Position numbers and translations under genes: made by a program. A DNA stretch of 27,844 nt from a virus. Shown here in pieces: positions 1 to 27,844 of the stretch. Position 1 is the stretch's first letter; every line of letters starts with the position of its first letter. The notes under the pieces were generated by a model. The model ran no database searches and was not told where the DNA came from. It saw only the letters and a program-made list of their open reading frames with translations. Where the stretch lies: IMG/VR virus record IMGVR_UViG_3300030102_006895, positions 6,078-33,921 of that record; one strand, written 5' to 3'.

Positions 1-713
1 CCTGTACCAGGTAGATTTATTTGTGTGGTAGTAGGCGCAGCTCCTGCTCCTACTGCAATTAAAGGTGTAGGACATCCTGGAACTAAACCTTGTTTAAATC
101 CTACGCGTGTTATTCCGCTATTTGTTATTGATCCAGCTGTGAAACTAAATACAACTTCGCCTGTAGGGGTAACAGGAGTAGCTACTTGAGGTTCGCCATA
201 AGATTTTTTTACGTTAATAAATCGTGGTGGATTTAAAAAGTCTGTAAAAAATAACAAATCACCCACCTTGTTTGTGCCTGTTATTAAAAACTGAGGATTA
301 AAGTTTAAAGTTGTATTTATGCCACCGCCGTCGTCTATACTAATTATATGATATATTATTTCTCCCGTAAGTGAATTAAAAGATAATATCATGTCTAATT
401 TACCTGTGCTGCCTACACTAAACGCGGGGTCATGAACAAACCAATAAATTGTTTCATTAGCACCGTCTTCATAAACACCTATAGTTCTAGCTCGGTCACT
501 TAAAGAAATTGAGTTTGTCGTCCCTGGCTCTATAAAGTATAACTCACTAAGCTGTGTATTTCCTTTTGTGTTTTCTACCGAACCTACTTCAGACTCTTCT
601 GTAGAACCCAAGCGGACATTAAGGGCATCTACATATTCTCCATTACGAAGAAGCCTTTCGTCAAGGCTTTTGTTCATTCGCCCTAATACAAAATTTCTTT
701 GAGTCCTTGCCAT
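1..713 (-). CDS. Tail stabilization-type protein (P22 gp10-like), C-terminus off window
   Basis: The minus-strand frame begins at the ATG at 713-711 and stays open to the left edge, giving 237 residues without a stop. The N-terminus reads GRMNKSLDERLLRNGEYVDA, followed by LNVRLGSTEESEVGSVEN. I recall this signature from the tail stabilization protein of crAss-like and uncultured marine podoviruses. A later stretch, DLLFFTDFLNPPRFINV, also fits that family. The likely role is in the tail hub below the portal. It directly follows the 306-residue connector-like gene, with one base between that stop and this start, so the two are co-transcribed. No SD precedes the ATG. The family call comes from recalled motifs, not from an alignment. 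Confidence 0.65.
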   Translation of the reverse strand, partial: MARTQRNFVLGRMNKSLDERLLRNGEYVDALNVRLGSTEESEVGSVENTKGNTQLSELYFIEPGTTNSISLSDRARTIGVYEDGANETIYWFVHDPAFSVGSTGKLDMILSFNSLTGEIIYHIISIDDGGGINTTLNFNPQFLITGTNKVGDLLFFTDFLNPPRFINVKKSYGEPQVATPVTPTGEVVFSFTAGSITNSGITRVGFKQGLVPGCPTPLIAVGAGAAPTTTQINLPGT

Positions 714-714
714 T

Positions 715-1635
715 TTATTTTATCCACTTATTCTCACCCCTTAAATTCATTAATAATCTTGATGGGTGGATATTGCTTAGTCTTATTTTGGCGTTTCTTA
801 AAAGTGCTTGTTTGTCTTTACGAGCTCTATTGACAATATATTCTTGAACGCCAAATTTATTATTTAGCAAAGAATATTTAATATAAGCGTATATATACTC
901 CTCAAAAAGTTTGTTTACATTTACCGCATCATCATTTCCATTTTCTAAACCATCGGAAATGTATTGAAGTATACATTGCTCATTTGCCATTGTGGAGTCA
1001 AAATTTATAACTCCTGCTTTACGATCAACAGTAAATGTAGGATTTACATTAGCAGTCTCTGTGTTTAGGCCGTAACGTGCTCCAATACGAGAATCGTAAA
1101 TATCATTATCAAAATTATTAAGTCCTGGATTTGCGTTTTCATCGTTAAGATTTCTTAAATATATACTCTCTAGTGTGCCGTTAGTTCGTGCGGTATCTAA
1201 TCCAGAGGTTTGCGTATTTACATTATCATCTGCGTCATAAGTAAAGGTGGAGCTACCTGACTGTACAAAAGAGGTAGCAGATTGAACTTGAATGTTTTCC
1301 ACTAAGTCTCTTATGACGTTATCTTTGAATAAAGATAATTTCACCCAATTAACAAAATCAGGTGGAAGGACAAATTTTAAATCATCATATATAGTTAATT
1401 GTAAAGATTTTATAATTTTAAATGCATCATAATTAAGTTCTTGGATACCTCTTTTCGCATGAAATAATATTTTAAATCTATTAACATTGTTTACTAATGC
1501 GTGGTTTCCTTGGTACATAAGCAAAAAATTAGTCACTATATCTTTTAAGGAAACGTATTGATAAGACCCCCAATTACCATCCGTAGGGGTTGCACCATCA
1601 TTGGTATAATATTTTTTTTGATCTATGTAAGCCAT
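715..1635 (-). CDS. Head-tail connector/ring-like structural protein, 306 aa
   Basis: A complete minus-strand frame of 306 residues. The N-terminal half carries the stretches FKILFHAKRGIQELNYDAFK and LPPDFVNWVKLSLF, which I associate with a conserved neck protein next to the stabilization protein in crAss-like podoviruses. The C-terminal third is basic and helical (YIVNRARKDKQALLRNAKIR). There is no signal peptide or membrane segment, as expected for a virion component. It lies two bases downstream of the 236-residue gene and one base upstream of the stabilization-type gene, so the three form one transcription unit. Sequence alone does not say which ring or tubular protein it is. Confidence 0.6.
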   Translation of the reverse strand: MAYIDQKKYYTNDGATPTDGNWGSYQYVSLKDIVTNFLLMYQGNHALVNNVNRFKILFHAKRGIQELNYDAFKIIKSLQLTIYDDLKFVLPPDFVNWVKLSLFKDNVIRDLVENIQVQSATSFVQSGSSTFTYDADDNVNTQTSGLDTARTNGTLESIYLRNLNDENANPGLNNFDNDIYDSRIGARYGLNTETANVNPTFTVDRKAGVINFDSTMANEQCILQYISDGLENGNDDAVNVNKLFEEYIYAYIKYSLLNNKFGVQEYIVNRARKDKQALLRNAKIRLSNIHPSRLLMNLRGENKWIK

Positions 1636-1637
1636 AA

Positions 1638-2348
1638 TTATTCTTCTTGATTTTGCATTTGTTCTTCTATTTGTCCAAATTTAAATATGTCTCCCTCTCT
1701 AATTGATATACCAGCATATTGTAAAATTTTAGCAACCAAATCATTTGCATCGTCTATCGGAAGCTCAAAATCTTGGTAGTCAGCTTGACTTTGGTCAAAT
1801 ATAGGCACACCTCCTGCTATGGTAGAAAATGTCCACTTAGGATCTAGAGGGTATCTTATGTATTGAGAATCAATATCTGTAGCTCCATTGAAGGTAGATG
1901 GAAATATAGTTATTAAATTAGATTGCTGAGTGTAAGCGGGAAAATTGGTAGATGGCGCAGTAAGCAAAGAGTTGTTAAGTAAAGTGATTTTTTTCTGCGA
2001 CACTCTTTCGGCTTCCCCTTTAAACACTGCTCCTGAAGAGCACAGCACTTTATTAATAATATAATAATCAGCTGGTAGCGTATAAACATTCCCTGCGCTT
2101 TGAGTCAAAGTGGCGGTGACTGAAAAAGTATCAATCACCTCTTCGTATCCTTGTTTTATATTAGCGTATCCTGTTCCTGATACCCGTGCATTTTCTTCAT
2201 TGATTTGTCTATTATAATTTACAAAATATTCGTCAAAAATATCAAGCTGTGCTTGTTTGGCAAATAAATTAAAATCTGATGGAGAAAGATACCCGTAATT
2301 ATTTTTGTTTATAATCGCTAATACAGTATTTCGTACAGAGTTTATCAT
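1638..2348 (-). CDS. Tail tubular/connector-like structural protein, 236 aa
   Basis: A complete minus-strand frame. It begins MINSVRNTVLAIINKNNYGY and continues with a helical stretch (FNLFAKQAQLDIFDEYFVNY). A beta-rich middle region follows, with the motif YTLPADYYIINKV and IRYPLDPKW. The C-terminus is helical and acidic (DDANDLVAKILQYAGISIRE, ending EEQMQNQEE). A helical frame around a beta insertion and the LPADYY motif fit P22 gp4 or T7 gp11-type adaptor proteins. It is the first gene after a minus-strand terminator at 2383-2407, so it either has its own promoter in the 30 bp before it or relies on readthrough. The exact function is inferred. Confidence 0.55.
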   Translation of the reverse strand: MINSVRNTVLAIINKNNYGYLSPSDFNLFAKQAQLDIFDEYFVNYNRQINEENARVSGTGYANIKQGYEEVIDTFSVTATLTQSAGNVYTLPADYYIINKVLCSSGAVFKGEAERVSQKKITLLNNSLLTAPSTNFPAYTQQSNLITIFPSTFNGATDIDSQYIRYPLDPKWTFSTIAGGVPIFDQSQADYQDFELPIDDANDLVAKILQYAGISIREGDIFKFGQIEEQMQNQEE

Positions 2349-2382
2349 CGAACTTCAGTTTGTACAAAGATACGCAAAAAAA

Positions 2383-2407
2383 AAGAGGTCATTGATTTTG
2401 ACCTCTT
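2383..2407 (-). terminator. Rho-independent terminator after the small paralogous genes
   Basis: A perfect 9-bp inverted repeat, AAGAGGTCA (2383-2391) and TGACCTCTT (2399-2407), encloses a 7-nt loop. On the minus strand it is followed by nine U residues (A-run 2376-2384). It follows the stop of the 80-residue gene and separates that pair from the neck-protein operon. Confidence 0.85.
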
Positions 2408-2432
2408 CTCAGATAAAAGACTAAAACGACTT

Positions 2433-2675
2433 TTATGATATCGTTGTTATCGCTTGACTTAATGTAACATCAATGGTTGCGTCAGTATAACTTTGTCCCC
2501 AAACACTTACAAGAGCAGATTCGATAGCCGTTTTGTCTGCGGCAGTCATACTTCCTGAACCTGCTAAAGTTATTTGCTTGTCCTTATAGTTTAAAACAAT
2601 ATTGTTTGTAACTAATCCAACGTATAATACATCGCCACCAAAAACATAATTTCCAATTACTAAAAATTTATTCAT
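2433..2675 (-). CDS. Small capsid-accessory-like protein, 80 aa (paralogue A)
   Basis: An 80-residue protein without membrane segments, beginning MNKFLVIGNYVFGG. Its middle (NIVLNYKDKQITLAGSGSMT, then AADKTAIESALVSVWGQ) can be aligned by eye with the neighbouring 91-residue protein (DIVIDYIDGSQSKIASGSAL, then VQADVDIVFDAIKSAQQ), so the two look like a tandem duplication. Both lie 3' of the capsid gene and before a terminator, which fits decoration or head-fibre proteins. That role is inferred from position. The leader has no SD. Confidence 0.55.
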   Translation of the reverse strand: MNKFLVIGNYVFGGDVLYVGLVTNNIVLNYKDKQITLAGSGSMTAADKTAIESALVSVWGQSYTDATIDVTLSQAITTIS

Positions 2676-2687
2676 AATTTCTAAGGT

Positions 2688-2963
2688 TTAAAAGGTGAAT
2701 GTAAAGGCGTTTACCGTTTGGCTCAATGCCGGTATAACGTATAATACTTGATTCCATTTCTCTTGTTGAGCACTTTTAATGGCATCGAATACGATGTCTA
2801 CGTCCGCTTGCACTAAGGCCGAGCCTGACGCAATTTTACTTTGAGAACCATCAATGTAATCGATTACAATATCATCTGAACTATCTAAATAGCAAGATGC
2901 TACATCTTTTACAGAGAACTGCTCTACTACACCGCCTGCGGTGATATTTGCATACTTGTTCAT
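2688..2963 (-). CDS. Small capsid-accessory-like protein, 91 aa (paralogue B)
   Basis: A 91-residue protein beginning MNKYANITAGGVVEQFSVKD. Its central region matches the 80-residue neighbour: an acidic beta hairpin, an ASGSA-type turn, and a helix ending in a Q-x-x-W-x-Q-like sequence. The C-terminus is hydrophobic and beta-like (ALSQTVNAFTFTF). The two genes are 12 bp apart on the same strand and end at the same terminator. A decoration, cement or head-fibre role is plausible from location; nothing in the sequence proves it. Confidence 0.55.
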   Translation of the reverse strand: MNKYANITAGGVVEQFSVKDVASCYLDSSDDIVIDYIDGSQSKIASGSALVQADVDIVFDAIKSAQQEKWNQVLYVIPALSQTVNAFTFTF

Positions 2964-3010
2964 AATAAAAAATTTATGGGTTAAACAAAAAACAAAGATA
3001 CAACAAATAA

Positions 3011-3757
3011 TTAGCTGTTTTTAGCTACGTTTTTTAGGTGTTTAAACATTTCAATACCGTCGTCGCTCTCAAAAAAAGATGCCGCCATAAATAAAGGATC
3101 TTCACCGTAAGGAACATTCATAAGTTTCTTTTTGTTTGATGAAGTATTGTACCATATTTCTTTTTTATTATTTCTAAGGGTTAACAGCTTTTTGTCAAAG
3201 AAAGATTGGATGACTGCATTAAGTTTTAATGCTGGGTCTTTAATCATATTTAAAAAGTCCTTTGGTGCTGTTTTAGCAAATATTAAAATCTCCCTTTTTA
3301 ATTCCTCAATTGAATATCTAGTGGGGTCTTTTTGAAATAAAACACGTGTTACGTTTTCTATTTGCTCTACACTCAATCCTCTAGCCTCTATCAAAGCATC
3401 AACTTCTAAGTCAAGAGCTGCATTTTTCTCGGCTGCTTCTTTCTCTTTATTTACCTCTACAAATATTCTTCCATTTCCAGGATGTAGTTCTAAAAATCTT
3501 TGTAGCACTTGATTGGTTTTTGGCACTGAAAGAAATCCGTTTTCAAAAACTATTGGCTCTAGAATAGCAGTATCATCCTGTTCATCTTGAAAAGGACTTT
3601 TTTGATTTCTAGCATATCTTAGTGGTTTGTTTACGCCAGTTTCTTCATCGAACCAAAGTAAAGGAAATCTTTGTGTGTGTCGAGAAGCTAGTATAAGAGA
3701 CAAAGGCGCGTTCTCTCGAGTAAGCCTATAGGCTTTATTCTTGTATGTATTTTTCAT
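3011..3757 (-). CDS. Conserved phage structural-region protein, 248 aa
   Basis: A complete frame of 248 residues. The N-terminus is rich in aromatic and basic residues (LILASRHTQRFPLLWFDEET, then RYARNQKSPFQDEQ). The middle is charged and helical (KEKEAAEKNAALDLEVDALI), and the C-terminus contains KKKLMNVPYGEDPLFMAASF. I recall proteins of this design near capsid genes of marine phages, where they have no established function. It sits between the terminator after the capsid gene (3784-3830) and the small paralogous pair. There is no signal peptide, membrane segment or catalytic motif. The leader is pure A/T without an SD. Confidence 0.55.
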   Translation of the reverse strand: MKNTYKNKAYRLTRENAPLSLILASRHTQRFPLLWFDEETGVNKPLRYARNQKSPFQDEQDDTAILEPIVFENGFLSVPKTNQVLQRFLELHPGNGRIFVEVNKEKEAAEKNAALDLEVDALIEARGLSVEQIENVTRVLFQKDPTRYSIEELKREILIFAKTAPKDFLNMIKDPALKLNAVIQSFFDKKLLTLRNNKKEIWYNTSSNKKKLMNVPYGEDPLFMAASFFESDDGIEMFKHLKNVAKNS

Positions 3758-3783
3758 TTAATTAAATTTAAAGTTTATAAAAA

Positions 3784-3830
3784 AAGGGGGGCGTTAGCAG
3801 GGCTTTTGCATGCGTGGCAATACCCCCCTT
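3784..3830 (-). terminator. Rho-independent terminator after the capsid gene
   Basis: An 8-bp stem, AAGGGGGG (3784-3791) with CCCCCCTT (3823-3830), encloses a 31-nt loop. On the minus strand it is followed by seven U residues (A-run 3779-3785). It lies just past the stop of the major capsid gene, where it would shape the 3' end of an abundant capsid mRNA. Confidence 0.75.
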
Positions 3831-3841
3831 AGTGTCAACTA

Positions 3842-5305
3842 TTATTCTTGAAATAAGAAGAAGTTGTTAGCACCCATGGTACAAACAGCTCTTTCTGACA
3901 AGAAGTTAACTTGCATGTTATCTATATCTGTTGTAGCAGCGCCACCAGCAGATCCAGTTATCCAAGTTTTGTAACGTCTGTCTTCAGTTTCTGAAGCTCT
4001 ATAACGTACATGTAGGAAAGGTCTCTTAGCATTTTTACCAAGAATTTGGTCATAAACACTAGTTGATCCAGCAGGAACTAATAGACCGTTGATACGACCT
4101 GAACCAGCTCCAGTTGGAAGACCACCTCTCATTGTAGGATCGTTTAGATATTTCCAATCAGTCTTGTAGAAGTCATAACCTCTTCTAAATCCTGAGAATC
4201 CTAGATTAAGAGCCATCTCTTCATCATTGTCAAATAGACCGTAAGAAGTACCGCCTGCTCCATAAGAATTTTGAGCAGCTAGCATATCATCAATATCAAA
4301 TGCAAATTGTCTGTCGACAAATAATACATTCTCTTCGATAGCACCTTGCTTATCTAATCTACTAATAATAGAATCAAAGTCTGATAATGTAGTTGGGTTT
4401 CCGCCATCCCAAATGTTTCCTCTTTGAGAAACTGAATAGAAGATACCATCTGAACCAGCACCTGGATTTGCAGCAGCACCTGAGCTACCTAAAGAGGCAG
4501 CAGCACCAGAGTTAGTCTCTGCGGGCACAGCTTCAATCATTGCTGTTTCTAAATAATCATCAAATCTTAATCTTGTTTCATGTTCAGATTTTAGATACCA
4601 TAGATATCCAGTTGCTCCATCTTCAGTTGTGATTTCAACCCAACCGATTTGTGCCATATCAGAACCAGATACTGTGTAAGTATCTTTGATAATGATAGGT
4701 TTGTTTTCAAAGATGAAGTCATTAGATTCTAGTGAACCAACCATTCCAGCAGTTCCTTTTCTAAATTCTGAACCATATATAAATACTGTCATGTCAGCGT
4801 TACCAACTCCTGATCCAGCAGTTACTAAACCACCAGCTTCGTAGAAAGCAACATCGAATTGACCTCTACCACCCGCTGCATTGTTAACGGCAGTTACTAC
4901 AGCCTTGTTAAGACCTGAGCCATCATTTTGTACAGCAACGATAGTTTGACCAACTCTCACCACTTGCTCTGCTGCGGTAGGGTCTAATGTATCATTTACT
5001 TGGAATGTTGCAGTATCAGCATTTACTAGTGCAGCTGTTCCGACAGATGTATATTTAGTATGTAATCTACCTTGCTCAGCCCATTTGATAAGGTCAGAGT
5101 TGGTAGGCATCTCTGCTCCTACCATACGTAGGAAAGAAGAGATTGTTCTGTTACCATAACGCTCGAATTCTTTTTCATACGTATCAGGTAAATATTGATT
5201 CAACCAATCAAAATCTGCATTGGTTAAATAGTTTTGAGCTGTAGGAGTTCTTTCTGAACTCGGTGTTAGCGCAAATGTTGGAGTCGATTTTACTTGTCCA
5301 GCCAT
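3842..5305 (-). CDS. Major capsid protein, 487 aa
   Basis: The largest gene of the left block, 487 residues, Ala/Gly-rich and without signal peptide or membrane segment. The N-terminus holds NADFDWLNQYLPDTYEKEFE, then ERYGNRTISSFLRMVGAEMP and DLIKWAEQGRLHTKYTS. I associate this pattern with the HK97-fold capsid proteins of crAss-like and related marine podoviruses. The beta-rich middle (DTYTVSGSDMAQIGWVEITT) and the C-terminal LSERAVCTMGANNFFLF fit a capsid shell protein. It directly follows the scaffold-like gene (29-bp gap) and ends at a strong terminator. The 29-bp A/T-only leader lacks an SD, so initiation is probably of the Bacteroidetes type. The capsid call is fairly secure; the crAss-like affiliation is less so. 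Confidence 0.72.
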   Translation of the reverse strand: MAGQVKSTPTFALTPSSERTPTAQNYLTNADFDWLNQYLPDTYEKEFERYGNRTISSFLRMVGAEMPTNSDLIKWAEQGRLHTKYTSVGTAALVNADTATFQVNDTLDPTAAEQVVRVGQTIVAVQNDGSGLNKAVVTAVNNAAGGRGQFDVAFYEAGGLVTAGSGVGNADMTVFIYGSEFRKGTAGMVGSLESNDFIFENKPIIIKDTYTVSGSDMAQIGWVEITTEDGATGYLWYLKSEHETRLRFDDYLETAMIEAVPAETNSGAAASLGSSGAAANPGAGSDGIFYSVSQRGNIWDGGNPTTLSDFDSIISRLDKQGAIEENVLFVDRQFAFDIDDMLAAQNSYGAGGTSYGLFDNDEEMALNLGFSGFRRGYDFYKTDWKYLNDPTMRGGLPTGAGSGRINGLLVPAGSTSVYDQILGKNAKRPFLHVRYRASETEDRRYKTWITGSAGGAATTDIDNMQVNFLSERAVCTMGANNFFLFQE

Positions 5306-5334
5306 AATATATAATTTTTAATTAATTTTTAAAT

Positions 5335-5778
5335 TTAACTTCGTTTAATACTTTTAATTTTCAGGCCTCTACTCGAAGGTTGAGATACTGATTTAACTTG
5401 CATTCCTCCTTTAGTTGAAACCTCCGGTGCTGTGCGTTCTGTCATATTTATATTTTTAGTCTTACGCATAACATCTTCAGTCGCATTAGATTTGCCTTGA
5501 TCATAAAAGAACTGAGCAAACTTTTCAGGATTCATTGCTATAGCTAAAGAGCGGTGGTATCCTTCTGCATCACTAAGCATTCCCGAGTCATCCAAAAATT
5601 TATTTACAAAATTCATTGGAGTATCTTGGACTTTCCTTAACTCAGCTGGGCTACCAGGAGAAAATATTACTTCTGAATCATCTACCTTGAATTTAAAACC
5701 TTTAAACTCGGTATTAAATAACTCATCGCTTTTTTTCGCAAACCACTGAGACTTGCGGTTACTTTCTTCTTGTTGCAT
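5335..5778 (-). CDS. Scaffold-like capsid-assembly protein, probably cut at its N-terminus
   Basis: A frame of 147 residues just upstream of the capsid gene, the usual place for scaffold or assembly proteins. It is charged and helical (NRKSQWFAKKSDELFNTEFK; GYHRSLAIAMNPEKFAQFFY) and ends with a basic tail (RGLKIKSIKRS). The first residues, MQQEESNRKSQ, read like the middle of a longer coiled-coil protein. The ATG at 5778-5776 lies exactly where an opposing HNH gene also loses its 5' end, and no SD or spacer precedes it. I infer that the true N-terminus was lost at a seam. The frame stays open beyond the ATG through the antisense of the HNH repeats, so the boundary cannot be fixed by stop codons. 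Confidence 0.55.
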   Translation of the reverse strand: MQQEESNRKSQWFAKKSDELFNTEFKGFKFKVDDSEVIFSPGSPAELRKVQDTPMNFVNKFLDDSGMLSDAEGYHRSLAIAMNPEKFAQFFYDQGKSNATEDVMRKTKNINMTERTAPEVSTKGGMQVKSVSQPSSRGLKIKSIKRS

Positions 5779-6266
5779 ACCAAAAGCAATACTATGAACA
5801 AAACAAAGAAAGCATCCGAGAACGCAACAAGCAATACCGTGAACAAAACAAAGAAAGCATCCGAGAACGCAACAAGCAACACCGTGAACAAAACAAAGAA
5901 AGCATTAAGCAATACTATGAACAAAACAAAGAACGCATCCAAGAACAAAAAAAGCAATACTATGAACAAAACAAAGAACGCATCAAAGAACGCAACAAGC
6001 AATACCGCCGCACGCCTTCAGGGAGATTCTGTGATTATAAGGGCAACGCAAAACAAAGAGGGATAGAGTTCCATTTAACGGAGGAACAATTTGAATCCTT
6101 TTGGCAAAAACCTTGTGAATATTGCGGAGCAGAGATTGAGACCATTGGTTTAGACAGGTTAGACAGTGACGGTCACTATACTATAGATAATGTAGTTTCT
6201 TGCTGCTGGTCATGTAATAATTCCAAAGGCAAAAAAGCATTAGAAGAGTGGAAAAAAAGTTCTTGA
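5778..6266 (+). pseudogene. HNH endonuclease with no start codon (5'-truncated)
   Basis: This frame encodes a charged repeat region (units like KQYYEQNKESIRERN) followed by an HNH nuclease core. The core has CEYCG, a GLDRLDSDGHYTIDNV segment and CCWSCNNSKG, the zinc-supported HNH pattern common in phages. The frame is closed upstream by a TAA at 5715-5717. From there to the TGA at 6264-6266 it contains no ATG, GTG or TTG, so the gene as it stands cannot start normally. The loss coincides with the start of the opposing scaffold-like gene. The stop codon sits inside the -35 box of the next promoter, a habit seen elsewhere in the right-hand phage, so the HNH piece probably belongs to that phage. 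A rare ATT or ATC start cannot be excluded. Confidence 0.7.
5784..5996 (+). repeat. Tandem 45-bp coding repeats in the HNH gene
   Basis: There are four 15-codon units (5784-5828, 5829-5873, 5907-5951, 5952-5996) and one 11-codon unit (5874-5906). All begin with AAGCAA plus TAC or CAC and encode variants of KQYREQNKESIRERN. The charged heptad-like pattern suggests a long helix or a DNA-contacting linker. Arrays like this are also prone to recombination and misassembly. Confidence 0.85.
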
Positions 6267-6291
6267 CAACAGAAAGATTAATTGTTAATAT
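6263..6291 (+). promoter_or_regulatory. Sigma70-type promoter for the dUTPase operon
   Basis: TTGACA (6263-6268), a 17-bp spacer, then TAATAT (6286-6291). The expected start of transcription is near 6298, and the SD AAAGGAG (6297-6303) precedes the dUTPase ATG. The HNH stop codon TGA is part of the -35 hexamer. Confidence 0.7.
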
Positions 6292-6308
6292 AAATTAAAG
6301 GAGAAACT

Positions 6309-6764
6309 ATGTTTGAAAAGAAAGTAAAAGTATACAAGGTAAGAGAGGGTGCAAAAGTCCCAGAGCGTGCACACATCGCAGACGCTGGGATGGATTTCTT
6401 TTTCGCCCCAGAGGATAACTTGCCAGCGACCATAGAACCAGGACAATCCGCAATCCTGGGTACGGGAATTAAGATGCAGGTACCTGGCGATCACATGTTG
6501 CAAATTATGAACAAGTCAGGCGTGGCAGCGAAGAGATCTCTAGTCACAGGCGCTTGTGTTGTAGACCAGGGATATACAGGTGAGATATTTGTGAACCTTC
6601 ACAACATCGGAACGAGCACTCAGGTTATTGAACCTGGGGTGAAGTTGGCACAGGGTGTTTTCATTGAGGTTTCCAAACCGCTTATGGTCGAGATATCTGA
6701 AGATAATATTTATGGACGCAACACAGACCGAGGATCAGGTGCTCTGGGTTCGACCGGAGAATAG
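6309..6764 (+). CDS. dut: dUTPase (dUTP pyrophosphatase)
   Basis: 151 residues, the usual size of trimeric dUTPases, which hydrolyse dUTP to dUMP and PPi. They keep uracil out of phage DNA and supply dTMP precursor. The five motifs appear in order: ADAGMDFFF (near residue 25), NKSGVAAKRSL (near 68), ACVVDQGYTGEI (near 82, with the catalytic Asp), GVKLAQ (near 111) and the C-terminal RGSGALGSTG arm that closes over the substrate. The start has a perfect AAAGGAG SD and its own promoter. It is the first gene of an operon that continues with a zinc-ribbon protein and IMP dehydrogenase. Confidence 0.95.
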   Translation: MFEKKVKVYKVREGAKVPERAHIADAGMDFFFAPEDNLPATIEPGQSAILGTGIKMQVPGDHMLQIMNKSGVAAKRSLVTGACVVDQGYTGEIFVNLHNIGTSTQVIEPGVKLAQGVFIEVSKPLMVEISEDNIYGRNTDRGSGALGSTGE

Positions 6765-6765
6765 C

Positions 6766-7038
6766 ATGACATCAATCAAGAGAAAACTTCAGAGAAAGAA
6801 GACGAAGGATGCCGAAAAGAAGATGCAGGAGCAACTCACCATGTTCGATAAGATTGGTGATGAATGTCTCGTCTGTGAAGCGCCTTTTGATAAGAACAAT
6901 AAGGAACAGGTAAGATCCTGGGTCGTTGCCGTCAGAAAGAAGGAGAACAAAGTAAACCTTTATTGCCCTGATTGTTGGAACCAAGCGCACGAAATAATAA
7001 AAGACTTTAAGAAATACAAGGAAGAAACAAATGTTTAG
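6766..7038 (+). CDS. Small zinc-ribbon phage protein, 90 aa
   Basis: The frame starts at the ATG two bases after the dUTPase stop. The N-terminus is strongly basic and helical (KRKLQRKKTKDAEKKMQEQL). It is followed by CLVC and, about 40 residues later, CPDC, which together make a likely zinc ribbon around PFDKNNKEQVRSWVVAVRKK. I recall similar small proteins in marine T4-like phages; their function is unknown, with nucleic-acid or protein binding likely. It overlaps the IMP dehydrogenase gene by 8 bp, suggesting coupled translation. The frame is open further upstream, but that part overlaps dUTPase and lacks an SD. Confidence 0.7.
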   Translation: MTSIKRKLQRKKTKDAEKKMQEQLTMFDKIGDECLVCEAPFDKNNKEQVRSWVVAVRKKENKVNLYCPDCWNQAHEIIKDFKKYKEETNV

Positions 7039-8095
7039 AAACACTTTAGCGTTCGATGACGTACTATTGGTACCCAAGAGATCAGACATAGAGTCTAGAA
7101 GAGAGATAGAAACTCTCTCGTCAATGGGTCAAACAACCTTGTCATTGCCAGTTTTGTCTAGTCCAATGGACACAGTGACTGAGGCAAGGATGGCATCTGC
7201 AATGAGCAAGGCAGGTGGCATGGGCATTGTGCATAGATACAACTCACTGAAGGAGCAGTGCGCCATTGTGAGAGATGCTGTCAAGTCAGGCGCAGCAAAC
7301 ATTGGTGCTGCGGTTGGTGTGACCGGTGATTATGTAGAGCGCGCCCTTGCTCTGCACGGTTCCGGTGCAAAGAATATATGTATCGATGTTGCCCATGGGC
7401 ATCACTCAAACGTAGAGACTGCCATAAAGAGACTTAAAGATGTTTTTTCCGACACGGTAACAGTGATCGCAGGTAACGTCGCCACACCAGAGGGTTACTA
7501 TGATTTGTCCTCCTGGGGGGCAGATGCCGTTAGGGTTGGCATCGGCGGCGGTTCTATATGCTCCACCAGAATCCAAACAGGTCACGGAGTTCCGACTTTG
7601 TGGTCCGTCTTGGGTTGTGCAATGGAGAGAGACGTTATTCGTCACGGTGTCCGCGAGGATACAGAGGGCATCGTGCCTGCCGCAATAATTGCTGACGGTG
7701 GGGTAAAGACTGCAGGAGATATAGTTAAGGCATTGGCAGCAGGCGCAGACTTCGTAATGCTTGGGTCGATGCTCGCGGGTACCACCGAAACTCCTGGTTC
7801 CTTAATGCAGAGCACGAGTGGCAAATCGTTCAAGTCATATCGAGGCATGGCATCTAGAGAGGCGCAGGAGGAATGGAAAGGTGTTGCTAATTCTTTGGAG
7901 GGTGTCGCGACAACAGTGCCATACAAAGGACCCGTCGACCTGGTGCTCTCTGATATTTCTCAGAATATTAGGAGTGGACTGTCCTACACAGGAGCGCGCA
8001 ACATAAGAGAGTTGCAACTTAATAGAGAGTTCATTATTCAAACTTCCGCCTCTCAGGTCGAGTCCTCTACTCACATAATGAATAGGGACCTATGA
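7031..8095 (+). CDS. guaB: IMP dehydrogenase / GMP reductase family enzyme without CBS domains
   Basis: 354 residues forming a (beta/alpha)8 barrel. The N-terminus has the typical LAFDDVLLVPKRSDIESR and LSSPMDTVTEARMASAMSKA. The catalytic loop reads GIGGGSICSTRIQTGHGVP and contains the active-site Cys. The phosphate-binding region reads IIADGGVKTAGDIVKALAAG and FVMLGSMLAGTTETPG, followed by the flap YRGMAS. Bacterial IMPDH has about 490 residues because of a CBS pair; here that insert is absent, so ATP/GTP feedback control should be missing. The enzyme would oxidise IMP to XMP for guanine nucleotide supply. GMP reductase is similar in size and cannot be fully excluded. It shares ATGA with the next gene. 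Confidence 0.85.
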   Translation: MFRNTLAFDDVLLVPKRSDIESRREIETLSSMGQTTLSLPVLSSPMDTVTEARMASAMSKAGGMGIVHRYNSLKEQCAIVRDAVKSGAANIGAAVGVTGDYVERALALHGSGAKNICIDVAHGHHSNVETAIKRLKDVFSDTVTVIAGNVATPEGYYDLSSWGADAVRVGIGGGSICSTRIQTGHGVPTLWSVLGCAMERDVIRHGVREDTEGIVPAAIIADGGVKTAGDIVKALAAGADFVMLGSMLAGTTETPGSLMQSTSGKSFKSYRGMASREAQEEWKGVANSLEGVATTVPYKGPVDLVLSDISQNIRSGLSYTGARNIRELQLNREFIIQTSASQVESSTHIMNRDL

Positions 8096-8433
8096 GCAAG
8101 TACTACGAAAAGTACGGCACAGATTACAAGAGTTTGACGTTCTACATTCTAGACAAGAGGCACGTTGATTTGAGGATCCGTCTTAGGCATGATGGGTTTT
8201 CACAACAAACCTTCTTTACGTCTTTGATACAAATGTATTTGGATAAGGACGAGGACATGCTTGAAGTCGTAGAAAAGATGAAAGCAAAGGTGACCCACCG
8301 AGGCAGGAACAAGAAGAAGAAAACAAGAAACCTAATACAGAAAGGAAAGGAATTACAAAAAAAGTTTGCGCTTACTGAGGATGAACTTGAAGACATCTTT
8401 GATATGATCGCGCAAGAACATGGGGAAATATGA
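8092..8433 (+). CDS. Ribbon-helix-helix-like phage protein, 113 aa
   Basis: 113 residues, overlapping guaB by ATGA. The N-terminal segment KSLTFYILDKRHVDLRIRLR, followed by FSQQTFFTSLIQMYLDKDED, fits a beta strand plus two helices as in ribbon-helix-helix DNA-binding proteins. The middle is very basic (RGRNKKKKTRNLIQKGK) and the C-terminus acidic and helical (LTEDELEDIFDMIAQEHGEI). I recall related proteins in T4-like marine phages, next to a small sigma-like gene as here. Its partner or operator is not evident. Confidence 0.65.
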   Translation: MSKYYEKYGTDYKSLTFYILDKRHVDLRIRLRHDGFSQQTFFTSLIQMYLDKDEDMLEVVEKMKAKVTHRGRNKKKKTRNLIQKGKELQKKFALTEDELEDIFDMIAQEHGEI

Positions 8434-8654
8434 CAGACAAAGAAAAGAAAGAGAAATTAGAAACAGACAGATCCTGGATAGACTCTCCAGAAGATGATAA
8501 CTGTATATACGAAGCGATTAGAAAAAATGGAGCAATGACCTTGGAGGAGGTCGGCAAAAGGTTGGGCATAAGTTTTGTACGTGTCAAGCAGTTAGAGACA
8601 CAAGCAATGAAAAAACTATCTAGAATATGCAATAAAAGAAACTTTTTTGAATAA
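8430..8654 (+). CDS. Stand-alone sigma70 region 4-like protein, 74 aa
   Basis: 74 residues; the ATG overlaps the previous stop (ATGA). Residues 35-65 read GAMTLEEVGKRLGISFVRVK, then QLETQAMKKLSR. This matches the helix-turn-helix of sigma70 region 4.2 that reads the -35 box (family pattern MTLEEVGKRLGISRERVRQIE). No region 2 or 3 is present, so it is not a complete sigma factor. It could replace host region 4 on RNA polymerase, act as a co-activator, or work as an ordinary repressor. The many TTGAC(A/T) boxes in this half of the window give it plausible targets. The fold is well supported, the role is inferred. Confidence 0.75.
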   Translation: MTDKEKKEKLETDRSWIDSPEDDNCIYEAIRKNGAMTLEEVGKRLGISFVRVKQLETQAMKKLSRICNKRNFFE

Positions 8655-8707
8655 ATAATACTAATTAGGAGTGAGTTTTTGATATTTTTAAAGGAGTTAA
8701 AACTACT

Positions 8708-9346
8708 ATGAGCAAGAAAACATTACTTAACGAGGCGACTATCCGACGTTTCATGAAACTTGCATCGATTCCTGGCACTTTCGCTGAATTGATCAAGGAG
8801 ACAGAGGAAGAGATTAACGAAAACAATACTGAGACTACTGAGACTACCGAGACTACTGAGACCACTGAAACAAACAACGAGGTGATCGAAGAGGCAAGTA
8901 CTGAGGAAGTTGTAGAAGAAACTACCGAGTCTGAAGAGACTGTAAACGAAGAAGAAGAGACCGTTGAAGAGTCCGACGATATCGAGGAATATGGCAGCAG
9001 CATGTACGGTGACCGTCCAGATGGTGACGAAGAAGGTGCAATGGATGCTGAAGACAGCACTGCTACCATCACCGCTGAAGAGGCAGAACTTCTTATGCGA
9101 TTAGGCGAGAAGATTGCTGCGTCAATGGAAGGCGGCGACATGGGTGCAGAGGAACCTGCTGACATGGGTATGGATGCGGATGAACCTGCCGATATGGATA
9201 TGGGCGACGAAGAACTCCCCGGAGAAGAAGAAGAGGAAGATGATGAAGAGGCAATGGAAGAACAGTTCGACATTGACTCTCTCGTAAATGAGGTCAGCAA
9301 GAGGGTTCTAAAGAGACTAGTATCTGAGAAACTCAAGAACTCTTAA
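8708..9346 (+). CDS. Acidic, repeat-containing phage protein, 212 aa
   Basis: 212 residues preceded by a perfect AAAGGAG. A short basic N-terminal helix (NEATIRRFMKLASIPGTF) and a basic C-terminal helix (LVNEVSKRVLKRLVSEKLK) flank about 150 extremely acidic residues. The middle has TET repeats, GDMGAEEPADMGMDADEPAD and runs of E and D. I recall marine myophage proteins with the same N-terminus, with no settled function; scaffold/core protein, DNA mimic or charge-balancing protein are all possible. It is the last gene before a strong terminator. It may have its own promoter in the 53-bp gap before it, but I see no convincing -35. Confidence 0.7.
   Translation: MSKKTLLNEATIRRFMKLASIPGTFAELIKETEEEINENNTETTETTETTETTETNNEVIEEASTEEVVEETTESEETVNEEEETVEESDDIEEYGSSMYGDRPDGDEEGAMDAEDSTATITAEEAELLMRLGEKIAASMEGGDMGAEEPADMGMDADEPADMDMGDEELPGEEEEEDDEEAMEEQFDIDSLVNEVSKRVLKRLVSEKLKNS
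8828..8872 (+). repeat. Five 9-bp coding repeats (TET units)
   Basis: Five tandem copies of ACTGAGACT with third-position changes encode repeating Thr-Glu-Thr in the acidic protein. The in-frame 9-bp period suggests length variation by slippage. Confidence 0.8.
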
Positions 9347-9372
9347 GATAAATGATACTTGCTCATAAAAAG

Positions 9373-9401
9373 ACCCCCCTTAATTTCAAGGGGGGTTTTT
9401 T
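9373..9401 (+). terminator. Strong rho-independent terminator
   Basis: A perfect 9-bp stem, ACCCCCCTT (9373-9381) and AAGGGGGGT (9388-9396), with a 6-nt loop and a six-T tract (9396-9401). It ends the dUTPase-to-acidic-protein operon immediately before the next promoter. Confidence 0.93.
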
Positions 9402-9405
9402 GTTG

Positions 9406-9434
9406 TTGACTTTTGTAGCAGAGGTTGGTATACT
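9406..9434 (+). promoter_or_regulatory. Sigma70-type promoter, leaderless configuration
   Basis: TTGACT (9406-9411), a 17-bp spacer, then TATACT (9429-9434). The expected +1 (about 9441) coincides with the ATG of the next gene, so its mRNA should be leaderless or nearly so. Confidence 0.65.
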
Positions 9435-9440
9435 ATATTA

Positions 9441-9827
9441 ATGGAAGAAAGTATATATCATTTTTTACTATACTATTTTAGCGGTGTTTTGACTTATCGA
9501 CTTGCTGCTGGTGCCTTCCGGGTAGCAGAGTACAGTGAATCGTATGGCAAGGTGGAGATATCAGCGTTGAAGATTTACCGTGCCTTGGATCACGATATGG
9601 TTCTCACTATGAAGATGAAGTATCGTTCAATGAAAGACTCAGGCGTTGATGAGGATCGAATACTCGCTGTGGCAAAAAAAGACCAAAATGTATTGACAAT
9701 GTGGAGGGAGACTGCTATAAAGAACATGGTGAATACAGCACCATCTTCAATTGTGAGAGTAAATAGATATAGAACATGGAATGAGGCAATGAACAGGTTG
9801 AAAAAGGAAGAGGCAAATGAACGCTAA
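9441..9827 (+). CDS. Unknown phage protein, 128 aa
   Basis: I do not recognise a family. The first 30 residues (EESIYHFLLYYFSGVLTYRL) are hydrophobic and could form one membrane helix. The rest is soluble and mixed-charge, with helical stretches (ALDHDMVLTMKMKYRSMKD; VNRYRTWNEAMNRLKKEEAN). The ATG lies at the predicted transcription start and has no SD. A later start at the Met of MVLTMK (9597) would also lack a good SD. It overlaps the AT-hook gene by 11 bp and is probably co-expressed with it and the ClpP-like protease. Confidence 0.6.
   Translation: MEESIYHFLLYYFSGVLTYRLAAGAFRVAEYSESYGKVEISALKIYRALDHDMVLTMKMKYRSMKDSGVDEDRILAVAKKDQNVLTMWRETAIKNMVNTAPSSIVRVNRYRTWNEAMNRLKKEEANER
9693..9721 (+). 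promoter_or_regulatory. Candidate internal promoter
   Basis: TTGACA (9693-9698), a 17-bp spacer, then TATAAA (9716-9721), inside the preceding coding region. It would start an mRNA near 9728, ahead of the AT-hook and ClpP-like genes. The match is good but it lies within coding sequence. Confidence 0.4.
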
Positions 9828-10143
9828 TTTAGTTGGGTGGATGTTTCGCAAACTAGAAGATAAGAGTTGCGTATACAGGTTGCAGTTAAGTGTAGAGGAC
9901 AAGAGACAGATGAACAAGTTGTCGCGACTCATCGGTGGCAAACTTGTTGGTGAGGGGTACGGCACCAAGAGCAAGGAGACCGTACTAATTTTTGAGAAGA
10001 TCTTTCAATCTCAAAAAGATTGGTTAAGTTTTGCAAAGGAATTAGAAATTGATGTCAAAGAATACAACGATAGAACAGGAAAATACAAAGAGATCAGCAA
10101 AAAAAGGCGAGGAAGACCAAGAAAGTCAACAAAGTCAAAGTAA
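9817..10143 (+). CDS. Small protein with C-terminal AT-hook, 108 aa
   Basis: 108 residues with an SD (AAAAAGGAAG) upstream of the ATG. The body is a small mixed alpha/beta sequence (CVYRLQLSVEDKRQMNKLSR, then GGKLVGEGYGTKSKETVLIF). The C-terminus is KKRRGRPRKSTKSK, whose RGRP core is the classic AT-hook that binds the minor groove of AT-rich DNA. This suggests a DNA-associated or nucleoid-type protein. The last 92 bp overlap the clpP-like gene in another frame, which is long for this genome, so either the AT-hook tail or the low-complexity N-terminus of the protease may be the evolutionary newcomer. Confidence 0.65.
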   Translation: MNANLVGWMFRKLEDKSCVYRLQLSVEDKRQMNKLSRLIGGKLVGEGYGTKSKETVLIFEKIFQSQKDWLSFAKELEIDVKEYNDRTGKYKEISKKRRGRPRKSTKSK

Positions 10144-10804
10144 TATCAATGACGATGTAGAACAGGATATTTCCATTGCCGAAACCCCAGAAGGTCAACC
10201 AGTAGTTATAATCAACAACATAGAACAACCTTCACAACCGCAGCGCGACTATCCAAGGACCATAAGTCTATACGGTGATGTTAGCGAGAAAATGGGCGAA
10301 GAAACGGTCAACGCTTTATACTACTTGAACGAGAATGGGTATTATCAACAAGAGAGCGCGGAAGATCCAGAAGAGACGTTGATTCTCAAAAAACCAATAA
10401 AGATGATAGTCTCTACTTATGGCGGTAGCGCAGCGGAAATGTTTTCCATTCATGATACCATGAGAGCAGTCAGGGAAGAGACTACGATTGAAACCGTTGG
10501 TCATGGCAAGGTTATGTCTGCTGGTGTCCTGTTGCTCGCATCAGGTACCGAGGGTCATCGGAAGATAGGAAGAAATTGCCGTGTAATGATTCATTCCATC
10601 TTGGGAGGGTCTCAGGGTTCCTTGGTTAACATAGAGAACGAGATAGAAGAGATGCGGTGGATTCAAGAAAGGTACATCAAATGTCTTGCCACTGAGACCA
10701 AGATGACAGAGAGAAAAATTCAATCTCTTTTGAAGAAGCAGATTGATGTTTATTTATCCGCCGAACAAGCAGTCGAATACGGAATTGCCGACATAATTAT
10801 ATAG
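10052..10804 (+). CDS. clpP: ClpP-like serine protease, 250 aa
   Basis: 250 residues. The first 70 or so are low complexity and acidic, then a ClpP fold follows. The catalytic Ser lies in GKVMSAGVLLLASG, the His in CRVMIHSILGG, and the Asp in QIDVYLSAEQAVEYGIAD, matching the ClpP triad in order and spacing. STYGGSAAEM corresponds to the oxyanion/strand region. ClpP forms tetradecameric proteolytic chambers with an AAA+ unfoldase; no unfoldase is encoded in this window, so the host ClpX or ClpA would be needed, or the enzyme works alone in head maturation. The chosen ATG follows AAAGGA; a TTG directly before it is also possible. The extended N-terminus, overlapping the AT-hook gene, is unusual for ClpP. 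Confidence 0.85.
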   Translation: MSKNTTIEQENTKRSAKKGEEDQESQQSQSNINDDVEQDISIAETPEGQPVVIINNIEQPSQPQRDYPRTISLYGDVSEKMGEETVNALYYLNENGYYQQESAEDPEETLILKKPIKMIVSTYGGSAAEMFSIHDTMRAVREETTIETVGHGKVMSAGVLLLASGTEGHRKIGRNCRVMIHSILGGSQGSLVNIENEIEEMRWIQERYIKCLATETKMTERKIQSLLKKQIDVYLSAEQAVEYGIADIII

Positions 10805-10815
10805 AGGTAAGTTAT

Positions 10816-11754
10816 ATGAGTAATCAAGATATTTTTTCAGAAGTTGTGAATTTGATTGAGAAGTTTTCGCGCCCTGTTGTGTTGAAAGAGCAGACCGAGT
10901 ACAAGAAGTTCCCTGCATTCTTGGACTTGAAACTAGATGCCAAGTTCATCAGCAGAGACGAAGATATTGATGACAAGGACTACAAAGAGATGATCGCAGT
11001 CGCCAAACGCTCTGGTGTCGATCAGTCTAAAGATATCCAGCAAGGTATCAGAAATCTAATCGAACTCAATAGATCTCTGCAAGATTTGGATCTTGAAGGG
11101 AAGTCTGTACCCGAACTTATGAGCAGAGTTCGTCTAATGCGATTGCTTTACAACCTAGTTAATAACGCCAATCCTTCATCTGCTGGTAGTTTGTTTGAGA
11201 GGTTGTTCGCCCTCCTTTTCAACATGAAGGTGGAAACCAGCACAAAGGACAGTCTGGAAGATGTTGTTTCAGAGACTGGACAACGCTTGTCTCTTAAACT
11301 CATAGGAGAGAAGGCAAAGATTGAAGGATCAAGAAGACTTCTCGCCTCCGCTGGCGGAAGTGTGGATTACGTCATAGCAAGAAAGATCCAGGATAAAAAC
11401 CAATTGTCTTTTTATGATGTTAATCTAAAGTTAGAGGATGCATCTTCTGACGGACAATTTGCTTTGTCGTATGTAAGCGCTGCCAATTCGGGTACCGGCG
11501 TTACAAAGAGTGGAGTAACTCTCACAGCATCTCCAATAGGTTCAATGGATATATCTCAGGTTATTCCAACATCTGAAAAAGTTGCATCATATGTGAATCA
11601 GAAATTCAATTCGCTAATTGATGAGACAGAGCAGTTGATCGACGCTGTTAGGGAGTTGATTGGAACTGATCAGGAGACTGACTCCAAGGCAAAGACCGCA
11701 GAAAAGAAAGCAGAAAAAGCACGCACTGCCGCCAGAAAAATTCAGAAAAAATAA
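10816..11754 (+). CDS. Unknown phage protein, 312 aa, possibly nuclease-like
   Basis: 312 residues with an AGAGGT SD. It carries SAGSLFERLFALLFNMKVET, then DVVSETGQRLSLKL and VDYVIARKIQDKNQLSFYDV. The acidic residues before a hydrophobic L-K-L strand resemble the D...(E/x)xK arrangement of PD-(D/E)XK nucleases, but I cannot align a full active site. The C-terminus is a basic coiled-coil-like tail (KAKTAEKKAEKARTAARKIQ). It is the last gene of the ClpP unit; the groEL promoter begins 9 bp after its stop. Function unknown; a DNA-processing or assembly role is conceivable. Confidence 0.6.
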   Translation: MSNQDIFSEVVNLIEKFSRPVVLKEQTEYKKFPAFLDLKLDAKFISRDEDIDDKDYKEMIAVAKRSGVDQSKDIQQGIRNLIELNRSLQDLDLEGKSVPELMSRVRLMRLLYNLVNNANPSSAGSLFERLFALLFNMKVETSTKDSLEDVVSETGQRLSLKLIGEKAKIEGSRRLLASAGGSVDYVIARKIQDKNQLSFYDVNLKLEDASSDGQFALSYVSAANSGTGVTKSGVTLTASPIGSMDISQVIPTSEKVASYVNQKFNSLIDETEQLIDAVRELIGTDQETDSKAKTAEKKAEKARTAARKIQKK

Positions 11755-11763
11755 ACTTTATCA

Positions 11764-11792
11764 TTGACAAACACTTTCCTAGTGTTTATAAT
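11764..11792 (+). promoter_or_regulatory. groEL promoter, consensus sigma70
   Basis: TTGACA (11764-11769), a 17-bp spacer, then TATAAT (11787-11792): a perfect consensus promoter. The expected +1 is near 11799, giving an 18-nt leader that contains GTGAGG. The spacer holds an inverted repeat that could be an operator. Confidence 0.85.
11769..11787 (+). promoter_or_regulatory. Inverted repeat in the groEL promoter (candidate operator)
   Basis: AAACACT (11769-11775), TTCCT, AGTGTTT (11781-11787) is a perfect 7-bp palindrome. Its arms touch the last base of the -35 and the first base of the -10. A dimeric repressor here would block polymerase. It is not the CIRCE sequence of HrcA (TTAGCACTC-N9-GAGTGCTAA), but the position is similar. 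Confidence 0.5.
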
Positions 11793-11816
11793 ATAATCAT
11801 ACAAAGTGAGGAAAAC

Positions 11817-13370
11817 ATGACTAAAATACTTGAAGACGGTGATGGTCTTAGGAATAGGATTTCTAGGGGCGTCAACAAACTAGCAGACTATGTGTCTGTA
11901 ACTCTAGGACCCAAGGGTCAAAATGTTCTATTACAAAGCAAAGACAGTAATCCAATCATCACTAAAGATGGTGTAACTGTTGCTAAGTTTGTGGACTTGG
12001 ATGATCCAATCGAGAACGCTGGTGCCACGGTTGTTAAGCAGGCATCTGCGAAAACCAATACTGATGCTGGCGACGGCACAACGACATCCACCGTCCTTAC
12101 AAGGGCAATATTCAATACTGCCACGAGGCATATTCGATCTGGCGCATCGCCCATTGAGGTCAAGAGATCAATTGAATCAAGTGCGGAGAAGGTTCTGAAT
12201 AGGTTGTCTGAACTTGCAAAACCAATCTCTTCAGAAGAGGACATTGCTCACATTGCAACAATATCTGCAAACAATGATGATGCGATTGGCAACCTTGTTG
12301 CTACTGCTGTTGACCGTGTAGGAAAGAATGGATCAATCACTGTAGAAGAGGCAAGGTCTCTAGAGACAAGTCTAGACCTCGTCGAAGGGTTTCGCTTCGA
12401 CTCTGGTTATGCCGCCGGTGCCTTTGTCACCGACGAGAGAAGAAAGGTCGCAAGGTACGACAACCCAATGTTTCTTATCACGGACGAAAAACTGGAAACA
12501 GTGGAGCAGATCCTCCCGGCGCTTGAGATTGTTGCTAGGGAAAATAAACCGCTGGTAATCGTCGCTGACGACATAGAGGGTCAAGCACTTGCTGCACTGA
12601 TTATGAACACGGTAAGAGGGACAATGAAGGTCGCAGCAGTTAAAGCACCTAGATACGGAGAAGAGCGCAGAAGCATTATGTCTGATCTTGCGCTCTCTAC
12701 TGGGGCAAAGTTTTTCCGTAAGTCGGAAGGGCACTGTCTTACTGATATCACTCTTCTTGATTTTGGGACGTCTAGAAATGTTGAGGTGGCAAAGAGTATC
12801 ACCACAGTTGTAGATGGTTCTGGTGACCTATCAGAGGTGGAGAAGAGGATTGAAGATATAAAGGAAGAGATTGCACAAACTCAGAACATGCACGAGGCAG
12901 AGCGATTGCAGTCTAGAATCACAAGACTCTCTTCGGGAATCGCTGTTATCCGCGTTGGTGCAGCAACACAAGTAGAGATGATAGAGAAGAAGCATCGCAT
13001 TGAGGATGCCCTGGAGGCGGTACGTTCTGCTCAACAGGAGGGTATCGTTCCTGGCGGCGGTGTAACCTTGTATAACTTGGCAAACAATCTAGAGTCTGGG
13101 ACCGTGGGTGATACGATACTCAAGGACTCCTTGAAAGAACCTATCTCAATTATGGCGCGTAATGCTGGCATGTCTCCAGAGGTATGCTTCATGAGGTTGC
13201 AGGACGTAAAAGATTCTTCTTATGGTATCAATTTTGCTAATGGCACCATGGTAAATCTTCTAGAGCAGGGCGTACTCGATCCTGCAAAAGTCACAAGATG
13301 CGCCTTGCAGAACGCGGTGTCTGTTGCTTGCACTCTTATTATGACAAGCAATGCGATTGTTGAGACATAA
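11817..13370 (+). CDS. groEL: GroEL (60-kDa chaperonin)
   Basis: 517 residues, slightly shorter than the cellular form (about 545). The nucleotide site is intact: [10 protein letters not shown] near residue 30 and [12 protein letters not shown] near 83-94. The hinge and apical regions are recognisable ([49 protein letters not shown]). The C-terminal equatorial part has [20 protein letters not shown] and [11 protein letters not shown]. The GGM-repeat tail is missing. No GroES gene is seen nearby, so it would use host GroES or a phage co-chaperonin elsewhere. It has its own consensus promoter. Phage GroELs are known to help fold capsid or other phage proteins; here it sits with ClpP, Hsp20 and DnaK. 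Confidence 0.95.
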
Positions 13371-13380
13371 CAAGGACATA

Positions 13381-13396
13381 CCCCTATTTACAGGGG
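13381..13396 (+). promoter_or_regulatory. Small hairpin overlapping a ribosome binding site
   Basis: CCCCT (13381-13385) pairs with AGGGG (13392-13396) across a 6-nt loop. The right arm is part of the strong SD GGGGGAGG (13393-13400) for the ATG at 13409, so the hairpin could damp translation of that gene relative to groEL. There is no T-tract, so it is not a terminator. Confidence 0.4.
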
Positions 13397-13408
13397 GAGG
13401 GTTGCACT

Positions 13409-13678
13409 ATGTCTCAAGATGATAACAAAGATTTTTTGGTTGATTTAGAAATTAAGTTTGATCGCCTGATTACAAACATTGATGGCGTAAAAGAAAAACA
13501 AGAAGAGATGTTGGAAAACATCAACAAGATAAAAGAAGCAGTCTACAATCCTGACGAGGGGTTGTATGCAAGACTAAAGGCGCTTGAGAATTGGAAGAAT
13601 ACTTCTTCAAAGATGATATGGACCCTGTTCACCTCAATGGTTGGGTTGATATGCGCATTCATTCTTAGGTCCCTTTGA
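13409..13678 (+). CDS. Tail-anchored coiled-coil membrane protein, 89 aa
   Basis: 89 residues with an acidic N-terminus, a heptad-like coiled coil (IDGVKEKQEEMLENINKIKE) and one C-terminal membrane helix (MIWTLFTSMVGLICAFIL). The layout resembles small XhlA-type phage membrane proteins linked to lysis, but the similarity is architectural only. It lies 38 bp after groEL without a promoter of its own and starts a run of closely packed small genes. Confidence 0.65.
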   Translation: MSQDDNKDFLVDLEIKFDRLITNIDGVKEKQEEMLENINKIKEAVYNPDEGLYARLKALENWKNTSSKMIWTLFTSMVGLICAFILRSL

Positions 13679-13689
13679 AGAGAGGTAAT

Positions 13690-13983
13690 ATGAGAGTAAC
13701 TGTTGCTTACACCGTGGAACTGGAGGAAGTTCCCTCGGAAGTCCATAGACTGCTGGAGGGGATTTCTTCTGGTCTGACCGCTTGCGATGTTGTAGGGCAA
13801 TTGATCAAAGAAGAGAACGGTATATCGGACAACTTAATCAAGAACATTGCCGACCTTCAAGAGAGGTTGATATCGATACAGTCAACCTTGGAAGACGCAA
13901 GGGGCATCGCAAGAGGTTATCTTTCGACAATCTCAAGCGAACCCGTAGAGTTCATAGGAGAATCAGATGATAACGCTAACTGA
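13690..13983 (+). CDS. Unknown small phage protein, 97 aa
   Basis: The ATG at 13690 follows AGAGGT. The protein starts with a beta strand (RVTVAYTVELEEVPSEVHRL) and continues as long helices (SDNLIKNIADLQERLISIQS). There is no membrane segment or catalytic motif. I have a vague recollection of similar proteins in cyanophage-like genomes. It overlaps the next gene by 17 bp. Confidence 0.6.
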   Translation: MRVTVAYTVELEEVPSEVHRLLEGISSGLTACDVVGQLIKEENGISDNLIKNIADLQERLISIQSTLEDARGIARGYLSTISSEPVEFIGESDDNAN

Positions 13984-14236
13984 GATCAGGAGGACTTTGC
14001 AAATAGAAAGGACTCTTCAGGGATCTTTCCCGGCAGATAAGATAATAAAAAAGAGTTTTGTCGTAAACCCTTCTAGCATCGTCCTCCTTGAGTCCCATGA
14101 TTCGATTCAAGGTCAGGAGGTTTCTAGAATTGTTATAGACACTGGCGCTTCAAGTGTTTCAAAGTTGGTGGAGGGAAGTGTCGCAAGCATAAAGAGCAAG
14201 ATCCAAGGTAACAGTAAAGAGATTCTAAATGGATAA
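13967..14236 (+). CDS. Unknown small protein, 89 aa
   Basis: 89 residues with no recognised family. It is predicted soluble, with strands (KKSFVVNPSSIVLLESHD; VSRIVIDTGASSVSKLVEGS). An AGGAG-like sequence precedes the ATG within the previous gene, and it overlaps glutaredoxin by 8 bp. Context suggests co-translation in the post-groEL cluster. Confidence 0.55.
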   Translation: MITLTEIRRTLQIERTLQGSFPADKIIKKSFVVNPSSIVLLESHDSIQGQEVSRIVIDTGASSVSKLVEGSVASIKSKIQGNSKEILNG

Positions 14237-14495
14237 TCCAAAGAGGTATTACATATGGGGCAGAAAATCTTGCCCTTATTGTATCCGAGCGTGTGAGGTT
14301 TTGTATGAGAATAATAAATTGTACGACTTCTTTGATCACGACGGTGATGAAAAGTTTATTGATAGACTGAAAGATTTTTATCAACATTACACTGTCCCAA
14401 TTATTGTTGAGAACGATACTGTGTCTGGATTGACAAAGTTTGTTGGGGGGTTTGATGATCTTGAAAAACTAATGAAAGACGCAGATAATGATTGA
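14229..14495 (+). CDS. Glutaredoxin
   Basis: 88 residues, typical glutaredoxin size. The redox motif CPYC lies at residues 15-18 (GRKSCPYCIRACEVL). The cis-Pro loop is YTVPIIVE, and the glutathione-binding GGFDDL motif is near the C-terminus. It would transfer electrons from glutathione to disulphides, most likely to a ribonucleotide reductase during phage dNTP synthesis. It overlaps both neighbours by 8 bp. Confidence 0.9.
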   Translation: MDNPKRYYIWGRKSCPYCIRACEVLYENNKLYDFFDHDGDEKFIDRLKDFYQHYTVPIIVENDTVSGLTKFVGGFDDLEKLMKDADND

Positions 14496-14889
14496 GTGTA
14501 ACCTTAGAGAGATAGATGAATACGTTGGCATCTCAAGTGTTAAGAAAAGATTTGGAAGATACCATGGTTCTAGTTTTTGGAATATTCCTGGTTATGGAAA
14601 TGCCTGCTGGGTCGTCGCAGTATATATAGATCTGGACTTTGAGAGTCTGAGTGCAGACGCAACGGATCAGGAGGTGCTAGATGGGTGTGTCGAATACTTG
14701 AATGTGCCACCCCCACGAAGAAAGTATCAGAAGAAAAAACCTCAACCGCTGTATGGACTACTTGAACCATATCAGGGGAAAATAATTGAACATAGCGGAG
14801 GGAAGTGCCTAAGCGCACTTCTAATAACTCGGCAAAGAAAGAATCGTAAATTCTGGAGCGAGGGCAAGAATGTCCCAAAAACGAAGTAG
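14488..14889 (+). CDS. Unknown protein, 133 aa
   Basis: 133 residues with no known motif. It is rich in Gly and aromatics (FGRYHGSSFWNIPGYGNACW) and has a basic proline-containing segment (PPPRRKYQKKKPQPLYG). It overlaps glutaredoxin by 8 bp and the next gene by 20 bp, so it belongs to the same cluster. The consistent packing supports coding; function unknown. Confidence 0.55.
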   Translation: MIECNLREIDEYVGISSVKKRFGRYHGSSFWNIPGYGNACWVVAVYIDLDFESLSADATDQEVLDGCVEYLNVPPPRRKYQKKKPQPLYGLLEPYQGKIIEHSGGKCLSALLITRQRKNRKFWSEGKNVPKTK

Positions 14890-15217
14890 CGTAGACTACC
14901 CACTATCAGCACTCAAGTCTTTTTACAAGGTGGCAAGTAACTATCAGACGAGATTAGATCTGCTGCTAAAAGACTATTACACGGAGACTGTAAAATATTC
15001 TGAGGTTCAAAAGTCCGCCATTCACGATGCTTATCTTGCCGCTAGAGCGATAGTGAGGGCAGTGGATGGTGGAAGATACTTGGAGCAAACCCCTACAGAC
15101 TCTGGCACAGTTCAGATTGATACCACTACGGCAACGGTACTTTCAGAACTCCTGATAACTTTGAGCAACTATCAAACAGCACTTGTAAACAATAATATTA
15201 TCATAGAGTTACAATAG
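14870..15217 (+). CDS. Unknown protein, 115 aa
   Basis: 115 residues, mostly helical (YPLSALKSFYKVASNYQTRL; DAYLAARAIVRAVDG) with a Thr-rich centre. There is no signal peptide, membrane helix or enzyme motif. It ends one base before the next ATG. Function unknown. Confidence 0.55.
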   Translation: MSQKRSSVDYPLSALKSFYKVASNYQTRLDLLLKDYYTETVKYSEVQKSAIHDAYLAARAIVRAVDGGRYLEQTPTDSGTVQIDTTTATVLSELLITLSNYQTALVNNNIIIELQ

Positions 15218-15218
15218 A

Positions 15219-15560
15219 ATGAGAAGTTATATAGTGATAGTGTCCCTGTTTTTGGTCGCTCAAACTATAGCATGGTTTCAATTAAATTCTCAATTCTTGT
15301 CGGAATGGTGGAAGGACAGATTCATCTTGGTTGCATTCATCTTTGGTGTACCAACAAGTTTGTTTTTTTGGCACGCATGGAAGTTCGCAGCGGAAGAATT
15401 CAATTCAGTTTGGTCTGCCAGATTTATCGGATCCAGCGCAGGCATTTTAGTTTTTAGCGTCCTTAGTTGGGCTCTCTTGGGCGAGTCGATCTTTGCACCA
15501 AAGACCTTTATTTGTCTAACCTTGGCAATAATTATTATTTTAATCCAAGTTTTTTATTGA
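15219..15560 (+). CDS. Small four-helix membrane protein, SMR/DMT-like
   Basis: 113 residues with four hydrophobic segments (SYIVIVSLFLVAQTIAWF; FILVAFIFGVPTSLFFW; AGILVFSVLSWALLG; TFICLTLAIIIILIQVFY). The size, four helices and the C-terminal K-T-F-I-C-L-x-L-A-I-I-I pattern resemble half-size drug/metabolite transporters (SMR or DUF486-like). It would sit in the host inner membrane. Its TGA stop is embedded in the -35 box of the hsp20 promoter. Confidence 0.65.
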   Translation: MRSYIVIVSLFLVAQTIAWFQLNSQFLSEWWKDRFILVAFIFGVPTSLFFWHAWKFAAEEFNSVWSARFIGSSAGILVFSVLSWALLGESIFAPKTFICLTLAIIIILIQVFY

Positions 15561-15585
15561 CATGTCACCCAGTGGTGTTTATAAT
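15557..15585 (+). promoter_or_regulatory. hsp20 promoter, consensus sigma70
   Basis: TTGACA (15557-15562), a 17-bp spacer, then TATAAT (15580-15585), perfect consensus. The segment GTTTATAATATA is shared with the groEL promoter. The expected +1 is near 15592, leaving an unusually long leader of about 70 nt. Confidence 0.85.
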
Positions 15586-15637
15586 ATATACATGATCTTG
15601 TTGCTATTAAGGGCAGGGTCATGCATATATTGCAGCA

Positions 15638-15654
15638 CTTGCTTAAAAAAGGAG
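15638..15654 (+). promoter_or_regulatory. Candidate ROSE-like RNA thermometer at the hsp20 SD
   Basis: TTGCT (15639-15643) lies six bases before AGGA (15650-15653) of the SD, and C15638 can pair with G15654. A UUGCU strand facing AGGA with one bulged G is the hallmark of ROSE thermometers in small heat-shock mRNAs. Upstream, CATGATC and GGTCATG can form a second stem. The stem is short, so this is tentative. Confidence 0.35.
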
Positions 15655-15662
15655 AAAATAAA

Positions 15663-16088
15663 ATGAATGCAATTACTACATACAGACCTGGACTACTAGG
15701 TCACAACGTGATTAACAACGTGGTAGACACGTTTTTCAGTGATTTCCCAAACCATCTCAGGGCATCGACTCAGGGATATCCGGTCGCTGATATATACCAA
15801 AATGATGATGAGTCAACAATTCTGGAGTTTGCCCTTGCAGGTTTTACAAGGGAGGAACTAAATGTGGACGTGCAACCAGACAAGAGGACAATCACCGTTA
15901 CAGGTACTGTCGAGGATGAGAATAACAAGCGTTCCCGCATCGCACGCAGAAACTTTTCACGAACCTATGTGAACTACGATGATAATTTGGACCTGTCCGG
16001 CGCAGCAGCGAAGTTTGAAAATGGACTGTTAACCATCAAGGTTCCCCAGAGACCAGAGGTGAAACCGGTCTCTATTGTGATCGGTTAA
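15663..16088 (+). CDS. hsp20: Small heat-shock protein Hsp20 (alpha-crystallin)
   Basis: 141 residues starting at the ATG that follows AAAGGAG; an upstream in-frame ATG at 15621 has no SD. The alpha-crystallin domain runs from about residue 43 (PVADIYQNDDESTILEFALA) through FTREELNVDVQPDKRTITVT to the closing FENGLLTIKVPQRP. The C-terminal V-S-I-V-I is the I-x-I-type anchor used in oligomer assembly. The protein holds unfolding proteins without ATP. T4-like marine phages commonly carry hsp20, which supports the proposed affiliation. It has its own promoter and terminator, so it is monocistronic. Confidence 0.93.
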   Translation: MNAITTYRPGLLGHNVINNVVDTFFSDFPNHLRASTQGYPVADIYQNDDESTILEFALAGFTREELNVDVQPDKRTITVTGTVEDENNKRSRIARRNFSRTYVNYDDNLDLSGAAAKFENGLLTIKVPQRPEVKPVSIVIG

Positions 16089-16115
16089 TGTAGATTGATC
16101 ATGCAAACTAAAACT

Positions 16116-16140
16116 AGGCGGCATTTTTTGCCGCCTTTTT
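16116..16140 (+). terminator. Rho-independent terminator after hsp20
   Basis: AGGCGGCA (16116-16123) pairs with TGCCGCCT (16129-16136) across a 5-nt loop and is followed by five T residues. It makes hsp20 a one-gene transcript. Confidence 0.92.
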
Positions 16141-16161
16141 ACTATTTAATTTATATCATGG

Positions 16162-16551
16162 ATGGTGCTTAAATTGAGTCAAGACATAAAAAAAGAAATA
16201 CAAGATTATCTAAACTCCTTATCGGAAGCAGAAGAGAGGTCAAGGCAAAAGGGAATATATAGGTTTTATTGCATGATGCAGTATACAGATGCGGAAAGAT
16301 CTTTGGAGAGTATCTTGACGGACATCCGCGCCCTGCCCTCGATAACAATCGTGAATACTGTGGGTAACTCCAAGTCAGTCGCTCCAAATGTGTATATCGC
16401 AGCACTGAGCGTAAAGTTTGTCCCATCTCCAGTCGGAGTCCCAGCGTCCCCAGAAAGAAAAAAAGTGGAGATATTACAGAGTCTGAAAAGAGTCTCTGGT
16501 GTCTCAAGACTTTTTAAGGTCTCGTCTCGACTGGAGAGGTTCGACGCATAA
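16162..16551 (+). CDS. Unknown phage protein, 129 aa
   Basis: 129 residues; the N-terminal helix is highly charged, followed by a compact beta/alpha core (LESILTDIRALPSITIVNTV; YIAALSVKFVPSPVGVPASP; ILQSLKRVSGVSRLFKVSSR). I recall related proteins in marine T4-like phages, where the conserved phrase is a 'DIRALP-x-I-T-x-V'-type strand. No SD precedes the ATG; a TTG 12 bp later is an alternative start. Function unknown. Confidence 0.6.
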   Translation: MVLKLSQDIKKEIQDYLNSLSEAEERSRQKGIYRFYCMMQYTDAERSLESILTDIRALPSITIVNTVGNSKSVAPNVYIAALSVKFVPSPVGVPASPERKKVEILQSLKRVSGVSRLFKVSSRLERFDA

Positions 16552-16553
16552 GT

Positions 16554-17147
16554 ATGAAAATAATAGATGAAGAGAAAAGGAAGGACATCTTTTCTCTTAT
16601 CAGTAGTTACCTCAAGGATGAGTTGATACTGCTTGATCCCTTGCGACTGAAGATAGAAGAGGATATTAGTGGTGAGGTCTGCAAGTGCACGGTGTACCTG
16701 AAAGAAAACGGTACAAAGAAAACTTTGACACACACTGGTTCTGGGGCAGTTGAAAGCATATTCGACGCCCTGATGTTGCACTATTGCGAAACCTTTCAGT
16801 CGCTGAAGACAATCAGGTTTGAAGAGTTCGACGTTGTCACAAAGTTTAGATCGTGGCAACGTAAAGATTCCGGCGCAAACGCAAAGTGCGAAGTTCGAAT
16901 AAGTCTTTCAAACGCCTGCAAGACGCCAATGGTTTTTGTTGGCAGGTCTAAATCGGTATCTGGAGCGATTGCCAAGTCTGTGATTTCCGCATACCAATAC
17001 TACATAAACGCAGAAAAATGTTTTCTCAAGATTCGAGATCTGGTGATTGAAGCGAAGTCTAGAAATAGAAGTGACATCGTCTCTAAATTGACTTATGACT
17101 TGACTGAGATAGTTTCTGTCACAAACTACGATGACTTAGGTGTGTAG
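16554..17147 (+). CDS. Stand-alone LeuA regulatory/dimerisation-type domain, 197 aa
   Basis: 197 residues, beginning 2 bp after the previous stop. Residues 30-160 follow the C-terminal allosteric domain of alpha-isopropylmalate synthase. KCTVYLKENGTKKTLTHTGS matches the family's T-V-x-L-x-x-x-G-x-x-x-x-x-x-x-G-N-G. GAVESIFDALMLHY matches G-P-V-D-A-x-x-x-A-I. The SGANAKCEVRISL strand fits the D-A-x-x-x-V-x-V block, and VSGAIAKSVISAYQYYINAE fits D-I-x-x-A-S-x-x-A-Y-x-x-x-x-N. No catalytic barrel is present in the gene or its neighbours. The domain normally binds leucine and forms dimers, so a role as decoy or modulator of host leucine synthesis is possible, as is an unrelated use of the fold. 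Confidence 0.65.
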   Translation: MKIIDEEKRKDIFSLISSYLKDELILLDPLRLKIEEDISGEVCKCTVYLKENGTKKTLTHTGSGAVESIFDALMLHYCETFQSLKTIRFEEFDVVTKFRSWQRKDSGANAKCEVRISLSNACKTPMVFVGRSKSVSGAIAKSVISAYQYYINAEKCFLKIRDLVIEAKSRNRSDIVSKLTYDLTEIVSVTNYDDLGV

Positions 17148-17255
17148 ATGTTAGAAAAAGTCTTTCGCTATCTTCTTCATAATTGGGGTCTAAAACTGTT
17201 CGCGGCAATAATAACTGCGATACTCTATTTATATAGGATACATTACGTTGGGTGA
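17148..17255 (+). CDS. Micro-membrane protein, 35 aa
   Basis: 35 residues: a short basic/aromatic head (LEKVFRYLLHNWGLKLF), one hydrophobic helix (AAIITAILYLY) and a short tail. The head resembles the N-terminal anchor of YbbR proteins (x-N-W-x-L-K-L-x-A), but nothing else of that family is present. The ATG directly follows the stop of the LeuA-like gene, and the gene overlaps the next by GTGA. Confidence 0.5.
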   Translation: MLEKVFRYLLHNWGLKLFAAIITAILYLYRIHYVG

Positions 17256-17425
17256 TCAGTGTGTTTAATAGAGTTGTTATCTGTTTGTGGGTTTTTTGCT
17301 TGATTCTGCTGGGCATTGTGACGTTTTATACCAACAAGAGTATAGATGAACAAGTGAGGCAGGAAGATGGGGTGGAAAGGAAACTTGACAACAATTTTCA
17401 AAAAGAGAGAAATAAAGGTAGGTGA
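17252..17425 (+). CDS. Micro-membrane protein, 57 aa
   Basis: A GTG start overlapping the previous TGA gives 57 residues; a second GTG nine bases later is also possible. One N-terminal helix (VVICLWVFCLILLGIVTF) is followed by a charged tail (DEQVRQEDGVERKLDNNFQK). The start region contains GGTGATCAGTG (17251-17261), also seen in the junction repeats near the right end. The C-terminus reads K-G-R-stop, with the TGA inside the G-D codons of the next K-V-G-D-L-V gene. Confidence 0.5.
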   Translation: MISVFNRVVICLWVFCLILLGIVTFYTNKSIDEQVRQEDGVERKLDNNFQKERNKGR

Positions 17426-17672
17426 TCTGGTTAACCATATTTTGTACGGTAGAGAGTGGATCGCTGTAGTTTTGAAGTTCTCCAGGAAACCCGACGCGCT
17501 CACCACCAAGTACCGAGCGTTGGTGCGTATGGTACCAGGAACTAGGTATGAGTCTTTTTTTAGAAAATACACAGAAAGCGTCAAGGAGACAGAGTTTCAA
17601 GGGTGGGTTTCAAGTAATTGGTTAATAAAGGTAGAGGAATCAATTAGGAGAAAAAACAATGAAGAATCTTAA
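17367..17672 (+). CDS. KVGDLV-family small protein, 101 aa
   Basis: The family motif IKVGDLVNHILYG is at residues 17-29, followed by beta-rich sequence (WIAVVLKFSRKPDA; RALVRMVPGTRYESFF) and the closing W-V-S-S-N-W-L-I-K-V-E-E-S typical of the group. At the place where other members have GTG, this one has ATA (17415), so I keep the ATG at 17367 as start, which makes a 59-bp overlap with the upstream membrane gene. Fold inferred to be SH3/KOW-like; function unknown. Confidence 0.6.
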   Translation: MGWKGNLTTIFKKREIKVGDLVNHILYGREWIAVVLKFSRKPDALTTKYRALVRMVPGTRYESFFRKYTESVKETEFQGWVSSNWLIKVEESIRRKNNEES

Positions 17673-18015
17673 ACCACTTTTTATAGAGAACAGTGTAGTG
17701 CCAAAAATCTTATCGTACTTGTCACCTATAGACATTTGGGCAATCGCCCTCGGTCCATTGGTTTTTTGCAGAGGAAAGTTGCAACCACAAACCAGGAGAC
17801 ACGAAACAATACATTTCCAGCAGCAGTTGGAATTGTTGTTTTTGGGGTTCTTTCTTTTATATGTCGTGTTCTGGTTGCGTGCACTCGTGAAGACTAAGAG
17901 TGGATCAGAGGCGTATCGAGTGATCCCTTTTGAGATTGAGGCGTACTCAAACGAATCCAACGAGGAATATTTAAGGAACAGAAAAAGATTTGCTTGGATA
18001 AAATACTTAAAATAG
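17659..18015 (+). CDS. HExxH membrane protein, possible metallopeptidase, 118 aa
   Basis: 118 residues with an AGGAG SD. The motif HETIHFQQQLELL (from residue 49) matches the zinc-binding HExxH, and FEIEAYSNE about 35 residues later could supply the third ligand. A membrane helix (LLFLGFFLLYVVFWLRAL) lies between them. I recall proteins of this pattern in marine phages and bacteria, without assigned substrate. The overall size is very small for a protease, so peptidase activity is only suggested. Confidence 0.55.
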   Translation: MKNLKPLFIENSVVPKILSYLSPIDIWAIALGPLVFCRGKLQPQTRRHETIHFQQQLELLFLGFFLLYVVFWLRALVKTKSGSEAYRVIPFEIEAYSNESNEEYLRNRKRFAWIKYLK

Positions 18016-18035
18016 TTTGCAGGTGATGATATACT
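18007..18035 (+). promoter_or_regulatory. Candidate leaderless promoter
   Basis: Weak -35 TTAAAA (18007-18012), a 17-bp spacer and a good -10 TATACT (18030-18035). The expected +1 falls at the ATG of the lipoprotein-like gene (18042), which has no SD. Confidence 0.4.
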
Positions 18036-18041
18036 TTCTTT

Positions 18042-18317
18042 ATGAGAAAGATAATACTAATTTTTATATTGATATCCCTATCGTGTGATAGTACGATGGA
18101 GATGCAGAGAGAAGAGGGAGACTGTGTGATGCCTCAAGACGTGGAAACAGCAAAAGACAACCGGACATACTCTGAGTGGTTGTGTTGGAATCCTTCGTCA
18201 CCTCACCATGGTGGTCCCTGTGTGGAAGCATGTATGATACCAGGGAACCAAAACACATTTTGTTATCAGTCAGAACCATCTAGTTCAGACATCTTGGACC
18301 AATCACTGCGAGATTGA
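18042..18317 (+). CDS. Cys-rich lipoprotein-like secreted protein, 91 aa
   Basis: 91 residues beginning with a signal peptide (RKIILIFILISLSC) whose last Cys is at a lipobox-like site. The mature part has five more Cys (GDC, WLC, GPC, EAC, TFC), suggesting a small disulphide-bonded periplasmic or outer-membrane protein. Phage lipoproteins of this size can block receptors or superinfection, but no homology shows that here. It appears to be expressed from a leaderless promoter. Confidence 0.6.
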   Translation: MRKIILIFILISLSCDSTMEMQREEGDCVMPQDVETAKDNRTYSEWLCWNPSSPHHGGPCVEACMIPGNQNTFCYQSEPSSSDILDQSLRD

Positions 18318-18367
18318 TGATGAAAACGGTGCATATTATTTTGAATTGAATCACAAAAAGAAAAGTC

Positions 18368-18395
18368 TTGCACCTAATTCTATAGACAGTACAAA
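18368..18395 (+). promoter_or_regulatory. Candidate promoter for the transpeptidase-like gene
   Basis: TTGCAC (18368-18373), a 16-bp spacer, then TACAAA (18390-18395), followed by an AAGAGGGG SD before the ATG at 18416. A moderate match, but it lies in the only non-coding gap of this stretch. Confidence 0.4.
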
Positions 18396-18415
18396 ATTTT
18401 AAGAGGGGATATAAA

Positions 18416-19039
18416 ATGGCGAGAGTATCAGGTTTGCAAGCGGAACTGATCGTGAACCAGTTCAAGGACGCTTTCAGTTCTAAGGGGTATGTTTTTTTTG
18501 AGAGAGGGGATTACAACCTCAATATCGTGGGGGTAAGAAACTCTTCCGGTGCGGCAGATGTTTTTGATGACACGATGAATGTCATGTATAAGATTGATGG
18601 ATCTTGGGTTGTTGATACATATATCATTACGACAGAACCAGGACCCAGAATCTTGAGAAGACCTATAAACGAAAAGGGAACAGCGATCCTGGTACCAAAC
18701 CAGTATGTTGGGGCGTACATCATTGGCACACACAAGACCTACACGGCACTCATTCAGCGTGGCGGCACAGTTAAGGTTTGGCGAGACAACAACAGAGATT
18801 CAGTTGCGGACTACACCGGAGATCATGACAGTGGTTGGTATGGGATAAACATTCATAAGCACGCGGGACCTGATGATCGAGAGCATACCGGCGGCGTCAG
18901 CGCTGGATGCCAAGTCTTCCAAAGCAGCAAGGATTTTGAAGAGTTTATGAGTACATGTCATGACTCTTCCGAGATGTATAGCAATAGGTTCACTTACACG
19001 TTGATAGATGAAGGGGATCTCTCGATTTGTCATACGTGA
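18416..19039 (+). CDS. L,D-transpeptidase-like / lysin-like protein, 207 aa
   Basis: 207 residues. The C-terminal half contains GINIHKHAG (His) and, about 15 residues later, GGVSAGCQVF (Ser-x-Gly-Cys), followed by SSKDFEEFM. This HxxG...SxGC pattern is the catalytic layout of YkuD-type L,D-transpeptidases, which act on peptidoglycan cross-links with a catalytic Cys. There is no signal peptide, so it would need a holin or be carried in the virion. It has a good SD and a possible own promoter, and overlaps the next gene by GTGA. A role in lysis or cell-wall penetration is inferred. Confidence 0.55.
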   Translation: MARVSGLQAELIVNQFKDAFSSKGYVFFERGDYNLNIVGVRNSSGAADVFDDTMNVMYKIDGSWVVDTYIITTEPGPRILRRPINEKGTAILVPNQYVGAYIIGTHKTYTALIQRGGTVKVWRDNNRDSVADYTGDHDSGWYGINIHKHAGPDDREHTGGVSAGCQVFQSSKDFEEFMSTCHDSSEMYSNRFTYTLIDEGDLSICHT

Positions 19040-19212
19040 GAAAAGGAGATCTTGTGGCATTCAGGAGAGGGATGTCGCAGGATTGTTTTCCTCAAGTCGC
19101 GTTGGTTCTTCAGGAACTGAACGAAGTTGGAAAGACTCTGGTGTTGTGGCAAAATAGTAAGCATTGGGTATATTTTGAAGATCTTGTGATTATTTCTCGA
19201 AAAAAGACTTGA
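19036..19212 (+). CDS. KGDLV-family small protein, 58 aa
   Basis: Start chosen at the GTG that overlaps the previous TGA, giving VRKGDLVAFRRGM, in line with the GTG starts of the family. A beta-rich middle (PQVALVLQELNEVGKTLVLW) leads to the family ending HWVYFEDLVIISRK. No other motif. Its own stop lies inside the -35 box of the next promoter. SH3/KOW-like by inference. Confidence 0.65.
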   Translation: MRKGDLVAFRRGMSQDCFPQVALVLQELNEVGKTLVLWQNSKHWVYFEDLVIISRKKT

Positions 19213-19237
19213 CTTCGTTTGAACTCTGTGGTATATT
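19209..19237 (+). promoter_or_regulatory. Sigma70-type promoter
   Basis: TTGACT (19209-19214), a 17-bp spacer, then TATATT (19232-19237). The expected +1 is near 19244, just before the AAGGAG SD of the SH3-Smr gene. Confidence 0.7.
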
Positions 19238-19262
19238 TTATCATATTACAAAGGAGTTTTTT

Positions 19263-19703
19263 TTGAAGTATCTTTTTAATATCCGCAAAGGAGATGCTAT
19301 TATTGCGGGTGCCGGCGTTGGGATAGTTACCAAAAGAACCAGAAACTATTATTACTATTTTTATGATGGTCATGTTGCTAAGATCAAAAAAAAGAGACTT
19401 TGGGAGTACCTAGACAGCAAAGCGGACAAGGTAAGTCTAAAGTATGCAAATGGAACGAAGCACAGAAGAAAGCAGAGAAAGATGAGGACCCTTGACCTTC
19501 ATAGGGTGAGACATCAAGATGTGGCAGAAAAGGTAAGAAGGTTCTTAAACTTTGTAGAACTACCATGTACAATAGTCACTGGAAAATCAGATAAAATGAA
19601 AGAGATCGTGAAAAGTATAGTGAAGGAATATGGGTGGATGATCTCACCACTCAGCACCAACCTCGATGGCGCATATGTTATAATTGAAAAATGGGAAGGA
19701 TAG
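19263..19703 (+). CDS. KGD-domain to Smr-domain fusion protein, 146 aa
   Basis: A TTG start following AAGGAG gives MKYLFNIRKGDAIIAGAG. The first 60 residues resemble the K-x-G-D small-protein family found along this region. From about residue 75 an Smr-like domain begins: TLDLHRVRHQDVAEKVRRFL, then IVTGKSDKMKEIVKSIVKEY. This matches the DLHG...(T/H)GxG core of Smr nucleases, with R replacing the usual G after DLH. Smr domains cut or bind nucleic acids and occur in marine phages. It is co-transcribed with the adenine methylase. Confidence 0.7.
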   Translation: MKYLFNIRKGDAIIAGAGVGIVTKRTRNYYYYFYDGHVAKIKKKRLWEYLDSKADKVSLKYANGTKHRRKQRKMRTLDLHRVRHQDVAEKVRRFLNFVELPCTIVTGKSDKMKEIVKSIVKEYGWMISPLSTNLDGAYVIIEKWEG

Positions 19704-19704
19704 T

Positions 19705-20622
19705 ATGAATTTTAAGACACCACTCCGATACCCTGGTGGTAAAAGCAGGGCACTAAAGTATCTGAAACCAAAAATGCCAGAAGATTACTCTAGTTTCGTC
19801 GAACCGTTTGTGGGCGGCGGTTCGGTTTTTTTGTCAACAAAGAAGGATAAACCAGAAGGAGACTATTGGATTAACGACCTGTATTTTAATCTCTACTGTT
19901 TTTGGGTTGCTCTGAGAGACCAACCAGACAATCTTGTAGATTCTCTTCAGACTATAAAGAATAGATCAAGAGAACTTATCACAAAATCTCAAATAAAAGA
20001 AATGGACCTGCCCAAGCAGGATCGCTTGCTTCTCACAAAGAGAATTACCAAGAACGCAAAAGAGATGTTCCTTGAGACAAAAGACAGGATCAAAACTACA
20101 ACGTCCGACCTAGATCGCGCAGTTTGTTTTTTCATTCTAAACAAGTGTTCGTTCTCTGGACTTACTGAGTCGGGAACCTTTTCTGCTCAAGCGAGTATGC
20201 AGAACTTCTCAGACAACTCTATACAGAGGTTGTCAGAGGTTTCAAAAGCAATCCAGGGTGTTCGGATAACTAATATGGATTATGTCGATGTGCTCAAGGA
20301 TTTGCCTTCTAATTCCTTTTTGTTCTTTGATCCCCCTTATGATATACTGAAGGGTAAAGAGAAAAAGACTAATGCATTGTATGGAAAGTCTGGTAAAATG
20401 CACATCGGGTTCGATCATGAATTGTTTGCCAACCAATGCGATACCATCCGAGAGGATCACAAGTTTATGATTACTTACAACAACAACGAGCAGATCAGGA
20501 ACAGATTCTCGAAATACAATCAGACTCTTTGGGATCTGACTTATACCATGAGGTCTACTGGCGAGTACATGAAAGACCAAAAAGAAAGAAAAGAACTACT
20601 GATAACTAACTACGATTTTTAG
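19705..20622 (+). CDS. dam: DNA adenine N6-methyltransferase, D12 class (Dam-like)
   Basis: 305 residues, usual for Dam (about 280-300). The N-terminal signature LRYPGGKSRALKYLKPKMP is followed by the SAM-binding FVEPFVGGGSVFL, and the catalytic motif FFDPPYD lies near residue 210. The order is that of alpha-class D12 methylases, which typically modify GATC. The ATG has a GAAGGA SD. The probable role is protection of phage DNA from restriction or control of GATC-containing sites; GATC occurs in several of the junction repeats near the right end. Confidence 0.92.
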   Translation: MNFKTPLRYPGGKSRALKYLKPKMPEDYSSFVEPFVGGGSVFLSTKKDKPEGDYWINDLYFNLYCFWVALRDQPDNLVDSLQTIKNRSRELITKSQIKEMDLPKQDRLLLTKRITKNAKEMFLETKDRIKTTTSDLDRAVCFFILNKCSFSGLTESGTFSAQASMQNFSDNSIQRLSEVSKAIQGVRITNMDYVDVLKDLPSNSFLFFDPPYDILKGKEKKTNALYGKSGKMHIGFDHELFANQCDTIREDHKFMITYNNNEQIRNRFSKYNQTLWDLTYTMRSTGEYMKDQKERKELLITNYDF

Positions 20623-20623
20623 A

Positions 20624-20788
20624 ATGAAGCAGATTATACTTGACATCATATATGTTTTGGGGTATTCTATATTTGCATCGATAATCGTCGGCAAGATCTT
20701 ATCGAGAAGAAGAGGAAGGAATGCACAAGTTTTACGCATTTACCGGAGAAGGGGATTCTTTGATGGTGGTGATAGATACGAGGAATGA
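20624..20788 (+). CDS. Micro-membrane protein, 54 aa
   Basis: 54 residues, ATG one base after the dam stop. One hydrophobic N-terminal helix (IILDIIYVLGYSIFASIIVG) is followed by a very basic tail (KILSRRRGRNAQVLRIYRRR). The tail overlaps the next gene for 68 bp, so the C-terminus may be shaped by that frame. No recognised family. Confidence 0.4.
   Translation: MKQIILDIIYVLGYSIFASIIVGKILSRRRGRNAQVLRIYRRRGFFDGGDRYEE
20640..20668 (+). promoter_or_regulatory. Candidate internal promoter
   Basis: TTGACA (20640-20645), a 17-bp spacer, then TATTCT (20663-20668), within the start of the small membrane gene. It would serve the gene at 20721. Confidence 0.4.
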
Positions 20789-20906
20789 GAACGTGATGAT
20801 CACATTGGGAAATTTTGAAATGGAGATAGACGTAGATTCTGCCATGGAACTCGCAGACCTACTAATAGACGCGGCATCTGAGGTGGCGGATGGACAGGGA
20901 GATTAG
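20721..20906 (+). CDS. Small acidic protein, 61 aa
   Basis: 61 residues with a GAGGAAGGA SD. Two beta hairpins (KFYAFTGEGDSLMVVIDTRN; VMITLGNFEMEIDVDSA) and an acidic C-terminal helix (AMELADLLIDAASEV). It overlaps the next gene by 17 bp. No family recognised. Confidence 0.6.
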   Translation: MHKFYAFTGEGDSLMVVIDTRNENVMITLGNFEMEIDVDSAMELADLLIDAASEVADGQGD

Positions 20907-21156
20907 GGACGGCAAGGGATATCACTGGACATCAGAGACATCTACAGGTGTTTCAAGAGGGTTTGCCATTGACAACCTAGACTCTAAAAGCATGTATGAG
21001 GCAGAGAATGATTTTGAAAGACTTTTTATTGCAGTTCGTGAGGTTTTGGAAAAAAGTGAGCGCTATTGTTTTGAAACCGAAGAGGAAAGACTTCAGGTTT
21101 GTCATGACGTCGCAAGACACATTAGGTCAAAAGAGTCGAAAATTTTCAAGGATTAG
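20890..21156 (+). CDS. Unknown small protein, 88 aa
   Basis: 88 soluble residues, acidic and helical in the C-terminal half (FERLFIAVREVLEKSERYCF; EEERLQVCHDVARHI). The ATG is preceded by a GAGGTGGCGGATGG stretch that can serve as SD. No family recognised; the overlap with the preceding gene suggests coupling. Confidence 0.55.
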   Translation: MDREIRDGKGYHWTSETSTGVSRGFAIDNLDSKSMYEAENDFERLFIAVREVLEKSERYCFETEEERLQVCHDVARHIRSKESKIFKD

Positions 21157-21167
21157 GAAAAAGAAAG

Positions 21168-21196
21168 ATCCATATGATGGGTATCTTCATATGGAT
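21168..21196 (+). promoter_or_regulatory. Perfect 9-bp inverted repeat, hairpin or operator
   Basis: ATCCATATG (21168-21176) and CATATGGAT (21188-21196) flank 11 bp. There is no T-tract. A 20-codon mini-frame (ATG 21174 to TGA 21236) starts in the left arm and ends by GTGA overlap on the next gene, so a leader-peptide arrangement is possible. Confidence 0.4.
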
Positions 21197-21232
21197 GCCT
21201 GGTAACAGAGTTAGTAGCGCACTATTTAGTGT

Positions 21233-21436
21233 GTGAAACATAAAAAGTACAGACTAATGGTAGGTGATTTGGTTGTATGTTATCTGACAAATACTACGAA
21301 ATATCGCGCCCTACTCGATGCTGGTATCGTTTTGGATACAAACAGAGAGAAGGGGGAAATCTATGTTCTGAGTCGTCACGGGTACAGAAGATGGTGGAAG
21401 GAGTCTAGGTGGAAACTCCTAAAGAAAAAGAAATGA
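21233..21436 (+). CDS. VGDLV-family small protein, 67 aa
   Basis: A GTG start gives 67 residues with the motif MVGDLVVCYLTN at residue 9; the ATG at 21257 is an alternative start that would align it with the other members. The beta-rich core (DAGIVLDTNREKGEIYVLSR) ends in a basic W-K-E-S-R-W-K-L-L-K-K tail. It overlaps the next gene by ATGA. SH3/KOW-like by inference. Confidence 0.6.
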   Translation: MKHKKYRLMVGDLVVCYLTNTTKYRALLDAGIVLDTNREKGEIYVLSRHGYRRWWKESRWKLLKKKK

Positions 21437-21675
21437 AGATGGGCGAAAATGTTCTGTTCGTTGAGGACTACATGGTATGGGGTCACAACGTCAATGGCAT
21501 GACGGGAATGTTTTATAGGTTTGAAACTTCTGGAAACTGCCTCGTGTATATCTCAAAGATCGAAGAATGGTGTGAACCGCCATTAAGTTTCCTGATTAGG
21601 AAATCCAATGGAAGGGTTGGAAAAAAGAATAGAATTTTTTGCGATAGAATTAAGACAATGGAGATTACTTATTAA
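21433..21675 (+). CDS. Small SH3-like protein, 80 aa
   Basis: The ATG overlapping the upstream stop gives MKMGENVLFVEDYMVWGHNV, a diverged version of the K-x-G-D-x-V start. The rest is beta-rich (GMFYRFETSGNCLVYISKIE) with a basic end. A longer in-frame version starting at 21409 lies inside the upstream gene and lacks an SD. Confidence 0.55.
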   Translation: MKMGENVLFVEDYMVWGHNVNGMTGMFYRFETSGNCLVYISKIEEWCEPPLSFLIRKSNGRVGKKNRIFCDRIKTMEITY

Positions 21676-21819
21676 ATGCTAAAGGGTAGACATATGATGG
21701 GTCCTGACTTTTTGCTACTTGCTGTACCACTTGCCTCCGCAGCGGTCTTGACGGTGGGGGCATTGACTGGTCTTTATGTCGTTGGCAAGACGGCAAAAAT
21801 TGTAAAAAAGATTGTTTAG
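21676..21819 (+). CDS. Micro-membrane protein, 47 aa
   Basis: 47 residues beginning immediately after the previous stop: one long hydrophobic, Ala-rich helix (FLLLAVPLASAAVLTVGALT) and a basic tail (KTAKIVKKIV). A second start at the internal M-M-G is possible (21694). The look is holin- or antiholin-like, but far too short for a confident call. Confidence 0.45.
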   Translation: MLKGRHMMGPDFLLLAVPLASAAVLTVGALTGLYVVGKTAKIVKKIV

Positions 21820-21829
21820 AGAGAAAGAC

Positions 21830-22060
21830 ATGAGCATTAAATTTTTATTGGGGTTCATCGCAATTGTGCTTTGTACTGGGTGTCCACTGACTGACGACTG
21901 CGAGCCAGACGATAATAACTATTCTCACACCGAATATGATTGCTATTACAAAGACTATTCGGTCGAGGTCTGTGGTAGAAACGGATGCACTAACGAAACC
22001 AGGAGCAAGCATGTTTGCGAGGACGTGCATGTGTGCTACTCGGACAATGAATGGGAGTGA
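21830..22060 (+). CDS. Cys-rich lipoprotein-like secreted protein, 76 aa
   Basis: The ATG follows a GAGAGAAAG stretch. Signal peptide SIKFLLGFIAIVLCTGC with a T-G-C lipobox-like end. The mature part is acidic and aromatic and carries six further Cys (DDC, YDC, EVC, NGC, HVC, HVC). It resembles the protein at 18042 in plan, not in sequence. Exported to the periplasm or outer membrane; function unknown. Confidence 0.6.
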   Translation: MSIKFLLGFIAIVLCTGCPLTDDCEPDDNNYSHTEYDCYYKDYSVEVCGRNGCTNETRSKHVCEDVHVCYSDNEWE

Positions 22061-22065
22061 GTGGT

Positions 22066-22503
22066 ATGTCTAGGAAAGTAAAGTCTGTTTCCTTTTTGAA
22101 GGGTGAGCACCGCGAAATTGTCGAAGCGGATAGCAGAACCGGCAAGTTCTTGTTGAAGTACAACGTGTACGGGAAATATGGTTCGACTCGCCTGGTTTCC
22201 AGGAGTTACAATTTGTACAGGTTTGTAACTCATGAACAGGTCAAGAATTGCGATCCAGTGCTTACTTTGGAAAGCGGTGACAAGATCCGTGTTTACCACG
22301 GTGGTGACCAGACTCAAATGCTTGCTCAGGCAGCAGGTCTGATCGAGAGGCATGACAAGACTCAGACTCTCAGGAAATCATTGCTGGAAAAGGTCAAGAA
22401 AAATTCATTAAAAGAAGTGCAGGATGTGGAAGAAAGAAGGGAATCTTTCGCCTACAATCTTGACTTTGTTTTTGATGATGACGACTATGATGGAATCTTT
22501 TGA
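22066..22503 (+). CDS. Unknown basic/acidic protein, 145 aa
   Basis: The start at ATG 22066 is chosen because GGAGTGAG lies six bases before it; an in-frame ATG at 22051 lacks an SD. A basic beta-rich N-terminal part (KFLLKYNVYGKYGSTRLVSR; LTLESGDKIRVYHGG) leads to a helical part (TLRKSLLEKVKKNSLKEVQD) and a very acidic tail (DFVFDDDDYDGIF), as in some DNA-mimic or assembly proteins. No family recognised. Confidence 0.6.
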   Translation: MSRKVKSVSFLKGEHREIVEADSRTGKFLLKYNVYGKYGSTRLVSRSYNLYRFVTHEQVKNCDPVLTLESGDKIRVYHGGDQTQMLAQAAGLIERHDKTQTLRKSLLEKVKKNSLKEVQDVEERRESFAYNLDFVFDDDDYDGIF

Positions 22504-22513
22504 AAATAAGTGC

Positions 22514-22542
22514 TTGATTGTTGGTTCAAGGTGTGATAGAGT
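22514..22542 (+). promoter_or_regulatory. Candidate leaderless promoter
   Basis: TTGATT (22514-22519), a 17-bp spacer, then TAGAGT (22537-22542), with ATG at 22550 near the expected +1. The 14-mer AAATAAGTGCTTGA (22504-22517) recurs at 25040-25053 in the same position relative to another family gene. Confidence 0.45.
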
Positions 22543-22549
22543 ATAAGGG

Positions 22550-22801
22550 ATGATTAGGCAGCAGTTCGACATAGGAGATCTGGTTCAGATAAACCTGCCC
22601 TATCCAACGAAGGATAGTAGAACGTCTATCGGTGTAGTGACCGAGACGAGACTTATCAACGCCCACATGACGTCTCCAGAACTTTATAGGTGGCACCCTG
22701 ATGAGTACACTTGTCTTGTTAGGGTGCTGCATGAAGACAAGGCGCGCTGGGTGCGCGCCAAGCATCTAAAAACTATTAGCAGGGCAAACTTTGCAAAATA
22801 G
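22550..22801 (+). CDS. IGDLV-family small protein, 83 aa
   Basis: 83 residues: the motif FDIGDLVQINLPYP at residue 6, beta strands (SIGVVTETRLINAHMTSPEL; YTCLVRVLHEDKARWV) and the family ending W-V-R-A-K-H-L-K-T-I-S. There is no SD; the ATG coincides with a predicted transcription start. A GC-rich palindrome in its 3' part (22741-22759) is explained by the A-R-W-V-R-A codons. Confidence 0.65.
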   Translation: MIRQQFDIGDLVQINLPYPTKDSRTSIGVVTETRLINAHMTSPELYRWHPDEYTCLVRVLHEDKARWVRAKHLKTISRANFAK

Positions 22802-23081
22802 AGAAAAAAGAATACGAAGTTTGTTTACGATCATGATGCTGATACTGGCACTCAGTGCGATCTTCAGTTTTATGTATGCTTCTCATCTCGAACAGGAACT
22901 TTCGCTTTTGGAAAAAAAGATAAAGATTCTGGAAAAAAAGAAAAAAGATTCCCTAAAGGATAAGTTAGACAAAATCATAGAGGGAATGGAACATGAAAAA
23001 ATGGAGAACTCGGGGTTGACAAGACCCTTTCCGTGTATATATTTATATGACACTATACCAGAAGGAGAAAACAATGAGTAA
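22791..23081 (+). CDS. Membrane-anchored coiled-coil protein, 96 aa
   Basis: A TTG start overlapping the previous gene by 11 bp. A basic head, one membrane helix ([20 protein letters not shown]) and a Lys/Glu-rich coiled coil ([18 protein letters not shown]) follow. The layout resembles spanin- or FtsL-like bitopic proteins, with no sequence proof. The C-terminus overlaps the dnaK start by 8 bp and contains the dnaK promoter. Confidence 0.5.
23016..23043 (+). promoter_or_regulatory. dnaK promoter
   Basis: TTGACA (23016-23021), a 16-bp spacer, then TATATT (23038-23043). The spacer AGACCCTTTCCGTGTA closely matches that of groEL (AACACTTTCCTAGTGTT). The leader ends in GAAGGAG before the ATG at 23074. 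Confidence 0.7.
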
Positions 23082-24942
23082 AGTTATAGGGATAGATCTG
23101 GGCACGTCCAATTCGTGTGTCGCAGTGATGGAAGGTTCTGAACCAAAGGTGATTACAAACATGGAAGGTTCAAGAACAACGCCATCAGTGGTTGCATATT
23201 CTGGTGGAGAGACCATCATTGGAAACCCAGCAAAGAGACAGGCAGTGACCAATGCCAAGAATACCATTTATTCTGCAAAAAGGTTTATTGGTATGCGATT
23301 TGACGAGTCAGAGAAGGATATCCAGGGCGTACCATTTGAGGTCCGCCAGTCCAACCAGGGCATGTGTGAGATTATGGTAGACGGCAAGGCACTAGCGCCC
23401 CAGACAATAAGTGCTCAGGTGTTGATCAACATGAAGTCTTCAGCAGAGGCATATCTGAACACTGAAGTCACAGAGGCAGTCATCACTGTGCCCGCATATT
23501 TTAATGACGCCCAAAGGCAGGCAACCAGAGATGCAGGTAAGATTGCGGGTTTAGACGTCAAGAGGATAATCAACGAACCTACTGCCGCTGCTCTCGCTTA
23601 TGGTTTGGACCGTGGAGACGATAAGAAGATTTTGGTTTACGATCTCGGCGGCGGCACGTTTGATGTCTCGATATTGGAAATCGGAGACGGTGTGATCGAA
23701 GTCATCAGCACCAACGGGGATACTCACTTGGGTGGCGACGATGTTGATAATTTGATCATTCAGTGGTTGGTTTCGGAGTTTAAGAAGGAGAGCGGCATTG
23801 ACCTTAGTAATGATTCCATGGTCATGCAAAGACTGAGAGAGGCAGCAGAAAAAGCAAAGATCGAACTGTCCAGCACGCTCCAGACAGATATCAATCTGCC
23901 GTTTATTACAGCAGACGCGACAGGTCCCAAGCACCTACAAATGAATCTCACCAGATCTAACTTTGAGAAGATGATTGAAGATGTTGTGAGCAGGTCAATG
24001 CAACCTGTTAAACGTGCACTGAAGGATGCCGGGACAAGAAAACAGGACATCGATGAGGTTTTGTTGGTCGGAGGTTCCACAAGAATTCCACTGGTGAGAA
24101 AAACTGTAGAAGATTATTTTGAAAAATCCGCCAGCACCTCGGTCAATCCAGACGAAGTGGTTGCCCTTGGCGCAGCAGTCCAGGGTGGTGTCTTCAGCGG
24201 AGAGGTCAATGATATTTTGCTCCTTGATGTGACCCCTTTGTCTTTGGGACTTGAAACTATGGGTGGTGTCATGACTAAGTTGATAGATAGAAATTCTACG
24301 ATACCTTGCACAAAGTCTCAAATCTTTACCACTGCCGCAGACAATCAACCAGCGGTGGACATAAAGGTTTTGCAAGGGGAAAGGGAATTTGCAGAGGACA
24401 ATAAGCGATTGGGAGTCTTCAAGTTGGAAGGCATCATGCCCGCCCCTCGCGGAGTCCCGCAGATTGAAGTGACCTTCGATATCGATGCTAACGGACTGGT
24501 AAAGGTTTCCGCCAAAGATCAGGCAACGGGCAAAGAGCAAAACATAAGCATCACAGGTTCGGGCGCGATGTCGGATGAAGAGATTGATAAATTGATAAAG
24601 GAAGCAGAGGAAAACTCAGAGACCGACCGTGCTCGACGAAGTCTGATAGAAGACAGGAACTCATTAGAGACTCTATGTTTTAGGGTGGAAGATATGGTTT
24701 CTGAACATGGAGACCGGATATCAGAAGAGGACAAACAGTTGCTCAAAGACTTAGCAGAAGACTCAAGAAGATACTTGACATCTGAAAGTCCAGATGTTAT
24801 AAAGTCACAAATTGAAAAAGTAAATGAGGCAATGCAGAGTGTGTCAAAAAAGATGTATGACGCATCTTCCCAAGACCCTACCGACGCAACACCACCAGAG
24901 GATGATGTTATCGACGCAGAGTTTGAAGAGTCAGATGCCTGA
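23074..24942 (+). CDS. dnaK: DnaK (Hsp70 chaperone)
   Basis: 622 residues, nearly full length for DnaK (about 640). ATPase domain: [13 protein letters not shown] at residue 6, [43 protein letters not shown], and [14 protein letters not shown]. The substrate-binding domain includes [20 protein letters not shown] and [19 protein letters not shown]. The alpha-helical lid and the acidic end ([13 protein letters not shown]) are present. It is complete and apparently functional; DnaJ and GrpE are not in the window, so host partners would be used. The start is set by GAAGGAG. An Hsp70 together with GroEL, Hsp20 and ClpP in one phage region is unusual. Confidence 0.96.
24775..24803 (+). promoter_or_regulatory. 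Candidate internal promoter in 3' dnaK
   Basis: TTGACA (24775-24780), a 17-bp spacer, then TATAAA (24798-24803), inside dnaK. It could drive the short genes downstream; its location within coding sequence keeps confidence low. Confidence 0.35.
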
Positions 24943-25045
24943 GTTTGATTTCTATTCGTTTTCTTTTGAGACTTTCTTCAAGGGTATTTTCTATATCTTC
25001 TCAGCAATTGGTCTCTTATTGTTACTTGATCACAATAGCAAATAA
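24935..25045 (+). CDS. Micro-membrane protein, 36 aa
   Basis: 36 residues, overlapping the dnaK end by 8 bp. An aromatic head ([20 protein letters not shown]) and a hydrophobic helix ([11 protein letters not shown]) make a single-span membrane peptide. The overlap style matches neighbouring real genes. Function unknown. Confidence 0.45.
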
Positions 25046-25049
25046 GTGC

Positions 25050-25078
25050 TTGACTTTTGATCTTGCTTGTGTTAGTTT
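25050..25078 (+). promoter_or_regulatory. Candidate promoter of the KVGDLV array
   Basis: TTGACT (25050-25055), a 17-bp spacer, then TAGTTT (25073-25078), only three bases before ATG 25082. The element AAATAAGTGCTTGA overlaps the -35. The exact -10 is uncertain because the +1 would fall inside the start codon. Confidence 0.45.
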
Positions 25079-25081
25079 GGT

Positions 25082-25294
25082 ATGAAATTAAAGTCCTCTT
25101 ACGTCAGACATACGCTGCGCCCCGGTACTTTGTTTTGGTATGATTACCACTACCAACCAAAAGTGGCAATCGTAATTGGTCCGTCTATTGAGGACCCCGG
25201 TTTTTTGAGGTTGTTGGTACAAGAGACAGGACAAGTCAAGGTGATGAATTACAATTGGATACCAAAAGAGAGCATAATATGTGAAAGTCGGTGA
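25082..25294 (+). CDS. KVGDLV-family member, 70 aa (array 1, first)
   Basis: 70 residues with the family plan: LRPGTLFWYDYHYQ in place of K-V-G-D-L-V, strands PKVAIVIG and LRLLVQETGQVKV, and the ending I-I-C-E-S-R-stop. The last 14 bases are also the start of the next gene (GTGAAAGTCGGTGA). There is no SD at its own ATG. SH3/KOW-like by inference; function unknown. Confidence 0.65.
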   Translation: MKLKSSYVRHTLRPGTLFWYDYHYQPKVAIVIGPSIEDPGFLRLLVQETGQVKVMNYNWIPKESIICESR

Positions 25295-25300
25295 TCTAGT
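25281..25300 (+). repeat. Junction repeat A (gene end / gene start)
   Basis: GTGAAAGTCGGTGA plus TCTAGT. In one frame it ends the upstream gene (E-S-R-stop), in another it starts the downstream gene (V-K-V-G-D-L-V). This copy lacks the GGAGG upstream half. Confidence 0.85.
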
Positions 25301-25448
25301 GAGGTACAAAGAAGAGGTCCGTCATCTCGCCGGTGATGGAGTGTATATTGTGGAGCGTGTTGAGAGCAACAATTGCTGGGTCTTTTTGTTTGGATACGAG
25401 ACACCAATACAAATGAACTTGATGGAGGTTATCAGTGAAAGTCGGTGA
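25281..25448 (+). CDS. KVGDLV-family member, 55 aa (array 1, second)
   Basis: A GTG start yields VKVGDLVRYKEEVRHLAGDG, then a strand (VYIVERVESNNCWVFLFGYE) and the family ending L-M-E-V-I-S-E-S-R. It shares 14 bp with each neighbour. It is easy to miss because no ATG is in the right place, but start, length and ending agree with three other members. Confidence 0.7.
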   Translation: MKVGDLVRYKEEVRHLAGDGVYIVERVESNNCWVFLFGYETPIQMNLMEVISESR

Positions 25449-25454
25449 TCTAGT
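25424..25454 (+). repeat. Junction repeat B
   Basis: GGAGGTTATCA directly followed by GTGAAAGTCGGTGA and TCTAGT. The first half encodes E-V-I of the upstream gene and is at the same time a strong SD six bases from the GTG start. Confidence 0.9.
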
Positions 25455-25656
25455 TGTACCGCAGGATTGGGGTTATGGTGTGAATTTACAGACCGGGGAG
25501 TACATAAGGATCAAACCGGAGGCACCACCTCAGATAGTTACAAAACTAATTCAAATGAAAGATTGCAAAGTATTGGAAGCAGAAATTTACTTGCCATGGC
25601 GAAACGAAAAGTGTAGAATAACAAGTAGTGATTTCAAAGTTGTTAGCGAGGTATGA
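25435..25656 (+). CDS. KVGDLV-family member, 73 aa (array 1, third)
   Basis: A GTG start within junction repeat B gives VKVGDLVVPQDWGYGVNLQT. Beta-rich core (QIVTKLIQMKDCKVLEAEIY) and the ending S-S-D-F-K-V-V-S-E-V-stop, a shortened version of E-V-I-S-E-S-R. It is the last unit of this array; uvdE starts one base after its stop. Confidence 0.7.
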   Translation: MKVGDLVVPQDWGYGVNLQTGEYIRIKPEAPPQIVTKLIQMKDCKVLEAEIYLPWRNEKCRITSSDFKVVSEV

Positions 25657-25657
25657 C

Positions 25658-26656
25658 ATGAATCTTGGTTATGCATGTATTAACATGACCCTATCCGAAG
25701 TCCCTAAGTCAAAGAGGATCACGACCAATAGGTCAATGATCAAGAAGACGTTTCTTGAGAAGGGCAAGGCATATGCTTCTGCCCTCGCTCTGGAAAATGT
25801 CAAAGACCTGAAGAAGATTCTCCAGTGGAATGAGATGAACGGGATCAAGTTTTTCAGAATGTCTTCAGACATTTTCCCATGGTCTTCGGAATACTCTTTG
25901 TCAGATCTTCCAGATTATGATGAGATCTGTTTTCACCTCGACCAAGCAGGTGAGTATGCTACGGAGAATGGTCACAGACTAACTTGTCATCCAGGTCCTT
26001 TCAACGTACTTGGTTCGCCCAAGGATGAGGTCGTGCTGAAGACTATCAAGGAGTTGAACACACACTCGGAGATTTTTGATCTCATGGGATTCATCGATCC
26101 GAGTCCCTACAATAAGATCAATATCCATGTCGGGGGAACTTACGGTGGTGATTTTGTTGGCACTGCAAAAAGATGGTGCCAAAATTTTTACAGACTTGAT
26201 CACAATACACAGAAAAGACTGACACTAGAGAACGATGACAAGGCAAGCATGTGGAGCGTGAAGCACATATATGATCACATGCACAGAGTGATTGGTATCC
26301 CGATTGTGTTTGATTATCATCATCACAGATTTTGTACCGGAGGTCAATCAGAAGAAGAGGCGCTTAAACTTGCGGCATCAACCTGGGCAAGCGATATCAA
26401 ACCAGTTGTCCATGTTTCAGAGTCCAAAGCACTCGAATACAATGATGACAAAATCCGACCCCAAGCACATTCAGATTATGTTCTAAATCCAATAAATACC
26501 TATGGACAAGAACAGGATGTTATGCTAGAATGTAAGAAAAAAGAATTGGCATTGCTCAAATACAGAGAGATTTTATTAGAAAGGAGCGAAGTAGATGAAG
26601 AGTCCAGAGATTGCAGAATTGGCGGGAATCCGCACTGCGCTAGTGTCTATAATTAA
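25658..26656 (+). CDS. uvsE: UV damage endonuclease (UvdE family)
   Basis: 332 residues, matching UvdE (about 300). The TIM-barrel signature is clear: NLGYACINMTLSE at the N-terminus, then FFRMSSDIFPW, LTCHPGPFNVLGSP, INIHVGGTYGGD, RLTLENDDKASMW, IPIVFDYHHHRF and VHVSESK. These hold the metal-binding His, Glu and Asp residues. The enzyme nicks DNA 5' to UV photoproducts, useful to a phage of sunlit water. The last 20 or so residues overlap the next gene and differ from typical endings, so the C-terminus may be extended. It follows the KVGDLV array without a promoter. Confidence 0.92.
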   Translation: MNLGYACINMTLSEVPKSKRITTNRSMIKKTFLEKGKAYASALALENVKDLKKILQWNEMNGIKFFRMSSDIFPWSSEYSLSDLPDYDEICFHLDQAGEYATENGHRLTCHPGPFNVLGSPKDEVVLKTIKELNTHSEIFDLMGFIDPSPYNKINIHVGGTYGGDFVGTAKRWCQNFYRLDHNTQKRLTLENDDKASMWSVKHIYDHMHRVIGIPIVFDYHHHRFCTGGQSEEEALKLAASTWASDIKPVVHVSESKALEYNDDKIRPQAHSDYVLNPINTYGQEQDVMLECKKKELALLKYREILLERSEVDEESRDCRIGGNPHCASVYN

Positions 26657-26882
26657 GGACCTGAGAATGTTGGAAGGAAGGATTGCATCACTAGAGTACA
26701 GTGTCGGATCTCATGATACGATTGAGGTAGACGACGACGACTTTCCAGTAGGACCCTCTATAGAGGCAAGGGACAGTTATGACACGATTTCTACAAAAAA
26801 AGGTCTTGAAAACTGGAGAGTTTTGAAAGAGGTCGTAGTTGATGATATCAGTGAAGAAGTGAAAGGGGAAAACAATGCTTGA
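26595..26882 (+). CDS. Unknown acidic protein, 95 aa
   Basis: 95 residues with an AAAGGAG SD, overlapping uvdE by 62 bp. An N-terminal coiled coil (IRTALVSIIKDLRMLEGRIA) is followed by an acidic, disordered-looking tail (DTIEVDDDDFPVGPSIEARD). The good SD supports it despite the long overlap. Its TGA stop lies within a TTGACT box. Confidence 0.6.
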   Translation: MKSPEIAELAGIRTALVSIIKDLRMLEGRIASLEYSVGSHDTIEVDDDDFPVGPSIEARDSYDTISTKKGLENWRVLKEVVVDDISEEVKGENNA

Positions 26883-26961
26883 CTTTGTATTAAACGTTGC
26901 TATGTTAGCGGGCGGGATATTTCTCGGTACAGTGATTGTAGATTACTGGCGAAAGAGTTAA
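26875..26961 (+). CDS. Micro-membrane protein, 28 aa
   Basis: 28 residues after an AAAGGGGAA SD: a single hydrophobic helix (FVLNVAMLAGGIFLGTVIV) and a basic end (YWRKS). It overlaps the previous gene by 8 bp. Function unknown. Confidence 0.5.
   Translation: MLDFVLNVAMLAGGIFLGTVIVDYWRKS
26879..26906 (+). promoter_or_regulatory. Candidate promoter before the tRNA
   Basis: TTGACT (26879-26884), a 16-bp spacer, then TATGTT (26901-26906). The stop of the 95-residue gene is inside the -35. It could transcribe the tRNA; the match is modest. Confidence 0.3.
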
Positions 26962-26969
26962 CGGATTGT

Positions 26970-27042
26970 GCCCTGGTAGCATAATGGATAATGCAACGGT
27001 CTTCTAAACCGTAGACTACAGGTTCGAGTCCTGTCCAGGGTG
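26970..27042 (+). tRNA. tRNA-Arg (anticodon UCU)
   Basis: 73 nt fold as a complete cloverleaf. Acceptor arms GCCCTGG and CCAGGGT (first pair G-U), D-arm GCAT/ATGC, anticodon stem ACGGT/ACCGT with loop CTTCTAA (anticodon TCT), T-stem ACAGG/CCTGT with TTCGAGT loop, discriminator G. CCA is not encoded. It reads AGA and AGG, which are frequent arginine codons in the right-hand genes, so it probably supports phage translation in a host with fewer such tRNAs. Confidence 0.95.
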
Positions 27043-27079
27043 CTGATTTATAAAGACTGAAAAAGTCACAAAAAGATCT

Positions 27080-27108
27080 TGACATGCAAGGGATCGTGTG
27101 ATATTATA
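27080..27108 (+). promoter_or_regulatory. Sigma70-type promoter
   Basis: TTGACA (27080-27085), a 17-bp spacer, then TATTAT (27103-27108), followed by GAAGGAG and ATG 27132. It drives the last cluster of micro-proteins and the second KVGDLV array. Confidence 0.75.
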
Positions 27109-27131
27109 TGTTCAGAAAGTGAAGGAGACAT

Positions 27132-27251
27132 ATGATTACTTTAATTACAGGAGATGCGACAGAGGGGTTTTTCTGGGACTGCATCTTGATATCTGTTCTG
27201 TATCTTTTTTACAGGTTGTGTCATTACTCACAAGAGACAAAGTTGGATTAG
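27132..27251 (+). CDS. Micro-membrane protein, 39 aa
   Basis: 39 residues with a perfect GAAGGAG SD behind a good promoter. One hydrophobic helix (GFFWDCILISVLYLFYRL) and a polar tail (CHYSQETKLD). No family recognised, but the expression signals make coding likely. Confidence 0.65.
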   Translation: MITLITGDATEGFFWDCILISVLYLFYRLCHYSQETKLD

Positions 27252-27260
27252 GGGTGTCAC

Positions 27261-27368
27261 ATGCTTCAGCATTTATCAAATTGTCATGGTGAGTGGAATC
27301 TTTTGTTTGCCATCATTGGTTCGTTGCCCTTCGTCGGACTTTGGGTGCGGACAAAGATGAAAGGATAA
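27261..27368 (+). CDS. Micro-membrane protein, 35 aa
   Basis: 35 residues: polar His/Cys head (LQHLSNCHGEWN), helix (LLFAIIGSLPFVGLWV) and basic end (RTKMKG). I recall similar tiny proteins with the C-H-x-E-W-N-L-L motif in cyanophage-like genomes. Weak SD; 9 bp after the preceding gene. Confidence 0.55.
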   Translation: MLQHLSNCHGEWNLLFAIIGSLPFVGLWVRTKMKG

Positions 27369-27375
27369 GATAGAG

Positions 27376-27462
27376 GTGGAAACGGTTAAGATATTGATTG
27401 CGGTGCTTGTCCCGTTTATGGCAATAGCGATTGGCATATTTTTGTCTTTAATAGTAATTTGA
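27376..27462 (+). CDS. Micro-membrane protein, 28 aa
   Basis: A GTG start preceded by GATAGAG gives 28 residues that are almost entirely one membrane helix (VKILIAVLVPFMAIAIGIFL). Its stop is followed by junction repeat C and the next family gene. Function unknown. Confidence 0.5.
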   Translation: METVKILIAVLVPFMAIAIGIFLSLIVI

Positions 27463-27490
27463 GGTGATCAGTGAAAGTCGGTGATTTAGT
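27461..27490 (+). repeat. Junction repeat C
   Basis: GAGGTGATCA plus GTGAAAGTCGGTGA plus TTTAGT. Here the upstream half is not coding for a family C-terminus (the micro-membrane gene stops at 27462), so it acts only as SD and start. Confidence 0.9.
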
Positions 27491-27656
27491 CATAAAACGA
27501 TTTGGATATTTCGAACCCTGGCAGAGAGATAGTGTAGGGATTGTTCTAGGAAGAGAATGGCGCGATCACCTAGACTTTATTACTGTCTTGTATCCCAATA
27601 GAAATCCTGAGTTGTATCGTAGGAATGATTTCGAGGTGGCAAGTGAAAGTCGGTGA
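27471..27656 (+). CDS. KVGDLV-family member, 61 aa (array 2, first)
   Basis: GTG start: VKVGDLVIKRFGYFEPWQRD, strands (SVGIVLGREWRDHLDFITVL) and the ending N-D-F-E-V-A-S-E-S-R-stop. The extended SD GAGGTGATCA lies directly before it. It shares 14 bp with the next gene. Confidence 0.75.
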   Translation: MKVGDLVIKRFGYFEPWQRDSVGIVLGREWRDHLDFITVLYPNRNPELYRRNDFEVASESR

Positions 27657-27662
27657 CTTAGT
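27633..27662 (+). repeat. Junction repeat D
   Basis: GAGGTGGCAA plus GTGAAAGTCGGTGA plus CTTAGT. It encodes E-V-A-S-E-S-R-stop of one gene and the GTG start of the next. The 14-bp core is unchanged. Confidence 0.9.
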
Positions 27663-27810
27663 GAGACTCAAAGAGTTTTGCCGGGACTCAGGCAGACCGG
27701 CACTATTGGTTGCCTTACATCGGAGTTTTGCTAAGATAATGTTTGTCGATTCCGCTCAATGCGAAGGTGTCTTCAAGGCGAATCTGGAGGTGATCAGTGA
27801 AAGTCGGTGA
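27643..27810 (+). CDS. KVGDLV-family member, 55 aa (array 2, second)
   Basis: GTG start within repeat D: VKVGDLVRLKEFCRDSGRPA, strands (LLVALHRSFAKIMFVDSAQC), ending N-L-E-V-I-S-E-S-R-stop. An ATG 18 bp upstream would only add residues from the overlap. Same length (55) as the second member of array 1. Confidence 0.75.
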   Translation: MKVGDLVRLKEFCRDSGRPALLVALHRSFAKIMFVDSAQCEGVFKANLEVISESR

Positions 27811-27816
27811 TTTAGT
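27786..27816 (+). repeat. Junction repeat E
   Basis: GGAGGTGATCA plus GTGAAAGTCGGTGA plus TTTAGT. The 10-mer GGAGGTGATC is fully complementary to the standard bacterial 16S rRNA 3' end. Confidence 0.9.
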
Positions 27817-27844
27817 TACTCTCTCTGCTTATGGCAAGAAGTTG
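27797..27844 (+). CDS. KVGDLV-family member, 3' end off window (array 2, third)
   Basis: GTG start in repeat E: VKVGDLVTLSAYGKKL, then the window ends. It shows that the array continues to the right. Confidence 0.7.
   Translation, partial: MKVGDLVTLSAYGKKL

Follow-up and report, generated by a model that had tools for sequence, protein, structure and literature searches.

A repeated stop/Shine–Dalgarno/start element joins small gene cassettes in uncultured, putatively T4-like marine phages

A short element that combines a stop codon, a Shine–Dalgarno (SD) sequence, and a start codon joins small genes of marine T4-like phages into what is likely a promiscuous array of gene cassettes, with exchange of the cassettes inferred to be driven by homology of the element. 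Each cassette would be a small gene, mostly encoding an SH3-like or KOW-like barrel and sometimes an unrelated protein, and because every junction carries the same ∼20–33 nt, homologous strand exchange or annealing would be possible between any two copies, whether within one genome or between co-infecting phages. Such exchange would add, delete, swap, or reorder whole cassettes and should disrupt neither of the reading frames, nor the ribosome site, nor the coupling of translation. It may proceed via the phage's RecA/UvsX-type recombination, under a presumed selection for a changing repertoire of small proteins, which might serve in host takeover or counter-defence. No experiment lies behind this explanation, which draws on the observed anatomy of the element, its spread, the reshuffling of cassettes, the position of breakpoints, and the presence of heterologous cargo.

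The window (the whole 27,844-nt stretch of DNA analysed) contains five exact copies of GTGAAAGTCGGTGA, all on the plus strand, at 25281, 25435, 27471, 27643, and 27797. Allowing up to two mismatches returns the same five sites only, and 100 dinucleotide shuffles of the window gave a mean of 0.23 near-matches to this 14-mer and a maximum of 2; the five-copy element is confirmed as a genuine observation. The consensus is TGGAGGTNATCA-[GA]TGAAAGTCGGTGAYTTRGT (∼33 nt). One frame supplies the last residues and stop of the upstream protein (EVISESR-stop), the middle (GGAGGTGATC) is by its sequence an extended SD, and the frame one base further provides the next start codon and the N-terminus MKVGDLV, such that neighbouring cassettes overlap by 14 nt. 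The copies at 25435, 27643, and 27797 each link two KVGDLV genes in this manner, and the upstream proteins end in EV[IA]SESR-stop. The initial annotation had described five near-identical elements with an identical core, a GAGGT-type upstream half on four of them, and E-V-x-S-E-S-R-stop at joins between family genes, all of which is borne out; its ‘partial copy’ at 17251–17261 is a mere 11-mer without a family start and is not counted.

The array is preceded by a small gene (25082–25294, plus strand, as are all features that follow) that ends in ...ICESR by running into the first element, and whose product had no match in Pfam and PHROG searches. Element copy 1 (25281–25300) consists of the core half GTGAAAGTCGGTGATCTAGT alone, without the upstream SD half, and opens cassette 1 (25281–25448), a 55-aa SH3-like family protein with 58 per cent amino acid identity to L067/L197. 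Copy 2 (25424–25454; GGAGGTTATCA plus GTGAAAGTCGGTGATCTAGT) combines stop, SD, and start, and leads into cassette 2 (25435–25656; 73 aa), a family protein that ends in ...VVSEV because a non-family gene comes next. That gene, within the array region, encodes a UvdE-type UV endonuclease (25658–26656; Pfam UvdE, E 2.9e-54), and of 80 loci that carry related UvdE genes, 17 also have elements close by. A non-family ORF (26595–26882) and a tRNA-Arg (TCT; 26970–27043) also separate the two parts of the array. A 28-codon ORF read directly from the sequence as hydrophobic (27376–27462) then uses as its stop the TGA of TTTGAGG, within the SD half of element copy 3 (27461–27490; GAGGTGATCA plus core). 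Copy 3 also carries, in its other frame, an eight-codon open tail (FEVISESR) closed upstream by TAA, which resembles the remnant of a cassette since replaced, as far as sequence alone can tell. Cassette 3 (27471–27656; 61 aa) is followed by copy 4 (27633–27662; GAGGTGGCAA plus core), cassette 4 (27643–27810; 55 aa, 74.5 per cent amino acid identity to L083), copy 5 (27786–27816; GGAGGTGATCA plus core), and cassette 5 (27797–27844), which is truncated by the contig end. Four further GDLV-type genes in the window, at 17367, 19027, 21233, and 22550, are without the element.

The element was present in 60 of 60 whole viral records examined, with 1–12 copies each and on a single strand within each record; the first 124 loci held 351 distinct junctions, and an upstream ORF in the ESR frame overlaps 525 MKVGD genes. 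Among 50,697 cultured phage records neither the 33-mer element nor two of the cassette proteins found a match or relative, and matches of 17–18 nt in Salmonella phages, covering about half of the query, look like chance. The Pfam profile Gp23 (the T4-type major capsid protein) exceeded its cut-off in 26 of 50 array-bearing records and a T4 portal was found in one further record; those without a T4 marker are probably in part fragments. The element thus appears from these gene contents to be a property of uncultured marine T4-like phages rather than of the podovirus whose structural genes occupy the left end of the window. From 6309 onward the genes of the window match array-bearing phages, as does every gene beyond ∼6.3 kb for which a close match exists, and a join near 5.78 kb coincides with a 45-bp tandem repeat and a jump in GC content. 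The contig is probably chimeric near 5.78 kb, and the left-end genes should therefore not be tied to the array. Transfer of the array between unrelated phage types, which would place it in a podovirus, was dropped because of this repeat and GC jump, the matches of the right-side genes, and the absence of the element from sister podoviruses (0 of 42).

Comparison of related arrays indicates that cassettes are gained, lost, and reordered while the backbone stays collinear. Loci L081 and L084 are 99.3 per cent identical over 4.3 kb and differ by a single cassette flanked by two elements; in L058 and L117, whose flanks are 99 per cent identical, two common cassettes stand in opposite order; and G042, G050, G006, and contig 3300020438_000176 (L040) draw on one cassette pool in differing orders. 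In four comparisons, 10/10, 14/14, 4/4, and 12/16 non-cassette adjacencies were kept, against 1/7, 3/6, 1/2, and 1/7 cassette adjacencies, respectively. In three pairs with divergent backbones the cassettes are 86–92 per cent similar, compared with 74–81 per cent for the collinear backbone. The same arrangement recurs in 25 alignments of separate contigs, across up to 11 elements, so it cannot be put down to assembly error. These differences are difficult to reconcile with plain tandem duplication and divergence in a stable order, to which we give almost no credence: the family genes are indeed paralogous and in tandem, and one locus holds a near-identical duplicate (L192, 99 per cent), but relatives differ in order despite a collinear backbone, which refutes duplication as the sole explanation, and near-identical cassettes are found beside unrelated neighbours. 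The cassette diversification proposed in the initial annotation would have fallen had the element been absent elsewhere or had relatives carried the genes in fixed order with normally diverged junctions. Neither is the case, as the element is widespread and breakpoints fall within it, and the idea is supported by the two locus pairs above and the collinear backbone, with the mechanism itself inferred. The shuffling was seen in related arrays but not in the array of the window itself, to which the searches gave no close relative, and it rests on genome comparison only, without reads joining non-adjacent units.

Ordinary mosaicism, in which illegitimate recombination is followed by selection for intact genes and the element is conserved solely by constraints on coding, SD, and N-terminus, is unlikely, though it cannot be dismissed. 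Random illegitimate recombination with counter-selection is an accepted hypothesis of phage mosaicism (PMC3945230), and dual coding does constrain the element: in overlapped genes GTC and GTA make up 96 per cent of V codons and GGT 100 per cent of G codons, the latter because it is forced by the stop. Yet the codon bias remains where no gene overlaps, with GTC at 0.62 and GGT at 0.71 in non-overlapped MKVGD genes (scan hits excluded) versus 0.22 and 0.29 in gene bodies; the loci were chosen via the element, which biases these statistics, and omitting scan hits reduces the bias. Unrelated membrane proteins also begin with the element's MKVGD, one starting MKVGDRVW (L100) and another, a DUF2061 protein, starting MKVGDTLKK (L031); a GIY-YIG nuclease (L045, E 1.5e-16) is likewise cargo at the element, and only some such genes bear its MKVGD start.

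At exchanged junctions homology is lost within the element. The same cassette beside a different downstream neighbour remains alike through +13 and has lost similarity by +20 of the next start, and beside a different upstream neighbour is alike from +1 onward. Among pairs with at least 90 per cent identity, the start base differs in 14 of 45 with a different upstream neighbour versus 1 of 106 with the same one; the start base thus follows the upstream side, contrary to what constraint alone would suggest. Movement as a lone unit is far rarer for other small genes at these loci than for family genes: both flanks were unrelated in 174 of 328 shared family-gene pairs versus 37 of 367 pairs of other small genes (odds ratio 10, p 2e-36) and in 24 of 510 random segments. 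The pair counts are non-independent events, which the p-values ignore. Several of the 37 other genes are themselves family-like or element-bounded. In favour of mosaicism, exchange was also seen at junctions without the full element: right-side exchange occurred in 81 of 140 cases in which both copies had the element versus 56 of 141 in which neither did, so exchange is only moderately commoner where the element is present, and single genes are also exchanged in its absence.

UvsX-type recombination acting on homology between copies of the element remains the most likely mechanism, albeit an inferred one, and a RecA-like gene is present in all 12 large genomes. A dedicated site-specific system acting at the element, whether integron-like, invertase or other, is highly improbable. 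A short conserved site, cassettes in fixed orientation, and a weak, imperfect hairpin (z about −3 to −4, only −2.9 kcal/mol) would be in keeping with one, but neither a tyrosine integrase (PF00589; 14 of 14 control genomes positive) nor a resolvase (10 control genomes positive in the same search) was detected in any of the 12 large genomes, and the hairpin lacks covariation between −4 and +14 (Fisher p 0.73). An attC-like hairpin was rejected on this outer pair. We lean towards a recombinase-free cassette system in which the element serves as a dual-coding translational adaptor for a shared, open pool, with unrelated cargo given its N-terminus. Some cassettes share only a 13-nt core with their neighbours' junctions, which is short for T4 recombination.

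Module exchange through short conserved sequences at gene boundaries has precedents. The lambda nin region, a ‘chain of interlinked genes’ (Kroger and Hobom 1982; described in PMC8022706), similarly packs small accessory phage genes via a conserved stop/start overlap (ATGA) and varies between lambdoid phages as the array varies between relatives. The lambda motif is only 4 nt (TGA/ATG), whereas the array has a 14-nt overlap and a ∼33-nt repeated element that gives C-terminus, SD, start, and N-terminus, and its cassettes are mostly of one fold and shuffled in order. Integron cassettes are likewise small promoterless genes, all in one orientation, that come from an open pool and are gained, lost, and reordered at a repeated site; the array differs in that no integrase and no attC-like covarying fold were found, the site is coding on both sides, and it sits in a phage genome. 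The PeSLs of T4-type phages are intergenic and comprise a promoter and a terminator stem-loop, whereas the array element is embedded in the coding sequence of both neighbours, acts in translation to judge by its sequence, and folds weakly. These ‘mobile regulatory cassettes’ (Arbiol 2010; Comeau 2014, as cited in PMC4503421) resemble the element in being short repeats between small T4-type phage genes for which shuffling by homologous recombination has been proposed. The initial remark that no described phage system is known to have this design holds insofar as the literature on overlapping cassette junctions and SH3-like small phage proteins yielded none, but the general idea is anticipated by lambda nin and PeSLs. 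Whether single-gene phage exchange reflects short-homology recombination or random joining plus selection is debated, and very few recent mosaics are found between virulent E. coli phages (PMC3945230). The array supplies hundreds of natural junctions at an exchange site that is defined, repeated, and translation-proof, so that the question becomes directly testable. It also offers a concrete route for the diversification of phage ‘ORFan’ regions, and for laboratory phages or plasmids the element is a ready adaptor with which to build operons whose small genes can be interchanged.

The usual cassette product is an SH3-like/KOW-like barrel of 50–75 residues (about 60) with no assigned function. 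No Pfam family exceeded its cut-off for the cassette family, no PHROG match was obtained for its members at E ≤ 0.001, and the KOW motif stayed below its Pfam cut-off in all nine proteins (one at 17.1 bits versus 22.3). A defence-related family was considered and set aside, as PADLOC gave one borderline match among 63 members. AlphaFold2 predicts cassette 3 to be a five-stranded SH3-like barrel (mean pLDDT 94.8); the best profile match to a solved structure is NusG (E 0.0016), and the best structural Z is 8.2 to the Spt5 KOW domain, with other SH3-like barrels tied. The cassettes share their fold class with NusG, Spt5, and ribosomal KOW domains and other small SH3-like barrels, but are stand-alone phage proteins of ∼60 residues. 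The 695 proteins sampled fall into 469 clusters at 60 per cent identity.

The core 14-mer of the element, the ~33-nt repeat that combines an upstream stop, a Shine–Dalgarno (SD) site and the next start, occurs exactly at 25281, 25435, 27471, 27643 and 27797 of the window, every copy on the + strand, which bears out the five near-identical copies of the initial annotation. No further copy lies in the window when up to two mismatches are allowed, a criterion that shuffled window sequence meets 0.23 times on average. At three of the five, two KVGDLV genes overlap by 14 nt and the upstream protein ends in EV[IA]SESR, as had been read at junctions between family genes. The first copy (25281) is preceded by a small gene of a different kind and the third (27471) by a 28-codon ORF, hydrophobic on reading, with an orphan FEVISESR tail retained in the other frame, as though left over from a cassette since exchanged for another. 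Four further GDLV-type small genes lack the element (17367–17672, 19027–19212, 21233–21436 and 22550–22801), and the SH3-like family extends beyond the cassettes; the two tested, at 17367 and 22550, have relatives in array-bearing loci.

Related arrays display the gain and loss of cassettes that had been proposed from the window alone, and their reordering. Loci L081 and L084 are 99.3% identical over 4.3 kb, with one additional cassette between two elements in L081; L058 and L117 have 99% identical flanks and carry two common cassettes in reversed order; and the genomes G042, G050 and G006 and the locus L040 hold the same clusters of cassettes in differing orders. The backbone of G042, G006 and G050 is collinear at 74–81% identity (cassettes 86–92%), and in pairs that kept 10/10, 14/14 and 12/16 backbone adjacencies, the last perhaps owing to contig permutation, only 1/7, 3/6 and 1/7 cassette adjacencies, respectively, were kept. 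In G027 and G056, with backbone and cassettes alike 98–99% identical, 4/4 backbone and 1/2 cassette adjacencies persist. Both flanks were unrelated in 174 of 328 pairs of shared family genes, against 37 of 367 for other small genes with SD sites (p 2e-36, only descriptive given that gene pairs are not independent) and 24 of 510 for random segments. Judged from sequence and without reads, the arrays are not an artefact, because separate contigs repeat the same arrangement in 25 alignments (2–11 elements, 97–100% identity).

Where the same cassette has a different downstream neighbour, mismatch is low through +13 of the next start and reaches 0.77 at +20; where the upstream neighbour differs, mismatch stays at ~0.7 as far as −13, drops to 0.31 on the start base and is near zero from +1. 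Among pairs of at least 90% identity, 14 of 45 with a different upstream neighbour disagree at the start base, but only 1 of 106 with the same one. Exchange points therefore commonly lie within TGAAAGTCGGTGAYTTRGT, on the downstream side of the start base. Such exchange would proceed by homologous recombination or annealing at the element, an inference for which the sufficiency of 13–33 nt at useful rates has not been shown. All 12 large genomes encode a RecA-like protein, which in T4-like phages is of the UvsX type, and neither integrase nor resolvase was found in any of the 12. The main rival, illegitimate exchange combined with selection, seems unlikely to us and is still alive because the effect of the element on exchange is only moderate (81/140 when both carry it, 56/141 when neither does).

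Conservation of the element might instead be ascribed to dual coding. As expected from dual coding, overlapped genes write V as GTC or GTA, both of which preserve the upstream Arg, and G invariably as GGT, since TGA requires it. MKVGD genes without upstream overlap (scan hits left out) nevertheless use GTC at 0.62, GGT at 0.71 and AAA at 0.86, against 0.22, 0.29 and 0.50 in their bodies. Because this bias persists without overlap and non-SH3 proteins also occur at the element, dual coding is an incomplete explanation; constraint on the protein family, taken by itself, can hardly account for the non-SH3 proteins. These other proteins include GIY-YIG nucleases with the C-terminus INESR, a DUF2061 membrane protein whose N-terminus is MKVGDTLKK in L031 and MKPSDILKK in L053, and a probable membrane protein, MKVGDRVWSWMNEH, in L100 (its L134 counterpart is written MNVGDKIWDWMNEH). 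The cassette at L117:2106 (orientation of the L058/L117 comparison) has lost its overlap TGA and reading continues to ...SESRRYGKNSPWILSTRIID; stop failures are therefore tolerated.

Clustering at 60% identity divides the 695 MKVGD proteins into 469 groups, an open pool. A five-stranded SH3-like barrel is predicted from a 63-member alignment (mean pLDDT 94.8), with sequence-profile and fold matches to KOW domains of NusG/Spt5, ribosomal proteins and other SH3-like barrels; function cannot be deduced from a fold common to KOW/SH3-like proteins, and Pfam and PHROG searches of family proteins gave no fitting family.

Searched for outside the window, as the initial annotation had proposed, the element proved widespread: an 18-mer taken from it matched no fewer than 119 viral-contig stretches, and 60 whole records carry 1–12 copies of the core, invariably on one strand, with a single match to a reversed control pattern. 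The consensus of 351 aligned junctions is TGGAGGTNATCA-GTGAAAGTCGGTGAYTTRGT, informative only outside the core, which was fixed in selecting them. A variant with ATG replacing GTG (86 stretches) makes the upstream protein end in NESR instead of SESR. At 80% coverage, none of 50,697 cultured phage records matched the 33-mer. The 18-mer is also present in seven bacterial or archaeal contigs, of which those from marine MAGs may be binned phage, as one Halobacteriovorax-MAG contig and one viral record are both 101,404 long. An MKLVRDxIPxII protein family occupies the same SD-AGTGAAG junction at L012:1410, L036:13837, L050:3745, L135:10133 and L179:6716 (orientation of the heterologous-cargo search); these junctions carry a TAG variant by which the upstream protein would finish in SEAS, and are maybe a second element lineage.

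The view that no phage system of this design had been described stands in part. Lambda nin genes are packed by overlapping stop and start codons (ATGA; Kroger and Hobom 1982, via PMC8022706) and T4 PeSL motifs are proposed mediators of modular shuffling (Arbiol 2010, Comeau 2014, via PMC4503421); both are related known kinds. Unlike either, the present element is a single longer sequence that codes throughout and acts in translation on each side; it serves mainly one fold, and its reshuffling is directly visible.

A T4-type capsid gene is present in 26 of 50 array-bearing records, and a T4 portal in one more. The closest capsid relatives in the phage collection (cultured or metagenomic), Flavobacterium phage immuto among them, share 46–51% identity over about half of the protein. 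Although the cultured phages nearest in capsid infect Flavobacterium, a group that makes little use of SD sites, nearly all family genes have one (523 of 525 overlapped ones); the host may lie outside that group.

The capsid encoded at the window's left end, by contrast, is of podovirus type. Genes at 715–5778 are 67–94% identical to podovirus sisters, whereas among 26 right-hand genes tested (6309 on) only GroEL matches those sisters, distantly (~33%), and most match array-bearing phages. Given this split, a GC jump from about 0.37 to 0.44, a flip in skew and a tandem repeat at 5784–6007, the podovirus part was probably joined chimerically within 5778–6309; a genuine recombinant of recent origin is still possible. 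The element is absent from all 42 podovirus-sister records. The region 6309–24942 is rich in host-like genes, namely dUTPase-like, IMP dehydrogenase/GMP reductase, ClpP, GroEL, glutaredoxin, HSP20, D12-class DNA adenine methylase and DnaK, mostly assigned by Pfam (dUTPase and DnaK by reading and protein comparison).
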